Origin: Calditrichia bacterium
GTDB taxonomy: Bacteria > Calditrichota > Calditrichia > RBG-13-44-9 > J075
DNA length: 64,000 nucleotides
Assembly: GCA_028284905.1 (NCBI GenBank)
Contig: JANQQU010000065.1
Span: 132,128-196,127 of the forward strand
Reading direction: 5' to 3'
Shown here: positions 1 through 64,000 of the stretch, piece after piece
Numbering within the stretch: position 1 is the stretch's first letter
How the letters are laid out: the number at the start of each line of letters is the position of its first letter
Position numbers and translations under genes: made by a program
The notes under the pieces: generated by a model
Databases searched by the model: none
Seen by the model: only the letters and a program-made list of their open reading frames with translations
Told to the model about the DNA's origin: nothing

Positions 1-324
1 ATTGCCCCCGTACGTGATGCGGTAGATGTTCGAATCGTCGCCAATGTTCGAAACCGCAGCGGTCAGCATATTGATTCTCAGTCGGAAGTCGGTGGCTGGC
101 CCATTTACGCCTCAGGGAGTTATCCACAAGACAGTGATAATGACGGCATGCCGGATGACTGGGAAACGGCAAACGGGTTAAATCCCAATAACAGCGGAGA
201 CGCCAATGGCGATATCGACGGCGATGGATATACGAATATCGAAGCTTACATCAATAGCTTGATTCCGCTTTCTCCTTCCTTCAACAGCGCGCCGAAAGTG
301 CCCAGCGGCTTACGTATTGAGTGA
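1..324 (+). CDS. C-terminal end of a secreted pectate-lyase-like protein (5' truncated by window)
   Basis: The reading frame is open from base 1 to a TGA at 322-324, giving 107 residues with no start, so the gene begins outside the window. The visible part has a DSDNDGMPDDWE...NGLNPN segment followed by GDIDGDGYTNIEAYIN. This calcium-binding, thrombospondin-3/dockerin-like tail is common at the C-terminus of secreted pectate lyases and related polysaccharide lyases in the Bacteroidota and allied phyla. The catalytic domain is not visible, so the enzyme class is inference from the tail only. It is convergent with the minus-strand gene ending at 339, only 14 bases away. No sorting domain follows the tail. 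Confidence 0.6.
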   Translation: MAPVRDAVDVRIVANVRNRSGQHIDSQSEVGGWPIYASGSYPQDSDNDGMPDDWETANGLNPNNSGDANGDIDGDGYTNIEAYINSLIPLSPSFNSAPKVPSGLRIE

Positions 325-338
325 CTTGCCGGAAATCG

Positions 339-1319
339 TCAATCAAGATAGCCCAATGCTCTAAGCCGTTCATTCAGCTTATCATCTGCACTGGCTGCTT
401 CGTCCTGCGCCTCACTGGCCTCTTGCGGTTTCACTTGTTGTTTGGGGCCCTTGTCGATAATCAGCCAGGGAACCTCTACTAAAACTTTCTTGTAGACTCG
501 GGAAGGATGAGAAACAATGCCGCCTTCCCCGAATGCTTCTCCGTGGTCCGAAGAAACAACAACGACGCCGTCCAGTTGCTCGACAAGCTGTTGCACGTCA
601 GCGAGGACCAGGGTCAGGTTATCGGCATATGCTTTCTTCAGTTTTTCAACATCGAAGCGACCTTCCCGGACCATTTCCCAGACCAGTATATCGACGGTCC
701 ATTTACCATCGCCGCTGGTGCTAAGATCCGGCGCCAGGCCAATCTCTTCCCCGGAAATGCGGGTATCGCCAATCCAGGGGCCGTGCGGTTGGATGTAGTG
801 GATAATCATCCGTTTGTCCGGATGCTGCCGGCGCATTTTTAGCGCCGCCGCCGATACTGCATCAGGAGGTACGGTATCAAGCTTTTCATCCCAGGCGTAT
901 TTCCAGACATGGTCGATGTGGGGAAAATGTTCCGATCCGCGAAAGCCGTTGATCTCATGATCGGAACAATGTGGGTTGGAAGAAACATATACTGTATCGT
1001 CGTAAAATTCGGTAAAGTTGACTTCCAGCCAATTACTGGTGCTGGTGCCCTGGCTGATTTTTTTCTCGAGCTTTCCGGAGAGATAAGGGGAATACATATC
1101 TGCGAAATAGTCGTAACGGCAGGCATCCAGTATAATCAAATAATCCCATTCCTGGGCCATGATGTCGATGCTGCCTTCCGGCGGTTTGCCACCATAAAAA
1201 TTCTTTAACAGCCGCGTGTATTTTTTAAGCGCCAGGCTGCGAGCCTTATGTGGTTCGCCCCGAAGCAATGCAGCGCAAACTTGCCCGGCGTAAGATAAAT
1301 TGTTTTTGATAATGCCCAT
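339..1319 (-). CDS. alkaline-phosphatase-superfamily (sulfatase-like) hydrolase
   Basis: A 326-residue protein with the metal-binding pattern of the alkaline phosphatase/sulfatase fold: IILDACRYD around D65, HYIQPHGPWIG around 174-184, and SSDHGEAFGEGG around D258-H259 followed by H271. The position that is Thr/Ser/Cys in phosphatases and sulfatases falls in the ACR motif (C67). A CxPSR formylglycine signature is absent, so it is not a classical sulfatase. No signal peptide is seen. It is the last gene of the long minus-strand exopolysaccharide locus, 3 bases after the flippase stop, so it is probably co-transcribed. A role in removing or transferring a phosphate or sulfate substituent on the glycan is inferred; phosphoethanolamine or phosphoglycerol transferases share the fold. 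Confidence 0.7.
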   Translation of the reverse strand: MGIIKNNLSYAGQVCAALLRGEPHKARSLALKKYTRLLKNFYGGKPPEGSIDIMAQEWDYLIILDACRYDYFADMYSPYLSGKLEKKISQGTSTSNWLEVNFTEFYDDTVYVSSNPHCSDHEINGFRGSEHFPHIDHVWKYAWDEKLDTVPPDAVSAAALKMRRQHPDKRMIIHYIQPHGPWIGDTRISGEEIGLAPDLSTSGDGKWTVDILVWEMVREGRFDVEKLKKAYADNLTLVLADVQQLVEQLDGVVVVSSDHGEAFGEGGIVSHPSRVYKKVLVEVPWLIIDKGPKQQVKPQEASEAQDEAASADDKLNERLRALGYLD

Positions 1320-1322
1320 AAA

Positions 1323-2882
1323 TTAATCCTTCTTCGGAGGAATGCTTTTTTTCTGGTCCTTTTTCCGGAAACGTAGCTGACTCAGTACAAAGCGATCTTC
1401 CGGTGAAAACTTTAATGCAATTAACAAAGAAATATAGATGCCTACCATCAAAATGGAGAAGACGATCAACTGGATGAGCGGTTGGTCAGTCAGGTAATAA
1501 CTGCTGCCAAACCGGGTCAGGAAATAGGAAATTGTCGCTGCGAGTAAGGGTTTGTATAAACTACGGTTGACCGGTAACAGTCGATTGATTAGCGCATACA
1601 CTTCAATCACCCGAATGCTGTTAATCGCAATCAGAGAACCAGTACTGGCCAGTGCTGCCCCCAGTAATCCGAATTTTGGAATCAACGTAAAGTCCAGAAT
1701 AAGGGTGATGATCAGGTAAGTAATCGAATTATACAAAGTTACCCGGGAATAACCGGACATATTGATCAGGGCCCCGGAAGAACCGCTGCTGGCATTAAAA
1801 AGGGAACCAAAGGCAAGAATGGTTAACGCCTGGGCGCCAACAGTAAAATTCTCCCCGAAGATCAAGAGCAGGTTTTCTGAAAATAGGAATATGACCATGA
1901 AGAAGGGGAGATTAAAGGTCAGCGCCCATTTGGTGATAACCTGGTAAAACCCTTTTAGCTCTTTAATCTTGTTCTGGCTATGCAGCTCTGCGAATATCGG
2001 GGTGGAGATTCTGCGCAGTGCAACATAGGCCATATTCCCAATGTTACTGATATTCAGAACCGCTGCGAAAACCCCGACATTGGCCATGATGTTATAAATA
2101 CCGAGGACCAACGTTTCCAGGCGCCAACCAAATTGATTGAGCAGTAAGGAGAAAAACAACGGCAATGAGAACTGCATCATTTCCCGGGTCGGCCGTTCTG
2201 CCGGTTGCGTGAGGCTCTTTAGGGAAAAGATGTTCCGCAAGAATAATAGCAGGATAATAACAATTGCCAGAGACGAAGCAATATAGACGGCGATGACACC
2301 AAAAAGCCCATAGCCAAGGGCGATGACTATTAAATACAAAATGAGTTTGATAATGTTCGCACCAAACTCATTCGCATAAACATCGTAATCAACCCGCTTG
2401 AAGCCGACAGCAATTGCCGTCAGGCTTTTCCCGATAACAAGTATGGGAATGGCCAGGCTGGCTATTTCCAGTGGTGCGGCCAGTGCCGGTTTGGAAAATA
2501 TGTATATTGCAATTAGCTCTGCCTGGCTGCCGACGAGAATACTGGCAAATACACCGAAGATCATCGGGAAGAAAATGCCAATTTGCAGCACGCCCGCTAG
2601 CATCGTTTGCTTCTTATCTTTCCGGGCCAGCGCAATAAACCGCTTGATGCCCCCGCTTAAACCCAGCATGCTGATGCCGGCAGTCATGTCGGCGACGAGT
2701 TGCACAAGCTTGAAAACGCCATATTGCTCGGTGCCAAGATAGCGGGTGAGCATTGTTACAAACACCAGGCGAATGGTGTTTCGGAAAGATTGACCGGCAA
2801 AAGATATGCTGCCACCTTTTGCTGCAGTTACCAGATTTTTTTCCAGGTTATTTTGACTATCCGATTTTTCCCCGGCGGCCAT
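1323..2882 (-). CDS. oligosaccharide flippase (Wzx/MATE-type polysaccharide transporter)
   Basis: A 519-residue polytopic membrane protein with about 12-14 hydrophobic segments. It begins with the family-typical GGSISFAGQSFRNTIRLVFVTMLTR helix and shows the YLGTEQYGVFKL motif of the Wzx/RfbX polysaccharide-synthesis family. It should flip undecaprenyl-linked repeat units across the inner membrane. A longer frame reaches 2927, but the ATG at 2882 lies one base after the upstream sulfotransferase stop (2884) and has a GGA upstream, so it is preferred. The C-terminal tail is lysine-rich and cytoplasmic. It is part of the Wzx/Wzy-dependent locus together with the polymerase/ligase at 5675 and the Wzz-like protein at 21315. 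Confidence 0.88.
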   Translation of the reverse strand: MAAGEKSDSQNNLEKNLVTAAKGGSISFAGQSFRNTIRLVFVTMLTRYLGTEQYGVFKLVQLVADMTAGISMLGLSGGIKRFIALARKDKKQTMLAGVLQIGIFFPMIFGVFASILVGSQAELIAIYIFSKPALAAPLEIASLAIPILVIGKSLTAIAVGFKRVDYDVYANEFGANIIKLILYLIVIALGYGLFGVIAVYIASSLAIVIILLLFLRNIFSLKSLTQPAERPTREMMQFSLPLFFSLLLNQFGWRLETLVLGIYNIMANVGVFAAVLNISNIGNMAYVALRRISTPIFAELHSQNKIKELKGFYQVITKWALTFNLPFFMVIFLFSENLLLIFGENFTVGAQALTILAFGSLFNASSGSSGALINMSGYSRVTLYNSITYLIITLILDFTLIPKFGLLGAALASTGSLIAINSIRVIEVYALINRLLPVNRSLYKPLLAATISYFLTRFGSSYYLTDQPLIQLIVFSILMVGIYISLLIALKFSPEDRFVLSQLRFRKKDQKKSIPPKKD

Positions 2883-2883
2883 A

Positions 2884-3450
2884 CTATTTCCGGTTTCTGT
2901 AAAGGGACTGATCGATGACGGCAGCAATCGCAGCTGTATCCAGTTGATGATCGAAAAAAGCGTTCAGCTTTTCGATGTTTTCTGCCGGCGCGTTGAGCAC
3001 CTCATGATACCAAAGATATAATACGGAAAAGTTCTGTTGGGCATCCAGCCAACCCTGAATGCTTTGCAAATGATCGTTAAATAACCCTGCCATTTCCTGA
3101 TCATCACTCTGACCGGTAATGCCTCTGCGCTGCAGCATCTTCTGCTGAGAGGCAAGTATTTCCTCCATCTTACGGCGCATAAATACAACCCGGTACTGGT
3201 AATCTTCCGGCAGGTGATTAAGTAGGCGGGAAATCATTTTTACTGCTTTACCGCCGGCATCTGCCAGCCAGGCGTCGTCGGTTTTAATTTGCTTCACTCG
3301 TTCGAATTCAAAGTAACCACCAGGATTGTCATCATCGGCGCTGCGAATGTTGTCGGTTAATACGGGGATTCCTCCAGCCGCCAGCATCTTCATCATCATA
3401 GACGTTCCCGAACGCGGCAATCCGGAAACGATCGTAATCTGCTCCGTCAT
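2884..3450 (-). CDS. sulfotransferase-family protein (short, P-loop)
   Basis: A 188-residue protein that starts with the 5'-phosphosulfate-binding loop of sulfotransferases, VSGLPRSGTSMMM at residues 8-20, followed by NPGGYFEFERVKQI and the RVVFMRRKMEEI segment that corresponds to the 3'-phosphate-binding region. It is shorter than typical polysaccharide sulfotransferases (250-330 residues) but matches a compact subgroup often annotated as sulfotransferase family protein. It would use PAPS to sulfate a glycan or another acceptor. It sits 2 bases after the glycosyltransferase stop at 3453 and one base before the flippase, so the three are translationally clustered. It is one of three sulfotransferase-fold genes in this locus. 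Confidence 0.78.
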   Translation of the reverse strand: MTEQITIVSGLPRSGTSMMMKMLAAGGIPVLTDNIRSADDDNPGGYFEFERVKQIKTDDAWLADAGGKAVKMISRLLNHLPEDYQYRVVFMRRKMEEILASQQKMLQRRGITGQSDDQEMAGLFNDHLQSIQGWLDAQQNFSVLYLWYHEVLNAPAENIEKLNAFFDHQLDTAAIAAVIDQSLYRNRK

Positions 3451-3452
3451 TT

Positions 3453-4568
3453 CTATACTACCTTTTCAATTTCTTCACTGCGATTTTTGCTTAAGCAATT
3501 CTCGTATAATTTTACAAATTTGTTTGTCATTAATGCCAGGTTAAAATCTTCCCGGATGCGCTTCCTGCCGGCAGCGCCCATCTTTTTGGCAAGTGCCGGA
3601 TTATCCAGCAGGGTGGTTATTTTTGCGCTAAGATCTTCTACGTCGGACACCTTGCACAAAAAACCGGTTTCGCCATCAATGAGAATCTCCCCGGTACCGC
3701 CACCATCGCTGGCCACGACCGGCTTTCCGAGCGCCATGTATTCCATAATTGTATTGGATATGCCCTCGGTAAAAGTCGCCAGCACACCAACCGTAAAGAC
3801 ATTAACCAGGGATTCCACCGGTGTGACGTTGCCCGGAAAGCGAATGTGCGCCTGATATTTTTCCGGAACCATTGCTTTACAGGCTTCGCTGTTCGGCCCT
3901 TCGCCGATGACCAGAAAAGTAACGTCATCCCTTTTGTCCAGAATTTGCATCGCTGCCTTTAAAAAGGTCGGATGATCTTTCTTGTTACTCAAAGTCGCCA
4001 CCATACCGACAACATGTGGACGGCTCAGCTGGTAGCGTTCTCTTACTGTCTGCGCATCCTCAAGAACTGCGATGCGAGTAGCATCGAAACCATTGTGAAT
4101 GAATGCTGTTTTGCTGTTGTTGATGTTAAATGCTGCCAGTCCGGCCTGGGAGTTAGCGAGAATAACATCGGATAAAGGGAACGTTATGCGGGAACGCCAT
4201 TTGACTTTTTCCGGAAGCTTTTCCGGCGCATTCTGAATGGCATTGTTAATAAACTTAATATCATAAATCGGACAAAAGGCTGCTGCATATACTGAGCACA
4301 TAAATTCCCAGGTCTGAATAATATCCGGCCGAAAACGGCGGTAAATTTCATAAAGCCGGGCAAATACGCGGGGATCCTTAGCCTGCTTGCGGTGAAATTT
4401 ATGCACTGGCACGGTTAGTTTCTCCAGATGAGATGGGTGAACCTTCTCGGATAAAACCAACACTTCGCAGGCAACATCATTTCGTTGCTGGAGGCCAACC
4501 AATAATTCTACTAATTGGCGTTCCTTGCCACCGATACCAAGATTGTCAATAATATGCAATACTCTCAT
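3453..4568 (-). CDS. GT4-family glycosyltransferase
   Basis: A 371-residue GT-B enzyme. The N-terminal half opens with RVLHIIDNLGIGGKERQLVELL, the family-typical glycine-rich acceptor loop. The C-terminal half has FLVIGEGPN, the FPGNV segment and the EX7E motif in FTEGISNTIMEYM before LGKPVVASDGGGTGEIL. It should transfer a nucleotide-sugar-derived residue to the lipid-linked repeat unit at the cytoplasmic face. The ATG at 4568 follows the next upstream stop (4573) by 4 bases, with a GGGATGA ribosome site. The sugar donor and linkage cannot be told from the sequence. Confidence 0.88.
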   Translation of the reverse strand: MRVLHIIDNLGIGGKERQLVELLVGLQQRNDVACEVLVLSEKVHPSHLEKLTVPVHKFHRKQAKDPRVFARLYEIYRRFRPDIIQTWEFMCSVYAAAFCPIYDIKFINNAIQNAPEKLPEKVKWRSRITFPLSDVILANSQAGLAAFNINNSKTAFIHNGFDATRIAVLEDAQTVRERYQLSRPHVVGMVATLSNKKDHPTFLKAAMQILDKRDDVTFLVIGEGPNSEACKAMVPEKYQAHIRFPGNVTPVESLVNVFTVGVLATFTEGISNTIMEYMALGKPVVASDGGGTGEILIDGETGFLCKVSDVEDLSAKITTLLDNPALAKKMGAAGRKRIREDFNLALMTNKFVKLYENCLSKNRSEEIEKVV

Positions 4569-4572
4569 TAGA

Positions 4573-5685
4573 TCATCCCGTTAAGGAATAAAATATATCG
4601 GTAATTTTATCGACGGCCCTTTCGATGGTGAGGTTCTCATCAAAATAATTTTTGATGGCATCATTGGAAAAGGTGACCTCTCCCTGAAAGAAGCGTTTCA
4701 GAATGGAGGACATTTCGTCAATATCTTTGGCAACTGCACCCAATTGGTGGGTTTTAATTAATCCGTCCGGATCAATAAATGTAACCACCGGTACGCCTCG
4801 GGACCAGGCTTGCAGATAGGTCATCGGAAAGCCTTCCAGGTCGGAGGTGTTCATAAAAACTTTTGCGCGGGCGAACCACTTCTCTGCCTCCTCAAAGGGA
4901 AGCAAGCCTTTGTAGTCAAGATTCGGAACATTACGGGTTTGTTCGAGAATATCCTCGTAAAAGCGGTTGTAGTTTTTGTCCGTCGTTGGTACTTTGCCAC
5001 CGATCATAACAAACTTCTGGTCAGGATTTTGGCGAGCCAGTTCGATAAATAATTCCGGGTGTTTTTTCTCCTTGATGGAAGCGACCCATAGCACGACCTG
5101 CTGTTCACTCATCATCTGGCGGGGCGCGCCGTAATGAATCAATTCACCCCGCAGATTAAAGTTTTCCTGCAGCGTTTCCAGTTGGGTGGTGTTCTGGACA
5201 ATTATTTTGTGGCAATTGCGGATGCCCCACATGTAAAGGCGGCGATCCTTTTCTGTTGGCACCGGTAGTTTGGCCGGCACGAAGTCCGTATCGATTGCCC
5301 CACAGAAAACGACTTTCTTGTTATGCATCTTTGCATACAGCATAACGATACCGAGGATATAACTGGCAGCATTTAAGTAGAATATGTCTGCATCGGATTG
5401 CTTTAAGGCCTGCCATATTTTGTAGGTTCGCGGGTAAATAAAGCGGATACCACGAAGCCCGGTTTCCCGGTTAAAGGATTTGATCAATTTGTACGGATGT
5501 GACACCAGTTCACCGGGGTTATGATCCAGGGTTATAAATGATAAATCAACATCCCGGCGGATTAACTCATCGGCAATCTTAAGTAATTGAACCTCTGCAC
5601 CACCAATTGCTTTGGTGGATTTATTTTTGGTTAACACGTTGTATATATTTAGTGAAACAAAGCAAACTTTAAGTTTACGCACCAT
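4573..5685 (-). CDS. GT4-family glycosyltransferase (EX7Q variant)
   Basis: A 370-residue GT-B glycosyltransferase beginning VRKLKVCFVSLNIYN, with an acceptor loop KAIGGAEVQLLKIADEL and a donor half containing VVLWVASIKEKKHPELFIEL and FVMIGGK. The donor-site motif reads SDLEGFPMTYLQAW, so the usual second Glu of EX7E is Gln here. Such variants are found in active GT4 enzymes, so this is a note rather than proof of inactivity. A longer frame reaches 5766, but the ATG at 5685 has a strong GGAGAA site and overlaps the upstream polymerase gene by only 11 bases, so it is chosen. The two genes are likely translationally coupled. Confidence 0.86.
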   Translation of the reverse strand: MVRKLKVCFVSLNIYNVLTKNKSTKAIGGAEVQLLKIADELIRRDVDLSFITLDHNPGELVSHPYKLIKSFNRETGLRGIRFIYPRTYKIWQALKQSDADIFYLNAASYILGIVMLYAKMHNKKVVFCGAIDTDFVPAKLPVPTEKDRRLYMWGIRNCHKIIVQNTTQLETLQENFNLRGELIHYGAPRQMMSEQQVVLWVASIKEKKHPELFIELARQNPDQKFVMIGGKVPTTDKNYNRFYEDILEQTRNVPNLDYKGLLPFEEAEKWFARAKVFMNTSDLEGFPMTYLQAWSRGVPVVTFIDPDGLIKTHQLGAVAKDIDEMSSILKRFFQGEVTFSNDAIKNYFDENLTIERAVDKITDIFYSLTG

Positions 5686-7144
5686 TTTCTCCTGCAAGCA
5701 TTTCTGACTGTTGCCCATCATCGGTATTTTCCTGAGAATAACGCAGGATTGCCAATGCGAATGCAACAGCGGTAAAAGTAAAACTGTTCTCCAGGTTCGG
5801 AAGTAAAGAACCCTGTGTCATCCCGGCCATCAGATAGGATAGAATCGCCGCCAGTGCCGCGCATTGATAATCCTGCAACTCTTTATCTCGTATGCCCCGG
5901 ATGCTTTTCCAGACCCGTAAGAGGATGATGAGATAAATAGTCGTTAGCGCAAAGAAGCCGAGAAATCCACTGTCAATAATTGATTCGATATACATATTAT
6001 GCGGATGATCCGAGGGCAAAGTCGTTTCATCTTTAAACACCTTCGTTTGCATTATCGAATATTTTCCCTGTCCAACGATAAAGAGTGCCGGTGTCTCGGC
6101 ATATTCACCCAGTATCGGCTTCCAGAGGCGTTCCAATCGTCCGGCGGTAACCAGATTAAGATCGCCATCTTCACCGAGTCCTTTCGATGCCCGCTCGAGG
6201 ACGGTCGAAGATAAGGAAAAGATAAAGACGATCCCGAGCATCCCTATCAAAGGCAAATAACGGGTGCGGCGGGAGATTACGCAAAACACGACTGTAGATA
6301 CGAGGATGGTAAAATAAGCGGTTCGGGAGTACATAAATGCCACCGACACCGAAGAGAGCAAAAGCGTTACCAACCCCAGTAAATCCTTTTTGGCGAAATA
6401 GCGACCGAGCACCAGGGGAAAAGCCACAACATAAAAAGCCGCCGCCGCGTTTTTATGCAGATGTAAAATATCCGCAACATAAACCCACGCGGCTTCTATA
6501 CTGCCTTTGTCCGGCACGTTAAAAATGTAGTGGAAAAGAAAATATCCGGAGAATGCCAGCATTGCCAGTGTAATGGTCGTTGCCAGAATGTCGAGGTGTT
6601 TTCGTTGATAGACAAACTTGGCGATTACCAGAAAGGGGATAAAGTAAACAAATGGCTTGATCAGGTAAGAGAGCAGGTAGCCAAATGTGCTAAGATTTTC
6701 TCCCTTGACCTCGCTAATATACGCGACTTCCGGTAAGGCCCGCAGCGTATTGATGACAAAAAGTACCAGTAAAACGGTCGCAAACTGCCGCTGCAGATTG
6801 CTCATTCTAACCGACCGGTTGAAATTAAGAAAAGCAATAACAGTGACAAATGCGCCTAATAGCAGTATCGGTTTGGTGCCCGGCACCGCCAGAAGATTCA
6901 AGGACATCTGTTCTACGCGGGAAAAAGGGAAAAAGAAAATCAGCATCATCCCCGCATAAATTGGCAACCGGGCGAAAAGCGCTACCACAGCAATGATGCC
7001 GAGTGCTACAAATGCCATAAAAGGGGAATGCAGCACTGTTAACCCGAGCAGGATTGCCGTAATGACCGCCAGGAATATTTCTGCTTTTGGCCCCAGCTGT
7101 AAAAAACCATCATTTTCCTGATGATGCAAAATGTTGTTCGCCAT
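5675..7144 (-). CDS. O-antigen ligase/polymerase (Wzy_C family)
   Basis: A 489-residue integral membrane protein with about 12 hydrophobic helices and a large periplasmic loop containing TAGRLERLWKPILGEY, a VGQGKYSIM segment and the SDHPHNMYIESIIDSGFLG motif. The HN...E..G pattern is the hallmark of the Wzy_C/O-antigen-ligase family. Within an exopolysaccharide locus that has its own flippase and Wzz-like protein, it most likely acts as the Wzy polymerase joining repeat units in the periplasm. Ligation to another acceptor is the alternative. The start at 7144 has an AAGGGAT ribosome site. The C-terminal tail after the last helix is acidic and probably cytoplasmic. Confidence 0.87.
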   Translation of the reverse strand: MANNILHHQENDGFLQLGPKAEIFLAVITAILLGLTVLHSPFMAFVALGIIAVVALFARLPIYAGMMLIFFFPFSRVEQMSLNLLAVPGTKPILLLGAFVTVIAFLNFNRSVRMSNLQRQFATVLLVLFVINTLRALPEVAYISEVKGENLSTFGYLLSYLIKPFVYFIPFLVIAKFVYQRKHLDILATTITLAMLAFSGYFLFHYIFNVPDKGSIEAAWVYVADILHLHKNAAAAFYVVAFPLVLGRYFAKKDLLGLVTLLLSSVSVAFMYSRTAYFTILVSTVVFCVISRRTRYLPLIGMLGIVFIFSLSSTVLERASKGLGEDGDLNLVTAGRLERLWKPILGEYAETPALFIVGQGKYSIMQTKVFKDETTLPSDHPHNMYIESIIDSGFLGFFALTTIYLIILLRVWKSIRGIRDKELQDYQCAALAAILSYLMAGMTQGSLLPNLENSFTFTAVAFALAILRYSQENTDDGQQSEMLAGENGA

Positions 7145-7220
7145 GAATCCCTTTTCTATGATAATTGCTTATGAGTTTTCCAATTTGGTCCGATTGTATT
7201 CGGAAGCAATTTTCAAGTCC

Positions 7221-7934
7221 CTAATAAGAGTAGCGCCACAGTGGTTTCCGAATAATGTTGACTGCCGCTAGCTTTAAACTATCGAATGATGAATGGTTGT
7301 ATGTGCCCCAGGATTCCGGAAATTCATATTCCCATTTTTGCATAAACGGTCCGAAAATACGCTTGGCCTGCGGAATAATTTCCGGAGTGTAATAATCCCA
7401 AAAAGTTTGCTCCTTGCCTTCCGTTTTATTGAGCATGGGAATCGGCCTTTCCTGGGAAATGTCAAGGCGATTTAACACCGTTGAAAAATCACTCTGTAAA
7501 TGCTCGAAGCGGATAATATAATCCAGATTACGATGGGAAAGGCTGCTCCAGTCATCATAGGGAAACCGATAGAATCTTTGGAAGAAATCCGCAAATGTGA
7601 CATCCGGTTGTTGCACAAATTCAAACTGTTTCAGCAAATAATAATTACGTAATGAATAGCGCTTTTTCTGCTTTAGTCGCGTATGTAAGCGGCGATGATC
7701 TTTCTTCAGTTTCAGATACGCGCTGACGACCCGATCGAGCGGATTGCGAATACCGGAAAATACAAAATAACCCTTTTCCGCGCTACTGGCTTTCCGCAGG
7801 AATCTTTCGTAAGTCGAGTGTTTGGTAAGAATTTTCTCCCCATCATAATAAGCGATCAGCTCTTTTCCGATAGCTGTGCAAGCGGTGCGGGGTAATTCAA
7901 CAAACACATATTTGTGCTTATGGCTAATAACCAT
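7221..7934 (-). CDS. sulfotransferase-family protein (Sulfotransfer_2-like)
   Basis: A 237-residue protein. It begins VISHKHKYVFVELPRTACTAIGKEL (residues 2-26), a variant phosphosulfate-binding loop of the carbohydrate sulfotransferase group related to chondroitin/heparan 2-O enzymes, where KxGxTS is replaced by RTACTA. The second motif FSGIRNPLDRVVSAYLKL (residues about 58-75) is the canonical 3'-phosphate-binding RNPxxRxxSxY site. A PAPS-dependent glycan sulfation role is inferred. The gene sits between the polymerase and another sulfotransferase, with 76 bases to the polymerase start and 26 to its upstream neighbour. The ribosome site is weak. Confidence 0.8.
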   Translation of the reverse strand: MVISHKHKYVFVELPRTACTAIGKELIAYYDGEKILTKHSTYERFLRKASSAEKGYFVFSGIRNPLDRVVSAYLKLKKDHRRLHTRLKQKKRYSLRNYYLLKQFEFVQQPDVTFADFFQRFYRFPYDDWSSLSHRNLDYIIRFEHLQSDFSTVLNRLDISQERPIPMLNKTEGKEQTFWDYYTPEIIPQAKRIFGPFMQKWEYEFPESWGTYNHSSFDSLKLAAVNIIRKPLWRYSY

Positions 7935-7960
7935 ATAGATTTACCGAATGACCGATAATC

Positions 7961-8953
7961 TTATTTATGAAATTTCTGAGCTTTTGTATAGTTAAACAAT
8001 GCTTCTTTCAATTTGTAATTGCTCAGTTGAAAACGAAGTAAATTCAGCGCATCCATTTTACTGTAATAGAACATCTTCGTTGCGCCCACCCGTTGGGGAG
8101 GGCCGTTGTAATTAACCTCATATCCCAGCTCTTTTAAAAGTGATCCACAAATCTGTTCTACCCGCTTCACTCTTTGCGGAGGCATTTGCCGGCGCCATTT
8201 CCCGGAATTATTCTGGACAATTCCCACAGTGCCCCTTGTATCACCAAGATTTTCCGTAGGTTTAGAGGGAATCGTCATTTGAGATTCGAATCCAATCTCC
8301 AGAAATTCACAGATACTTTTTAATACCTTTTCAGGGGCTTCACACAATGTTTCATAATGTATTTGCATATAATCAGCCTGGAAATTGCTCGCATCGCTCC
8401 GGGCTTGAAGAATGTCATCGTGCCAGCGTTGGGCAGCCCGGATCATGTTTTTGCTCCAGGCTTTATTGATGGATAAACAATAATCACGAACATCGCGAAT
8501 AATGTGAATGAATTTTGCAGTCGGAAATAATGTTTTCAGCAGGGGCATATGGGAAATGTAAGCAGGCGTTTTATCTCCCCATATATCCTTCTTCTTTTTT
8601 TCTGTATAAAACCGATAGAAAGCTTCCAGTACACCGCTGAGCGACCAGTCTGTTACTAATTGCCGCCACTCTTTTTCTGTTACAGTGGTTTTCGTGGATC
8701 TGGCAAGGCGCTTGAAAAAAATTGAATTGCTGAAGTCGTCATAAAATTTCTGAAAATTAGCAACCTGGGAAAGATTCCCATATTGCGAACGATTGTTATA
8801 AAAATATGGGATAATGTGGGATTCGTTGCCAGGAATATGGATACGGGAATGGTTATTTACTAATCCCCGCAGCAGTTTAGTGCCGGATCTGGGTAAGCCA
8901 ACGATAAAAATAGGCCCCGTAAATGATGTTTGCTTTGAAGCTGCTTTTCCCAT
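7961..8953 (-). CDS. sulfotransferase
   Basis: A 330-residue protein starting MGKAASKQTSFTGPIFIVGLPRSGTKLLRGLVNNH. The loop LPRSGTKLL (about residues 20-28) binds the 5'-phosphosulfate, and KFIHIIRDVRDYCLSINKAW is the 3'-phosphate site of the Sulfotransfer_1/3 families. FIHIIRD plus the later RWHDDI and YETLCEAPEKVLKSICEFLEI are typical of bacterial polysaccharide sulfotransferases. The frame can be extended to 9250, but the extra 99 residues overlap the upstream glycosyltransferase and have no family resemblance, so the ATG at 8953 just before the conserved core is used. It is the third sulfotransferase of the locus. Confidence 0.85.
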   Translation of the reverse strand: MGKAASKQTSFTGPIFIVGLPRSGTKLLRGLVNNHSRIHIPGNESHIIPYFYNNRSQYGNLSQVANFQKFYDDFSNSIFFKRLARSTKTTVTEKEWRQLVTDWSLSGVLEAFYRFYTEKKKKDIWGDKTPAYISHMPLLKTLFPTAKFIHIIRDVRDYCLSINKAWSKNMIRAAQRWHDDILQARSDASNFQADYMQIHYETLCEAPEKVLKSICEFLEIGFESQMTIPSKPTENLGDTRGTVGIVQNNSGKWRRQMPPQRVKRVEQICGSLLKELGYEVNYNGPPQRVGATKMFYYSKMDALNLLRFQLSNYKLKEALFNYTKAQKFHK

Positions 8954-9065
8954 ATCTCTGGAAATTATAATGTTACTATGGTTAATGCTATTGTTAATAG
9001 CTGAATGATTGACCAATAATTTATGACAATTGTAAAATGAATGATCCGCACATTGGAGGAATGAT

Positions 9066-10409
9066 TTACATCGCTTTTTGTGAAAGCAGGTTTGTATTAC
9101 CCTGGTTCTTGGCGGCAAGTGTTGCCAGGTTCGGGCTGGCCTCTTTAATTCGTTGAGGAATGCCGAATAAGCGGTCATATCCGATGATGAGGTTGCGGGA
9201 AACATGTTCCCAGCATAGTAAAGAAGCCATGCGCTCCCGGCCATACTCACCCATGTAGCTCCGCTTTTCCGGATCGTCCATTAAGGCGGCGATTGCTTCC
9301 GCGTAAGCCAGCTCGTCATTGGGCGGTACATAAACCGCGGCATCCTGGGCGGTATGCCAGGTTTCTTTCAAATGAAAGCTGACGACCGGTTTGCCAAACG
9401 CCATATATTCCAGCACTTTTACCCAGGTAGAGTAATCGTTGAGCGGGTTGGAAGGGTTGGGATCAAGACCTATCTCCGCGGTTGAGATGTAGCGAATCAA
9501 ATCCGCCTTGGGGATAAATCCGGTAAACTCAATGTAATCCTCAAGCTGTAGCTCTGCTGTCAGCGCCTTCAGATAGGGAACACTTTCCCCTTTCCCAATA
9601 ATCATACAATAAAAATCTGTTCTGCCCAACGTGTGCACCAGTTTACCAAGTGAGCGCACCAGGTAATCCACTCCATCCTGCGGACCCATGACCCCGATAT
9701 ATGCCAGTATGTGTTTGTTCATCGCCTGTAAGCGTTCGTCCGGTGCGACTGCCTGAAACGTCTTCTTGTTCAAATCTGGACCATTGCGTACGACAAATAC
9801 ATCTTCCGGGCGTTTTTTACCACGCTCAATTTCAATCTGCTTATAGGATTCATTCGTGGCGATAACCATATCTGCAAAACGCAGGCAGAGCTTTTCTTCC
9901 AGCATAAGTACACGATAAATAAATCCGCCGCTTTTATTTTCCCGGGATAAGTATAATTCCGGGCAAAGGTCATGATGGTCGAATACAAATTTCTTCCCGA
10001 ATAGCTTAAAGAAAGCGCCAACCAGAAAAGGTGTGTTGGGCGGATTGTGCAGGTGAATAACATCAAAGCCTTCTTTAAAAAGAATGAAAAAACTGTAGAG
10101 GAAACAAGCGGTCGTAAAGTAAAAATATTCAAATACATAACCGACAAAAGATAGCAATTGGACAAACAACTTTTGCAGCCAGTTTCCATTGGCTTTACTC
10201 TTTGGGAAAAGTTCCAGTAAAGGAATGCGATAGACCGTTACGCCATTAATGATTTCTTTTGCCGGTTGGTCTTTGCGGGAATATTGAGCAAGGACCGTTA
10301 CCTGGTAGCCATATTCCACCAGTTTGTTCGCTTCCTGAACTACCCGGACATCCTCCGGGTAATGGCTTTCCAGCAGCATTAATATTTTGCCGGCAGGTTC
10401 ATTTCTCAA
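9066..10409 (-). CDS. GT4-family glycosyltransferase
   Basis: A 447-residue GT-B enzyme of the WbuB-like group. The N-terminal ILMLLESHYPEDVRVVQEANKLVEYGY motif and LHNPPNTPFLVGAFFKLFGKKFVFDHHDLCPEL are characteristic. The donor half has ILAYIGVMGPQDGVDYL, MIIGKGES and STWVKVLEYMAFGKPVVSF. Start: a TTG at 10409 with a GGAGA site 8 bases upstream, and no better in-frame ATG nearby. It should add a sugar to the lipid-linked repeat unit at the cytoplasmic membrane. The acyltransferase gene ends 15 bases upstream. The C-terminal 25 residues are extra and low in conserved features. Confidence 0.86.
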   Translation of the reverse strand: MRNEPAGKILMLLESHYPEDVRVVQEANKLVEYGYQVTVLAQYSRKDQPAKEIINGVTVYRIPLLELFPKSKANGNWLQKLFVQLLSFVGYVFEYFYFTTACFLYSFFILFKEGFDVIHLHNPPNTPFLVGAFFKLFGKKFVFDHHDLCPELYLSRENKSGGFIYRVLMLEEKLCLRFADMVIATNESYKQIEIERGKKRPEDVFVVRNGPDLNKKTFQAVAPDERLQAMNKHILAYIGVMGPQDGVDYLVRSLGKLVHTLGRTDFYCMIIGKGESVPYLKALTAELQLEDYIEFTGFIPKADLIRYISTAEIGLDPNPSNPLNDYSTWVKVLEYMAFGKPVVSFHLKETWHTAQDAAVYVPPNDELAYAEAIAALMDDPEKRSYMGEYGRERMASLLCWEHVSRNLIIGYDRLFGIPQRIKEASPNLATLAAKNQGNTNLLSQKAM

Positions 10410-10424
10410 GGTTGTTCTCCGTTT

Positions 10425-11333
10425 CTAAGCAATCTGCGGTAAAAATGTTAAACCGTAGTAGAGTCTCATATAATCATCGAAATGCTCTTTGATGCGACTA
10501 TGCGCAGGATCGGTGCTGAGGTCGGCAATATTAAAATACATGCCTTTCCGGGTTTCTCCGGAACGTGTGAGTAATACAATACTGCTTTCGCCGTTTACAC
10601 TAATTGTATAAGTCCGCCAGCGTTTTTTGATATATAGAACACCGGATTTCATTTCCCATTGGGTATCAAAGTTTTCATTCGACCATTCGCAATAAGCGGT
10701 TAACATTTTGGCCGCAAAATTCTCCAGGTCGGTAATTTTCTTCCCCAGGGTAATATTGGGAATATTTGTCAGCTTGGCCGGGTCCCCGGAAACCATTCGT
10801 CCGGGAGCGATACTTTCCAGTAAAACAGTGCCGGGCATTGCGATAGATCTTTCTCCAATAGTGACGTTCGGTCCGACGGTGCAACGCAAGGTAACCCAGG
10901 ATTTATCTTTCATCTCGATCGGCCCAAATGTGGTTTTATAGCCTTCGGTTACTGGCAGCAGGGAGCCATGGGTAAAAAGGGAAGACCCGGGGCCGATGCC
11001 GCAGTAATAGCCAAGCGTTACCGGGCAATCACAATTGATAATCGTTTTCGGGCCAATAACACAGGCATCCCCGATGTGGAGATTTGAAATGCCTTTGGCT
11101 ATCAGAAAATAACCGATCAGTGATTTCCGCCCGACTTTAAATGAGCGAATGTTGACCATTGTGCCAAAACGAATTTTTGCTACATCACCAACTGCGAACT
11201 CGCGAGCGATGATCATCACACCGGGATGAATCCTGACCCGTTTACCAATTCTGGCGCCGTATAAACGGTGAAGCCAGACATTGAACGGAGATGGAAAAAA
11301 GAAAGCTATTACCTGAAGGATAGTCCGAATCAT
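10425..11333 (-). CDS. hexapeptide-repeat acyltransferase with C-terminal extension
   Basis: A 302-residue protein. Residues about 20-185 are a left-handed beta-helix built from hexads (IGKRVRIHPGVMI, VAKIRFGTMVNI, IGDACVIGPKTII, IGPGSSLFTHG, VTIGERSIAMPGTVLL), as in LbH acetyltransferases of the WbbJ/CysE type. A unique 115-residue C-terminal segment follows. It probably O- or N-acylates a sugar using acyl-CoA, or takes an acyl group from the carrier protein encoded nearby (inference). The frame extends to a TTG at 11378, but the ATG at 11333 has a GGAG site at good spacing and is preferred. It is 54 bases downstream of the deacetylase gene. Confidence 0.75.
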   Translation of the reverse strand: MIRTILQVIAFFFPSPFNVWLHRLYGARIGKRVRIHPGVMIIAREFAVGDVAKIRFGTMVNIRSFKVGRKSLIGYFLIAKGISNLHIGDACVIGPKTIINCDCPVTLGYYCGIGPGSSLFTHGSLLPVTEGYKTTFGPIEMKDKSWVTLRCTVGPNVTIGERSIAMPGTVLLESIAPGRMVSGDPAKLTNIPNITLGKKITDLENFAAKMLTAYCEWSNENFDTQWEMKSGVLYIKKRWRTYTISVNGESSIVLLTRSGETRKGMYFNIADLSTDPAHSRIKEHFDDYMRLYYGLTFLPQIA

Positions 11334-11387
11334 AGGACGCTCCATTAAGATTAACTGGGCAGTGTTATTTTCTGCCAATATGGGTTG

Positions 11388-12350
11388 TCAGGAAATTTCA
11401 AACTTCCTGGATGGGGGACGATACACAGGATCTTTCGTGCTGCCTTTAATGAAATTGGCAACCTGACCGGGCAGGGCGGTCCAGTAGGCATCCGTAAACT
11501 CTGCCTGGAGGAATTGGAGAAATTCCCGGTAAAGTGCAATCGAATATGTTTCATTACCGCTGTCAGATGCCTGGAAAGTGATGTAATCCGGATGAACATT
11601 AAGCAACACCATACCACCGTTATTCGCAATCCAGCGGGTTTTCTGTTTCCAGGTATCGATGTTTCTTTCCTTGAAGAGAACAAATGATGTAAAATCCTGC
11701 GGTAACGTATAGGGCAGTTCCACGAAGCCTTCGTAAGGGCCACCGTCTACCCAAAATGGAAAGATCGTTTCCACGCCATCGTTTTGCGGTTCAAATGGGT
11801 CGGTATCAAAGGTTGACATATCAAACTGAATATCCAGCGCACGGAGCCAATCCAGATTATGATGCATCGCCGGCGCACGAAATCCTTTAGCATTCCACTT
11901 CTCCAGGTAGCTGTTGATCTTAATCGCCCGATCGGTAAAAATCTGTCGGGATTTAAACAGCTTACCATCATGAAATAAACCATGAACGCCGATTTCAAAT
12001 CCCTCATTTATTAACCATTGGCGTAGCTGCGCGGAGACGTTGTAGCGCTCCGGTACAAAATTGAATATTGAACGGAAGCCAAAGCTTTTCTCTACATCCG
12101 CCAGCGCTCTGCAATTGTCGTGGCCTCTTTGAGACTCCACATCGTGGGTAAGCACAACAGCAAACTTTTTGCCCTCCGGCCAGCCTTGCCACCATTCCGG
12201 CGGGTTGCCGGCTTTTTCGAGAATCGGCCAAATATCCGAGACTTTTTTCTGCTTACTCTCAACAATCTTTCTGCGGATAGCAATCTGAAGCTTCCGCGGA
12301 ATAAAGGGCTTAATGGAGTAGAAGGTTTTGATAAGCCGGGAAGAATTCAT
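11388..12350 (-). CDS. polysaccharide deacetylase-family protein
   Basis: A 320-residue NodB-like protein. VVLTHDVESQRGHDN carries the metal and catalytic acidic pair (D-V-E) of the family, EIGVHGLFHDGK corresponds to the H-x-H metal motif, and KGFRAPAMHHNLDWL is motif 3. It should remove an acetyl group from an amino sugar of the polymer or its lipid-linked precursor. There is no signal peptide, so it likely acts on the cytoplasmic precursor. The ATG at 12350 overlaps the stop of the adenylation gene by 4 bases (12347-12350) and has a GGAGG site, indicating translational coupling to the carrier-protein cassette. Confidence 0.85.
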   Translation of the reverse strand: MNSSRLIKTFYSIKPFIPRKLQIAIRRKIVESKQKKVSDIWPILEKAGNPPEWWQGWPEGKKFAVVLTHDVESQRGHDNCRALADVEKSFGFRSIFNFVPERYNVSAQLRQWLINEGFEIGVHGLFHDGKLFKSRQIFTDRAIKINSYLEKWNAKGFRAPAMHHNLDWLRALDIQFDMSTFDTDPFEPQNDGVETIFPFWVDGGPYEGFVELPYTLPQDFTSFVLFKERNIDTWKQKTRWIANNGGMVLLNVHPDYITFQASDSGNETYSIALYREFLQFLQAEFTDAYWTALPGQVANFIKGSTKDPVYRPPSRKFEIS

Positions 12351-13957
12351 TTAGCCTCCCCGGATAATTTTTGCAGCGCCGGTTTATCTATTTTGCCGGT
12401 TGAGGTTTTCGGCAGGCCTGGCAGAAATTCAACAGTCTCCGGGATCATATATTTCGGCAAGTGTTCCGCACAGTGCATGCGAAGTGCTGCTGCATCCAAG
12501 GGAATTGCGTTTTCTTTTAAGACCACAAAAACTTTCAGGCGATTGCCAAGCAAATCATCGGGAATGGCAACGACTGCGCTTTCCTGAACCGCCGGGTGAC
12601 TATAAATCGCTGTTTCGATGTCACCAATTTCAATCCGGTAGCCGCGGCTTTTGATCATCTGATCTTTCCGCCCGATGTAAATGTAGTTTCCGTCCTCATC
12701 AATAGTGACAATGTCCCCGGTTCGATAGACTATTTCTGGAGAATTCGTCTGTAACGGATGCTGAATAAAATTTTCGGCTGTTTTCTCCGCATCGCCCCAA
12801 TAACCGCGGGCAACCCCCGGTCCCCGGCCGATAAGCTCACCTTCCTCGCCGGGTTTGCAAACCAGACTACCAGCTTCCGTTAAAGCAAAGACATCCATAT
12901 TTTCGCAGGCTTTACCAATTGGCACCGGCGATGTACGATCCGGCGAAAGCGGGAGCGTTTTAAAATAGGTAATTACATTCGTCTCGGTAGGACCATAGAG
13001 ATTGTAATATTCCGCACCGGGGATGGCATCCATGAGGGCGCGTAAATATTTTACCGGAAAAACCTCCCCGGCGAATAAAATGGTGCGTAAACTGCTGAAG
13101 TCATATTTTTCCAGGCGGCCGTGCAGTACCAGCATTGATAAAATTGAGGGAACGGAATACCATACCGTAATCCCCATACTGGCAATCCAGGCGGCCAGAC
13201 GGGGCGGAAACATGGAAAGCGTTTCCGGCACCAGGGCAATTGTCGCGCCGGCTTTTATTGCCACATAAATATCATGAATGGAAAGATCAAAGTGGAGCGG
13301 TGCGTGGCTGGAAAGGCAATCCTGACTGGTGACGGAAAATGTCTCAAAGCACCAATTAATAAAAGTCAGTGCATTTAAGTGCGATATCATGACACCCTTC
13401 GGTACACCGGTGGAGCCAGAGGTATAAAGAATGTAAGCCAAATCGGTTTCCCGGGAATTATTTATGGGCAGCGTTGCCGGAGTATTTTCGATGACCGCAT
13501 CCCAGGTGTACAGATTTAAAGCGGTACTTTCGATATCGACCGGAGAATTATCCGTAATGATTGCGTGCTTCAGTGAAGGCGCCTGCGCAGAAATATCCGG
13601 CAACTGTGATGCCTTGGTAGACGATGTTAACAGGCAGTTGATCTGGCAATTCTCGATAATGTAGGCTATTCGGGAGATTGGCGCATTTGCGTCCAGCGGT
13701 ACGTAAACAGCCCCGGCTTTCAGAATACCGAAAATGCTGATTATAGAAGGTATCGATTTATTAAGATAGATACCCACCCGATCACCATGACGCACCCCAC
13801 AGGCCAATAGCTGGTTCGCGACCTGATTGCTAAAGCGATCCAGGTCCTGATAGTTAAGACTTTCCTCCTGAAAACGAACGGCCGTATTCTTAGGGAATTT
13901 TTCCGCACTGACTGTTAATAACTGAGGAAGTAGCGATATGTCGGCAGACGTGGCCAT
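12347..13957 (-). CDS. stand-alone amino-acid adenylation enzyme (prolyl/aminoacyl-carrier-protein ligase-like)
   Basis: A 536-residue ANL-superfamily enzyme. Core motifs are YTSGSTGVPKG (179-188), HFDLSIHDIY (A4, 222-231), NLYGPTETN (319-327), YRTGD and a C-terminal LPKTSTGKIDKPAL with the catalytic Lys. D224 matches the Asp that binds the alpha-amino group in amino-acid-specific enzymes, so an amino acid rather than a fatty acid is expected. Hand alignment to the GrsA code positions gives D224-L225-H228-Y267-L294-A296-L320-V328. As I remember it, the type II L-proline enzymes of pyrrole synthesis (PltF/RedM/CloN4) read DLLYLALV. Proline is therefore a good guess, unproven; a DltA-like role is the alternative. 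The ATG at 13957 follows the carrier stop; a TTG at 13981 is less likely. Confidence 0.82.
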   Translation of the reverse strand: MATSADISLLPQLLTVSAEKFPKNTAVRFQEESLNYQDLDRFSNQVANQLLACGVRHGDRVGIYLNKSIPSIISIFGILKAGAVYVPLDANAPISRIAYIIENCQINCLLTSSTKASQLPDISAQAPSLKHAIITDNSPVDIESTALNLYTWDAVIENTPATLPINNSRETDLAYILYTSGSTGVPKGVMISHLNALTFINWCFETFSVTSQDCLSSHAPLHFDLSIHDIYVAIKAGATIALVPETLSMFPPRLAAWIASMGITVWYSVPSILSMLVLHGRLEKYDFSSLRTILFAGEVFPVKYLRALMDAIPGAEYYNLYGPTETNVITYFKTLPLSPDRTSPVPIGKACENMDVFALTEAGSLVCKPGEEGELIGRGPGVARGYWGDAEKTAENFIQHPLQTNSPEIVYRTGDIVTIDEDGNYIYIGRKDQMIKSRGYRIEIGDIETAIYSHPAVQESAVVAIPDDLLGNRLKVFVVLKENAIPLDAAALRMHCAEHLPKYMIPETVEFLPGLPKTSTGKIDKPALQKLSGEAK

Positions 13958-13958
13958 T

Positions 13959-14207
13959 TTAGCCAGCCTGTTTTTCTGCAACCAGATTGCCGATCGTTTC
14001 GATGCTGCTGAAGTTCTCGGGAATTAACTCATCGTCATTAATTTCTATAGAGAGATTATCTTCCAGAAACCCGATCAACTTCATCATGCCCAGCGAATCC
14101 ATTATCCCACTTTCGATCAGTGGATCGTTATCACCAAGGTTGGCATGACGCGCATCCTGAACCAGTTCATTAATGATAAAATCTCTTATTTGCGCTTTCG
14201 CTTCCAT
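13959..14207 (-). CDS. acyl/peptidyl carrier protein
   Basis: An 82-residue acidic helical protein with the phosphopantetheine attachment motif IMDSLGMMKL, S38 being the modified serine. The flanking IESG and the downstream INDDELIPENFSSIETIGNLV fit the four-helix carrier fold. It has a strong GGAGG site before the ATG at 14207. Its stop lies one base from the adenylation enzyme start, so the pair should be made together, with the enzyme loading an amino acid onto this carrier. The sequence resembles stand-alone carriers of the DltC/PltL type more than fatty-acid AcpP, which usually reads DSLD. The loaded residue is probably oxidised by a neighbouring dehydrogenase and passed on to the glycan (inference). 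Confidence 0.88.
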   Translation of the reverse strand: MEAKAQIRDFIINELVQDARHANLGDNDPLIESGIMDSLGMMKLIGFLEDNLSIEINDDELIPENFSSIETIGNLVAEKQAG

Positions 14208-14328
14208 CTTTCCTCCACCTTCATATTACTTCATTAATTCCACCGGGAATCTGAAAAATCTATTGCTCTTTAAGTCGTTTATAAATTTGACTTACGTAAG
14301 GTAGTTACCCGGCTTGAATCAAGCGCTC

Positions 14329-16050
14329 CTACTGCTTAAAAATATTGTCTATATTATCCAAATCCTGAAACTTGCGGTTTTTAATCAATGCTAATCCGGC
14401 CTGTGCAGATGCCTGTTCTGCGAGGATAAAGCGGGTAGCCACAGGAATCTTTTCCGGATTAAGGCACGCTTCTGCTAAAAGAAGATAGCCGAGGTACAGG
14501 CCCGCATACATATCAACCAAAGGACGGCTGCCTGCATCCCGCTCGGCAGGTGTTATTTCCGAATTTAAGAGATCCCGCGCCTGTAAGAAAAACTGGCGCT
14601 GGCTTTGCAGATGATTCGCTAAATGCTGTAATTCTTCCGGCCAGTCTGTCGCTGCCTGCGCCGCGAAAAAATCCGCCATAATATCGGCAAAAACACTTTT
14701 CGCAGCAGCGAGTACCTGCACCTGGGTAGTGCCTTCATAAATGGTCGTGATGCGCACATCCCGATAATAACGCTCGACCGGTAAATCGCGCATATAACCC
14801 ATGCCGCCATGAATTTGCAAGGCGTCATAGCAGATTTTATTTGCGGCTTCCGTAATGCGATATTTTACCATCGGTGAGAGCATATCGATGCGCTTTGCAG
14901 CGAGATCAAATTTTGCTTTTTCTCCCTGATAGGGTAAACCGGCCGCTTTTAAATTTCGGATACGTTCTTCCAGCCTGTTCCGTAAATCGAGCAACTGCGT
15001 CGCGTGATATAAAAATGTCCGGCCGCTCTCCAATGCGACCCGCATATCGATAAGCATATCGGCGACCGGTGCCATGGTAAATATCTTTTTCCCAAATTGT
15101 TCACGTTTGCGGGCATACTTCAGCGCTTCCTGGTATGCCGCCTCGGCGATACCCAACGCTTGTGCCGCGACGCTAAACCGGGCCTGGTTCAAGGTTGAGA
15201 GAACGTATATCAAACCAAACCGGCGTTTGCCGATTAAGTCCGCCGGTGCATCATCAAAATATATTTCGCAGGTGGGAGAACCGTTTAATCCCAATTTGTT
15301 TTCAATCCGGTTGACTTTAACCTGTTCACTTTTGCGGCAGAGGAAAAGGCTGAGCCCAAACATATCATTGGTGCTTTCCTCTGAGCGGGCTAATACCAGG
15401 AGAAGATCCCCGCCACCATTCGAAATGAAATGTTTACTACCGCGCAGCCGCCATTGTCCGCCGATATCCTGCCAGGCTTTTAATTGAACGGCTTGCAGAT
15501 CGGAGCCGGCATTCGGTTCACTAAGCACCATCGCCCCGCTCAATTCTCCACGGGCATAGGTCGGGAGCACTGTCTTTGCAAGAGAGTCCTGCGCGAGTTT
15601 GGCAATCGTTTCACCCACATCCTGGTAACCGAATAAGGTCATTAGAGAAGCATCTGCCCGGGAAACCATCTCAATCATCATCATGTAAATCGTTGCCGGA
15701 AAATTGCTGCCGCCATATTTGCGGGGGAGAATAATTCCCATTAAGCCGGCCGCTGCCAACTGCTGTAAATTCTCTGACGTTTCAGCGGCCATTATAACTT
15801 CGCCATCCTTATACGACGCGCCTTGCGCATCAACCGCTGCTGCACGCGGAGCGATAAAATTTCCGGAGATATCCCCGGTAAGCGTGAGTGCACTGTCGTA
15901 CAGAGATATCGCCGAATCGTAATCCGTTGGCGCTTCCGGAAAATCATTCACCTGCTGAAAATCATCTTCCAGCATTGCAATCACATCCGAGAGGTCCAAA
16001 CGCTTAAATTGATTGCGTAAATCGGGATTATCTGAGAAAAAATTGGGCAT
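14329..16050 (-). CDS. acyl-CoA dehydrogenase-family flavoenzyme (long form)
   Basis: A 573-residue member of the acyl-CoA dehydrogenase fold. It has GIILPRKYGGSNFPATIYMMMIE in the N-terminal helical domain, SGAMVLSEPNAGSDLQAVQLKA plus RLRGSKHFISNGG in the beta domain (FAD-binding), and the catalytic-Glu motif TTIYEGTTQVQ near the C-terminal side of the core. A further 110-residue helical C-terminal extension is typical of the DmdC/AcdA-like long subfamily. It could oxidise a carrier-bound acyl or aminoacyl group made by the adjacent adenylation/carrier pair, which lies 121 bases downstream, or a CoA thioester. No ribosome site is evident before the ATG at 16050. Confidence 0.85.
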   Translation of the reverse strand: MPNFFSDNPDLRNQFKRLDLSDVIAMLEDDFQQVNDFPEAPTDYDSAISLYDSALTLTGDISGNFIAPRAAAVDAQGASYKDGEVIMAAETSENLQQLAAAGLMGIILPRKYGGSNFPATIYMMMIEMVSRADASLMTLFGYQDVGETIAKLAQDSLAKTVLPTYARGELSGAMVLSEPNAGSDLQAVQLKAWQDIGGQWRLRGSKHFISNGGGDLLLVLARSEESTNDMFGLSLFLCRKSEQVKVNRIENKLGLNGSPTCEIYFDDAPADLIGKRRFGLIYVLSTLNQARFSVAAQALGIAEAAYQEALKYARKREQFGKKIFTMAPVADMLIDMRVALESGRTFLYHATQLLDLRNRLEERIRNLKAAGLPYQGEKAKFDLAAKRIDMLSPMVKYRITEAANKICYDALQIHGGMGYMRDLPVERYYRDVRITTIYEGTTQVQVLAAAKSVFADIMADFFAAQAATDWPEELQHLANHLQSQRQFFLQARDLLNSEITPAERDAGSRPLVDMYAGLYLGYLLLAEACLNPEKIPVATRFILAEQASAQAGLALIKNRKFQDLDNIDNIFKQ

Positions 16051-16120
16051 ATATAATTAACTAAAAATATGATTTGAAAAACCCTGAAAAATATAGATGC
16101 TTCTAATTCGCTAATGATGA

Positions 16121-16879
16121 CTATGGCTTACGACAAAAGAATACCCGCCTATCGATATTAAATCCCATCTTGTCACACTCTGCTTCACTTAAAAAATCTC
16201 CCGCCTTCAAATCTTCAGCGGAAAAGCCGACAGATTGTAAGCGATTGATGTAATCCGGGCCATAGCGCCGAACATGATCACTCTGTCCGAAATATATTTT
16301 TCGTTCTGCCGGATCGGTAATGGAGGGATCTTCGAATGTTTTCTCTGCTGTTATCGGCACTTGCAACAGGGCCCAGCCCCCTCTTTTTAAAACGCGATAA
16401 AACTCACTCATCGCCTTTATATCTTCTTGCACATGTTCTAAAACATGGCTGCAGTAGATGATCGAAAAAGTGTTATCAGCAAAATCGATATTGGTAATAT
16501 CCATTTTAATCATTGCCCGTGGATCTTCCAGGTCTGCACTAAGATAATCAAGGTTTGCTACTTTACGAAATAACCTTGTAAAAGAAGCTTCCGGGGCTAT
16601 ATGGAGCATTCGTTTTGTAGAGCCATCGAACAGAGTCGTCCGTTTCTGAATAAATGCCCAATCGAGACGATGACGCTCTAAAGATTTGCACACCGGGCAG
16701 AGTGCATTCTCCCTGGGAGGATCCCCGTAAGGATGGAAGCTGCGAATATTGTTTGAACAAATAGGACAAAAATAGGCCCCGGACATGTGGAATGACTTTA
16801 TGAACGGCTGTAAAAATGGCTGCGTCAGGCGATCAAAGTGATACTTTAACCGTTGCTGGAGATTGTTTGTAACATTCAT
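16121..16879 (-). CDS. class I SAM-dependent methyltransferase with N-terminal zinc-ribbon
   Basis: A 252-residue protein with a Cys4 cluster at the N-terminus (YFCPICSNN ... ALCPVCKSLERHRLDW), then a Rossmann methyltransferase core: RMLHIAPEASF takes the place of motif I, LDYLSADLE follows, IDFADNTFSIIYCSHVLEHVQED is motif II, and RVLKRGGWALLQVP is motif III. This zinc-ribbon-plus-methyltransferase form is common in exopolysaccharide loci, where it is thought to methylate sugar hydroxyls. It lies between the two dehydrogenase genes, 12 bases from the upstream one, so it could alternatively methylate the carrier-bound group. The ribosome site is weak. Confidence 0.82.
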   Translation of the reverse strand: MNVTNNLQQRLKYHFDRLTQPFLQPFIKSFHMSGAYFCPICSNNIRSFHPYGDPPRENALCPVCKSLERHRLDWAFIQKRTTLFDGSTKRMLHIAPEASFTRLFRKVANLDYLSADLEDPRAMIKMDITNIDFADNTFSIIYCSHVLEHVQEDIKAMSEFYRVLKRGGWALLQVPITAEKTFEDPSITDPAERKIYFGQSDHVRRYGPDYINRLQSVGFSAEDLKAGDFLSEAECDKMGFNIDRRVFFCRKP

Positions 16880-16891
16880 AATAGAAGAGAT

Positions 16892-18130
16892 TTACCAATA
16901 AGTCTCTGATGGTTTGCTAAGGTCTGCCCCAAATGCTGCCTTGCCCATGTAAAATAAACATTGATCGCTGGTTGCCGGCATTAGACCGCCGCATCGGGCG
17001 TCCCGATAGTAGCGCTCCAGGGGAAATTGTTTGTGAATAGTGCTACCACCACAAAGCCGAATTGCTTCCGAGGTCAGTGTCGGTCCTAATTCGCTCACTA
17101 AATACTTGGCATGATGAATCGCTGTATTGGCTTCCGGAGAACCGGGCTGTTCAGCTACCAGGCGAGCAGCATTATAGGCGATTGCCCGGGCAGATGCCAG
17201 AGCGGCATAGAGCTCGCCAACTTTATGCTGAATACGTTCATTATCTGCAACTGATCCACCCCCGCCGGGAATTTTTTTCTCACGCAAATAATTGATCATG
17301 AATTGAAATGCTGCAGTGCAAATCCCCAGGTATACACCATTGTAGCCGCCAACCAGCCAATGCGGTTCCCGGGCTATCTTGTATAGCGCCATCCCTTCGC
17401 TGCCGAGAAAAAGTCGCTCAGTGGGAATAAAGCAGTCTTCCAGGTAAACAGTGTTGGTTGAAGTCCCCCGCATACCGAGCACGTCCCAGGTATATTCAAT
17501 GCGAGTGCCGGGATTCTCTTTTTCCACAACCAGAAAAGAGATTGCCGGAATATCATTATTGCTCTGCTCGCTTCTGGCAGCAACTACATAATAGTCGGCA
17601 TGGCCGGCCATCGATACCCAGTTTTTAACCCCATTGATGAGAAAACCACCATCGACGCGGCGGTACATCGTTTTTAGCTTGCTAAAATGCGCACCGACGC
17701 CCGGTTCCGAAGAAGCGGAAGCAAACAGCTTTTTATGATTCACCGCCTGATCATAGACCCAATTGCGGAAATTGACCATCGCTCTGCCCCGGCTGCCGCC
17801 AATGTCGTCCAGCTGTAATTCGGCCAGACTGCCAACGGCAATATTGTGCATGTTGTATGTTAGTCCGGTGGAAGCATCGCCCATGGAAATTTGTTCCAGG
17901 GCCTTCGTATAAGTTAAAAAATCGGCACCCATCCCTCCGAATGCCTTCGGGATCATGATTCCTAAAAAGCCACTCTCTTTTAGGTCTTCGAAATTTTCGA
18001 CCGGAAATGTGCCTTCACGATCATATTTGGCGGCTCTTTCTGAAAATCGCTTTCCGAGCTTGCTGCTTTCAGCTATGATGTTTTCTTTTTCGGTGATCGT
18101 TAATTGCGTATCAATAGTGATGTCACTCAT
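16892..18130 (-). CDS. acyl-CoA dehydrogenase-family flavoenzyme lacking the usual catalytic Glu
   Basis: A 412-residue acyl-CoA-dehydrogenase-fold protein. It has FLGIMIPKAFGGMGADFLTYTKALEQIS, the FAD segment ASASSEPGVGAHF with NGVKNWVSMAGHADYYVV, and RLCGGSTIHKQFPLERYYRDARCGG at the C-terminus. Where most family members have IYEGT, this one reads LMPAT, so the standard catalytic base is replaced; the base may be elsewhere (as in isovaleryl-CoA dehydrogenase) or the enzyme may be a monooxygenase-like branch. The ATG at 18130 has an excellent GGAGGT site; the frame could extend to 18154. Its place beside the carrier-protein cassette suggests it acts on a carrier-bound amino acid (inference). 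Confidence 0.82.
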   Translation of the reverse strand: MSDITIDTQLTITEKENIIAESSKLGKRFSERAAKYDREGTFPVENFEDLKESGFLGIMIPKAFGGMGADFLTYTKALEQISMGDASTGLTYNMHNIAVGSLAELQLDDIGGSRGRAMVNFRNWVYDQAVNHKKLFASASSEPGVGAHFSKLKTMYRRVDGGFLINGVKNWVSMAGHADYYVVAARSEQSNNDIPAISFLVVEKENPGTRIEYTWDVLGMRGTSTNTVYLEDCFIPTERLFLGSEGMALYKIAREPHWLVGGYNGVYLGICTAAFQFMINYLREKKIPGGGGSVADNERIQHKVGELYAALASARAIAYNAARLVAEQPGSPEANTAIHHAKYLVSELGPTLTSEAIRLCGGSTIHKQFPLERYYRDARCGGLMPATSDQCLFYMGKAAFGADLSKPSETYW

Positions 18131-18205
18131 AATTACCTCCGGATATACTGCCAAATATAATTCAAATATAAAACGGAAAGGGGAGAAGTTCTAGTTGCTT
18201 GTCTA

Positions 18206-18231
18206 ATGGGCAAATGGGCAAATGGGCAAAT
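18206..18231 (+). repeat. three tandem GGGCAAAT octamers
   Basis: The 26 bases read ATGGGCAAATGGGCAAAT followed by another GGGCAAAT, that is three head-to-tail octamers in the gap between the FemAB-like gene and the dehydrogenase gene. The same octamer, and its inverse, is reiterated at 52991-53051. It has no coding potential. It belongs to the set of short-motif intergenic repeats found at several gene ends in this window. Confidence 0.8.
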
Positions 18232-18277
18232 CTATTCAGCATCAATTTCCAAATTACGGTAATTTCTAGGGATGTTT

Positions 18278-19321
18278 TTAACCGGCGTGGCGATATAGTA
18301 ATGCGCCCAGCAATTTCAGGAGCGCAACCGGCATCTTGGCAAAAAAGCGGTTATGGACGCCCGGATGTTTATAATAATTTTCCGGGGATTTTTTTTCGCC
18401 AAGTAGGTCTATTCGAAAATAGGGGATTTTCTCTTCGGTAACGCCCCAACCGTTTTTGAACTGGCGCAGTCCGTTGTTTTCAATATCGGTTCTGCCAAAG
18501 CAAAATGTCTCAAACCCTCTTTCATTATAATGCCTAATCGCTTCCCAAATCATCAGGTTATTCGGGCGATACTGCTGATAACGAATGTCATAAGCGGCAT
18601 ATTTGATAATAATTTCCCGGGCATATTCAAAGGCAACGGCTGCGGCAATATTCCTATTGTTATGCGAAACGATAAAAGTGCTGCCCAGTCCTTTTTCAAC
18701 GATATTTTTTTGAACATTCTTAAAGAAAGCATGTGGCTGTGGGGGCAAGCCATGTCTTTTTCTTGTCAGGCAATTCAATCGGTAAAATTCATCCATCGCT
18801 GCTGGTGAACGTTCAATGTGAACGGTCAATCCGGATTTCCGGGCTTTTTTAATATTCGTGCGGGTACTGTGCCGGCAGCGGGAAAAAAGCGTCTCTATCT
18901 CATCCGCGATGGCAATTTGATGGCGATAGAAATAAGCGGTGGCGGGCTTTGCCTGCGACTGACAACTGCCCCGAAATTCTACCCACTTCCAGGATTGCTT
19001 TTGCCCAAAATCGATAATTTGCTGCAACAAGTTTTCCATTGGTAGCGCTTCGGAAAAGAGGGGTTGGCAATAATCGGAAAAGGGCAAAGAAACACCACGA
19101 TTTCCGGTTAACATACTTCGCACCTCCATCATGGGAATTAGTGCTGCCAATGAATCCTTTTCCCGGATGGCGAAATAATGTGGGGTATACCGGTAAGTTT
19201 CCGATATTACTTTCGCCCATTCCGCGGTATGGAAAAATGTGCTTTCCGGAAATTTGCTGATCCAGGAATTCCACTCCGGAAAATCCAGTGGATTGATAAT
19301 CTGTAACTTTTTAGTAATCAT
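18278..19321 (-). CDS. FemAB/GNAT-fold transferase of exopolysaccharide loci
   Basis: A 347-residue protein with the double-GNAT FemAB pattern: FHTAEWAKVISETYRYTPHYFAI, SLPFSDYCQPLFSEA, then CRHSTRTNIKKARKSGLTVHIERS, and a second half with FYRLNCLTRKRHGLPPQPHAFFKNV, IAAAVAFEYAREIIIKYAAYD and RPNNLMIWEAIRHYNERGFETFCFGRT. It resembles the FemAB-family protein associated with XrtA-type exopolysaccharide loci. FemAB enzymes transfer aminoacyl groups from tRNA to peptidoglycan precursors; the substrate here is unknown. The frame can start at a TTG (19369), but the ATG at 19321 better fits the fold boundary. Transfer of the carrier-bound amino acid to the glycan is one possibility. Confidence 0.82.
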   Translation of the reverse strand: MITKKLQIINPLDFPEWNSWISKFPESTFFHTAEWAKVISETYRYTPHYFAIREKDSLAALIPMMEVRSMLTGNRGVSLPFSDYCQPLFSEALPMENLLQQIIDFGQKQSWKWVEFRGSCQSQAKPATAYFYRHQIAIADEIETLFSRCRHSTRTNIKKARKSGLTVHIERSPAAMDEFYRLNCLTRKRHGLPPQPHAFFKNVQKNIVEKGLGSTFIVSHNNRNIAAAVAFEYAREIIIKYAAYDIRYQQYRPNNLMIWEAIRHYNERGFETFCFGRTDIENNGLRQFKNGWGVTEEKIPYFRIDLLGEKKSPENYYKHPGVHNRFFAKMPVALLKLLGALLYRHAG

Positions 19322-19380
19322 AGTTGTCCGGGAAGGGACGGGATAGCTGCTTCCTGCAATAGTAGCCAAATTCTAAATCC

Positions 19381-20148
19381 TTAGGACTGTAAAAAAGGCG
19401 TCAGTTGATTTGGTAAATTTATTTGCTGGCGATTTAACACTGCGCCGAGGATGTTTACACCGGCGGACTCCAGCTGCTTCCTTGCCTTAATCATTTTACG
19501 TTGAGTTACCCCGCTTACGCCAACGGTAAGAATAACATTGTCACAGATTGGGGCAATATCAAAATTAGCGCTGCCATTTAAAGCAGGGGGTAAATCGATG
19601 ATGATATAATCGTATTCGGAACGAAGAGAAGATAATTGATCGGTCAGAAATTCCTGACGAACCACTTTTTTCTTGATTACGTTTTTATCCCCGGCGGTAA
19701 TGACATCCGGAATTCTATCCGGAAAGCGCTTCAAAACTGACTGAAGGGGTTGTTCCCCGCAGGCAATATTGGCAAAACCTGGTTGATTATCCAAGGTGAA
19801 GAAGTGATGCAAGCGCGGAGATTGGGTATGGGCGTCGATCAGTAATACTTTGTCCCCGGACTGACTGGCAAGTAAGGATATTAACAAACATAAACTGCTG
19901 TTTCCCTGGCGGGGGAGCACCGCCGAAATGCCGGTCAGCTTACCGGGTTTGCTGATGGTTGCCAGCAAATTTTGACAATCTGTTAAAATTGCTGATGGGA
20001 TATTTATCTTTTCGAAAATGTTGTTGGCCGGCTGTTTTTCCGCTGACGGATTATCTTTATCATCAGCTTCGCTCTCCCAGGGAATGAGGCCGGGCGAAAG
20101 CTTGCCTTCTTTTTCTGCTTTTGCCAAAACTTTTTGGAAAAATTTCAT
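19381..20148 (-). CDS. degenerate BY-kinase/CpsD-like P-loop protein
   Basis: A 255-residue protein with the fold of the cytoplasmic domain of bacterial tyrosine kinases (CpsD/CapB/Wzc). It keeps VLLIDAHTQSPRLHHFF (Walker A'-like, D105), GFANIACGEQPLQSVL and YDYIIIDLPPAL (Walker B). The Walker A loop, however, reads PRQGNSSL at 79-86, with Asn83 where the catalytic Lys should be, and there is no C-terminal tyrosine cluster. It is therefore likely catalytically inactive and may act as a scaffold for the Wzz-like protein. The ATG at 20148 is favoured over the frame start at 20193, which would overlap the ATPase gene; a GGGGAA site precedes it. Confidence 0.8.
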   Translation of the reverse strand: MKFFQKVLAKAEKEGKLSPGLIPWESEADDKDNPSAEKQPANNIFEKINIPSAILTDCQNLLATISKPGKLTGISAVLPRQGNSSLCLLISLLASQSGDKVLLIDAHTQSPRLHHFFTLDNQPGFANIACGEQPLQSVLKRFPDRIPDVITAGDKNVIKKKVVRQEFLTDQLSSLRSEYDYIIIDLPPALNGSANFDIAPICDNVILTVGVSGVTQRKMIKARKQLESAGVNILGAVLNRQQINLPNQLTPFLQS

Positions 20149-20168
20149 CGCTATCAATTCCCCTGAAG

Positions 20169-21245
20169 TTATTGTCCGAGCAGACCAAACCACACCGCTA
20201 GCTGCAAGGCGAGAAAAAAAGCGCCGGTTAGTATCGCCAGAAGTCCTGCTGAAAAGGCCAGAATATAAAAGGGCGTGGGCTTTCTCAGGATATAAACATT
20301 TTTATGTTGAAGAAACGAGCGAAAAGCATGATTGACTTCTTCCCGGATCATATCATTCATTGCGTTAATGCCTGCCGGGGCAAGCGAAGCATCCTCCGAT
20401 GCCGGTGCCACCATTTCGAGCGGTTGTTCCGGTGCTACAGTGAGTTCTGGCGTATCCGCAACCATTTCAACATCTTCCGTTGCAAAGCGCTCAAGTTCCT
20501 GAGAATATCCCCAGATCAGCAGATTATCGCAGAGAATGTTTATGCTTCTGGGAACGCCACCGGTTAATTCCTTAATGCGCTTTAATGCACCATTGGAAAA
20601 GGCGCTGCCCAGTTTTTTGTTGCCGGCTACGGAAAGGCGATGGTCAATATAATTCGCGACTTCCGGCGCATTGAGTTCAGTTAATTCATACTTCAGAGCG
20701 ACTCGTTGCCGTAATTGTCGCAAATCTTTTGCAGCCAAATGTTCGTTCAATTCCGGCTGACCGACCAATAGCACCTGAACGTATTTGGATTTCTCAGATT
20801 GTAAATTGGTTAATAAGCGAATAATTTCCAGATTATCCCGGGAAAGGTTCTGCGCTTCATCGACGATAAGAACGGATTTTTTACCAGCCTCGTATTGGGC
20901 TTGAAAATGAGTCTGCAGTTTAAATATCAGCTCGGCCATGGTTTGGTTGCCAAAACTCAGGCCGAATTCTTTACAGATGGATTGAATTAATCCCTTCGGA
21001 CGTAATGCCGTGTAGTGAATGTTGACGGCGTGATAATTTTTAGGAAGTGTCGATAACAACGCGTTGATGAGCAGCGTTTTGCCGGTACCAACTTCGCCGA
21101 CCAGTACCATAAAACCGCTTTCCTGGGTGATCGCATAGATCATTCGGGAAAGCCCTTCTTTATGGCTGTCGCTATAATAAAGGTACTTGGGATTCGGGGC
21201 TAAAGTGAAAGGCTGTTCAGCTAATTGAAAATGATCTAGATACAT
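20169..21245 (-). CDS. ExeA-like AAA ATPase with C-terminal membrane anchor
   Basis: A 358-residue protein with an N-terminal AAA domain: Walker A GEVGTGKT (50-57), Walker B SVLIVDEAQNL (D129-E130) and sensor region VQVLLVGQPELNEHL, then arginine-rich LRQLRQRVALKYEL. The opening MYLDHFQLAEQPFTLAPNPKYLY is diagnostic of the ExeA/GspA-like ATPases found in XrtA-type exopolysaccharide loci. The C-terminus has a hydrophobic segment (about 320-353) that would anchor it in the inner membrane. It probably assists polymer export or complex assembly. The start at 21245 has an AGGAAA site. Confidence 0.87.
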   Translation of the reverse strand: MYLDHFQLAEQPFTLAPNPKYLYYSDSHKEGLSRMIYAITQESGFMVLVGEVGTGKTLLINALLSTLPKNYHAVNIHYTALRPKGLIQSICKEFGLSFGNQTMAELIFKLQTHFQAQYEAGKKSVLIVDEAQNLSRDNLEIIRLLTNLQSEKSKYVQVLLVGQPELNEHLAAKDLRQLRQRVALKYELTELNAPEVANYIDHRLSVAGNKKLGSAFSNGALKRIKELTGGVPRSINILCDNLLIWGYSQELERFATEDVEMVADTPELTVAPEQPLEMVAPASEDASLAPAGINAMNDMIREEVNHAFRSFLQHKNVYILRKPTPFYILAFSAGLLAILTGAFFLALQLAVWFGLLGQ

Positions 21246-21314
21246 CGTTTCCTGGCTATCAATGGCAAGCTAATTCCGCCATTCTTCGAGTTTACATACG
21301 ATGATAAAAACGGA

Positions 21315-22730
21315 TCAGGAATTATGTTCCCCGACAGACCCCAATACATTGATGCCGCTGCCGGCAAGGTCATCCGGGCCGCGCACCGGGCGATCGAATA
21401 TATCCAGTAAAAAAGCGAGCATAATGCCGCCAATCAAGCCAAAAAGTGCCGCCAGGGCAACATTCATTCGCTTATTCGGCTTTACCGGGTTCAGAGAAGA
21501 AATCGCCGGGCTAATGACTTTAATCTTGACGTCTTCCTGCACTTTGGCCAGGGAAATTCTCGCCTCTTCCCGCTGTTTGAGTAACAGGGAATAAATTTCC
21601 CGGCTATCCTCAATGCCCCGGCTAATTTGGGAAAGTTCGTATTCTTTTTGCGCCAGTTCGCTAATCTCCCGGCGGGTATCCGCAATCAAATCTTCCAGGG
21701 TCATCTCTTCTGCTTTGATCGCTTCGATCGAAGATTTCTCTTCATCAACAATTTGTTTTACTTCCTCTGCCAACATCTTTTTGGTGGTGAGAATCTGGCT
21801 CTCGACAATTTTCACTTCGGAATATTGCGGTGTGAATTCTTCCAATAATTTTTCCCGTTCGATTTCCAGCGATAGGATTTCCGCTTTCAGGCGGGAAATA
21901 TTATTCACCCGGTTAGGACTGTCACTTGTTTCGGTTGAGGGAATGCTAATAGCGTCCTCTTTACCTAATTGTTTTTGAATGACTGCCAGTTTGGTTTCCT
22001 TGTTGATGCGATTCGTTTTCAGGACGGTCAGGCGGCGATCGAGATCGGAAAGCCGATTGGTGAGAATTAAACGCTGGGATTCCGGGGAAATCAATTCCGT
22101 TTGGGTTTTATAATCTGCTTCTTTACGTTCCAGCTCCCGCAGATTGCTATCGGCAATACGCATTTGCTTTTCAAAAAATTCGTATTCTTCTATTTCTTTA
22201 TAAAGCTCGGAGCGGTAATCGATGTAAACCTGGATGGTTTCGTCGACAATTTTGATCGCTTCTTTTTGATTTTCCGAGTCATAATTGATTACCAGAATAT
22301 TGCTTTCCTTGGCATTATTAATTGCCAGCTTTTCCTGGAATTTTTCAATCGTTCCCTGAAGCGCGTTTGCAGCATTGACTGTATCTGCCGTTTCGGATAC
22401 ATGAAGGCCGAGATTTTTCACGACTCTTTCCGATACCGGGTAACTTTTAATAATCGCAATTTCTGCGTTAATCCAATTATAATCGCGGGCAGCAATTAAC
22501 GGATTTAGCCGAAAAAGCATCGCTTTCTCGGCATCAATTTCTTTTTCGAGCAGTAGTTTGGCAGATGCCTGGTAAACATGCGGCGTAAGTAAGCTGATAA
22601 CCGTAACGATACCGACCACGGTAACAAAAAATATCGCTATAAGCAGCTTTCGCTTGTTGACTGCACGGATAAAGTTTTGAAATGAAAAAAGTGGTGGTGG
22701 CTCATTAGATAATCTACTTTGGTTGTTCAT
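21315..22730 (-). CDS. Wzz-family chain-length determinant protein
   Basis: A 471-residue polysaccharide co-polymerase. The N-terminal transmembrane segment is KLLIAIFFVTVVGIVTVISLL, a long periplasmic coiled-coil-rich region (about residues 140-400) contains ERKEADYKTQ and KTNRINKETKL, and the C-terminal helix is ALAALFGLIGGIMLAFLLDIFDRPV preceded by the proline-rich PVKPNKR motif of GumC/Wzz proteins. There is no fused kinase domain, which fits with the separate BY-kinase-like gene. It should set polymer length and couple Wzy to the export channel. The frame extends to 22754, but the ATG at 22730, with a GGGAAGA site and no overlap, is preferred. Confidence 0.9.
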   Translation of the reverse strand: MNNQSRLSNEPPPLFSFQNFIRAVNKRKLLIAIFFVTVVGIVTVISLLTPHVYQASAKLLLEKEIDAEKAMLFRLNPLIAARDYNWINAEIAIIKSYPVSERVVKNLGLHVSETADTVNAANALQGTIEKFQEKLAINNAKESNILVINYDSENQKEAIKIVDETIQVYIDYRSELYKEIEEYEFFEKQMRIADSNLRELERKEADYKTQTELISPESQRLILTNRLSDLDRRLTVLKTNRINKETKLAVIQKQLGKEDAISIPSTETSDSPNRVNNISRLKAEILSLEIEREKLLEEFTPQYSEVKIVESQILTTKKMLAEEVKQIVDEEKSSIEAIKAEEMTLEDLIADTRREISELAQKEYELSQISRGIEDSREIYSLLLKQREEARISLAKVQEDVKIKVISPAISSLNPVKPNKRMNVALAALFGLIGGIMLAFLLDIFDRPVRGPDDLAGSGINVLGSVGEHNS

Positions 22731-22743
22731 GAGTCTTCCCTTA

Positions 22744-23499
22744 TTAAAAATCACGAAAACGGCTATACGCTAATATTGCCCGCATGTAAGAATCTACCGG
22801 GGGCAAGAGTCCATCATAGACTTGACTCAAAAACATGCTTGCACTGGCAATGAAAGTTTTTGGTATAAAGATAATATCCTGCGGTTGAACGAAAAGATCA
22901 TTGGCGGTCATGCCATCCAGCGGGCGGGTCAGATCGACTTTGATTGCTTCCACACTGCCCTGATGATTTCTTCGCAGTAACATTACATTCTTAAGTTTTG
23001 CAGAGTTGTTGATGCCACCGGCGCTGGCAATGGCCTGCAGCAGGGTCATATCCCGTTGAACCGCATAGCCGCCGGCGCGATTGACCTCACCCAGTACGTA
23101 GACCTGGTAGCCGCCAAATTCCCGGAGAATAACTGTAATTTCCGGAGATTTAATCACCTCTGCATATTTGGCGGTAACGATAGAATCCAGCGAGGTTGGC
23201 GTCATACCGGTAACATACAATTCCCCGATACGTTCCATGCTTATCCGGCCATCGGGGCGAACAGCGACGGTTTCGTTAAACCGGTCGTTGTTAAAAAATT
23301 TTATTTCGATAACATCGCCAAAACCGAGGCGATACTCAGGTGTGTTTTCCGCAGTTCTTCCTTGTATTGCGATCGATAAACTATCACTGTCTATTGATGC
23401 GGCATCACGGACAAATTTACTACCGGAAGAGCAGCTGACTAAAAAAAACAATAAGAGCGCGAGGCCCGGCCATGCATGAAAATCTTTTATCCTGCTCAT
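22744..23499 (-). CDS. polysaccharide export lipoprotein (Wza/GumB-like)
   Basis: A 251-residue outer-membrane lipoprotein. The signal LALLLFFLVSC has a lipobox ending in Cys, followed by YRLGFGDVIEIKFFNNDRFNETVAVRPDGRISM (Poly_export domain) and a SLBB domain YQVYVLGEVNRAGGYAVQRDMTLLQAIASAGG. It should form or line the outer-membrane export channel. The frame extends to a GTG at 23577, but only the ATG at 23499 gives a correct lipoprotein signal. It is the most upstream of the export-machine genes read in this direction after the sugar transferase and acyltransferase. Confidence 0.9.
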   Translation of the reverse strand: MSRIKDFHAWPGLALLLFFLVSCSSGSKFVRDAASIDSDSLSIAIQGRTAENTPEYRLGFGDVIEIKFFNNDRFNETVAVRPDGRISMERIGELYVTGMTPTSLDSIVTAKYAEVIKSPEITVILREFGGYQVYVLGEVNRAGGYAVQRDMTLLQAIASAGGINNSAKLKNVMLLRRNHQGSVEAIKVDLTRPLDGMTANDLFVQPQDIIFIPKTFIASASMFLSQVYDGLLPPVDSYMRAILAYSRFRDF

Positions 23500-23696
23500 C
23501 GTATTTTTTCGAATCCCTTTCAGTTTTTCCTGTACTCTTCTATTTATCCGGATTATAAGCGTTGATATATTTTGCACGAAAGTGAATCTAACATTGATAC
23601 GAATAAAGAAAAGAAGCCATTAATAACGGGGCAGGGGGATTTGCGTGATACTACCGGCTGTCAGATGATTGAGTGAACATCCGTCGTTCACTGCGA

Positions 23697-24182
23697 TCAG
23701 GTATCGCTGGTGTTGATATGGCGAACAAACCTGGCCGGATTTCCCGCGACAATTGAATTATCCGGGACATCTTTGGTAACAACGCTTCCTGCGCCGATGA
23801 TTGCATTTTCTCCAATGGTAATGCCACATAAAATTGTCGCACTGGATCCAATCGAAGCATTCTTTTTAACGAGGGTGGGAATGCACACCCAATCCTCTTC
23901 AGTTTGCATACTGCCGTCTGCCCGGGTCGCCCGGGGATACATATCGTTGATAAAAGTGACGTTATGCCCTATAAAAACATTGTCTTCCACCGTGACACCT
24001 TCACAAATGAAAGAGTGACTGGAAACCTTGCAGTTTTTGCCGATCCGGGCGCCTTTTTGAATCTCTACAAACGTACCTATTTTTGTATCATCGTCAATTT
24101 CGCAACCATAAAGGTTGACAAAATTGTAAATTTTTACGCCGTTTCCCAGTTTTACATCGTCTGCAATGGTGCTGAATTTCAT
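23697..24182 (-). CDS. WbpD/WlbB-like UDP-sugar N-acetyltransferase (hexapeptide repeat)
   Basis: A 161-residue left-handed beta-helix protein: KLGNGVKIYNFVNLYGCEIDDDTKIGTFVEIQKGARIGKNCKVSSHSF... with the FINDMYPRATRADG loop and the closing NAIIGAGSVVTKDVPDNSIVAGNPAR. The FxND.xPR segment is typical of enzymes that N-acetylate the 3-amino group of UDP-2-acetamido-3-amino-glucuronate (WbpD/WlbB) or related 3/4-amino sugars. It suggests a diacetylated amino sugar in the polymer. The partner dehydrogenase and aminotransferase are not in this window. About 200 bases separate it from the export lipoprotein start and 220 from the sugar transferase stop. Confidence 0.8.
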   Translation of the reverse strand: MKFSTIADDVKLGNGVKIYNFVNLYGCEIDDDTKIGTFVEIQKGARIGKNCKVSSHSFICEGVTVEDNVFIGHNVTFINDMYPRATRADGSMQTEEDWVCIPTLVKKNASIGSSATILCGITIGENAIIGAGSVVTKDVPDNSIVAGNPARFVRHINTSDT

Positions 24183-24402
24183 ATCAGGGTTTCCTTAAAT
24201 GTTGCCACTTTTCAGGTTGTAAAAGGCGGCAAATTGTATTGCTGCCATAAGTTGGCACAAATATCCGTTCTGGACGTGGTGTTTGCAACAAAAAGTTGAA
24301 AATATTTTCAAAAAAAAACTTACAAAAAAACACTAACTGTTTGATAAAAATAGAGTTGGGCGATATTCCTGGAATGTATAAATGCAAGAAAAAAATGTTG
24401 AT

Positions 24403-25707
24403 TTATACAGCGCCATTTTTTGGCGTGAGAATCGCTTTGATGGTCTTCATCGTAATTTTTGTATCAAGTGCGATCGATTGTTTATCGACATATTGCAAAT
24501 CCAGACGAACCATTTCGTCGAAGGTTGTCTTGCTGCGTCCATAAATCTGCCAGAAGCCGGTTATGCCTGGTTTGGTTTCCAGGATACGTCTTAAATGCCA
24601 GCTTTTATAATTCTCCACTTCATAAAGAATTGGCGGTCGAGGACCAACCAAACTCATATCGCCGATCAGCACATTAATGAACTGTGGTATTTCATCCAGG
24701 CTGGTTTTCCGCAGAAAGTGCCCGATGGCGGTTACCCGGGGATCGAACTGAAGTTTGTAAATCGGGTTTTCCTCGGTGCCCAGATTGGCAGTCTCGTCCT
24801 GACCTTTAATTAATTTTTCCACATACCGCTGATGAATTTCATGATCACAGCCATCCTTCATCGAACGGAATTTGAGAAAAGTAAACGGTTTCCCAAATTG
24901 CCCAATCCGCTTCTGCTTAAAAAGTATCGGCCCCTTGGATGTAATTTTAATAAGGAAACAGATGAGAAATATTAACGGGGAAAAAAGGAGTAGGCCCAGG
25001 CTTGCACCAACAATATCCATGACCCTTTTTAAAAGGTGATACATCTCCTGCGAATTTGAAGAGGAGATGCTACCGATTACAATCGGATCTGCAATGGTCA
25101 GGTTTCCATTATTCGCGTTAACAATTCGCCAATCCATGAAAAAATCGGAGTTTTGCTGAAAGCTGGTTTTTACTCTGGTGGTTTTTAAATCGTTTTTGAA
25201 CCGTAAATCTTTCACCACCACCGGCGTGGCTTTGATAGCCGAACAATCGGAAATTTGCTCGGAGGGAAAAGAGGAGATAATCACCGACTCTATAATCTTA
25301 ATATGTTTTTCTTTATTGTCAGATTCAAAATATTCGAAGAGCACCCGCGATATTTTATCAATAAATGCCTTGGCGCCATCCAAAGATGTATCTACCAGTA
25401 GTATGCCGATTTTGTAAGGGGAGATGAGATGTTTAATGTCAAAATCCCGGGTGTTGCCATTAATCAGGGATACCAATTTGCGTAGAAAATAGTAATAATC
25501 TTTTTCTTTGATAGTGGCATCGCTATCCGCATAATGGCTGAGGTCGATAAGAATGTAGGAGATGGGTAAGCCAGTTCGGCTACTACGGTTCCTTTCCCGT
25601 TTGAGTACATTCGAGAAGCTTTCGTTGGTGTACCATCCGCTTAAACTGCCCACGATAGATTGCAGCGGATTATCCCCCAACTTCTTTTTGAAACCGAACA
25701 AACCCAT
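24403..25707 (-). CDS. polyprenyl-phosphate sugar transferase with an N-terminal GGDEF-like domain
   Basis: A 434-residue initiating transferase. The C-terminal 210 residues are the classic bacterial sugar transferase domain: [81 protein letters not shown] and [15 protein letters not shown]. The N-terminal 165 residues ([29 protein letters not shown] ... [31 protein letters not shown]) look like a degenerate GGDEF-type nucleotide-cyclase fold without a GGDEF motif; this is inference from pattern only. It should transfer a sugar-phosphate to undecaprenyl phosphate, the first step of repeat-unit synthesis. It is the first gene of the minus-strand locus, with an AGGAG site. Confidence 0.88.
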
Positions 25708-27390
25708 TAAATAATGCTCCTAACCATTTCCTCTATAAACCACATTCATACGAGAAATTCTTAATTGTATATTCGATCCGGATGTTCCGGGTACGGCTCC
25801 GCCCCGTCAATTACATATCGGGAATTTCGATATGCAGCATAGCATTCCCCAATTGCTTGTGGGAAATCATAACCGTTTTATAATCGCCCGGCAATCGTAA
25901 TGAATTGCCGTTCTTTCTCAATATTTTGACTGTTGAAAAGCGTTTCGGCTAGCATGATGTCTGGACGCTCCTTTCGCTATTTTTCATCAGTCCCTGTAAA
26001 AATATTTCTACCCCGAAAACACAAAAGCCATATTCTTCTTGGCGATTGTGCAGCGGTCGAATTTGGGTGTGAGCTCTATACTCACCTTGATTTTTGATAT
26101 TAGGATTTGACCCGGAAAACGGTTGGACTTCTTAAAACGGCCGGAAAGGGAATTTGTCCTTTCAGAAAAAACAGCTGATTTATGCCGGCAGTCAGGATCT
26201 TCTGCGCAGTGCAGGTTTTCGGCGAATGTTTTCCGTCCGGAACTATAACCGTTCGTACTTTTCCAGGGAAGAGATTGCAGATGACCGAATAAGAAATTTA
26301 ACAGATACATTTCAGGATGAAAATAAAAACACCAGTGCACCGAGCTCATCTTCACTTTTTTTGTAAATTTCGTTCTCACGAATATCAAAAAATATACTAC
26401 TCTTTTTCTGTTTTTCGTGCCCGGATTATTATGATTACTGCAGGTTTTCTGGGAGAGGGGAAACATCTTCCCGGATGAAATTGGGTAAAGATAAGTTTTT
26501 GCAAAATCAAATAATTGATTATAACATAACTTTAGAAAACCGGGCACCGAATAGACCTCTATCAGGATAATATGCCAATATAATTATTATGTGACTCTTT
26601 TTACAATTCGCAGGCAGAGTTTTGTAAAAGAACTTTCCCTGATGCCTGCCAGGCAAAACAGATGATTTCATAGTATAGAACTGGCATCGCTTGAATTCGC
26701 TCAGATGTATGTAAATGACCGTAAATATTCTATCTTACTGACTCGAAACAGAGAATTCTCCCAGGTATAAATTTCACGAAACGAGCTAACCTGAAGCGGG
26801 ATAAAATATTCGAGCTACCGGTTATGCCATCCCCCACAGCTTTGATATAAATGACTACACATTGTAAAGTTGCCATTTCCCGGGAGATGGTAATTTTACA
26901 ACACTTTAATTGGGCATATTTGGGCCGGCGCTTTCAGGGAATACAGTATTCCCTCTTACCGGCATTTTCAGAAAAGCACTTCCGGAACGAGATGAATATA
27001 GAAGCAAATGGTTTTATCTAACCGTAGAGAAGGCGGTTTGGATAAAAGAAGCCAATTGCTTAAAATATTTGGTGATATTAAAACACTACTCCATAGACAG
27101 TTAAATTATATTAATTCATGTTTCAGGGAATACACAAGCTTTTTTTTTACAGCAGGTTAAAAAAATCAAAAATAATCTTGAAAATTGAAAAGCAACTATT
27201 TAAATTACTGAATCATTATATAGTTGGTTTTGCTTTGCAACATTTGTTATCACTAACTTTAAAGGATAAATTTAGTATTACATAGATCTGATGTCTTTAA
27301 TGTTAACAATCATACTTTTTTTCGTTAAAAGTGGGATATTGTTGTTATACAGTAATCAGATAAATGACAATTAAACATATAGGGGAAAAA
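25708..27390 (+). other. long gene-poor region upstream of the exopolysaccharide locus
   Basis: About 1.65 kb lies between the sugar transferase start and the YeeE-like gene. No frame here gives a protein with recognisable motifs, normal composition and a ribosome site; the longest frames (a 179-codon one at 26008-26547, minus, and short plus frames at 26154 and 26910) read as low-complexity translations of non-coding DNA. The visible structures are the 40-base dyad at 26862-26901, a TTTTACAA/TTGTAAAA inverted pair near 26600-26640, and an AT-rich stretch at 27100-27360 that could hold the YeeE promoter. The promoter and leader of the large minus-strand locus must lie in the left part. Confidence 0.6.
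26862..26901. promoter_or_regulatory. 40-bp near-perfect palindrome centred on CCCGGG
   Basis: Two 20-base half-sites meet with no spacer at 26881/26882. The outer bases are TTGTAAA and TTTACAA and the centre is CCCGGG. Seventeen of 20 positions pair as Watson-Crick, and the other three would pair as G-U if the plus strand were transcribed. No T-run follows, so it is not an ordinary intrinsic terminator. A protein-binding dyad or a structured RNA leader are both possible. It lies in the gene-poor region upstream of the exopolysaccharide locus and of the YeeE-like genes. Confidence 0.5.
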
Positions 27391-27885
27391 ATGACCGAAG
27401 TAATTGTTTGGGAAGGTTGGGTAGGTGGGCTGGTTATCGGCGCTTACCTCTTATTCCAATGGCTTGTTACCGGTAAAACGCTGGGTGTATCCAGCGGATA
27501 TAATAGTGTTTGCAGTATGGTCAGTAAAACGGATTATTTCCACAAAGGTATTTTTGGAGAAGCAAATAATTGGAAATTATGGTTTATCCTCGGATTGCCG
27601 CTGGGAGGGTTTCTTTCTGCTGTAACGTCTCCTGGTGACGTCGTGATGAGTTTTTCTCTAGGAGAGATGTATGATTCCGTATTTCCGGAAAGTTTATGGG
27701 CAAAAGGGGGTGTCTTGCTATTAGGGGGAATAATGATTGGCTATGGCTCCCGGATGGCCGGCGGCTGCCCCAGCGGACATTCAATTGCTGGTATGTCCAT
27801 GCTAAATCCTCCCAGCATTTTGGCCAGTGTCGGATTTTTTGTTGGGGGAATAATTATGGTTCAGGTCTTATTCGGAATACTTTAA
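27391..27885 (+). CDS. YeeE/YedE-family sulfur-transport membrane protein
   Basis: A 164-residue membrane protein with four or five hydrophobic helices. It carries the family signature GYGSRMAGGCPSGHSIAGMSML, in which the Cys between AGG and PSGH is the conserved residue of YeeE/YedE proteins that pass thiosulfate or sulfane sulfur across the inner membrane. VTGKTLGVSSGYNSVCSMVSK is the other conserved segment. This is the half-size form, paired with the second half encoded next. The ATG at 27391 has an AGGGGAA site and is chosen over an ATG 9 codons upstream without one. It is likely co-transcribed with the gene at 27906 (20 bases apart). Confidence 0.88.
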   Translation: MTEVIVWEGWVGGLVIGAYLLFQWLVTGKTLGVSSGYNSVCSMVSKTDYFHKGIFGEANNWKLWFILGLPLGGFLSAVTSPGDVVMSFSLGEMYDSVFPESLWAKGGVLLLGGIMIGYGSRMAGGCPSGHSIAGMSMLNPPSILASVGFFVGGIIMVQVLFGIL

Positions 27886-27905
27886 TCTCTTGAGGAAATA
27901 AAAAC

Positions 27906-28340
27906 ATGAAAAAATATAGTTTCTTATTATTCGGAACACTTTTTGGGTTTCTGCTGAGCCGGGCAGGAGCGACAACCTACGATTTCTATGCAAAACTATT
28001 TTTATTTGAAGATTTACAGCTTTTATGGATTATTGCAACGGCCGCGACAGTCGGCGCAATTGGTGTATGGCTGTTCAAAAAATTTAAAGTGAAGTCTATG
28101 ATGGATCAGGCACCGGTCGCTTTTATTGGTAAACCTAACAAACCGGATTTAATCCCGGGCTCATTGATCTTCGGGATGGGGTGGGGACTGGCTGGCGCAT
28201 GCCCCGGCACAGTATTAGCCATGCTGGGGGAAGGTAAAATGGGAGCGCTGTTTACCATCGCAGGCATAATTGTTGGAACTTTTCTCTATGGCGTCAGGGT
28301 ATCGGTGCGTCAGAGAAAAGCTGCTCAGGGAAACGCTTAA
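27906..28340 (+). CDS. YeeE/YedE-like second half (DUF6691-type) membrane protein
   Basis: A 144-residue membrane protein that completes the two-gene YeeE/YedE sulfur transporter. FLLFGTLFGFLLSRAGATTYDFYAKLFLFEDLQLLWIIATA and PDLIPGSLIFGMGWGLAGACPGTVLAMLGEG are characteristic, with the conserved Cys in GACPGT. Pairs like this are commonly found beside ArsR regulators and sulfur-metabolising enzymes. It follows the first half by 20 bases with a TTGAGGAAA site. It converges on the ArsR gene, whose stop is 22 bases away; no clear terminator hairpin is visible in that gap. Confidence 0.86.
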   Translation: MKKYSFLLFGTLFGFLLSRAGATTYDFYAKLFLFEDLQLLWIIATAATVGAIGVWLFKKFKVKSMMDQAPVAFIGKPNKPDLIPGSLIFGMGWGLAGACPGTVLAMLGEGKMGALFTIAGIIVGTFLYGVRVSVRQRKAAQGNA

Positions 28341-28362
28341 ATTTGTAAAAGATATTGCAACT

Positions 28363-28695
28363 TTATTCCTGGAGAAGCTTTTGATTTTCACTGGCTTCTT
28401 CCAGGATGCGACCGCAAACCAATGTACATAATTCGTTAATCGTCGGATCCGAGATAGAATAATAAGCCAGGAGACCGTCTTTTCTTCGGCTGAGAATCCC
28501 CTCCCGGGCCATCAGGGTTAGATGCTTACTAACATTCGCCTGACTATGGCCGGTTGCTTCAACCAATTCACTCACGCTTAATTCATGATTTACTTGTAAC
28601 TGATTTATTAACTGCAGCCGAATAGGTTCGCTTAATATCTTAAACCGTTGGGCAACTTTCGTTAACATTGGTACAGATAGGTATGTATTCCCCAT
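28363..28695 (-). CDS. ArsR-family transcriptional regulator
   Basis: A 110-residue winged-helix repressor: FKILSEPIRLQLINQL, SVSELVEATGHSQANVSKHLTLMAREGILSRRKDGLLAYYSI (DNA-recognition helix and wing) and a C-terminal helix INELCTLVCGRILEEA. The only cysteines are C90 and C94 in the last helix; the N-terminal Cys of BigR/SqrR persulfide sensors is missing, so if it senses sulfur it must do so with this close pair, perhaps between subunits. The adjacent YeeE/YedE genes suggest a sulfur or thiol signal. The start at 28695 has an AGGGG site. A perfect inverted repeat lies 22 bases upstream. Confidence 0.9.
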   Translation of the reverse strand: MGNTYLSVPMLTKVAQRFKILSEPIRLQLINQLQVNHELSVSELVEATGHSQANVSKHLTLMAREGILSRRKDGLLAYYSISDPTINELCTLVCGRILEEASENQKLLQE

Positions 28696-28716
28696 TTTTA
28701 CCCCTTTTGTATTTTA

Positions 28717-28744
28717 CTTAATTAAAAATATAAAACTAATTAAG
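28717..28744. promoter_or_regulatory. candidate ArsR operator (8-12-8 inverted repeat)
   Basis: CTTAATTA at 28717-28724 and its exact inverse TAATTAAG at 28737-28744 are separated by 12 AT-rich bases, 22 to 49 bases upstream of the ArsR start codon. AT-rich dyads of this size and position are typical of ArsR-type operators that overlap their own promoter. No matching copy was seen upstream of the YeeE-like genes, so regulation of those is only guessed from proximity. Confidence 0.5.
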
Positions 28745-29110
28745 ACCAATTGGTATTGATTTTTATTCTAATATATACTAATACAGTTTAAATAGAATTT
28801 ACCCTGCAGGTGATATTAAAGATTAGCAGTTAACGAGTTCTGAAATCTTGCAATATGGATTGTAATAAATCCTGTTTTATTTGGTAAAGTTTCTATTTGC
28901 TAAGAATTAGCGAAAATACTATACTTTATTTTGGAATTATTCCTTTGGATCCGGCTTGTTTTCGTCCTGAAAATATGAATGCTACTGCAACTCCTTCCTA
29001 TGCCTGTTGTTGATTTCTGAATAAATAGCAGTTTTTTGCCAGAAGACCGCATATCCGATTTTAAATAAACCCTAATGCCTGAAAAGTTTAATTATTAGTC
29101 GGAGTTTAAC
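28745..29110 (+). other. intergenic region between arsR and the YCF48-like gene
   Basis: This AT-rich stretch between divergent genes holds no supportable reading frame. A TAATATATACTAATA segment near 28770 is partly self-complementary. The promoter of the secreted propeller protein must lie here, but I could not identify it with confidence. Confidence 0.5.
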
Positions 29111-31261
29111 ATGAAACTAATAGTGGCTATTATTCTTGTTGTTCTATGTATTTCCTGTCTCAACGCCCAGTCGCAATGGCTTTGGCAAAACCCTCAACCG
29201 CAAGGGAACCCGATTCAGGATATTTCCTTTGTTGACGCGCAGCATGGCTGGGCAGTTGCCCAACCGCAGACGATTCTGCGCACAACAGATGGTGGGATTA
29301 GCTGGGAAACAAGCACGCTGGATTCACAATATACCTTTAGTGCCCTGCACTTCAGCGATGACCGGAATGGTTGGATCGCAGCCAGATTGCCACAACAATC
29401 ATTAGTATTACACACTAGCGACGGCGGGCAAAGCTGGGTTGAACAAGCTACAACCAGCAGCAATCCCTTTAATGATATCTTTTTCCTCGATAGTCTAAAA
29501 GGCTGGATCGCCGGACAACGATCATACTACACTAGCGATGGTGGAAGCAACTGGATTGAAATTACCGGCCTCCCCTCCGGAACATTAAATAGTGTATTTT
29601 TTCATAACGAGATGACCGGTTGGCTGGCCGGCAGAAGCGGCCTGATTTTCCGCACGACTGATGGTGGGGCGAGTTGGGACAATTTCAGCGTCAATGCCGC
29701 TTACCGTTTCCATAAAGTATACTTTGTTGATGACCAAATCGGTTGGTTGGTGGGACGCGGCGGAGGGATTACCGATATCATCCGCAAGAGTACTGATGGC
29801 GGGGAAACCTGGGTTACCCAGGACAGCGCCAGCACTTTCGAACTGTATGATGTACAATTTATCAGCGATCAAATCGGCTGGACTTCCGGTTTTACCGGCG
29901 CGCTGCTTTATACCAGCGATGGAGGACAAAATTGGGAAAGTCAGGATCCAGGCACTTTACGAGAATTATTTGCCCTGCATTTTTTTGATGACCAGCGGGG
30001 GATCCTCTTCGGGGAAGCGGGCAGAATTATCGAAACACTGGATGGCGGGCAAAACTGGACGCGCCTAAGCAGTGGGCGAACGAACGACCTTGTTTCCGTG
30101 GATTTTATCGATACGGAACTCGGTTGGGCAGTGGGAGAAGAAGGCACGATTATTCATACCAGTGACGGTGGCAATAATTGGGAAACACAAATCAGCAATT
30201 CCGCCCAGTTTCTCACCGGAGTTTCATTTGTCGATGCCAATAATGGTTGGGTTTCTGGCTTTGGAGAAACGATTTTACGAACGACAGATGGCGGGCAAAA
30301 CTGGGAAGCACAGGATGCCGGAACCACCGGATTATTTTACGACGTTTTTTTCGTTGATGATCAAATCGGTTGGCTGGCCGGCTCTTTTGCCCGGGTATTG
30401 CGTACCACCGATGGTGGAGAGAACTGGGCGTTGCAACTGGATCCCGGCAGGTTAGACCCAGCCCGTGAGCTGTTCTTTCTGGATGATCAAACCGGCTGGG
30501 CAGTCTGGTCGCGGGGGAGTTCTTTTAGTGCCGGAGGATTATATCATACGACTGATGGGGGAATTACTTGGAACGAAATTTATACCAGTAGTGGGCATGG
30601 GCTGCAGTCAGTATATTTTTTCGATGAACAGACCGGCTGGCTGGCCGGCTATAGTGATGACGTCGGGGATTTACTCCATACCACCGATGGAGGGACAACC
30701 TGGACAGATGTCAGTCTGGAACCGGATAATTTTTTTCCATATCAGTCAATTCATTTCAGTGATGCTCTAAATGGTGCGGTATGTGGCGATAATGGTTCTA
30801 TCTGGCGGACGAGCGATGGCGGCGTGAACTGGTTCCGGGAAAATAGCGGCACGGACAATCAGTTTCAGAGAGTTATATTCCCGACAGCACAGTGTGGCTG
30901 GGTTGTCGGGCAAAATGGGGCGGTGCTTCATCTCGGTGATTGCGAAATTACCAGTATTGCCGAAAATGATGAAGAGATTGTTGATGATTACCACTTGGCA
31001 CCCAATTACCCCAATCCGTTTAATCCGGCAACAACGATTCGCTACACTTTACCAAAGGCTTCTCCGGTCATTCTAAAAATATATGATTTACTGGGGCGGG
31101 AGGTGCGTCGCCTGGTTGCCACGCAGCAGAGCGCCGGCGCTCAGTCTGTGGTTTGGGACGGCCGCAATAATAACGGATTTATTGTCAGCAGTGGCATTTA
31201 CATTTACCGCCTGCAAGCGGGCGAATTTAGCGAAAGCCGGAAAATGGTATTTTTGAGATAA
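29111..31261 (+). CDS. secreted YCF48-type beta-propeller protein with type IX-like sorting domain
   Basis: A 716-residue secreted protein. A signal peptide (residues 1-19, LIVAIILVVLCISCLNAQ) is followed by about thirteen repeats of the form xGWxxGxxGxIxxTxDGGxxWxxQ, typical of YCF48/BNR-like seven-bladed propellers; there are enough for two propellers. The last 85 residues contain NYPNPFNPATTIRYTLP, KIYDLLGREVRRLV and SGIYIYRLQAGEFSESRKMVFLR, the FlgD-Ig-like C-terminal sorting signal of type IX secretion. It is predicted to be surface-attached or released; the binding partner is unknown. The ATG at 29111 has a GGAG site. Confidence 0.88.
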   Translation: MKLIVAIILVVLCISCLNAQSQWLWQNPQPQGNPIQDISFVDAQHGWAVAQPQTILRTTDGGISWETSTLDSQYTFSALHFSDDRNGWIAARLPQQSLVLHTSDGGQSWVEQATTSSNPFNDIFFLDSLKGWIAGQRSYYTSDGGSNWIEITGLPSGTLNSVFFHNEMTGWLAGRSGLIFRTTDGGASWDNFSVNAAYRFHKVYFVDDQIGWLVGRGGGITDIIRKSTDGGETWVTQDSASTFELYDVQFISDQIGWTSGFTGALLYTSDGGQNWESQDPGTLRELFALHFFDDQRGILFGEAGRIIETLDGGQNWTRLSSGRTNDLVSVDFIDTELGWAVGEEGTIIHTSDGGNNWETQISNSAQFLTGVSFVDANNGWVSGFGETILRTTDGGQNWEAQDAGTTGLFYDVFFVDDQIGWLAGSFARVLRTTDGGENWALQLDPGRLDPARELFFLDDQTGWAVWSRGSSFSAGGLYHTTDGGITWNEIYTSSGHGLQSVYFFDEQTGWLAGYSDDVGDLLHTTDGGTTWTDVSLEPDNFFPYQSIHFSDALNGAVCGDNGSIWRTSDGGVNWFRENSGTDNQFQRVIFPTAQCGWVVGQNGAVLHLGDCEITSIAENDEEIVDDYHLAPNYPNPFNPATTIRYTLPKASPVILKIYDLLGREVRRLVATQQSAGAQSVVWDGRNNNGFIVSSGIYIYRLQAGEFSESRKMVFLR

Positions 31262-31320
31262 ACATTCATTCCAGGCAGGTGGGCCGGGTAAAATGGGGAG
31301 ATTAGGAAAAGCGAATGTCC

Positions 31321-31442
31321 AATGTCCAATATTCAATATTCAATATTGAATTTCGAAGTTTAGAAGCATCGTTACTTCAATAACCTAAATCCTTTTGACT
31401 TTAACTTGGGAGTTGGAAATTGAAAATTGGATATTGGACATT
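31321..31442. repeat. intergenic inverted repeat of CAATATT-type motifs
   Basis: The left arm (31321-31354) reiterates short blocks like CCAATATTCAATATT, and the right arm (31416-31442) is its imperfect inverse, ending in TTGGACATT. They lie in the gap between the convergent propeller and acetyltransferase genes. The structure resembles the other long-armed inverted repeats at gene ends in this window and could act as a bidirectional transcription stop, although no U-run is present. Confidence 0.65.
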
Positions 31443-31453
31443 TAATGTATTCT

Positions 31454-31981
31454 CTAGTCTTCAAACTGCTCCCGGCGTAAAATCATCATCTCAGCCGGAC
31501 CATCCGGTGTTGTAATCAGCCCAATCTTGCGAAATCCCACCTTCTGATAGCAGCGAATCGCGCGTTTATTTTCCGGGTGTGGATCAACGCGAATTTCCTT
31601 TATTTGAGCATCTTTCAACAGAAATTCCACGAATTGGCTGATCATTGCGGTGCCGATGCCTTGATTCAGGCTTTTCTCGTCCGCCAGGAACTGATCGATA
31701 CCGAGCACGCCGGGACCGGGCTCGTCCGGCCACCAATCATGTTTTTCTGCCGCAACATGATAGTACTGAATATATCCTGCCGGCACTTTGTTTAAGCAGA
31801 CGATAAAAGGGGCTGCAGCATCGGCGCTATGTATTTTCGGCAGGTAATTGTTCCGAACATCATCCACAGATTGCTCTCCATCCCACCACTCTTTCAAGTG
31901 AGGGCGATTTAACCAATCGAAGAGCAGTGGCAAATCTTTCTCTCTCAACGGGCGAAAGTCCAGGTGAAAACTGTTTGTCAT
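31454..31981 (-). CDS. GNAT acetyltransferase resembling aminoglycoside 6'-N-acetyltransferase AAC(6')
   Basis: A 175-residue GNAT enzyme whose C-terminal half closely matches AAC(6')-I proteins: GIDQFLADEKSLNQGIGTAMISQFVEFLL (acetyl-CoA loop with the Q/GxGxA pattern), IRVDPHPENKRAIRCYQKVGF and GLITTPDGPAEMM. The N-terminal FDWLNRPHLKEWWDGEQS also fits. AAC(6') enzymes N-acetylate kanamycin-class aminoglycosides; a chromosomal homolog in an environmental genome may acetylate another amine. The start at 31981 has a GGGAG site. It stands alone, with no resistance genes or mobile element beside it. Confidence 0.78.
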   Translation of the reverse strand: MTNSFHLDFRPLREKDLPLLFDWLNRPHLKEWWDGEQSVDDVRNNYLPKIHSADAAAPFIVCLNKVPAGYIQYYHVAAEKHDWWPDEPGPGVLGIDQFLADEKSLNQGIGTAMISQFVEFLLKDAQIKEIRVDPHPENKRAIRCYQKVGFRKIGLITTPDGPAEMMILRREQFED

Positions 31982-32064
31982 AACTCCCGGCCTTTATGCT
32001 ATTACTTGAAATTTATGGATCTCCGACATATTTTGTGATTAAGTATTATTTTTAGCATCTTTTA

Positions 32065-32263
32065 TGTAACCCTTTCAGGGTAGCGTTTTTTTGATTTTTA
32101 ACCCTGGGCTTAAAAGACCATTAGCCCAGGGTTAAAATCTGTAACCGGTTCTCCCTTTGGGGCTTTGCGGTAGTAATACGCCGAAGGCGTTACAGATCTC
32201 AACCGGGGGCGACCTCTCGCCCCCGGTTGAGACAACTTTTTTACTAACCCTGAAGGGGTTACA
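32065..32263. repeat. composite palindromic repeat element (several nested hairpins)
   Basis: About 200 bases built of palindromes. The outer boundary is an imperfect inverted pair, 32065-32083 with 32244-32263 (TGTAACCC...CAGGGT type). Inside are a perfect 15-bp stem 32096-32110 with 32123-32137, an ACGCC-GAA-GGCGT hairpin at 32178-32190, and a perfect 16-bp stem 32197-32212 with 32217-32232 closed by a 4-base loop. The block occupies the gap between the acetyltransferase and DUF6702 genes. Similar modules are common as dispersed, non-coding repeats in Bacteroidota and related phyla. A 64-codon frame across it is a shadow. Confidence 0.75.
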
Positions 32264-32329
32264 GAATCTTTTATCTTAAATATTGCCAATAAATACATGT
32301 TCACAAAAGATGTCAGAGGTCCAAATTCA

Positions 32330-32845
32330 TTAAAATGTTAATATACCGGAAGTTTCTCCCCGGTCTAAGAGAAGGCTCTTTTTCCGTTTTCCCACGGCAA
32401 CGTGGATGATGTTTTGCTGTGTCTCAAACGATTCCAGAAAAATGCGGCTACTGAGCTTTAATTCGTTAAGAACCGGTACTTCAGTTATTTCCAGGTAACA
32501 CCAGGTTGCATCAATATCTACTTCCTTACCAAGATATTGCCAGGCTTGCCGTTTCCCTTCGACATCGATGGATAAATGCTTAACAATATAAGCCGAGATG
32601 AGCGAATCTGCGCTTTCAACTTCTTTTTCTGTGCCGAGGTAAAGTTCTTCGGCGTCATTTCCTATCAGTGCACTCTCCAGGTCGTCAGTAAAAAGTTTGA
32701 GGGTAATTTCCAGAGAATTGGTATCGCTATTGTAGTCGATCTGGCAAACGGAAACATAAAAGGGGTGCGCTACTACGTTAGAGAATAAAAATAACCAACA
32801 GCCCATATAGAAAATAAGTGCAGGAAAATTAAGCGTGCTCTTCAT
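32330..32845 (-). CDS. DUF6702-family secreted protein
   Basis: A 171-residue protein with a signal peptide (ALIFYMGCWLFLFSNVVA) followed at once by the diagnostic HPFYVSVCQIDYNSDTNSLEITLKLFTDDLESAL of DUF6702. FLESFETQQNIIHVAVGKRKKSLLLDRG is the conserved end. Function is unknown. In Bacteroidota and relatives this family is regularly adjacent to an M1-type metallopeptidase, as it is here (divergent, 140 bases apart), which suggests a shared regulation or partnership. The start at 32845 has an AGG-containing site. Confidence 0.85.
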   Translation of the reverse strand: MKSTLNFPALIFYMGCWLFLFSNVVAHPFYVSVCQIDYNSDTNSLEITLKLFTDDLESALIGNDAEELYLGTEKEVESADSLISAYIVKHLSIDVEGKRQAWQYLGKEVDIDATWCYLEITEVPVLNELKLSSRIFLESFETQQNIIHVAVGKRKKSLLLDRGETSGILTF

Positions 32846-32985
32846 TATTTACCTGGTTTAGTGTATACTAATTACCTGGCGGCAGCGCCGCAATGCTTGA
32901 TTCGCGGCGGTTCTCCGCTCTTTTCAGTGGTACAATCAACCAATAAAATTTGTAATCCACCACAAATAATTTATGGAGACATCAA

Positions 32986-35364
32986 TTGAAGTTATCGCAT
33001 ATCGGTTTGATGATTGTAGCAATTCTGGCTTTTACAATTTTACCAACTTCCCTGGAAGCGCAGCAAAAAGGTTCGGATGAACGGGAAAACGTCAACCGAA
33101 ATAAGTTTCGACAGCTGGAGCAGGATTTGCCCACGCCGAATGCATACCGCAACGCTGCCGGTGCACCGGGGCATGAATATTGGCAGCAGCGGGCAGATTA
33201 CGATATTGAACTGGAATTGGATGATGACAACCAGCGTATCTATGGTAGTGAAACCATCACTTATCATAATAACTCACCAGACGTTTTGAATTATCTTTGG
33301 GTGCAGTTGGACCAGAATGTTCGCGCTAAAGATTCGGATAGTTATCTTACTAAAACCATGGAGATTAGCGACAGTATCAGCTTCAAGGATTTCAGCAAGC
33401 TCCATCTCGATTTTGATGGTGGGTTTAAGATCGATCATGTTAAGGATGGAAATGATCAGGATCTCAATTACGTCATTAACAAGACGATGATGCGCATCGA
33501 TTTACCGGTGCCGATGCAACCCAATGCCACTTTTTCGTTCAAAGTGAAATGGTGGTATAACATTAATGATCGCATGAAGATGGGCGGCCGTTCCGGCTAT
33601 GAATATTTCCCTGAGGATGATAATTATATTTATGCCATTGCCCAATTTTACCCGCGAATGGCGATGTATAATGAAGTGTATGGCTGGCAGAACAAGCAAT
33701 TTCTTGGCCGTGGAGAATTCACTCTGGTTTTTGGTGATTACAAAGTAAGCATCACGGCGCCGGCCGATCATGTGATTACTGCTACCGGCGAACTGCAAAA
33801 CCCGGACGATGTGCTTACGAATGAGCAAATGTCCCGTTTCCGGAAAGCGAAGACGTCCGATGAACCGGTGTTGATTATTACCGAAAATGAAGCACGCCGG
33901 AATGAGTCTTCCCGCAGTAAATCGAAAAAGACCTGGGTCTTCCATGCGGAAAACGTGCGAGATTTCGGCTGGGCCAGTTCCCGCAAATTTATTTGGGATG
34001 CGATGGGCGTAACTTTCGGAGAGCGCACCGTGCTGGCAATGTCGCTTTACCCGAAAGAAGGCAACCCGCTCTGGGAGCAATATTCGACCCGCACTGTTGC
34101 GCATACACTACGTATTTTTTCCCGTCATACTTTTGACTATCCTTATCCGGTAGCGATTTCCGTGCATACAAAAAAGATCGGCATGGAATACCCGATGATC
34201 TGCTTCAACTTCGGGCGCCCGGAAAAAGATGGCACTTATTCTGAACGCACTAAATATCGGATGATCGGGGTAATTATTCACGAGGTTGGCCATAACTATT
34301 TTCCGATGATTGTTAATTCCGATGAGCGGCAGTGGACCTGGATGGATGAAGGATTAAACTCTTTCGTACAATACCTGACGGAAAAAGAATGGGATCGGGA
34401 TTATCCTTCCCGGCGCGGCCCGAGTTATAAGATTACCGATTATATGAAAGGCGATAAGAAGAGGCTTTCGCCGATTATGTCTAATTCGGAAACGATCCAT
34501 CAGTTTGGTAATAATTCCTATGCAAAACCAGCCGCTGCATTAAACATTCTCCGCGAGACGGTGCTGGGACGGGAACTGTTCGATTTTGCTTTTAAAGAAT
34601 ACTCGCAACGCTGGATGTTTAAGCATCCTACCCCGGCCGATTTTTTCCGCACAATGGAAGATGCTTCCGGCGTAGATCTCGACTGGTTCTGGCGCGGCTG
34701 GTTTTACACAACGGATCATGTCGATATGTCCATTGATGCGGTAAACTGGTTTAAAGTGGATACCCGCAATCCCGACCAGGAAAAACCGCTGGCCCGTATT
34801 GAAGATGAGCGGACTGCTAATTTCATCACCGATCTTCGCAATAAGGAAGATATTCCTGAAACCGTTGTGGAGAAAGACCCGGCTACCCGCGATTTTTACA
34901 ATGAGTATGACGAATATAACGTAAACAATGCAGACCGGATGGATTTTCAGAAGTATAATAGCAAGCTTGCCGGCGAAGATCGGCAGTTACTCAGTAAAAA
35001 ATACAATTATTACGAGGTGCGTTTTTCCAATATCGGCGGACTGGTAATGCCGATAATCCTGGAAATTGAATATGACGACGGCAGTAAGGAGCTGATGCAC
35101 ATCCCCGCGGAAATTTGGCGCTACAATAATAATGAGGTCCGGAAAGTGCTGGTGAATGAAAAAGAGATCCGCAGCATCGCTCTGGATCCTTTCCTGGAAA
35201 CCGCCGATACTGATATGAGCAATAATTACTGGCCACCCCGGCCACAACCGACGCGTTTTAAGCTCTTCAAGGAAAAGAAAGAAAAAGAGAACAAAATGCA
35301 ACGGGAAAAGCGAGCGAAGAAAATTTCCCCAAAGGATATTGAGGCGCGATTACGGAAAGAGTGA
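32986..35364 (+). CDS. secreted M1-family metallopeptidase (aminopeptidase N-like)
   Basis: A 792-residue zinc peptidase. A signal peptide (GLMIVAILAFTILPTSLEAQ) precedes the N-terminal beta domain. The catalytic domain has HEVGHN at 432-437 and E455 in WMDEGLNSF, giving the HExxH-x18-E zinc site of M1; KIGMEYPMI replaces the GxMEN motif. The C-terminal part is longer than simple M1 enzymes and ends in a very basic tail. It is predicted to digest peptides in the periplasm or outside. Start: TTG at 32986 with a GGAG site 8 bases upstream and no in-frame ATG before the signal core. It is divergent from the DUF6702 gene. Confidence 0.88.
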   Translation: MKLSHIGLMIVAILAFTILPTSLEAQQKGSDERENVNRNKFRQLEQDLPTPNAYRNAAGAPGHEYWQQRADYDIELELDDDNQRIYGSETITYHNNSPDVLNYLWVQLDQNVRAKDSDSYLTKTMEISDSISFKDFSKLHLDFDGGFKIDHVKDGNDQDLNYVINKTMMRIDLPVPMQPNATFSFKVKWWYNINDRMKMGGRSGYEYFPEDDNYIYAIAQFYPRMAMYNEVYGWQNKQFLGRGEFTLVFGDYKVSITAPADHVITATGELQNPDDVLTNEQMSRFRKAKTSDEPVLIITENEARRNESSRSKSKKTWVFHAENVRDFGWASSRKFIWDAMGVTFGERTVLAMSLYPKEGNPLWEQYSTRTVAHTLRIFSRHTFDYPYPVAISVHTKKIGMEYPMICFNFGRPEKDGTYSERTKYRMIGVIIHEVGHNYFPMIVNSDERQWTWMDEGLNSFVQYLTEKEWDRDYPSRRGPSYKITDYMKGDKKRLSPIMSNSETIHQFGNNSYAKPAAALNILRETVLGRELFDFAFKEYSQRWMFKHPTPADFFRTMEDASGVDLDWFWRGWFYTTDHVDMSIDAVNWFKVDTRNPDQEKPLARIEDERTANFITDLRNKEDIPETVVEKDPATRDFYNEYDEYNVNNADRMDFQKYNSKLAGEDRQLLSKKYNYYEVRFSNIGGLVMPIILEIEYDDGSKELMHIPAEIWRYNNNEVRKVLVNEKEIRSIALDPFLETADTDMSNNYWPPRPQPTRFKLFKEKKEKENKMQREKRAKKISPKDIEARLRKE

Positions 35365-35372
35365 ACAGTTGA

Positions 35373-35459
35373 CAGTTATCAGTGAACAGTTATCAGTTTA
35401 CAGTGATCAAAAACTACTACAATCATGAATGTTTTATGATAACTGTTCACTGATAACTG
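35373..35459. repeat. perfect 23-bp inverted repeat with TTATCAGTGAACAG motifs
   Basis: The arms 35373-35395 and 35437-35459 are exact inverses, 41 bases apart, and each arm contains reiterated CAGTTATCAGT blocks. They fill the 115-base gap between the peptidase and methyltransferase genes. Such a structure would form a strong cruciform or RNA hairpin, and may limit read-through, but no T-tract follows. Confidence 0.75.
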
Positions 35460-35479
35460 ATAACTGCAAAGGAGTATGA

Positions 35480-36223
35480 TTGGAAATTATCGGTAAAGTA
35501 TTTTTTGATCTTCCCCGGCAGGGGCCAGGCAGTAATGCCTCCACTAGCCGGGCATTAAAAACATTTTCTGCGTTACCGGCAAACCCGCGTATTCTCGATG
35601 TTGGTTGCGGAGGCGGTATGCAAACCGTGCATCTCGCCCGGGAAAGTGGTGGGCAGGTAACCGCGGTAGATATTAGCGAACCGTTGCTTGAGCGCCTGCA
35701 GCAACGTGCTATCCGGGAAGGATTTGCCGGGAAAATTGAAACGTTGCACTGTTCGATGGACGCAATGCCTTTCCCCGATAATTCCTTTGACCTGATTTGG
35801 TCGGAAGGGGCGATCTACAACATGGGGTTTGCCGAAGGGTTGGCAAACTGGCAACGTTTTCTCAAGCTGGGTGGTTACATTGCCGTGACGGAAATCTCCT
35901 GGTTAACAGATGAACGGCCGGAAGAAATTTTCTCTTTTTGGCAGGCCGCTTACCCGAAAATTGCCGGCATCAATGAAAATATTGAAAAAATTGAAAGCGT
36001 CGATCTTTTACCGGTCGGCCATTTTCCACTGCCGGTTAGCGATTGGTGGAACGAGTTTTATCATCCGATGGAAAAGAGATGTCAGGAGCTGCTGGCGGAA
36101 TATACTGAGGCTTCGGAGAGCAGAGATTTCCTTGAAAATGAGCTGAGGGAAATTGCGCTGTTTCGCGAATATAGTGATAATTACGGCTATGTTTTTTACC
36201 TGATGCAAAAACCTCCGGCATAG
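35480..36223 (+). CDS. class I SAM-dependent methyltransferase
   Basis: A 247-residue methyltransferase: motif I ILDVGCGGGMQTVHLARE, motif II VTAVDISEPLLERL, LHCSMDAMPFPDNSFDLIWSEGAIYNMGF and motif III LKLGGYIAVTEISWL, with a further C-terminal helical region ending in GYVFYLMQK. It fits the UbiE/ArsM-like small-molecule group rather than rRNA enzymes. The substrate is unknown; nothing nearby links it to a pathway. Start: TTG at 35480 with an AAAGGAG site at 6-base spacing; no ATG is available before the core. Confidence 0.85.
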   Translation: MEIIGKVFFDLPRQGPGSNASTSRALKTFSALPANPRILDVGCGGGMQTVHLARESGGQVTAVDISEPLLERLQQRAIREGFAGKIETLHCSMDAMPFPDNSFDLIWSEGAIYNMGFAEGLANWQRFLKLGGYIAVTEISWLTDERPEEIFSFWQAAYPKIAGINENIEKIESVDLLPVGHFPLPVSDWWNEFYHPMEKRCQELLAEYTEASESRDFLENELREIALFREYSDNYGYVFYLMQKPPA

Positions 36224-36430
36224 AATTTAAATTCCTCTTAATCTCCAGGGACTATTTGTGAGACTGGTAAACTGTAGTGAAACCCTTGCCAGTATTGGTT
36301 ATTGGCAATATCATCTACGCTTTGCATCACGCGCTACAATTTTCACTCAACACTTGCATCAAAATAAACCGCCATTTACATTTTAAATTAACGGCGCTGT
36401 TGCCTGAAGAAAACGATGCGGGAGAAGCCT

Positions 36431-37570
36431 ATGACTTCAGTATACATGGATTACAATGCGACCACTCCGGTGGATCCCCGGGTGCTTGAGGCAATGATGC
36501 CTTACCTGACAAAAGTATATGGAAATCCGTCCAGCCTGCACCAATACGGGCGGGAAGCGCGGATGGCAATGGATAAATCCCGCGCAACGATTGCCAATCT
36601 CCTCAACGCTCGGGAGAGTGAAATATGTTTCATGAGCGGAGGGACAGAAGCAAACAATCTTGCCATTCGTGGCACCGCCTACCAGTTAAAATCCCGCGGC
36701 AATCACATCATCACCAGTATGATCGAACATAAAGCGGTTATCAACACCTGCAAATCCCTGGAAAAGGAAGGATTTGAAACCACTTTTCTTGCCCCGGATG
36801 AGTATGGCATGATATCGCCGGAAAAAGTAGCCGCCGCTATTCGTCCGGAAACAATTCTCATCAGCATTATGCATGGGAACAACGAAGTCGGCACAATCAA
36901 CCCTATCGAAGAATATGGGAAGATTGCCCGGGAGCATAACATCGTTTTTCACAGTGATTGCGTGCAGAGTTTTACCAAGCTCGATATTGATGTAGAGAAA
37001 GCCGGTCTGCATTTGATGAGCATGTCCGCCCACAAAATCTACGGCCCGAAGGGAATCGGCGCGCTTTATATTCGTCGGGACACACCCCTGGAAAAGCATA
37101 TCTGCGGGGGCGGGCAGGAAAATAATCGCCGGGCCGGCACCGAGAATTTGCCCGGCATCGTTGGATTTGGGGAAGCTGCAACCGTGATGGGGAATAATCG
37201 CGTTACCCTGGCTGCTCAAATTGGTGAATTGCGGGATTATCTGCAAAGTCGACTGGCAGAAGAAATTCCGGAACTCAAGCTGAACGGACATCCGGAGCAG
37301 CGACTGTATACGACCTTGAACGTATCTTTTCCCGGCTGCCATCGCGATCTGTTATTGCTCAGTCTGGATATGAGTGGGATCGCTGTTTCCGGTGGATCCG
37401 CCTGCAATTCCGGCAAGGTAAACGCTTCTCACGTATTGACTGCAATGGGATTGCCGCAAAAACAGGCCGAATCCGCATTACGAATCAGTCTTGGCAAAAA
37501 CACCACCCGGGAAGAAGTTGATTATGTAATAGGCCAACTGGTGAATAGCGTAAAAAAAATGAAGCGTTAA
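36431..37570 (+). CDS. cysteine desulfurase (NifS/IscS-like)
   Basis: A 379-residue PLP enzyme that removes sulfur from L-cysteine as enzyme-bound persulfide for Fe-S clusters or thio-cofactors. It begins VYMDYNATTPVDPRVLEAMMPYL, carries FMSGGTEANNLAIRG, HSDCVQSFTKLDID, the PLP-lysine motif SAHKIYGPKG (K202) and the catalytic-Cys loop GGSACNSGK (C325). The short, glycine-serine Cys loop fits class I (NifS-type). The frame extends 5 codons to an ATG at 36416, but the ATG at 36431 has a GGGAG site. No IscU or other Fe-S gene is adjacent. Confidence 0.93.
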   Translation: MTSVYMDYNATTPVDPRVLEAMMPYLTKVYGNPSSLHQYGREARMAMDKSRATIANLLNARESEICFMSGGTEANNLAIRGTAYQLKSRGNHIITSMIEHKAVINTCKSLEKEGFETTFLAPDEYGMISPEKVAAAIRPETILISIMHGNNEVGTINPIEEYGKIAREHNIVFHSDCVQSFTKLDIDVEKAGLHLMSMSAHKIYGPKGIGALYIRRDTPLEKHICGGGQENNRRAGTENLPGIVGFGEAATVMGNNRVTLAAQIGELRDYLQSRLAEEIPELKLNGHPEQRLYTTLNVSFPGCHRDLLLLSLDMSGIAVSGGSACNSGKVNASHVLTAMGLPQKQAESALRISLGKNTTREEVDYVIGQLVNSVKKMKR

Positions 37571-37590
37571 AAAGATTGTCCGGACTTAGC

Positions 37591-37675
37591 CACTGATCGT
37601 CACGGATGCTCACGGATAATAAAAACGATGGCTTTAATTTTGAATACAATCAATTATCATCCGTGCTAATCAGTG
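37591..37675. repeat. imperfect inverted repeat of CACTGAT/CACGGATG type
   Basis: The arms at 37591-37608 and 37658-37675 match as inverses in 15 of 18 positions (CACTGAT...CACGGATG). They lie between the desulfurase and the pentapeptide gene. The form resembles the other intergenic inverted repeats of this window, with its own motif. Confidence 0.65.
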
Positions 37676-37713
37676 CAAGCTGTGGTTTAAAAATGAGGGT
37701 TTAAGGGGGAATC

Positions 37714-38310
37714 GTGGCAAAGAAAACAAAAGGAATTGTACCCGGAGGGGAATATACCGACGAATCCTTCGACGCCCTCGATTGCAGTGACAAATCCCTC
37801 AATAACACCCGTTTTTACGATTGCCGCTTCAGTAATTGCGATTTTAGCGGCAGCGACCTAACCGACTGCCAATTTCTCGATTGTGAATTTGAAAATTGTA
37901 ATTTCAGCAATACCCGGGTAGATCAGGTGACCTTCAACGAAGGGATATTTCTTGACAGTAAGCTGCAGGGTATTCCTTTTAATCGCTGCAAAACCTTCGT
38001 TATCGCACTTGGCTTTACCCGTTGCCAGATTCTAATGTGCGATTTTTCCGAACTGCAATTACCGGATACCAATTTCAATGAGTGCCAGATTAATGATTGC
38101 GATTTTGTGAAAAGTGAACTTGCCGGGGCAGACTTTAGCGGTTCAGATCTAAAGGGCAGTATTTTCCAGCAAACCGACTTGAGCGGCTGCAATTTTCTGG
38201 AAGCGAAAAATTACGCAATGGATCCCTGGGAAAACAAACTGGCAAATGCAAAATTCTCCCTCCCGGAAGTTTTAATTTTCCTAAAACCACTGGGTATCAA
38301 AGTTGAATGA
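37714..38310 (+). CDS. pentapeptide-repeat protein (McbG/Qnr-like size)
   Basis: A 198-residue protein made of A(D/N)LxX pentapeptides (FSNCDFSGSDLTDCQFLDCEFENCNF, then a second set GADFSGSDLKGSIFQQTDLSGCNF) separated by a loop. It ends DPWENKLANAKFSLPEVLIFLKPLGIKVE, a C-terminal cap seen in DNA-mimic pentapeptide proteins. The right-handed quadrilateral beta-helix can mimic DNA and protect gyrase, but this function is only suggested by length and layout. Start: GTG at 37714 with an AGGGGGA site. No signal peptide or membrane segment is seen. Confidence 0.82.
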   Translation: MAKKTKGIVPGGEYTDESFDALDCSDKSLNNTRFYDCRFSNCDFSGSDLTDCQFLDCEFENCNFSNTRVDQVTFNEGIFLDSKLQGIPFNRCKTFVIALGFTRCQILMCDFSELQLPDTNFNECQINDCDFVKSELAGADFSGSDLKGSIFQQTDLSGCNFLEAKNYAMDPWENKLANAKFSLPEVLIFLKPLGIKVE

Positions 38311-38313
38311 AAA

Positions 38314-38418
38314 GATAGGCCTAAGGCCGTAGGCCATTAGACCATAGGCCTAAAGCCTAACAACCTAAAGCCTGGACCATTAGGCCATAGGCCTAAAACC
38401 TAACGCCTTAGGCCTATC
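38314..38418. repeat. inverted repeat of GGCCTAA motifs between convergent genes
   Basis: Perfect 14-base arms GATAGGCCTAAGGC (38314-38327) and its inverse (38405-38418) enclose 77 bases full of GGCCTAA, TAGGCC and CCTAAA blocks. It fills the gap between the convergent pentapeptide and sulfatase genes, so a bidirectional termination role is plausible. The sulfatase stop codon lies immediately after the right arm. Confidence 0.75.
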
Positions 38419-38419
38419 T

Positions 38420-39934
38420 TCACTCCAAATGCTTTCGCTGCTGATAATCTTCCTTGCTGGTATATGGCGGAAAATGATGCGGCATTAATGGAATAAGGGT
38501 TTCTTTGCGCAATGGTGCCGGGTTTGCCGGAATGTAACTGCGCATTTCCGTCAGTTTTTCCTGGTAAGCGGGATTGTTCGCGAGGTTTTCCCATTCTTCC
38601 GGATCACTGCGATGATCGTATAATTCCTCACTGCCATCAAGATAGCGAATATAGCGCCAGTCTTCGGTACGAATGGAAAATTCCGTAATATCATACGTCG
38701 TTATTGCCGGATAGGGCCATTCTGTTTTCGGATTGGTCAACAGCGGCAGCAGACTGCGCCCGTCCAGCTCCGGGCGGGATGGTAAACCGGCCAATTCGAC
38801 AAGCGTCGGATAAATATCCATCAGGGAAGTCACCCGTTCGACGCGCGCTCCCGGCAGAGATCCCTCTGGCAATCCCTTGATGCCTTCCGGCACTTTGATC
38901 ATCAACACTGTACGGGCGAGATTATCCCAGAGGGCAAACTTCCGCCAATGGTTTTTCTCGCCAAGCTGCCAACCATGGTCGGACCAAACCACGACGATGG
39001 TATTATCAGCATAAGGACTTTTTTCCAGATCATCGAGAAGTTTGCCCAGCATCGCATCGGCATAAGTCGTCGAGGCGAGATAGCCCTGCACAGCCTTTTG
39101 CCACTGGCCTGCTTCAACAATATGCTTATGGTAATTACCACCACGGCGGGTGATCGCCATAGCGCGTTCGCTGAGATCATCCGTATCGTTTGCTTTTAAC
39201 TTTGGTAGCTGGACAGATTCCAGGGGGAACATGTCAAAATATTTTTTCGGCACGTACCAGGGCACATGGGGACGGTAAATACCGCAGGCAAGGAAGAATG
39301 GCTTCTCATGATCCTTTTGCAGCTGATCGGATATCCATTTCACCGATTTATAATCGCCGGTTTCTTCGTCGGGAATATCGATTGCCGCCCAGTCAAAATC
39401 CCGGTACATATTTTTGAAAATCGGCATATTAACAGTCGTGTCCGGCTTCGGATAAAAATAATCCGGCATCGGTTTGTCCATCGCCGGATAGTAATCGTCC
39501 CAGCATTCCGGTGCGGTTTGATCGTAGTGGAAAATCTTGCCTGCGCCGGCGGAGTAATAACCGTTCTCCCGGAAATATTCGCCAATAGTTTTATAATCGG
39601 TAAAAGCCTTTCGCCAGTCCTGATAATTGGAATACATTCCGGCGGTATAGGTGTGGATACCGGTCATCATCGCGGAGCGGGAAGGGTTACAACCCGGGGA
39701 AGCGCAATAGTTCTTGGTGAAATTAACCGCTTCCTGGCTGAAGCGGGAGAACGCTGGCGTTTTTGCTTGCGGATGCCCACCGAGCGGTTCTACCCAATCG
39801 TTCAGATCATCGATAGATATAAATAGAATATTGGGCGGCGGGGAAGCCTGGTCTGCATTGTTTGTGCATCCGGATATTGCCAATAATGATAATGCTGCAA
39901 GAAAACATAATCCTTTGCGGAAGAAACCGGTCAT
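38420..39934 (-). CDS. type I (formylglycine) sulfatase lipoprotein
   Basis: A 504-residue sulfatase. The lipoprotein signal FLAALSLLAISGC ends in the acylated Cys (residue 23). The core has FISIDDLNDWVEPLGGHPQAKTP with metal D42-D43, the formylglycine signature CNPSRSAMMTG (C82), then FLACGIYRPHVPW and VVVWSDHGWQLGEKNHWRKF. This layout matches iduronate-2-sulfatase-like enzymes (S1 family) that desulfate plant or algal polysaccharides. The frame extends to 40015, but only the ATG at 39934, with an AAGGGA site, gives the signal peptide. A maturase for the formylglycine is not in the window. Confidence 0.9.
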   Translation of the reverse strand: MTGFFRKGLCFLAALSLLAISGCTNNADQASPPPNILFISIDDLNDWVEPLGGHPQAKTPAFSRFSQEAVNFTKNYCASPGCNPSRSAMMTGIHTYTAGMYSNYQDWRKAFTDYKTIGEYFRENGYYSAGAGKIFHYDQTAPECWDDYYPAMDKPMPDYFYPKPDTTVNMPIFKNMYRDFDWAAIDIPDEETGDYKSVKWISDQLQKDHEKPFFLACGIYRPHVPWYVPKKYFDMFPLESVQLPKLKANDTDDLSERAMAITRRGGNYHKHIVEAGQWQKAVQGYLASTTYADAMLGKLLDDLEKSPYADNTIVVVWSDHGWQLGEKNHWRKFALWDNLARTVLMIKVPEGIKGLPEGSLPGARVERVTSLMDIYPTLVELAGLPSRPELDGRSLLPLLTNPKTEWPYPAITTYDITEFSIRTEDWRYIRYLDGSEELYDHRSDPEEWENLANNPAYQEKLTEMRSYIPANPAPLRKETLIPLMPHHFPPYTSKEDYQQRKHLE

Positions 39935-40028
39935 CGATTCCCTTTCATTTTTGAATGATCCACAAAGGTACGCAAAGAAAATGTATTCCCCAAAATCTTC
40001 GCCCGGGAAATACATTTTCTGATGAATT

Positions 40029-41354
40029 CTAATTTAACTCGCGTTGATCTACCAGGCGATTCAATTTGCCACCTTCGCTGCGCGGCAGCGATTTCGGTGG
40101 GCGAATTTCTACCCGGACATTGATCCCGAGAATATCATGTATCTTTTGATGAATCTCCTTGCTTAATCGCTGAATCGCCGGGTTTTGATCATCTGAATTT
40201 TCAATGGCCCGATAAAAATCTTCCGTCGTTTCAACGAATACCGTCAGGGTATCCAGCCGATCTCTTCGGGTGACCACGATTTGATGATGCGGGGTAATAT
40301 TAGCAATTCCGGTTAGTGCTTCTTCGATCTGCGAGGGAAAAACATTCACCCCACGAATGATGAGCATATCGTCACTGCGACCAATCACCCGGGACATACG
40401 GGCATGAGTGCGCCCACAGACGCATTTCTCATAATTCAGCGAAGTCAGATCGCCGGTTCGATAGCGAATTAACGGAAAAGCTTCCTTGGTTAAGGTCGTA
40501 AATACCAACTCGCCAATTTCACCTTCTGGCAGAACTTGACCGCTTTCCGGATCAATGATTTCCGGAATAAAATGATCTTCCATAATATGCGAGCCGTTTT
40601 TAGCCTCGACACATTCGTTAGATACACCCGGCCCGATGATTTCACTCAAGCCATAAATGTTCACGGCATCGACCTGCAGGCGTTGCTCAATTTCCTGGCG
40701 CATTGCTTCCGTCCATGGTTCCGCGCCGAGGATGAGGGTTTGCAGCTTTAATGAGCTTCGGGGAATGCCGGCTTCCTGAAGTGCATCGGCGAGAGTGAGG
40801 GCATAGGACGGTGTGCAGGAAAGCACTTCCGTGCCAAAATCCTGCAACAGCAACATCTGCCGGGCGGTATTACCACCGGATACCGGAACGACGGTGAGCC
40901 CCATTTTTTCGCCACCATAATGCATGCCCAGTCCGCCGGTGAATAGACCATAGCCATAGGCATTCTGGAACATCTGCCCCGGTTGCGCACCGCTTAGGGC
41001 AAGGCAACGGGCACAAAGTTCCGCCCAGGTGTCGATATCCTTCCGGGTGTAGCCAACAACCGTCGGCTTGCCGGTTGTGCCGGAAGAGGCATGGACACGA
41101 ACCACATTTTCTCTGGGAACGGCAAACAGTTTGAAGGGATAGTTTTCGCGTAAATCATTTTTGCGGGTGAAAGGTAGATTAGAAAGATCTTGCAAGCCAC
41201 GAAAAGCGGAAGGAGAAACATGATGAGAATCGAGCAGATGCCGATAGAAGGGAACGTTTTCATAAAGCCGATTCACTAATTGCGTCAGCCGCTGATTCTG
41301 CAGTTGTTCCAGTTCGCCCCGGGGCATCGTCTCAATGGCAGGATTCCAGATCAT
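40029..41354 (-). CDS. paaK: phenylacetate-CoA ligase
   Basis: A 441-residue AMP-forming ligase of the PaaK family: IWNPAIETMPRGELEQLQNQRL at the start, VRVHASSGTTGKPTVVGYT (P-loop), NAYGYGLFTGGLGMHYG, NIYGLSEIIGPGVSNEC, RTGDLTSLN and GRSDDMLIIRGVNVFPSQIEEAL. It makes phenylacetyl-CoA or a related aryl-CoA from the acid, ATP and CoA. In anaerobes PaaK is often part of indolepyruvate or aromatic amino acid metabolism; no such partner gene is in this window. The start at 41354 has an AAGGAG site. Confidence 0.9.
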   Translation of the reverse strand: MIWNPAIETMPRGELEQLQNQRLTQLVNRLYENVPFYRHLLDSHHVSPSAFRGLQDLSNLPFTRKNDLRENYPFKLFAVPRENVVRVHASSGTTGKPTVVGYTRKDIDTWAELCARCLALSGAQPGQMFQNAYGYGLFTGGLGMHYGGEKMGLTVVPVSGGNTARQMLLLQDFGTEVLSCTPSYALTLADALQEAGIPRSSLKLQTLILGAEPWTEAMRQEIEQRLQVDAVNIYGLSEIIGPGVSNECVEAKNGSHIMEDHFIPEIIDPESGQVLPEGEIGELVFTTLTKEAFPLIRYRTGDLTSLNYEKCVCGRTHARMSRVIGRSDDMLIIRGVNVFPSQIEEALTGIANITPHHQIVVTRRDRLDTLTVFVETTEDFYRAIENSDDQNPAIQRLSKEIHQKIHDILGINVRVEIRPPKSLPRSEGGKLNRLVDQRELN

Positions 41355-41452
41355 CGCGACACTCCTTTTCCCGGGTTGGGAAGGTTGATTTATAATGACT
41401 GCTTTTACGAAAAGAATTTAAGGATTTAAAGAATGAAAGGGTATTGAAATAT

Positions 41453-41565
41453 GAATGCGGAATTGGGAATGCGGAATGCGGAATTAATCTTCAGCTGGAC
41501 AACATTCCGCATTCGCCATTCCGCATTCCGCATTCGTAATTCCGCATTCGCCATTCCGCATTCCG
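41453..41565. repeat. intergenic inverted repeat of GCGGAAT/ATTCCGC motifs
   Basis: The left arm 41453-41485 reiterates GAATGCGGAAT and the right arm 41503-41565 reiterates its inverse ATTCCGCATTC with variants (ATTCGCC, ATTCGTAATT). The arms are 17 bases apart. This lies between the paaK start and the pstB stop. It would fold as a strong hairpin. Its motif is unrelated to that of the other intergenic repeats. Confidence 0.75.
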
Positions 41566-41574
41566 ATTTTGCCC

Positions 41575-42375
41575 TTAACAGTCGCAGAATTCTTCGTTCA
41601 GGTATTTCCGGGTTTTTTCCTGAGTGGGATTGCTAAAAAGCTGCTGGCTGCTGCCGTATTCGATTAATTTGCCAGCGCAGAGGAAGGCAAGATCGTCCGC
41701 AACCCGGCGCGCCTGCTGAATATTGTGAGAGACAAAAACGATGGTGTATTTTTCTTTCAGGGAAAGCATCAGATCTTCGATTGCCCGGGAAGATAGCGGA
41801 TCCAGAGATGCGGTCGGTTCGTCGAACAGAATAATTTCCGGTTTTACCGCCAGCGTGCGGGCGATGCAGAGGCGCTGCTGCTGGCCGAGCGAGAGCGAGC
41901 TGGCTTTATCCTGCAGACGGTGCTTTACCTCTTTCCATAAGGCGGCTGCTTTCAAATTTTCTTCGACTATCGTTTGTTTCTCCGGACGGGATAGCTTTTG
42001 CAAGTGACGAATACCGAAGAGGACATTTCCGGCAATAGTGGTCGGAAAAACGCAGGGTTTTTGGAAAACCATTCCTACCCGGGTGCGTAATTTGGCCACG
42101 TCATTGCCACTAGCAAGAATGTTCTGATTGCTGAGCCGTATCTCCCCGGAGCAATTGTAATTGCCAACATCATCATTGATGCGGTTAATACTGCGAATCA
42201 AGGTCGATTTGCCGCTACCGGAAGGGCCTACCAGGCAGGTGATGCGATTTTCCCGAAAAGAGAGGCGAATATCTCGCAAAATATGCGCTTCCGCGAACCA
42301 GGCATTGAAGTCGCGCATTTCAATCGCTGACGTTGCTTCCGGTTGGTAAATTTTTAGAGGTGCAGTTGCATTCAT
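41575..42375 (-). CDS. pstB: phosphate ABC transporter ATP-binding protein
   Basis: A 266-residue ATPase that powers phosphate uptake. It has Walker A GPSGSGKST, the PstB-typical SINRINDD, the Q-loop MVFQKPCVFPTTIAGNVLFG, signature LSLGQQQRLCIARTLA, Walker B IILFDEPTASLDP and the SHNIQQARRVADDLAFL region. Its ATG overlaps the pstA stop by 4 bases. The gene ends the pstSCAB operon; no phoU follows. Confidence 0.95.
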   Translation of the reverse strand: MNATAPLKIYQPEATSAIEMRDFNAWFAEAHILRDIRLSFRENRITCLVGPSGSGKSTLIRSINRINDDVGNYNCSGEIRLSNQNILASGNDVAKLRTRVGMVFQKPCVFPTTIAGNVLFGIRHLQKLSRPEKQTIVEENLKAAALWKEVKHRLQDKASSLSLGQQQRLCIARTLAVKPEIILFDEPTASLDPLSSRAIEDLMLSLKEKYTIVFVSHNIQQARRVADDLAFLCAGKLIEYGSSQQLFSNPTQEKTRKYLNEEFCDC

Positions 42376-43220
42376 CGTTGACTCACAGTTTTAAATTTTG
42401 TTCGACTAATTAAACCCGTTATGCTAAAAAGAGTGACCAGACCGATCAGGACAAAACTCGCGCCCCAGGCATTTTGTAAAGCACGGGGATCGGTCGCCTG
42501 CTGTGCAAGGGCGAGGATGTGTGTGGGGAGTGCGGTCACCGGTTCGTTGAGGGCATGGGGTATTTCGATGCCGGAAAAAGCGGTAGCAATGAACATAATC
42601 GGAGCCGTTTCGCCGATTGCCCGGGCCAGGCCAAGCAGCAGCCCGGTGATGGCGCCGGCAAATCCCTGCGGAAGTAAAACGCCGGTAACCACTTGCCAAT
42701 GATTCAGTCCCAATGCACGGGCGCTTTCCCGATAGATTTCCGGAATACTATTCATCGCCTGAAAAGTGGCGAGGACGACCGTTGGTAACATCATTATTGC
42801 CAGAATGATTGCCCCAACAAACCAGGAGATGCCGGTATTGAGGATGTTGACAAAAAGGATCAATCCAAATATGCCGAAGATAACTGAAGGGATGCCGTTT
42901 AAGCCATAAATCAAAATAGCTGAAGCTTTCTGCAATCGGGCGTTTTTCAGATATTCACTTTTGTAGATGGCAGCACCGAGCGCCAATGGCAGGCAAATCA
43001 GCGCTGCAGTAAGCACCATAAGCAGACTGCCGAGTATCTGGTAAAAAATGCCACCTTCGGCCCCAAAGCTGCGCGATGCGGTTAGTAAAAAAGATGGACT
43101 GAGAGCGTTGATGCCGTTCCAGGTAATCACCGAAAATAGAAAGAGCAAAATCGCTGTGCAGAGCAGTACAGCGCCACTACTAACCAGGAGAAACAGTCTA
43201 TTGCGTAATTGCCTACTCAT
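42372..43220 (-). CDS. pstA: phosphate ABC transporter permease
   Basis: A 282-residue inner-membrane permease with six helices: an N-terminal membrane segment, the QILGSLLMVLTAALICLPLALGAAIY region, LNGIPSVIFGIFGLILFVN and the EAA-like loop IYRESARALGLNHWQVVTGVLLPQGFAGAITGLLLGLARAIGETAPIMF. It forms the channel with PstC. It overlaps pstC by 8 bases and pstB by 4, so the four genes are translationally coupled. Confidence 0.94.
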   Translation of the reverse strand: MSRQLRNRLFLLVSSGAVLLCTAILLFLFSVITWNGINALSPSFLLTASRSFGAEGGIFYQILGSLLMVLTAALICLPLALGAAIYKSEYLKNARLQKASAILIYGLNGIPSVIFGIFGLILFVNILNTGISWFVGAIILAIMMLPTVVLATFQAMNSIPEIYRESARALGLNHWQVVTGVLLPQGFAGAITGLLLGLARAIGETAPIMFIATAFSGIEIPHALNEPVTALPTHILALAQQATDPRALQNAWGASFVLIGLVTLFSITGLISRTKFKTVSQR

Positions 43221-44091
43221 ATAAGCGCTGCTCCGGTTGATAAAAAAATGTTTGCGCGAGGATCGTAAATGCTAAAACAAATACCAGCAACAGCAAGCCC
43301 ATAAAGATCAAGGCACTAAATTCCAAAGAGCCAAAAGCGGTTTCGGCAATTTCCCGTCCCAGCTTGGAAGTGATTGTCTGGCCAGGGAGCAGTGTGTTGA
43401 GAAAAGGCACCGGTATCCGGTCGATACTGCCGATCACCAGCATTACCGCCATCGTCTCTCCCAGTACTCTTCCCAACGCTAATAAGAGCGCACCGGCGAT
43501 ATCGTTGACCGCGTGAGGCAGGACCGCACTTTTCAGCACCTCGTAGGGATAGAGACCCAGTCCGCGGGCAGCTTCCCGGTATTTTGCCGGCACATTGTGC
43601 AGCGCATCATCACTGAGTGTAATCACCGTTGGCAGCACCATGATCGCCAGCAGAATGCCGCCGGCAAGAATCGTTCGACCAGATTGCAGTGCAAAGAAAT
43701 CCTCGATCCAGACGCTGAGGAAAACGATGCCAATCAAACCATAAATGATCGAGGGGATACCGGCGAGCAATTCCAGCATGGATTTCACATAAAAACGATA
43801 TTTTGCCGGGAGCACTTCCGCAGTGAAAACCGCTGTCATTATGCCCAGCGGTATCGCGATGGTCAGGGCGATAATCATTACCGCAACCGAACCGTAGATC
43901 ATCGCCAGTATGCCGAACTTACCGGCGGCGGGATGCCACTCACTGGAGAAAACACCCCAGCCAATTTCACTGATGGCTTGCCAGCTGTTAATGAGTAGAA
44001 AGGTTAAGATCAGCAGGATGATCGCTGTGCTGATGATAATACTCATAAATACATAGCTTTTACCGACTCTAGCGGATGCGGACATAACCAT
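43213..44091 (-). CDS. pstC: phosphate ABC transporter permease
   Basis: A 292-residue permease with six helices. FGILAMIYGSVAVMIIALTIAIPLGIMTAVFTAEVLP, LLAGIPSIIYGLIGIVFL and the EAA loop KYREAARGLGLYPYEVLKSAVLPHAVNDIAGALLLALGRVLGETMAVMLVIG are PstC-specific. The start at 44091 (or two codons in, 44085) overlaps the end of pstS by about 20 bases. It partners PstA. Confidence 0.94.
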   Translation of the reverse strand: MVMSASARVGKSYVFMSIIISTAIILLILTFLLINSWQAISEIGWGVFSSEWHPAAGKFGILAMIYGSVAVMIIALTIAIPLGIMTAVFTAEVLPAKYRFYVKSMLELLAGIPSIIYGLIGIVFLSVWIEDFFALQSGRTILAGGILLAIMVLPTVITLSDDALHNVPAKYREAARGLGLYPYEVLKSAVLPHAVNDIAGALLLALGRVLGETMAVMLVIGSIDRIPVPFLNTLLPGQTITSKLGREIAETAFGSLEFSALIFMGLLLLVFVLAFTILAQTFFYQPEQRLYE

Positions 44092-44896
44092 TGTCTTCCA
44101 CGATCTGTTGCCCGGTATCGCTCAGCAAGAAATCGATAAATAGTTTTACATCACCCTCGGGCTGGCCATTGGTGACCAGACTTAACGCGCGGACGATTGG
44201 GAATGCACTGCTGCGGATATTTTCCAGGGTCGGGGAGATGGCTTTGTTGTCCGCCAGTATTATTGACAGGCCCTTTACATCTGCATTAAACCAGGCATGA
44301 GAAAGCATACCAATGGCACCGTCGCTTTGTACGATCGCGGTTTGCTCTTCGTTATTACTGCCCAATACCAGATCCGCTCCCGGCGCTGCGGCATTTTTGT
44401 CATTAAAAACTGCTGACATAAATACATGGCGGGTACCGCGGCTACTTTCTTTATCCAGCACCAGAATCTCCCGATCCGGCCCGGATAATGCCTGCCAGTT
44501 GCGAATATCACCTTTGTAGATATCGCCAATCTGCGCCAGCGTTAATGCCTGAATACCGGCATCATAGATTTCCGAAGAAACTACCGGCACAACGGCATCG
44601 CGGCCAATGTCATGGGTTTGAAAAGCAGTGTTCGGATAGCGATCGATTTCGGATTGTGCTAGCTCCCGGGAGATCATCCCGATATCCAGTTTACCTTCAC
44701 CAATCTGGTTAACGCCAACACCGGACCCGCCGGCATTAACAATAATCCGAATATTCGGATGCTTCAGTCGAAACTGTTCTGCTGCTTGCGAAATAACCGG
44801 GAGCACCGTGCTGGAGCCGGCAATTTTGACCACCTTACTTTCCGAGCAGGAAAAGAGCAGGATTATTGAGAAAAAGAATAAAAAGAGGTTTCGCAT
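44069..44896 (-). CDS. pstS: phosphate-binding lipoprotein
   Basis: A 275-residue periplasmic phosphate-binding protein. The lipoprotein signal FLFFFSIILLFSC ends in Cys. VVKIAGSSTVLPVISQAAEQFRLKHPNIRIIVNAGGSGVGVNQIGEGKLDIGMISREL carries the phosphate-binding loops (GSST, SGVG), followed by LTLAQIGDIYKGDIRNW and ESSRGTRHVF. It delivers phosphate to PstCA. It is the first gene of pstSCAB; the start has an AGAAG site. No Pho box was recognised upstream. Confidence 0.93.
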   Translation of the reverse strand: MRNLFLFFFSIILLFSCSESKVVKIAGSSTVLPVISQAAEQFRLKHPNIRIIVNAGGSGVGVNQIGEGKLDIGMISRELAQSEIDRYPNTAFQTHDIGRDAVVPVVSSEIYDAGIQALTLAQIGDIYKGDIRNWQALSGPDREILVLDKESSRGTRHVFMSAVFNDKNAAAPGADLVLGSNNEEQTAIVQSDGAIGMLSHAWFNADVKGLSIILADNKAISPTLENIRSSAFPIVRALSLVTNGQPEGDVKLFIDFLLSDTGQQIVEDNGYVRIR

Positions 44897-45368
44897 GTTC
44901 TTCTGCTTTCATTCACTGAAAATGGTTGTGCCGCTACATAAAGAAAGAAAATATCTCTTATCTGGCATTGAAAATGAAATGGATTAACAAAATGAGCAAC
45001 TAAAATGCTCTTTATGATATTTAGATGGCGTTTTATCTACCCGGCAATATATACGAAAATTGTGAAAGTGTTTCTGGAAGGCAGCTTACTTTTTGAGAGA
45101 GGGGCGTGAATCTGAAAAAATCTTTAATACTTGCGGATTACAGGGAGCAGCTTCAAGCATTGGTATTTGTGAGAAAAAGATGATATATTAGATTCGTTCT
45201 ACGGCAAATACCGCATTCTACGGAAACGACATTCACAAGCGCATTTTTTAGACGGATTTTAACTTTGCTAATTTCGATAAATATTTAGCAAACTGCTGAG
45301 AAGTGAATTCGCATATCGGCAGGCCTATACGATTTACATATTTTGCATCAGCAAACAGGAGATGACAG
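44897..45368 (+). other. divergent intergenic region upstream of pstS and the giant secreted gene
   Basis: The 472 bases hold no supportable frame. A TTTGCTAA/TTAGCAAA inverted pair (45264-45271 with 45285-45292) lies about 80 bases upstream of the giant gene and could be a regulator site. Promoters for both genes must be here, but none was clear by eye. Confidence 0.5.
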
Positions 45369-48300
45369 ATGTCCCCTTGGCGTAAACGTATTATCCTCCC
45401 TCTGTTTATTTTTTCGATGATAATTTTAAATACCCTCTATGCTCAAACCAGTTTCAGCTGGAATGGGGGGAGTGCAAATTGGACGGATGCCAGCCAGTGG
45501 ACGCCCAATGGGGTGCCGGCCAGTAGTGATACCGCCATTATTAGCTCCGGTACCGTAACGGTGGATAGTGATGTGACTGTGGCGCAATTACGATTTCTTG
45601 GTGGGCGTATCATAGGTGGCGAGCAATTAACCATAAATGACATTTTCGCTTGGCAATCCGGGACGCTGGAGGCCGATACAACGACTGTCCTCGCCGGCGC
45701 TGCCTTTACAATTAGCGGACCTTTTGGAAAGACCTTGCGCCGCCCGTTGGTGAACCATACCACCTGCATCTGGACGGGGACATCCATCTCAATGGACAAT
45801 AGTGCGGGTCGTTTTATCAATGAGAATCTCTTCGATATCCGTACCGATCAGTCGATGGGGAGCCTGGGTCAGGTGATCAACAATGGCACGCTGAAGAAGT
45901 CGGCTGGAACGGCAGAAACAACCATTAGTGCGGATTTCATCAACAATGGTGAAGTGCAGGTGGAAGCCGGCACCCTGCGTCCCTCCGATGTGAGCAGCGG
46001 TCCCGGCAGCTACGATATCAGCAGCGGGGCGAAATACCAGTTGAATGGCGGCACTCATACTTTTGATGGCAACACCCTTGCTGGTGATGGCACCTTCGAA
46101 GTCGTCGGTGGGACGATAAACATTAATGGCGCCGGTTTGATCTTTCCGGAGAGTATCAACTTTCCGTTTCTCGGTGGAACGATCCAGGGCGATGGCCCGA
46201 TCGATGTCAATGGTATTTTCAGTTGGCAATCGGGGACCTTGACCGGTAGCGACACCGTGCGGGTGAATGCGACCTCGACCTTTACGATCAGCGGGCCCTT
46301 TGGGAAGACCTTGCGCCGTCCGCTGGTGAATTACAGCACCTGTGTCTGGACGGGGACAAGCATCTCGATGGATATTGCCGCGGCTCGTTTTATCAATGAG
46401 TCGCTCTTTGATATTCAGACCGATCAGGCGATAGGTAGTCTGGGGCAAGTGATCAACAATGGCACGTTGAAGAAGTCGGTTGGCACAGCAGAAACAACCA
46501 TTAGTGCGGATTTCATCAACAACGGAGAAGTGCAGGTGGAAACCGGCACCCTGCGCCCCTCCGATGTGAGCAGCGGTCCCGGCAGCTACGACATCAGCAG
46601 CGCTGCGAAATACCAGTTGAATGGCGGCACCCACACCTTTGATGGCAACACCCTCACTGGTGATGGTACCTTCGAGATAGTCGGTGGGACGATAAACATT
46701 AATGGCGCCGGATTGATCTTACCGGTGAGTATCAACTTTCCGTTTCTCGGTGGCACGATCCAGGGCGATGGTCCAATCGATATCAATGGCATTTTCAGCT
46801 GGCAATCGGGGACCTTGACCGGCAGCGATACAGTGCGGGTGAATGCAACCGCGACCTTTACGATCAGCGGGCCCTTTGGGAAAACGTTACGCCGTCCGCT
46901 GGTGAATCATACCTCCTGTATCTGGACGGGGACGAGCATCTCGATGGATATTGCCGCGGCTCGTTTTATCAATGAGTCGCTCTTTGATATTCAGACCGAT
47001 CAGGCGATAGGAAGTCTGGGGTTGGTAATCAACAACGGCACGCTGAAGAAGTCTGTAGGAACCGCAGAAACAACCATCAGTGCGGATTTCATCAACAACG
47101 GCGAAGTGCAGGTGGAAACCGGTACCCTGCGTCCCTCCGATGTGAGCAGCGGTCCCGGTAGCTACGATATCAGCAGCGCTGCGAAATACCAGTTGAATGG
47201 CGGCACCCACACCTTTGATGGCAACACCCTCACTGGTGATGGCACCTTCGAGATTGTCGGTGGGACGATAAACATTAATGGCGCCGGATTGATCTTTCCG
47301 GAGAGTATCAACTTTCCGTTTCTCGGTGGCACGATCCAGGGCGATGGCCCGATCGATATCAATGGCATTTTCAGTTGGCAATCGGGGACCTTGACCGGCA
47401 GCGACAGCGTGCGGGTGAATGCAACCGCGACCTTCACGATCAGCGGGCCCTTTGGGAAGACCTTGCGCCGCCCTTTGGTGAACCATAGCACTTGTATCTG
47501 GACAGGAACATCCATCTCAATGGACAATGCCGCGGGCCGTTTTATCAATGAGTCTCTCTTTGATATTCAGACCGATCAGGCGATAGGTAGCCTGGGGTTG
47601 GTAATCAACAACGGCACGCTGAAGAAGTCGGTTGGCAGTGGGGAAACGACGATCAGTGCAGATTTGATAAATAACGGTGAAGTGCAGGTGGAAGCCGGCA
47701 CCCTGCGTCCCTCCGATGTGAGCAGCGGTCCCGGCAGCTACGATATCAGCAGCGCTGCGAAATACAAATTGAATGGCGGCACTCATACTTTTGATGGCAA
47801 CACCCTTGCTGGTGATGGCACCTTCGAAGTCGTCGGTGGGGTGATAAACATTAATGGCGCCGGTTTGATTTTTCCGGAGAGTATCAACTTTCCGTTTCTC
47901 GGGGGAACGATCCAGGGCGATGGTCCAATCGATATCAATGGCATTTTCAGTTGGCAATCGGGGACCTTAACCGGTAGCGACACCGTGCGGGTGAATGCGA
48001 CCGCGACCTTTACGATCAGCGGGCCATTTGGGAAGACGCTACGCCGTCCGCTGGTGAATCACACGACCTGTGTCTGGACGGGGACAAGCATCTCGATGGA
48101 CAATGCCGCGGGCCGTTTTATCAATGAATCTCTCTTTGATATCCAGACCGATCAGACGATAGGAAGTCTGGGATTGGTAATCAACAACGGCACGCTGAAG
48201 AAGTCGGTTGGCAGCGGGGAAACGACGATCAGTGCGGATTTGATCAATAACGGCGAAATACAGGTGGAAACTGGCACCCTGCGGCCCTCCGATGAGAGCA

Positions 48301-51300
48301 GCGGTTCCGGCAGCTACGATATCAGAAGCGCTGCGAAATACAAGATGAGCGGCAGTACTCACACTTTTGATGGCAACACCCTTACCGGTGAGGGCATTTT
48401 CGAGATCAGCGGTGGAACCATAAACATCAATGGTGCCGGGTTAAATTTTCCGGTAACTCTCAACTTCCAATTTCTCGGGGGCACCATCCAGGGGAGCGGA
48501 CCAATTGCAGTGAACGGCATCTTTAATTGGCAATCCGGGACGATTACCGGCAGTGATACGGTGACTGTCGGGGCGACAGCTACCTTCACAATCAGCAGTA
48601 ATTTCGGGAAGAACTTGCGGCGCCCCTTGGTAAACCAAGCCACTTGCACGTGGACGGGGACAAGCATCTCGATGGATGGTGGCGGTGCCCGCTTTATTAA
48701 CGAAGGTGTATTCGATATTCGTACCGATAATACGATGGGGAGTCTCGGTTCGGTAATCAACAGCGGGACCATGAAAAAAACAGCCGGAACCGCAACAACT
48801 AATATCAGTGCGGATCTTATCAATACCGGGATTATTTCCGCGGAAGCAGCCATTCTGCGCAGTAGTGATTTGATGCTCAACGATACCAGCGGAGTGATTC
48901 AGGGAAGCGCTACGTTTCAAAAAAACAGTGATGTTTTTACCAATTATGGTACTATCGCTCCCGGTCTTTCCCCGGGAATCCTGAATTTTGTCGGAGACTT
49001 TCTGATGTTTCCCAGCGCTAATATGGATATAGAGTTGGGAGGGTATGCGCCGGGCAGTGAATACGACCGCCTGACCTCTTCCGGCAACGCTTTTTTCAAT
49101 AATAACCTGAACGTCAGCTTTATCAATAATTTTGTGCCGGCAATCGGCGACACCTTTACCTTTGTTACCTACAACAGCCGCAATGGCACATTCGATAATA
49201 TTAATCTGCCGGGAGGATATGAAGCCCAGGTGATTTACGGCGTAAACCGGGCCTACCTGGAAATTACCCATGATGGCGGAAACCGCCCTCCCTCCGCACC
49301 GCAATTGCAGGCACCCGCCAATGGTACTACCCTGAGTAATTTCGACGATCCGATCAATTTCCAATGGAGCGAAGCGATCGACCCGGATGGTGACGCGATT
49401 GATTATGCCTTGCGTATTTGGGGACCTGCCGTGGATACGACTTTCAACGATATTAGCAGTACCACATTCAGCTATCAACCGGTAGGGCTGGAACCGTTGC
49501 GTAGTTATCAATGGACGGTTTCCGCCAGTGATGACATTTTTATCGTGCCAGCGGATACCTTCGCATTTAACACCCCAATCGGTGCCTTGCAGGGTATTTA
49601 CACCATCGGGAGCGGAGGGGATTTTAATAGCTTCAATAACGCGGCCAATATTTTAAATACTTACGGTGTCTTCGGTCCGGTTACTTTTCAGGTGCTTCCC
49701 GGCGATTATAGCGAAATCTTCGAAATCCATGATTTTCCCGGGCATGGTCCCGATAATCCGGTCACTTTTGAATCGCAGAGCGGGGATGCTGCCGATGTCA
49801 ATATTACCTTCCAACAAACTTTCGAGCATCTGCAAATGGTGTTGGTAGACAGCACCGAGAACATTCATTTTCGTCATCTTACTTTCAACGTCATCGATAG
49901 CAATTATGACCGGAACAATATTTTCTATTTACGGAATAGTGATAATGTTAGTATCGAAGATTGTATTCTGAATGGCACTGACGATGCAATCGCTTTTTCT
50001 ACCAATAACAGTATCATTTCTTTAAGGGGGAATGATATTCGAGTATTGAATAATGAATTCAATCTCGGCGGCGTGGCAGTGCGATTAATTGGTGTTAATG
50101 ACAGCACACTATCCAGTGGTGCAGAGATTAAAGGGAACACATTTAATGAACCGTTCCATAACGCTATCGGGTGTGAAGATCTTGATGCGCCGGTAATCGA
50201 AGGAAACAATATCAGCAAAACCCAGCCGAGCAGTGCTTTCCCGATAATCCTCTCAAATTGTGATAACGCCTTGCGACTGGTTGGTAACCAGCTACTTATC
50301 GATCAGGCATCTGGCACTTTAACGACTATCGGCCTGGCCATGAGTGATTGTGATGGCGATAGTAGCCGGGGATTGATTGCCAACAACTTTATTAATGTAT
50401 TTGCCGGGGATAGCTCCTGGGCGGCGTTCGGCGCATCTATCAGTAGATGTACGAATCTTGATTTTTTTTATAACACCGTCAATTTAGCGAATTACCGAAA
50501 ACCAAAGCCGCCGGTGACCGGCTCCGGCTCGGCATTTAATGTTAGCGTCAATTGTGATGATTTAGTGTTGAAAAATAATATTTTTTCTACTACTGCCGGG
50601 GGCGTCGCCTTTGGTGTTTTATTTAATTCGACGAATATCGAAGCAGATTATAATAACTATTACAGTGCCAGTGCACAATTGGCCACTATCGGAGGGACTG
50701 CTGTGCCAAATCTCGATTCCCTTCGAGTGTTAACCGGCGGTGATTTGCACTCGTTATCCACCCCGCCCTGCTATCTGGCTCCGGATGATCTGCATGTCGC
50801 TGCCGCTGCGCTGGACGGCGCCGGTATACCGATTCCGGAAATTACCGTCGATGTTGATGGCGACCCCCGCGATCCCAGTACACCGGATATCGGCGCCGAT
50901 GAATTTCTACCGTCCGAGGTGGGGCTCTCCGGCACCTATAGCATTGGGAGCAGCGGTGAATACCTCACTTTTAATGATGCGATTGAAGATTTGCACTTAC
51001 GCTGTGTCAGCGGGCCGGTCATTTTTAATGTGGAGAACGGTGTCTATACAGAAAAACTCTATATCCGGGAGATTGCCGGTGCCAGTGCGGCGAATACTAT
51101 TACATTTCAGTCCGCATCCGGAAACCAAGAAGATGTTGTATTCGATTACAATGCTTTGAATACCAGTGGCGAATTGATTCACCTCGAAGGTGCCGATCAT
51201 ATCATATTTAAAAATATGACCATGAATGTCATCAACGCGCATTTTGCCCTGTCTGTTGTCCGTTTGGCGGGAGATGCGGATGGTAACAAATTTATCAATA

Positions 51301-52982
51301 ACGTAATGAGTATCGAACCGAGCAGGTATATTATTTGGGCGACAGAAGTGTCCGCGGATAGCAATGTTATTGATGGCAACACCATGACGAATGGTGGTAT
51401 TTATATGAAGGGTGTGGATGATTCTACCCTGATGCGGGCGAACCAGATAAAAAATAACCGGATTAATTCCGATTTTGTATTTAACCTTTATCTTGAAAAT
51501 CACGACAGTCCGTTGATTTCCGGCAACACGATTGCAGTGGTGGATACCCCGGATAATCCCTTTTCCGGCAACGCATTTGGTATGTTGCTTACGAATTGCG
51601 ATAATCGCTTGGAAATAACAAAAAACCGCATCAGTGTTTTTACCAGCGGGCATAGCCGGGGGATTTATCTTATTGATTGTGATGGCGGCACGGAACGGGG
51701 GCTCATTGCCAATAATTTTGTTCATGTGCATGGAGACAGCGCCCTGGATGGCATCGGCATTATTATTGGGCAAGATTTCCTGGAAGGCGCTTCCCAATTA
51801 GATTTTTATCATAACAGCGTTCATGTCACCGGTATCAATACCCGCAGTTCCTGGGCGTTAGGGAGCACAGCTGAGGTGTCGGATATCCGGATGCAGAACA
51901 ATATCTTTGCAAACAAAGAGGGCGGACAAGTTTATAATGTTAGTAACACAAGTGCGTTCACTTCCCTGGATTACAACAATCTTTACACCAGCGGCGATAC
52001 TCTGGCAATTTGGGATGGCGCGCAGTTGACCCTGGGAGATTTACAGACTGCCAGCGGGATGGAAAGCAACTCGGTTTCCGGGATACCAGGTTTTGTCAGC
52101 GATAGTGATTTACATTTGAGAGGTAGTAGCGTTGCCAGCAACAGTGGCACTCCGATTAGTGAAGTTGCGGATGATATCGACGGGCACACCCGCAATGCCT
52201 CCACTCCAGACATCGGCGCGGATGAATATACTGTTAAACGAGTTGTGATAAAAAGAAGAACCCGCCTGCGTTTGCCGATATTTTCTCTAACACGCTTACG
52301 CGTGCCTATCCGAATTTCCTTTTTCCCGGATACCGACTATGAGGTACTCGATGTCAATGTCAGCATCGATACGCTGTTGCATGATAATGTCGATGATCTG
52401 GAAATTACCCTGGTGCACGAAGGGGTAACCGATACTTTGGTTTATCAAATCGGCAGCGATGGCGATAATTTTATCGGCACCGTTCTGGACGATTCCGCTA
52501 CGACGCCTTTATCGAGTGGTTCCCCGCCATACAGTGGATTATTTTTGCCCTATCAACCGCTGGCGCAATTTAACGGGGTGAATCCGGAAGGGGAGTGGGT
52601 GCTGGAAATTTTTGACCAGGGGCTGAATAACACCGGGCGAATAGACGCCTGGTCCCTGGAAGTTACTTATGGGGTGATCACAGATATTACGCCGGACGAA
52701 AACCGTCCACAGCTGCCGGAAAAATTTGCTTTGAAGCAAAACTATCCCAATCCCTTTAATCCGTCCACGACAATTGAATACGCCGTGCCGCAGACGGCCC
52801 ATGTCCGCATATCCATTTACAATGTGCTCGGAGAACGAGTCGCGGTGCTTCGGGATGAGGTCACTGCACCCGGTGTTTATCAAACCCGCTGGGAGGCGGG
52901 CACGCATGCTTCCGGGGTATATTTTTACCAGATGCAAACCACGGAATATACCGTCACCCGAAAAATGCTGTTGATGCGGTAA
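45369..52982 (+). CDS. giant secreted multidomain protein with six 192-residue repeats and type IX-like sorting domain
   Basis: A 2537-residue protein. A signal peptide (LFIFSMIILNTLYAQ) leads into FSWNGGSANWTDASQWTPNGVP, a module seen before beta-solenoid adhesin regions. Residues about 75-1226 are six tandem 192-residue repeats. Then come a linker, an Fn3-like domain (about 1305-1400, PPSAPQLQAPANGT), two right-handed beta-helix regions (about 1406-1850 and 1855-2287, each starting with a T-Y-T/S-I-G-S-G-G/S motif and ending IGADEF/IGADEY), a proprotein-convertase P-domain (about 2305-2436, GEWVLEIFDQGLNNTGRIDAWSLEV) and a NYPNPFNPSTTIEY sorting domain. It is probably a surface adhesin or glycan-binding protein; no catalytic site is certain. 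The ATG has an AGGAG site. Confidence 0.9.
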   Translation: MSPWRKRIILPLFIFSMIILNTLYAQTSFSWNGGSANWTDASQWTPNGVPASSDTAIISSGTVTVDSDVTVAQLRFLGGRIIGGEQLTINDIFAWQSGTLEADTTTVLAGAAFTISGPFGKTLRRPLVNHTTCIWTGTSISMDNSAGRFINENLFDIRTDQSMGSLGQVINNGTLKKSAGTAETTISADFINNGEVQVEAGTLRPSDVSSGPGSYDISSGAKYQLNGGTHTFDGNTLAGDGTFEVVGGTININGAGLIFPESINFPFLGGTIQGDGPIDVNGIFSWQSGTLTGSDTVRVNATSTFTISGPFGKTLRRPLVNYSTCVWTGTSISMDIAAARFINESLFDIQTDQAIGSLGQVINNGTLKKSVGTAETTISADFINNGEVQVETGTLRPSDVSSGPGSYDISSAAKYQLNGGTHTFDGNTLTGDGTFEIVGGTININGAGLILPVSINFPFLGGTIQGDGPIDINGIFSWQSGTLTGSDTVRVNATATFTISGPFGKTLRRPLVNHTSCIWTGTSISMDIAAARFINESLFDIQTDQAIGSLGLVINNGTLKKSVGTAETTISADFINNGEVQVETGTLRPSDVSSGPGSYDISSAAKYQLNGGTHTFDGNTLTGDGTFEIVGGTININGAGLIFPESINFPFLGGTIQGDGPIDINGIFSWQSGTLTGSDSVRVNATATFTISGPFGKTLRRPLVNHSTCIWTGTSISMDNAAGRFINESLFDIQTDQAIGSLGLVINNGTLKKSVGSGETTISADLINNGEVQVEAGTLRPSDVSSGPGSYDISSAAKYKLNGGTHTFDGNTLAGDGTFEVVGGVININGAGLIFPESINFPFLGGTIQGDGPIDINGIFSWQSGTLTGSDTVRVNATATFTISGPFGKTLRRPLVNHTTCVWTGTSISMDNAAGRFINESLFDIQTDQTIGSLGLVINNGTLKKSVGSGETTISADLINNGEIQVETGTLRPSDESSGSGSYDIRSAAKYKMSGSTHTFDGNTLTGEGIFEISGGTININGAGLNFPVTLNFQFLGGTIQGSGPIAVNGIFNWQSGTITGSDTVTVGATATFTISSNFGKNLRRPLVNQATCTWTGTSISMDGGGARFINEGVFDIRTDNTMGSLGSVINSGTMKKTAGTATTNISADLINTGIISAEAAILRSSDLMLNDTSGVIQGSATFQKNSDVFTNYGTIAPGLSPGILNFVGDFLMFPSANMDIELGGYAPGSEYDRLTSSGNAFFNNNLNVSFINNFVPAIGDTFTFVTYNSRNGTFDNINLPGGYEAQVIYGVNRAYLEITHDGGNRPPSAPQLQAPANGTTLSNFDDPINFQWSEAIDPDGDAIDYALRIWGPAVDTTFNDISSTTFSYQPVGLEPLRSYQWTVSASDDIFIVPADTFAFNTPIGALQGIYTIGSGGDFNSFNNAANILNTYGVFGPVTFQVLPGDYSEIFEIHDFPGHGPDNPVTFESQSGDAADVNITFQQTFEHLQMVLVDSTENIHFRHLTFNVIDSNYDRNNIFYLRNSDNVSIEDCILNGTDDAIAFSTNNSIISLRGNDIRVLNNEFNLGGVAVRLIGVNDSTLSSGAEIKGNTFNEPFHNAIGCEDLDAPVIEGNNISKTQPSSAFPIILSNCDNALRLVGNQLLIDQASGTLTTIGLAMSDCDGDSSRGLIANNFINVFAGDSSWAAFGASISRCTNLDFFYNTVNLANYRKPKPPVTGSGSAFNVSVNCDDLVLKNNIFSTTAGGVAFGVLFNSTNIEADYNNYYSASAQLATIGGTAVPNLDSLRVLTGGDLHSLSTPPCYLAPDDLHVAAAALDGAGIPIPEITVDVDGDPRDPSTPDIGADEFLPSEVGLSGTYSIGSSGEYLTFNDAIEDLHLRCVSGPVIFNVENGVYTEKLYIREIAGASAANTITFQSASGNQEDVVFDYNALNTSGELIHLEGADHIIFKNMTMNVINAHFALSVVRLAGDADGNKFINNVMSIEPSRYIIWATEVSADSNVIDGNTMTNGGIYMKGVDDSTLMRANQIKNNRINSDFVFNLYLENHDSPLISGNTIAVVDTPDNPFSGNAFGMLLTNCDNRLEITKNRISVFTSGHSRGIYLIDCDGGTERGLIANNFVHVHGDSALDGIGIIIGQDFLEGASQLDFYHNSVHVTGINTRSSWALGSTAEVSDIRMQNNIFANKEGGQVYNVSNTSAFTSLDYNNLYTSGDTLAIWDGAQLTLGDLQTASGMESNSVSGIPGFVSDSDLHLRGSSVASNSGTPISEVADDIDGHTRNASTPDIGADEYTVKRVVIKRRTRLRLPIFSLTRLRVPIRISFFPDTDYEVLDVNVSIDTLLHDNVDDLEITLVHEGVTDTLVYQIGSDGDNFIGTVLDDSATTPLSSGSPPYSGLFLPYQPLAQFNGVNPEGEWVLEIFDQGLNNTGRIDAWSLEVTYGVITDITPDENRPQLPEKFALKQNYPNPFNPSTTIEYAVPQTAHVRISIYNVLGERVAVLRDEVTAPGVYQTRWEAGTHASGVYFYQMQTTEYTVTRKMLLMR
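45592..49047 (+). repeat. six tandem 576-bp in-frame repeats
   Basis: Landmark bases (for example the GGCGCCGG...TTGA of each unit, ending at 46140, 46716, 47292, 47868 and 48444) recur exactly every 576 bases, that is 192 codons. Unit starts are near 45592, 46168, 46744, 47320, 47896 and 48472. Units 2 to 5 are almost identical in DNA as well as protein, the first unit differs at its start, and the sixth is clearly diverged. Near-identity at silent positions points to recent amplification or ongoing gene conversion. Assembly of this part from short reads could be wrong in copy number. Confidence 0.92.
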
Positions 52983-52990
52983 TTAATTTA

Positions 52991-53051
52991 CAAATGGGCA
53001 AATCTGCAGATTGTAAATTTGCCCATTTGCCCATTTGCCCATTTGCCCATT
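52991..53051. repeat. GGGCAAAT/ATTTGCCC inverted and tandem repeat
   Basis: A 13-base arm CAAATGGGCAAAT (52991-53003) and its exact inverse (53017-53029) form a hairpin with a 13-base loop, and TTGCCCAT then repeats to 53051. It sits between the convergent giant gene and the phosphatase gene. The octamer is the same as at 18206-18231, so this motif occurs at two distant sites. Confidence 0.75.
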
Positions 53052-53061
53052 GTTCATTTGC

Positions 53062-54477
53062 TCATCTGCTCATCTTCACAACAACCAGGGTAACATCATC
53101 ATCCGGGCTTCGTGTTTGCCGCCAATCTTCGCCCAGCTGAATCAGGTCGCGGACAATATCACCAGCCGGTTTTTTAGCCGCCGCAGCCTGAAAGGTCTCG
53201 CGGATGCGTGTTTCATCGAGCATTTCGCCGGCTTCATTGAATAACTCCTGCAAACCGTCGGACATTATCAGCAGCGCATCTCCGGGAGCAAGTTCGGTTT
53301 CAAATGTTTTGTAGGGAAAATCATTGAATGCCCCCAAGGGCATTCCTTTGATGGTGACCGCTTCGACGGTGTCGGTCTGCGCCCGATATATATAGAAGGG
53401 GGGCATGCCGGCGGCGGAACTGCAGAGTTTATTGTCCTTGATGCGCAACATCATCAGTGCCATGTAGATTTGCTTTAGGCCCATCTGTTTAATCGTTTCG
53501 GTGCTCTGCTGAAAAAAGTTGAGAACTTCACTATCCCGGCCAAGCGCAATAAACAGGCTCTTGATGATCGAGACCATAATACCTGCCTTCATGCCATGCC
53601 CGGTGGCATCGCCGACGGCGATGGTCAATGTGCCATCTTCATGAACATGGTAATCGTAGTAGTCGCCCCCGACTTCCGAGGCCGGTTTCATATGAAAGCA
53701 AATATCGTAACCGGGGATATCGTTCAGACAGTGAGGCAGCATGGAAAGCTGCAATTTGCGGGCATCTTCCAACTCTTTCGACTTACGGGCATCTTCTGCG
53801 GCCAGCAGCTTCCGTTTGAGCTCCAGGTCTGTATTCTCCCGTTCCCGGCTGAGCATTCGTTCATTAGTGCGGGCAAAATCCTGGGAGAGATAAATCGACG
53901 TGGAAAAAATCAAACCGATAAATCCCCAGACCGAGCCGTTGTGTATACCGGCAATCATCTCTATAACATTAAAATCTACCAACCAGTCATAAATTGCAAA
54001 AGTAAAGTTAATTATCATTCCGACAAAGATAATCCATATGCCTGCTTGTTGCGAGCGAACGCCTTTCAGCAGGTAGTGCACTATTTCGATCAATACCACA
54101 ATGAAGAGAATTTGCAGAAAAAAATAGTTTCTATCCGGATCGATTACTGCGTATGCCCCGGCTAAGATCAATGCTGTTGCGATGATCCAAAAATGTCGCG
54201 GTGTGGGTAATTCCAGTAAGGAATAGATAAAAAGGAGCGCAGAGATCATCACGAAGGGAATCACTGCCCGGTGCCAGCGAAGGTAAAATAAATGATCGTT
54301 GCTGGTATCGGAGAGAATGGATTGAAAATCCAGAAAGACATTCGCAGCATAAAGCACGGCAAAAATTGCGAAATACAGATTGCTGCGCAAGCGGCGGTTA
54401 TAAAAATAGAGGATACCATGCAACATCCCGAAAGCCAGGGCGAGGGTGCTGAAAAAGATTTGTTGATAAACGTCCAT
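53062..54477 (-). CDS. membrane-bound PP2C-type (SpoIIE/RsbU-like) serine phosphatase
   Basis: A 471-residue protein with seven hydrophobic segments in the first 200 residues (7TM-like sensor), a short coiled coil (ERENTDLELKRKLLAAEDARKSKELEDARKLQ) and a C-terminal SpoIIE domain: EVGGDYYDYHVHEDGTLTIAVGDATGHGMKAGIMVSIIK, ALMMLRIKDNKLCSSAAGMPPFYIY, LAPGDALLIMSDGLQE and SPDDDVTLVVVKM. The acidic metal ligands are present. It likely dephosphorylates an anti-sigma antagonist (STAS) protein in response to a membrane signal; no partner gene is adjacent. The start is the ATG at 54477. Confidence 0.9.
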   Translation of the reverse strand: MDVYQQIFFSTLALAFGMLHGILYFYNRRLRSNLYFAIFAVLYAANVFLDFQSILSDTSNDHLFYLRWHRAVIPFVMISALLFIYSLLELPTPRHFWIIATALILAGAYAVIDPDRNYFFLQILFIVVLIEIVHYLLKGVRSQQAGIWIIFVGMIINFTFAIYDWLVDFNVIEMIAGIHNGSVWGFIGLIFSTSIYLSQDFARTNERMLSRERENTDLELKRKLLAAEDARKSKELEDARKLQLSMLPHCLNDIPGYDICFHMKPASEVGGDYYDYHVHEDGTLTIAVGDATGHGMKAGIMVSIIKSLFIALGRDSEVLNFFQQSTETIKQMGLKQIYMALMMLRIKDNKLCSSAAGMPPFYIYRAQTDTVEAVTIKGMPLGAFNDFPYKTFETELAPGDALLIMSDGLQELFNEAGEMLDETRIRETFQAAAAKKPAGDIVRDLIQLGEDWRQTRSPDDDVTLVVVKMSR

Positions 54478-54511
54478 TTGTGCCTTCTTCCGAAGGTTTA
54501 TTCGCGGATAT
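54478..54511 (+). other. start of intergenic region upstream of the phosphatase gene
   Basis: The phosphatase promoter may lie here or inside the remnant that follows; nothing specific is recognised. Confidence 0.3.
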
Positions 54512-54713
54512 TCACTTTACGTATGTTTGCCCGCAAATGATTGAGGTACCATCGCGTACTTGCTGTTGCTCCGCCAAAGTTAATGCCTTAATCTTGTCGG
54601 ATTTTACATACCTGTAACCGAGATGACGGTAAAAATTCATCAGGGATGCAAGGTATTTTTCCTTCAGGCAGGATTCTATAACAACCAACTCTGCCAGTGA
54701 AAGTGATTCGCTC
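54512..54713 (-). pseudogene. remnant of a GNAT acetyltransferase (C-terminal part only)
   Basis: The minus-strand frame ending at the TGA 54514-54512 reads SLAELVVIESCLKEKYLASLMNFYRHLGYRYVKSDKIKALTLAEQQQ then VRDGTSIICGQTYVK. The ...MNFYRHLGYRYV pattern is the C-terminal acetyl-CoA-domain end of GNAT enzymes. A TAG codon closes the frame upstream (54716-54714) with no usable start codon, so only about 67 codons survive. It seems to be a decayed gene whose front half has been lost. Confidence 0.45.
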
Positions 54714-55069
54714 TGCTAATTAATGCATCAAATTTGCTTTTGTGGCAGGATTAAAATAGTGTATTCCAGGGAGATATTAAAGCAGAATGAGAATACTGTG
54801 ACTAAGAAGGTGAGAATACCAAATTATTGATTATAAAATCGAAAAAATGTTTTGTGACCCTTTGCGCCCGCCGATGAAGTGATTTTGATAATATAACTAA
54901 CTGAACACTGCAATCTTTAAAGACAGGAAAAATGTTTGAAGTATTGCCCAGGATGGGACAATGCAACTGCTTCACCTGCTAAAATTATTTGATTCCGGTG
55001 CTTTAAACATTGGGATTAAGCTGGCGGAGCTTTGGTGAAAGTCACTCAGTATTGAGTTAAAAGGAATAA
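54714..55069 (+). other. intergenic region upstream of the second glycan cluster
   Basis: No gene, RNA or repeat can be supported in this roughly 350-base stretch. It should carry the promoter of the plus-strand cluster that begins at 55070. Confidence 0.5.
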
Positions 55070-56173
55070 TTGCTGCAAAAGAGGGATCTTATATTGCAAA
55101 CCCAGGAAATTAAATCACCCCGACAAAAGAATACCACAAAACGGACACATAAATCCGGCGCCGGTTTGTATCTTAACATATACGGACTGATCATTCATTG
55201 TGATATTCCATCTCCGGAACTTGCAGCGCAAATGGTGCGTCCGTTTAATTATTTTCTTCATCCGGCAGATGAAAAGCCAAAAGCCGAAATAACAATTCGG
55301 ACCGAAGAAATTGATCCCCCCTATGATCAGTTTCCGGCGATTTCTGCCAGTTTCTCAACCCCGCGCAATATCGTTTTTAAAGGAAAAGATTGTAAAATTA
55401 TCGATTACTTTGGTAGCGGCGTTATCAAGGAAGAGAATAACGCCCGGCTTTTTACAATGTATAGCCGGAATGTAAATTTCTTCCAGGAAGCATTCTACCT
55501 GTTAGTGATATCCTTATTTGGGCAGCATTGCGACCGAAGTAAGCTACTGCGTATCCATGCCCTGGCACTTTCTTATAATGATACAGCCATCCTGCTCCCG
55601 ATAACCCCCGGCGGCGGCAAGTCGACCATGGCAATGGCGATGATGGAAGAAGATGATTTTAAACTGATCTCCGACGATGAACCACTGCTGGATAAAACCG
55701 GCGCGATCAATCCCTTCCCGATTCGTATCGGCACTCTCGATGCAGAGAAAATTAGCAAAATTCCCGAGAAGTATGTCTACTCCATCGACCGTATGGAATT
55801 TGGCCAAAAATACTTTATTGATATTGAATACTGGGCAGAGAAGCTGGAAAAAAGGCCGTTGAAGAAAAGCATCCTGTTTGTTTCGCGGCGATTGCTAAAC
55901 GGAGAACCCAGTATCGAGCCCTGTTCGAAGTGGAAAGCGTTAGGAACATTGGTAAGAGATGCGGTTATTGGTGTCGGGCTTTACCAGGGCGTCGAGTTTC
56001 TCTTTAGTCATTCTCCGCTGGAGGTTTTTTCGAAAATACGCCTGGCATCCGGGCGGTTTTTTATGGCTTATCGTTTGGCGAGACGGTCGCAAACTTTTCA
56101 AATATCTCTCTCGCGGAACATTCCGAAAAATACTGAGATGTTTAAATCGTTTATCCAAAATCTGCCTTCCTAA
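55070..56173 (+). CDS. HprK-like P-loop kinase
   Basis: A 367-residue protein with the HPr-kinase C-domain fold: P-loop ITPGGGKSTMAMAMM (K184), then LISDDEPLLDKTGAINPFPIRIG, the HprK-like Asp-pair region. The N-terminal part (GLIIHCDIPSPELAAQMVRPFNYFL) is typical of HprK-related proteins in glycan and RiPP-like clusters. HPr kinase phosphorylates a serine; the target here is unknown, and there is no PTS gene nearby. The start is a TTG at 55070 with an AAGGA site at 5-6 bases. It precedes the nucleotidyltransferase-fold gene by 15 bases, so the two form a likely unit. Confidence 0.75.
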   Translation: MLQKRDLILQTQEIKSPRQKNTTKRTHKSGAGLYLNIYGLIIHCDIPSPELAAQMVRPFNYFLHPADEKPKAEITIRTEEIDPPYDQFPAISASFSTPRNIVFKGKDCKIIDYFGSGVIKEENNARLFTMYSRNVNFFQEAFYLLVISLFGQHCDRSKLLRIHALALSYNDTAILLPITPGGGKSTMAMAMMEEDDFKLISDDEPLLDKTGAINPFPIRIGTLDAEKISKIPEKYVYSIDRMEFGQKYFIDIEYWAEKLEKRPLKKSILFVSRRLLNGEPSIEPCSKWKALGTLVRDAVIGVGLYQGVEFLFSHSPLEVFSKIRLASGRFFMAYRLARRSQTFQISLSRNIPKNTEMFKSFIQNLPS

Positions 56174-56188
56174 AAATATAAATTTCGC

Positions 56189-57634
56189 ATGATGATAAAC
56201 CCTCGAGACCTTATCCGGTTGGCGGTAGTAAAGACCAATCCGGTTTGGCCTTTTTCGAAAATAAACCGGCAACCCTATTACTACACGCTCCGGCAGGTAG
56301 CCATTTTCTGCGAGCAATATCCGGAAATTCGTAGTGTCTATGCCCGGCATAGCCTCGCCGGCAATGATTGGGAACCGGGGCTCAGTGATATCGACTTAAC
56401 AGTGTTGATCGAAAATTTCTCCACTTATGAAGCGGAGTTTCGTTTTCTGCAGGCATTCTGGGAGTCACTGCGGGAATTACAACGCCGTCTCCCAATTCCC
56501 TTCGAGATAAATATGCTCCCGGCAAGTTCTCTGAATATCTGGACGCGCTTTAGCATTCGTGGCTATGAAGCACGGGGATGGAAGCTGTTAGCCGGTAAGG
56601 ATATTGACCGAAATGGTTATGACGCTAATAACCGGCCGGTGCTGCACGATGCCGTCAATTTTGCCCTCATAAATTACACATATCATTTTTTGCCAAGGTT
56701 CTATAACCGAAAATTTCAAAGTGCCATCGCTTTGCGGGAACTGCAAAGAATCGCCTCAAAAATACTGCGGTATGGATGTCAATACCAGGATCTTGATTAT
56801 TCCCGGGCTCGGGAGAGTCTTTACGCTGCCAGTAAAAGTCGAATGCTGGCTACTTTGTTACATCAACTGGAGGCAGCCCTAACTTCATCGGCTTTTGAGC
56901 AACATCCACTGCCGCATGCAGCGGATCGGGAATTTGCAATACTCTACTCCGATAATGCCCCGACAATGGCCAATGCGGGGATGGATGGTAATTTATGGAG
57001 CGATATTAAAACGGATTTAAAATACGTCTTCCGGGGAAGTGGCAACACATTTATCGTATTACGGAACGGCTTGACAGTTGATGAAATTGAAAAAATCGTG
57101 GAGAAGATATCCCGTTCGGCTTTTGCCGATAAACAGCAGCCATTAATTTTTACTAACGCGATGCTGCCATTTATATTTCGGGTAAAAATTCCTGCCGCTT
57201 ATGCAAACTTACGCTGGTCCCGGGAAATTATCTGGGGGGAAGACCCGCTTGAAAACCAAATGCCCCCGGCTGCGGAAGTGGTCGCAGAAAGCTACCTCCG
57301 TAAGCTGGAATTGGCGCTGACTTTACCGCAGGGAGAATATTTGTTCCGCTCCCGTCCTTTCGCTGAAAAGCACAAAAAACACTTGAAAAAGATGAGCCAG
57401 TCGCTCCTCCTCGAAAAATTGTACCATGAAAAAAACATTCTTTTCCCGTATCGCAATTTAATGCTGGAAAGCGCTGCCATACATTACCCGAATGAATTTA
57501 AGCAACTGGATGTTTTACTCAGGCGATCGGTAATTACTCGATTGGATATTGAGAATAATCAGGAATGGTTCACTTTCATCAAATCCCTGGCGGATGAAGC
57601 AATGAATCGAATGACCCAAAGTGGTAAAAGCTAA
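56189..57634 (+). CDS. nucleotidyltransferase-fold protein
   Basis: A 481-residue protein. The segment HSLAGNDWEPGLSDIDLTVLIENF (about residues 50-73) fits the GS-x-DxD nucleotidyltransferase motif (here GLSDIDL), followed by FLQAFWESLRELQRRLPIPFEINMLPASSL. The remaining 350 residues are mostly helical with no recognised domain. Its partner is the HprK-like kinase 15 bases upstream. Similar pairs occur in glycan and peptide-modification clusters, but their chemistry is not settled. It may transfer a nucleotide or have lost catalysis. Confidence 0.7.
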   Translation: MMINPRDLIRLAVVKTNPVWPFSKINRQPYYYTLRQVAIFCEQYPEIRSVYARHSLAGNDWEPGLSDIDLTVLIENFSTYEAEFRFLQAFWESLRELQRRLPIPFEINMLPASSLNIWTRFSIRGYEARGWKLLAGKDIDRNGYDANNRPVLHDAVNFALINYTYHFLPRFYNRKFQSAIALRELQRIASKILRYGCQYQDLDYSRARESLYAASKSRMLATLLHQLEAALTSSAFEQHPLPHAADREFAILYSDNAPTMANAGMDGNLWSDIKTDLKYVFRGSGNTFIVLRNGLTVDEIEKIVEKISRSAFADKQQPLIFTNAMLPFIFRVKIPAAYANLRWSREIIWGEDPLENQMPPAAEVVAESYLRKLELALTLPQGEYLFRSRPFAEKHKKHLKKMSQSLLLEKLYHEKNILFPYRNLMLESAAIHYPNEFKQLDVLLRRSVITRLDIENNQEWFTFIKSLADEAMNRMTQSGKS

Positions 57635-57700
57635 ATTCGTTGTTTGCCGTAATAAATGGTTTTAGCAATTTAATATTCTTTTAGCTGGTTCTGCTGATTT

Positions 57701-58702
57701 ATGAAAAAGAAACGTAACTTTCTCCTTGGCATTATCTATATCAGCGTTGTTTTAGCAACCTGGTTTGGCTATGAAACATATTTGAATAGTGGCAGCAAGA
57801 AAAATGATATCCGCACTCAAAATACTGCCGAAGTGGGAGGATACGATTCAATCCTGGGTTACCGACCATTTCCGAATAATGAATATGTCCGCACGAAAAC
57901 CCATAAAGATGAAATCATCTATCAGGTTAACATTAAGACTGATGAACATGGGTTGAGAATTAGTCCGCCGTATGATAGCGATTCCCTGATCGGCCATTGC
58001 ATTTTCTTTGGGGGCTCCCGGACCTTTGGTGAAGGTGTTGAAAATGAAGCAACATTACCATATCAGGTTGGAATGATGAGTGAAGGTGCCTACCGCACTT
58101 ACAATTTTGGTTATGGCGGATATGGGCCACATCAAATGCTTGCTGCCCTGGAAAGCGACATGGTTGAAAAGATCGTCCCGCAGGACAGTCTTCCTAAATA
58201 TGTTTTTTATCAGGCAATTAAGGATCATGTAAAACGGGTAAACGGAATGGTGACCTGGGACCCAAACGGCCCGCGTTATCTGCTGGATGCCAATGGGATG
58301 GTTAAACATGTCGGTAAATTTAAAGAGATCCGAACAGTTGCAGATCAGCTAAAATCTTTTCTGCGAAAATCAACAACCTATCGGCAAATTTTTGAAGGGT
58401 ATGACGATATCGGGAGAGATGAGCTGGCATTATTTGCCGCGGTCGTCGAAGCTTCGAAGGCAAAATGCGAATTGTTATTTCCGGGCAGCGAGTTTTATGT
58501 GCTTTTCTGGAATGGCGGGAAACAACTGCACAAGAGGATGATTTCTGTACTCAACAATCGGGGCATTAAAGTATTGTTGATTTATGATATACTCCCGGAA
58601 AAAAAAGCGCGAGCCTATCGCCTGCACAAATATGATTCCCACCCCAAACCATTGGCATATGAGCTGATTGCTAAATATCTGGTTGATAATGTGTTGCCAT
58701 GA
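57701..58702 (+). CDS. SGNH/GDSL-fold membrane-anchored protein
   Basis: A 333-residue protein with one N-terminal membrane segment (NFLLGIIYISVVLATWFGY) and a periplasmic SGNH-hydrolase-like domain. FFGGSRTFGEGV (about residues 105-116) has the block I Ser, FGYGGYGPHQML carries block II glycine, and KYDSHPKPLAYELIAKYLV holds the block V Asp and His. Such proteins act as O-acetyl esterases or transferases on surface glycans (AlgJ/AlgX-like). The nucleophile Ser is inferred to be in GGS. It is followed 45 bases later by a paralogous gene. Confidence 0.75.
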   Translation: MKKKRNFLLGIIYISVVLATWFGYETYLNSGSKKNDIRTQNTAEVGGYDSILGYRPFPNNEYVRTKTHKDEIIYQVNIKTDEHGLRISPPYDSDSLIGHCIFFGGSRTFGEGVENEATLPYQVGMMSEGAYRTYNFGYGGYGPHQMLAALESDMVEKIVPQDSLPKYVFYQAIKDHVKRVNGMVTWDPNGPRYLLDANGMVKHVGKFKEIRTVADQLKSFLRKSTTYRQIFEGYDDIGRDELALFAAVVEASKAKCELLFPGSEFYVLFWNGGKQLHKRMISVLNNRGIKVLLIYDILPEKKARAYRLHKYDSHPKPLAYELIAKYLVDNVLP

Positions 58703-58747
58703 TGATCAACTTTCCCAAAGTATGCTAACAAATATGGAATTTTGAGT

Positions 58748-59899
58748 ATGAAACCCAATTTCTCTTTATGGAGTTTTTTCATTCTGATTGTTGGAATATA
58801 TCCGCTTTTAAACTATAGTTTTCAAAATTCCAGCATACCATTTATCTGGGTTGGTCTCTATTCGCTGATCATTCTGTTTCTGCTCATCTATCTCTTTAGA
58901 AATAGAACTATATATCAGCAATTTTTCCTTTATAGTGCAGTTGTCATTATGGCGCTTACTAGTTTTGAAGCATATCTGTTATTTAGCAGTGAGCAACGAG
59001 ATGCTACTCAGATTAATAGGGCGGGGACGATGGAGAGGGACGATGTTTTGGGATATAAACCGGTAGCGAATCAGCAGTTTAATCACACGAAAACTGTTGG
59101 GGGTGAAGTAATTTTTAGCGTCGATTATAAGATTGATAAAAATGGCATGCGAATTAGTCCACCATATAATCCCGATTCGCTTGCTGGCGATTGTCTCTTT
59201 TTTGGCGGATCATTTACATTTGGCTCTGGTGTGAAGGATATAGAAACATTGCCGTACCAAGTCGGCTTGCAGAGCGATGGAAAATATCGAACATTTAACT
59301 TCGGTTACGGAGGATACGGACCTCACCAAATGCTTTCGGCATTAAGAAACGGTATCCCCGAGCAGGTCATTCCCGATGATAAACTGCCGAAGTATGTTTT
59401 CTATCAAGCGATTGTGGGCCATTTATATCGTGCTGCAGGGCGGGTATTCTGGGATCCTCATGGTCCGCGTTTTATTTTTAATGAGAAAGATGAAATTATC
59501 TATGAGGGTAATTTTGATCATAACAGGACTCACCTAGACTGGTTGACAAATCATTTGAAAAAGTCCCTGATTTACAAAAAAAGAGTATACAGACACTCTG
59601 GCATAGGGGAAGAAGAGATTGATTTATTTGTAGATATTGTCAGTGCTTCCAGAAAAGAGTGTGAAACCTTATTTTCGAACAGCAAATTTTATGTGCTCTT
59701 TTGGGACGAAGACAAAAAGATGCATCGAAAAGTGATTGCTGCTCTGCAGAACAGGGGAATAACAGTACTATTTATTAGAGATATATTGACCGAGCAAAAT
59801 TTGGACCGGTATCTTCTCCACAAATACGACCGCCACCCAAACCCGCTTGCATATGAACGGATTGCAGATTATCTTGTGAAAAATATATTAAAAGATTAA
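58748..59899 (+). CDS. SGNH/GDSL-fold membrane protein, paralogue of the upstream gene
   Basis: A 383-residue protein sharing the C-terminal two thirds of the previous gene: ISPPYNPDSLAGDCLFFGGSFTFGSGV, FGYGGYGPHQMLSAL, LPKYVFYQAIVGHL, WDPHGPRFIF and KYDRHPNPLAYERIADYLV. It differs by an extra hydrophobic N-terminus with two or three membrane segments (SFFILIVGIYPLLNYSF, LYSLIILFLLIYLF). The tandem arrangement suggests duplication, with both acting on the same glycan. The ATG at 58748 has GGA 9 bases upstream; a TTG at 58742 is the alternative. Confidence 0.75.
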   Translation: MKPNFSLWSFFILIVGIYPLLNYSFQNSSIPFIWVGLYSLIILFLLIYLFRNRTIYQQFFLYSAVVIMALTSFEAYLLFSSEQRDATQINRAGTMERDDVLGYKPVANQQFNHTKTVGGEVIFSVDYKIDKNGMRISPPYNPDSLAGDCLFFGGSFTFGSGVKDIETLPYQVGLQSDGKYRTFNFGYGGYGPHQMLSALRNGIPEQVIPDDKLPKYVFYQAIVGHLYRAAGRVFWDPHGPRFIFNEKDEIIYEGNFDHNRTHLDWLTNHLKKSLIYKKRVYRHSGIGEEEIDLFVDIVSASRKECETLFSNSKFYVLFWDEDKKMHRKVIAALQNRGITVLFIRDILTEQNLDRYLLHKYDRHPNPLAYERIADYLVKNILKD

Positions 59900-60072
59900 C
59901 TGCATTTTAACAATCACCGGTTCCCGGTATCAAATCAATACAATTTCGCACTGGCATCTGGCGATAGGAAATCAATAACGCTTGGGAATGCTGTTCTTAT
60001 AACAAATGAAATAATTCTCAAAGCCCTGTATAATTTTTTATTTCATACACAACCGCTGCTTTCAGGAAGTAT

Positions 60073-60984
60073 ATGATTACAGAAATTTCACCAGAAAAAA
60101 CGATAGCTACCGATTTTACACCTAACATATCCATTGTGGTGGCTGTCTATAATGGCGCAGCAACGCTGCGGGAATGTCTGGATTCACTCCTGGCCCTGGA
60201 ATACCCGGCTGAAAAGTTTGAAATTATTGTCGTCAATAATGCTTCCCGGGATAAAACAGCAGAAATTTTAAAAGATTATCTACCAAATATCAAAGTGTTC
60301 GACGAGCCGAAGCAGGGCCCGGCTGCTGCCCGAAATTGCGGGATACATCAAGCTTCCGGCGATGTAATCGTCCTCACCGATGTAGATTGTGTCGTTTCTC
60401 CGCACTGGTTAAAGGCCCTGGTGGCCCCATTAAAGGATCCGGCTGTTGGCATTGCCGGGGGAAAGATTCTCTCCCGCCGTCCCCATAATTATATCGAAGC
60501 ATTCGGAGAGCAAATTCATGATCATGAAAGTGCAATTACCAAGTATAAAATTCCCTATGTAATTACCATGAACTGGGCCGCTCGTAAAACGTTGCTCAGC
60601 GAAATCGGATTATTTGATGAAGCTTTCCTGCGCGGATCGGACAGTGAATTCTCCATGCGCCTGGCGCAAACCGATTACCGTTTTGCCTATGCAGCAGATG
60701 CGGTGATTTATCATCGCAACGAGAAAAATCTGCGCGGACTTTTCCATGAGGGATATATTCACGGCCGTTATTCGAACAAAATTCTGAAAAAACATTTCTC
60801 CTTTGTCGAAAGTAGGGGATATAAGCGCTTCAACCCGAAAACCTATCAGCGTATTTTTCGCAGCTTCCGGGAAATGTGGTCTGGTGAAGATCGCCAGCAG
60901 GCAACCTGTGAGTTTGTTTTTAATTGCGGGAAAAAAGTCGGCAAAATTTTCGGTTCAATTCAATTTGGTTTTTGGGACTTTTAA
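60073..60984 (+). CDS. GT2-family glycosyltransferase
   Basis: A 303-residue GT-A enzyme: NISIVVAVYNGAATLRECLDSLLAL, EIIVVNNASRDKTAEIL, GPAAARNCGIHQASGDVIVLTDVDCVVSP (DxD-like TDVD) and IGLFDEAFLRGSDSEFSMRLAQTDY. It adds a sugar, probably to a lipid-linked glycan at the cytoplasmic membrane. A GGAAG site precedes the ATG at 60073. A 173-base gap separates it from the SGNH pair, which could contain a promoter. Confidence 0.9.
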   Translation: MITEISPEKTIATDFTPNISIVVAVYNGAATLRECLDSLLALEYPAEKFEIIVVNNASRDKTAEILKDYLPNIKVFDEPKQGPAAARNCGIHQASGDVIVLTDVDCVVSPHWLKALVAPLKDPAVGIAGGKILSRRPHNYIEAFGEQIHDHESAITKYKIPYVITMNWAARKTLLSEIGLFDEAFLRGSDSEFSMRLAQTDYRFAYAADAVIYHRNEKNLRGLFHEGYIHGRYSNKILKKHFSFVESRGYKRFNPKTYQRIFRSFREMWSGEDRQQATCEFVFNCGKKVGKIFGSIQFGFWDF

Positions 60985-61004
60985 CGATAGAAAAGAATGA
61001 AAAT

Positions 61005-61661
61005 TTGAACGATACAAGTCAAAATATTACCGAACTGGAAGAACAGTCTTTCCTTGATTATCAGCAGGAAATAGATGCCGCTATTGAAAGAAAGGCGCTG
61101 CAGTTAAATCTGGGCAGTGGCATCATGAAGCGAAATGACTGGATAAACCTGGACATGCATCCGCGCGAAGGTACTTTAACGATGCGTTTACCGCAGGGGC
61201 TAAAGCGCTTTCGTTCCGATTGTGTCCGTTATATTTATACCTCCCATTTTCTGGAACATATATCTTATCCCGATGAAGCAGGGGAATTGATGCAGGAGTG
61301 CTATCGCATTTTACAACCCGGCGGTGTCATCCGTATTATCGTTCCCGGGATTGAGAAGATTATCCGGGCGTATGCCGAAGATGATCAGGGATTTTTTGCA
61401 ATACAGGCGACGCTGCATCCGGAATGGTGTACTACCAAGCTGGATCATCTGATGTATGCTTTGCAACAGGATGGCGAACATAAGTATGGATACGATTTTG
61501 AAACGATGCACAAGCTATTAGTTGCTGCCGGTTTCAGTAATATTTATAGAAGCGATTATAATCAGAGTGAATTCGAAAACATGAACATTGATAACCGGAG
61601 CCTGAAAGATAATCATGGCCGGTATCTCTCACTTTTTGTTGAGGCAATCAAAGATGCTTAA
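61005..61661 (+). CDS. SAM-dependent methyltransferase of glycan clusters
   Basis: A 218-residue protein. LNLGSGIMKRNDWINLDMHPREG is motif I of the small methyltransferase group found beside glycosyltransferases, followed by RYIYTSHFLEHISYPDEAGELMQECYRILQPGGVIRIIVPGIEKII. The open frame reaches back to 60924, overlapping the GT2 gene; I choose the TTG at 61005 just after that gene's stop, though the ribosome site is weak. It probably methylates a sugar or acts as a processivity factor. The last 8 bases overlap the next gene's start. Confidence 0.78.
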   Translation: MNDTSQNITELEEQSFLDYQQEIDAAIERKALQLNLGSGIMKRNDWINLDMHPREGTLTMRLPQGLKRFRSDCVRYIYTSHFLEHISYPDEAGELMQECYRILQPGGVIRIIVPGIEKIIRAYAEDDQGFFAIQATLHPEWCTTKLDHLMYALQQDGEHKYGYDFETMHKLLVAAGFSNIYRSDYNQSEFENMNIDNRSLKDNHGRYLSLFVEAIKDA

Positions 61662-62769
61662 AATTATAACACTATACACATCCTATGTCCGGGAAACTGA
61701 TAACAGTATTCCTGTGCCGGTGGATATGTCCTATGGACGATGGTTCAAAATTACCGAGGCGTTGGCGCGAGCCGGGCACCAGGTGGATATGGCTGTCTCC
61801 GACCGTTTTGAAAGTATCCAGTCTCCAAAGTCCATTCGGATCAATGATGTCACTGTTCGTATGGTGCCGCTTTCCCAGGTAGATTGGGATGATTATGACA
61901 TTGTGAAAACCGAATTCCACGGCGGCTTTAAGACCTTGAAAATGTTCGGTGGCGCTGATCATCCCTTTATTATTTCAAAATTGGGTTCTGTGGTGGCGCC
62001 GGAAGACCGGCCGGGTATTTATTTTTACGGAGATTATCGGAAAAGGCTCTACGAAACGCAGTGTGAAATTAATGAAACCAGCCGTTATGTAACTGTCCTC
62101 AATGGCTCTGCGGCGGCATTATGGGAAGAGTGTTATGGGAGCCGGGAAAAAACGCTGGTGGTGCCAGGGGGCGTCGATCGCTTCATCCCGGAACGACAGG
62201 AAGATCCATATCCGGCCTCCGGAGAAAAGCGCTGCCTTTTTGCCGGCAATATCTACGACCTTGATACCCAGCCGGAGGCGAATCACACCCTGGTAAAAAA
62301 ACTGAACGATTTAGGCCGCTTACTGGCACGTCAAAATATTCGCCTTTACTTGCTTGGACGTGGGGACACCAGCGAATTGGATGAACGATATGTGACTTAT
62401 TTAGGCGTTGTGACCATGGAAGCATCCTGGCAATATATGTATCATGCCGATGTCGGGTTGGTTGTTTCCGCGGGAGAATTTCAGCATAACAATGAAAGCA
62501 CTAAAATCTATCATTACCTGCGTGCCGGCCTGCCGGTCGTGAGCGAAAGTGGTTTTCCCAACGACCACGTCGTTCGCTCGGCCAAACTGGGGGAAGTGGT
62601 GAAAAATGATGATATGACAGCGCTGGCAAAGGCAATTGTAAAAGCTGCATCCAGTTCGGGAGAAGAACAGGAATATGCAATAAATTATATTCTCAATAAT
62701 CATACCTGGGACCAGCGGGTGAATGTCTACGATTTAATTTTCAAAAGGAAACTAAGACTGGCTGAATAA
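61654..62769 (+). CDS. GT4-family glycosyltransferase
   Basis: A 371-residue GT-B enzyme: LKIITLYTSYVRETDNSIPVPVDMSYGRWFKITEALARAGHQV, CLFAGNIYDLDTQPEANHTLV, IRLYLLGRGD and the donor motif HNNESTKIYHYLRAGLPVVSESGFPN with the E...K..Y form of EX7E. The ATG at 61654 overlaps the upstream stop (ATGCTTAA) and has a GAGG site, indicating translational coupling; a longer frame to 61615 is not needed. Confidence 0.87.
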   Translation: MLKIITLYTSYVRETDNSIPVPVDMSYGRWFKITEALARAGHQVDMAVSDRFESIQSPKSIRINDVTVRMVPLSQVDWDDYDIVKTEFHGGFKTLKMFGGADHPFIISKLGSVVAPEDRPGIYFYGDYRKRLYETQCEINETSRYVTVLNGSAAALWEECYGSREKTLVVPGGVDRFIPERQEDPYPASGEKRCLFAGNIYDLDTQPEANHTLVKKLNDLGRLLARQNIRLYLLGRGDTSELDERYVTYLGVVTMEASWQYMYHADVGLVVSAGEFQHNNESTKIYHYLRAGLPVVSESGFPNDHVVRSAKLGEVVKNDDMTALAKAIVKAASSSGEEQEYAINYILNNHTWDQRVNVYDLIFKRKLRLAE

Positions 62770-62797
62770 TTCTGATCGAGAAAAGTGAGACCCGTTT

Positions 62798-63667
62798 ATG
62801 AAACAACCTGATTTGCTTACAGTTTTAATGCCCTGCAAGGATGCCCATCCGGCGTATTTTCAATTGGCCTTAAATTCCGTTCTTCAGCAGAGTGTGCCCC
62901 ACTGGCGACTGATGGTTATCGACGACCACAGTACAAATGAGGCGACGCTAAAAATTCTCGAAGATCTGGCGAAATCTGAAGATCATCGCATCCGGGTGGT
63001 AAAGAATAGAACAAGATACATCACCGGTGCATTAAATACCGCCATGGCACTGGTGGAAACACCGTTCGTCTGCTCGCTGCATTGCGACGATTTACTTGAT
63101 GAAAATGCCGTCAAGGTTCTCAACGATTGCATCCGCGAATTTCCGGAAGTGGACTATTTTCATTCCGGGCGAATACACATTAATGACGATGGCAAACAGA
63201 TTTCGAAGTTTTATCCGCCGAAAGAATCATTTACCCTGGCAGATTTTAAGCAGAAAGGGCCGGTAAAACACTTGCACTGCTGGCGCGTAAAGCTGGCCTT
63301 GGAAATCGGAGGAATGGACGAAACGCTTGGGTTACATGGGGCGGATGATTATGATTTTGTTTGGTGCATGGCCGAGGCTGGTTGCCGTTTTCAGGCAGTG
63401 AATGAATGTTTATACTATTATCGCGATCATCGTACCCATTATCGTCTAACAACCCATGTTACCCGTGAGAAACAGGTAAATGAGCTGCGGAAAATTTTTC
63501 GTAAGCATGGTATGACGGCAGCGGAAATAGAAGAAGAACTGAACAGGCGTGTGAATGACTATTTACAACAAGCGTTATACGAGAATGAAAATGATCAGCA
63601 GCAAAAAGAAAATGATAACTATGATCCGAATAATGGCTGGCGTTTTGAATATCCAGTGGAGAATTAA
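62798..63667 (+). CDS. GT2-family glycosyltransferase
   Basis: A 289-residue GT-A enzyme: LTVLMPCKDAHPAYFQLALNSVLQQSVPHWRLMVIDDHSTNEATLKIL, ITGALNTAMALVETPFVCSLHCDDLLD (HCDD as DxD-like) and LGLHGADDYDFVWCMAEAGCRFQAV. It fits the WcaA/EpsJ-like group. The C-terminal tail is Asn/Gln/Glu rich. It follows the GT4 gene by 28 bases in the same direction. Confidence 0.88.
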   Translation: MKQPDLLTVLMPCKDAHPAYFQLALNSVLQQSVPHWRLMVIDDHSTNEATLKILEDLAKSEDHRIRVVKNRTRYITGALNTAMALVETPFVCSLHCDDLLDENAVKVLNDCIREFPEVDYFHSGRIHINDDGKQISKFYPPKESFTLADFKQKGPVKHLHCWRVKLALEIGGMDETLGLHGADDYDFVWCMAEAGCRFQAVNECLYYYRDHRTHYRLTTHVTREKQVNELRKIFRKHGMTAAEIEEELNRRVNDYLQQALYENENDQQQKENDNYDPNNGWRFEYPVEN

Positions 63668-63672
63668 TCTTT

Positions 63673-64000
63673 ATGTCGTTTTTGCCTTATTTTCTTACCG
63701 TTGATACTGAAACCGATTTAATGGAAGCCGGTAATGCGGCTATTTCGCGAATCCGGGACGAAGTTGCTGAAGCATATGGGATATCGATTCCGATCGTTTG
63801 GTTTGTGCGCTTTCAACGGGGTTGGCAGGAGACGGTAGACAATGATTCGATCAATTTCTTTCGCGGACCGCTTGGCCGGCATTTTGATGGATTTCAATTG
63901 GCGAAATCCCAACTAAAGGCGTTTCAGGCACGTGGGGACGAAATTGCCTGGCATTATCATGCCTATAATTATACTGAACGTAAGGACTTGAGCCATGATC
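63673..64000 (+). CDS. polysaccharide deacetylase-like protein (3' truncated by window)
   Basis: An ATG at 63673 opens a frame that runs to the window end (109 complete codons): SFLPYFLTVDTETDLMEAG, then IPIVWFVRFQRGW and GDEIAWHYHAYNYTERKDL. The TVDTE and the HYHAYNY segments fit the DxE and H-x-H elements of the NodB deacetylase fold as seen in other glycan-cluster deacetylases. The rest lies outside the window. It starts 5 bases after the GT2 stop, so it belongs to the same operon. Confidence 0.6.
   Translation, partial: MSFLPYFLTVDTETDLMEAGNAAISRIRDEVAEAYGISIPIVWFVRFQRGWQETVDNDSINFFRGPLGRHFDGFQLAKSQLKAFQARGDEIAWHYHAYNYTERKDLSHD

Follow-up and report, generated by a model that had tools for sequence, protein, structure and literature searches.

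Gene content of the locus

The window, a stretch of 64,000 nucleotides of a Calditrichota genome, houses a XrtA-like exopolysaccharide (EPS) operon of ~25 kb, whose genes, from 25707 to 339, are all co-directional on the - strand. Profile matches in the operon include Bac_transf, Poly_export/SLBB, Wzz/GNVR, XrtA ATPase, FemAB, GT4, Wzy_C, Wzx and sulfotransferases. It encloses the genes of four proteins that a first-pass annotation of this DNA had described: an adenylation enzyme that stands alone (A), a carrier (ACP), and ACAD1 and ACAD2, both of the acyl-CoA dehydrogenase (ACAD) fold. The profiles back the EPS context that the annotation had read. The tight junctions reported on both sides of A were also found, namely a spacing of 1 base to the ACP gene and an overlap of 4 bases with the next gene. 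NRPS, PKS and dedicated exporter genes are all absent from the window operon. The features are as follows.

339-10409, - strand: EPS assembly genes (glycosyltransferases, sulfotransferases, Wzy, Wzx, sulfatase-like), from profile matches
10425-11378, - strand: LbH (hexapeptide) acyltransferase extended at its C-terminus, a candidate for transferring the carrier-bound group (co-occurrence, position)
11388-12350, - strand: polysaccharide-deacetylase-like protein of the EPS locus, from a 54% identical relative (L047) that weakly matches PF01522; no Pfam match of its own
12347-13957, - strand: stand-alone adenylation enzyme A, code DLHYLALVIK (TIGR01733, PF00501, best match PltF 6o6e)
13959-14207, - strand: ACP, acyl/aminoacyl carrier of 82 aa with a DSLG attachment motif (PF00550, 26.6 bits, over the cut-off)
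14329-16050, - strand: ACAD2, canonical acyl-CoA dehydrogenase with the IYEGT catalytic glutamate (motif, tree, etfBA-like neighbours of relatives)
16121-16879, - strand: SAM methyltransferase with an N-terminal zinc ribbon (PF08241, 49.4 bits), probably for sugar methylation
16892-18154, - strand: ACAD1, ACAD-fold flavoprotein without the catalytic glutamate, ChmG-like candidate prolyl-ACP N-oxygenase (motifs, clade, AlphaFold)
18278-19369, - strand: FemAB-like GNAT-fold transferase, alternative aminoacyl transferase candidate (TIGR03019, 151.5 bits, under the cut-off of 260)
19381-25707, - strand: EPS export and priming genes (CpsD-like, XrtA ATPase, Wzc-like, Wza-like, LbH, sugar transferase), from profile matches

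The adenylation enzyme and its carrier

The ATG start gives A the limits 12347-13957, with an alternative TTG start at 13981. The protein reaches 380.9 bits against TIGR01733 (cut-off 317), and its best solved single-domain match over the whole enzyme is PltF (6o6e, 357 bits), which also leads in the code region with 184.7 bits, as compared with 106.7 for DltA and about 50-64 for LgrA domains. The alignment yields the specificity code D-L-H-Y-L-A-L-V-I-K, against DLLYLALVCK in the PltF type, and so returns exactly the residues that had been mapped by hand (D-L-H-Y-L-A-L-V). More than 50 A-related enzymes have the code DL[LF]YLALV[CI]K or one close to it, and A orthologues are 62% identical. 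Because PltF leads both the whole-enzyme and the code-region matches, and because so many related enzymes have a similar code, the code of A is not a matter of chance. Between D235 and K517, stand-alone proline enzymes follow the published pattern L(L/F)YLALVC, to which A (L-H-Y-L-A-L-V-I) conforms at 6 of 8 positions, the differing ones being His239 and Ile331; in a CcbC model, proline is contacted by positions 236, 301 and 330 only. Family and code strongly argue for A as an L-proline enzyme of the PltF type, predicted to load its product onto the ACP.

The proposal of a proline-type enzyme with its own carrier, distinct from the ligases of XrtA loci and from DltA, thus stands up to curated profiles. 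As a DltA D-alanine ligase, A is rejected with 302.7 bits against an equivalog cut-off of 559.85, and as the XrtA-associated acyl-CoA ligase TIGR03098 with 368.3 bits against a family cut-off of 592.35. The window ACP matches at 63% the carrier of a related cassette (G034) located outside an EPS locus.

The two ACAD-fold proteins

The first-pass annotation had pointed to PltE/RedW/CloN3 for comparison with both dehydrogenases; such an assignment is not supported, as they score 92-134 bits where likely true members, from the own genome and a relative, score 353-482. On the RedW model the two obtain 124.8 and 104.4 bits (likely members 353-430), and on the PigA model 134 and 92 bits (likely members 414-482). 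The glutamate of the W-E-R column, present in PigA/AnaB/Bmp3, is replaced by Leu in ACAD1 and by Ala in ACAD2. Low scores, the missing glutamate and the tree exclude both proteins as PltE/RedW/PigA enzymes.

Clustering with beta-oxidation enzymes, which the earlier annotation had regarded as counting against its proposal, is what ACAD2 displays, as it groups with short-chain acyl-CoA dehydrogenase (SCAD, 97/89). Its relatives in Calditrichota come after ETF genes (etfBA as read from sequence), and ACAD2 may have a generic role and be at the locus by chance.

ACAD1 shows the motifs REPHW-L and, where IYEGT stands in canonical ACADs, LMPATSD, so that both possible catalytic glutamates are missing. 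AlphaFold models it with pLDDT 48 from 10 sequences and 94 from 50 sequences. The fold search places a flavin monooxygenase first and KijD3 40th, with ordinary dehydrogenases between them, and does not single out N-oxygenases; a profile search of the PDB with ACAD1 likewise does not separate oxygenases from dehydrogenases.

A profile search for ACAD1 in 100 Nocardia genomes gave one outlier of 359 bits, followed by a match of 158 bits. The outlier sits in an A-ACP-dehydrogenase-ACAD1-alpha/beta-hydrolase cluster, and other Nocardia ACADs, matched at 141-158 bits in L182-L191, have no A-ACP cassette with them. Another actinobacterial genome holds a second A-ACP-dehydrogenase-ACAD1-hydrolase cluster (L207). 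Gene order and sizes in these clusters are the same as in the published ChmJ-I-H-G-F, the chalkophomycin chmFGHIJ set in which ChmG is the prolyl-carrier N-oxygenase (PMC10849742, PMC11085572). At the column of the glutamate their G proteins carry Met, the residue that ChmG is reported to have there, and the clusters are equated with chm by content, order, size and this one residue, not by the ChmG sequence. ACAD1 and the G proteins of the actinobacterial A-ACP-H-G-F clusters form a clade (96/93), and a grouping of ACAD1 with the sister actinobacterial clade is rejected (p-AU 0.02).

A third ACAD, the ChmH-like ACAD3, is found beside or near ACAD1 in L044, L047-L049, L106, L108 and L141. It forms a clade with the H proteins (100/100), as ACAD1 does with the G proteins, and therefore the pair was apparently inherited together. 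ACAD3 is absent from the window, where tblastn gives only cross-matches to ACAD1 and ACAD2, which excludes a hidden or broken copy; it is also absent from the own genome, in which the best match (38%) corresponds to PigA-type enzymes at C52 and C67. Plasmid and viral sequence collections contain no ACAD1 relatives.

Considering its clade, the lost base and the gene company, we regard ACAD1 as a putative ChmG-like prolyl-ACP N-oxygenase. Its place among such enzymes makes an N-oxygenated prolyl or N-hydroxypyrrolyl group likelier than plain pyrrole; of the modified proline group suggested at first, the part resting on the proline A and ACP is retained, and the plain pyrrole step is disfavoured.

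That step would lead from prolyl-ACP to pyrrolyl-ACP by the action of ACAD1 or ACAD2, or of a PigA-type enzyme supplied in trans, and place a plain pyrrole-2-carboxyl on the EPS. The proline A and ACP are in place, PigA-type enzymes are encoded in the own genome (C52, C67), and a sister EPS cassette of pyrrole type (G036/L045) consists of ACP, LbH transferase, a PigA-like enzyme (482 bits) and A. However, neither ACAD1 nor ACAD2 has the scores or the glutamate of the pyrrole families, and the route would not need ACAD1, which is yet kept in ten loci across several phyla; we hold it improbable.

Alternatively, the prolyl group (or, in view of His239, that of a different cyclic amino acid) could be moved unoxidised from the ACP to an amino sugar, with ACAD1 and ACAD2 acting elsewhere, for example in sugar N-oxidation or fatty-acyl oxidation. 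The missing ACAD3 and the ETF-linked family of ACAD2 agree with this, as does the fact that KijD3 and DnmZ, which have the fold of ACAD1, work on sugar nucleotides. Nevertheless, ACAD1 groups with the G proteins of proline-carrier clusters and not with the sister clade, and relatives show it in association with ACP, A and ACAD3, which renders this alternative unlikely.

Putative transfer to the polysaccharide

Among 40 Calditrichota, LbH proteins of the 10425-11378 type occur in two, both having an EPS-embedded A-ACP, and in G036 the LbH transferase is located between ACP and dehydrogenase. Position and co-occurrence indicate that this protein is probably the acyltransferase that would move the group to the EPS. 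In L047-L049 a FemAB gene separates ACP from A; the FemAB tree yields no clear partner.

Cassettes of A, ACP and ACAD1 within EPS-type loci are also present in Bacteroidota and Gammaproteobacteria. The cultured Splendidivirga corallicola and Agaribacillus aureus show the gene order ACAD1-ACAD3-ACP-FemAB-A. The cassette might still be a small-molecule pathway parked in the EPS operon, its group ending up in a secondary metabolite such as a metallophore instead of the polysaccharide, as every characterised relative serves small molecules and G034 carries the cassette outside an EPS locus. Against this stand the lack of NRPS, PKS and dedicated exporter, the tight co-direction with the genes from Wza to Wzx, the fact that such cassettes recur in EPS loci across phyla and the co-occurrence with the LbH transferase, and we judge it quite unlikely.

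Proposed pathway

The reading we favour, to which we give about an even chance, is that the cassette builds an N-oxygenated acyl group from proline on the carrier and passes it to the polysaccharide of the operon. A would adenylate L-proline and load the ACP, as family and code strongly suggest, and ACAD1 would then N-hydroxylate the prolyl-ACP. More dehydrogenation could afford N-hydroxydehydroproline or N-hydroxypyrrole, a task that would fall to ACAD3 in relatives; as the window lacks it, the step might conceivably be left to ACAD2, to an enzyme encoded at a distance or to the spontaneous oxidation reported for ChmG products. Finally, the LbH acyltransferase, or FemAB, would attach this group to an amino sugar or another sugar. 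The absence of ACAD3, His239 and Ile331 in the code, the G034 cassette outside an EPS locus, the undiscriminating fold search, the matching of the actinobacterial clusters to chm by features other than the ChmG sequence and the possibly generic nature of ACAD2 are points against this reading.

Relation to known systems

The N-hydroxypyrrole cassettes of chalkophomycin and hormaomycin (ChmGHIJ, HrmKLMN; PMC10849742, PMC11085572) share with the window a proline A, an ACP and a ChmG-like ACAD that lacks the catalytic glutamate, and their ChmH-like partner is found in relatives of the locus. The window differs in lacking ChmH and the ChmF hydrolase, in having ACAD2, and in placing the cassette among the genes of an EPS operon, where acyltransferases but no NRPS are encoded. 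With the thiotemplated pyrrole cassettes (PltF/PltE/PltL, RedM/RedW/RedO, PigI/PigA, CloN4/CloN3/CloN5) it has in common an A closest to PltF, the code family and a small carrier, but not the PltE/RedW/PigA-type dehydrogenase. In clorobiocin and coumermycin, the pyrrolyl group is moved onto noviose, in a small antibiotic with its own acyltransferase. The transfer of a carrier-bound proline-derived acyl group to a sugar is what we propose for the window, here in a polysaccharide operon with LbH or FemAB as candidate. XrtA/PEP-CTERM EPS loci with a TIGR03098 ligase also possess the XrtA-type ATPase, FemAB-like and priming genes, whereas the ligase in the window is an amino-acid adenylation enzyme far under the TIGR03098 cut-off and has its own ACP.

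In the limited literature searched, nothing relevant was found on an EPS system of this kind, or on pyrrole or N-hydroxypyrrole with polysaccharide. Gene content suggests polysaccharide decoration with an N-oxidised proline group, of the metal-gripping kind built by antibiotic makers. More tentatively, a chm-type cassette may serve bacteria of several phyla to attach N-hydroxyprolyl or N-hydroxypyrrole-2-carboxyl groups to the polysaccharides that they export, which would then bind metals; a known route to metallophore ligands would have been co-opted for cell-surface glycans. Since N-hydroxypyrrole binds copper in chalkophomycin, such EPS could bind metal ions or modulate adhesion. If so, proline-derived heteroaromatic or N-oxygenated groups, otherwise found, in the limited literature searched, only in small molecules (antibiotics, metallophores), would be polysaccharide substituents, acyl-carrier cassettes in EPS loci would gain a function, and A, ACP and ACAD1/ACAD3 would offer a genetic handle to find them. 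Pyrrole-type cassettes also occur in EPS-type loci of many Acidobacteriota, which widens the question and makes it testable in cultured hosts.

Operon organization

According to gene reading and profile searches, a minus-strand exopolysaccharide (EPS) operon runs unbroken through the window from 25707 to 339, with genes in the following order:

From 25707, minus strand: sugar transferase, LbH transferase, Wza-like, Wzc-like, XrtA-type ATPase, CpsD-like, FemAB-like
Mid-operon, minus strand: acyl-CoA-dehydrogenase-fold enzyme ACAD1 (16892-18154), methyltransferase, second such enzyme ACAD2 (14329-16050), carrier protein ACP (13959-14207), adenylation enzyme A (12347-13957)
After A to 339, minus strand: deacetylase-like, LbH acyltransferase, glycosyltransferases, sulfotransferases, Wzy, Wzx, sulfatase-like

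The first-pass annotation had placed A, ACP and two dehydrogenase-fold genes inside an EPS operon, and this content is verified, as are the junctions around A: a single base separates ACP from A, whose ATG lies at 13957, and A overlaps the next gene by 4 bases. Cassette GC content is unremarkable.

Adenylation specificity

In profile searches A scores 380.9 on the amino-acid adenylation model, above the cut-off of 317; as DltA or the XrtA ligase TIGR03098 it falls below both models' requirement. Its best solved single-domain match is PltF (6o6e), which over the 197-residue code region leads all other matches by a wide margin. Aligned together, A reads DLHYLALVIK and PltF DLLYLALVC, bearing out the proline-like code previously proposed. 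Stand-alone proline enzymes have the published consensus L(L/F)YLALVC, and in a model of CcbC proline is contacted by positions 236, 301 and 330 only (PMC3874040). Given the code match and these contact positions, proline is the likely substrate on sequence grounds, with some doubt arising from His239, and A would activate it. Among 80 A-related loci the prevailing code is DL[LF]YLALV[CI]K or a near variant, and His at 239 is unique to A. A-related enzymes with very different codes (L062, GIFFFAIVIK; L091, DIFQFSIDVK; L101, DLFQFAIDVK) probably use other substrates.

Dehydrogenases

The proposed identity of both dehydrogenases with PltE/RedW/CloN3 fails: profile scores are far lower, with 134 bits on PigA and 125 on RedW for ACAD2 and 92 and 104 for ACAD1, and the alignment puts Ala (ACAD2) or Leu (ACAD1) in place of the catalytic W-E-R glutamate of AnaB/Bmp3. 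Enzymes at loci L041 and L042 of the same genome and L040 (=L045) of the Calditrichota relative G036 reach 414-482 bits with the PigA model and 353-430 with RedW, and by these scores are likely true prolyl-carrier dehydrogenases. The window contains no PltE-type enzyme.

Like ordinary acyl-CoA dehydrogenases, ACAD2 retains the glutamate of the IYEGT motif, and it clusters with SCAD (support 97/89). It occurs in about half of 40 Calditrichota, for the most part single-copy. The flanking genes of six relatives were inspected, and in most of these it lies downstream of genes interpreted, by sequence, as etfBA; in the window's genome and relative G034 the sole copy is that of the cassette. ACAD1 lacks both the IYEGT-type and the W-E-R glutamate.

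Elsewhere in the window's genome, L041 (contig C52, 9694-13991) carries consecutively an ACP, a proline A enzyme (DLLYLALVCK), a PigA-like dehydrogenase and a CmlS-like FAD halogenase, and looks like a halopyrrole cassette. At L042 of that genome (6544-12021), and at L043 (884-5319), an A enzyme and a PigA-like dehydrogenase adjoin an ornithine-cyclodeaminase homologue that could supply proline from ornithine; their A codes deviate (DMFFIGMGCK, DMLYLGVQCK).

ACAD1 and putative chalkophomycin-type clusters

ACAD1 orthologues (55-76% identity) are rare, being found in 2 of 40 Calditrichota and 1 of 396 Bacteroidota. ACAD1 accompanies A and ACP in L044 (G034), L047-L049 and L106 (Bacteroidota), and L102 and L108 (Gammaproteobacteria), and A in L066. 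Seven loci have beside or near it a third enzyme, ACAD3, which keeps W-E-R and matches AnaB best. One of these ACAD1-ACAD3 pairs, in a second Splendidivirga locus (L141, 9793-12250), has no A or ACP close by.

In chalkophomycin biosynthesis A corresponds to ChmJ, ACP to ChmI and the hydrolase to ChmF; ChmG, in which Met replaces the glutamate, N-hydroxylates prolyl-ACP first, followed by ChmH, where the glutamate is present (PMC10849742, PMC11085572). Against 100 Nocardia genomes the ACAD1 profile gave a single match at 359 bits (next 158), located in a cluster ordered A, ACP, dehydrogenase, ACAD1-like, alpha/beta hydrolase. A second cluster of identical order, L207, encodes proteins of 395 and 382 aa, compared with 395 for ChmG and 383 for ChmH, and an additional adenylation enzyme of 548 aa (ChmK, 543). 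The ChmG-like proteins of both carry Met at the glutamate column. By content, order, size and this residue the clusters are putatively identified with chm, ChmG being likened by its published description. A codes in these actinobacterial clusters are DLFYAALVCK and DLFYAAWVCK. In trees, ACAD1 and the ChmG-like proteins form one clade (96/93), and ACAD3 and the ChmH-like proteins another (100/100). The ACAD1 AlphaFold model (pLDDT 94) has the acyl-CoA-dehydrogenase fold, and a fold search ranks a flavin monooxygenase first by small margins.

Sister to the clade of ACAD1 and the ChmG-like proteins is an actinobacterial one with a QWLVASYAAVYVG-like motif (L208-L218); grouping ACAD1 with it is rejected (p-AU 0.02). 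No recognised A-ACP cassette lies near its genes, and a weak methyltransferase match adjoins three (L209, L214, L215).

Proposed chemistry and transfer

The earlier interpretation is supported in part: the proline-type cassette in an EPS operon stands; its pyrrole product gives way to a proposed N-oxygenated proline, considering the ACAD1 clade and the absence of a PltE-type enzyme. ACAD1 would N-hydroxylate the carrier-bound prolyl group. No ACAD3/ChmH-type enzyme was found in the window or its genome. Since ChmG alone is reported to give carrier-bound N-hydroxyproline and N-hydroxydehydroproline (PMC10849742, PMC11085572), the product may stop at that stage, or ACAD2 might continue the oxidation; oxidation beyond ACAD1 without ACAD3 is the weakest step of the proposal.

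The carrier-bound group would then be transferred to the EPS. An acyltransferase-type gene accompanies the cassettes, its family varying between loci: GNAT in L044, L057 and L111 (weaker in L106 and L116), FemAB in L047-L049, LpxL-type in L046, and LbH in L045, L053 and L061. The LbH protein at 10425-11378 is found in 2 of 40 Calditrichota, the window's genome and G036, and since both have A-ACP within an EPS locus it is the best candidate in the window, a suggestive co-occurrence resting on two genomes. The FemAB-like protein (18278-19369) is an alternative candidate.

Wider occurrence

At least one Wza/Wzc/ATPase/CpsD/WbaP gene above 50 bits is present in 27 of the 80 A-related loci and at least two in 18, as raw counts. 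Many are from Acidobacteriota; there A and a PigA-type dehydrogenase, often together with ACP, adjoin CpsD and WbaP, and NRPS genes follow. From these counts and examples, pyrrole-type cassettes adjoining polysaccharide genes seem common, the window presenting what seems an N-oxygenase variant. Our literature search, which covered few subscription journals, found no paper on a pyrrole-type or N-oxygenase EPS cassette.

Fifteen Acidobacteriota loci (L060, L061, L065, L069, L070, L072, L076, L078, L079, L081, L084, L088, L092, L110, L113) have a proline A enzyme amid Wza/Wzc/XrtA-ATPase/CpsD/WbaP genes, in most cases accompanied by ACP and a PigA-type prolyl dehydrogenase. A-T NRPS genes come next, joined in L078 by P450-C-A-T-TE ones; this is apparently a conserved, undescribed pyrrole-EPS/NRPS locus.

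Finally, an open frame of 2537 aa at 45369-52982 (plus strand) of the window shows weak tblastn matches recurring at about 576-base intervals, suggesting a repeat protein.
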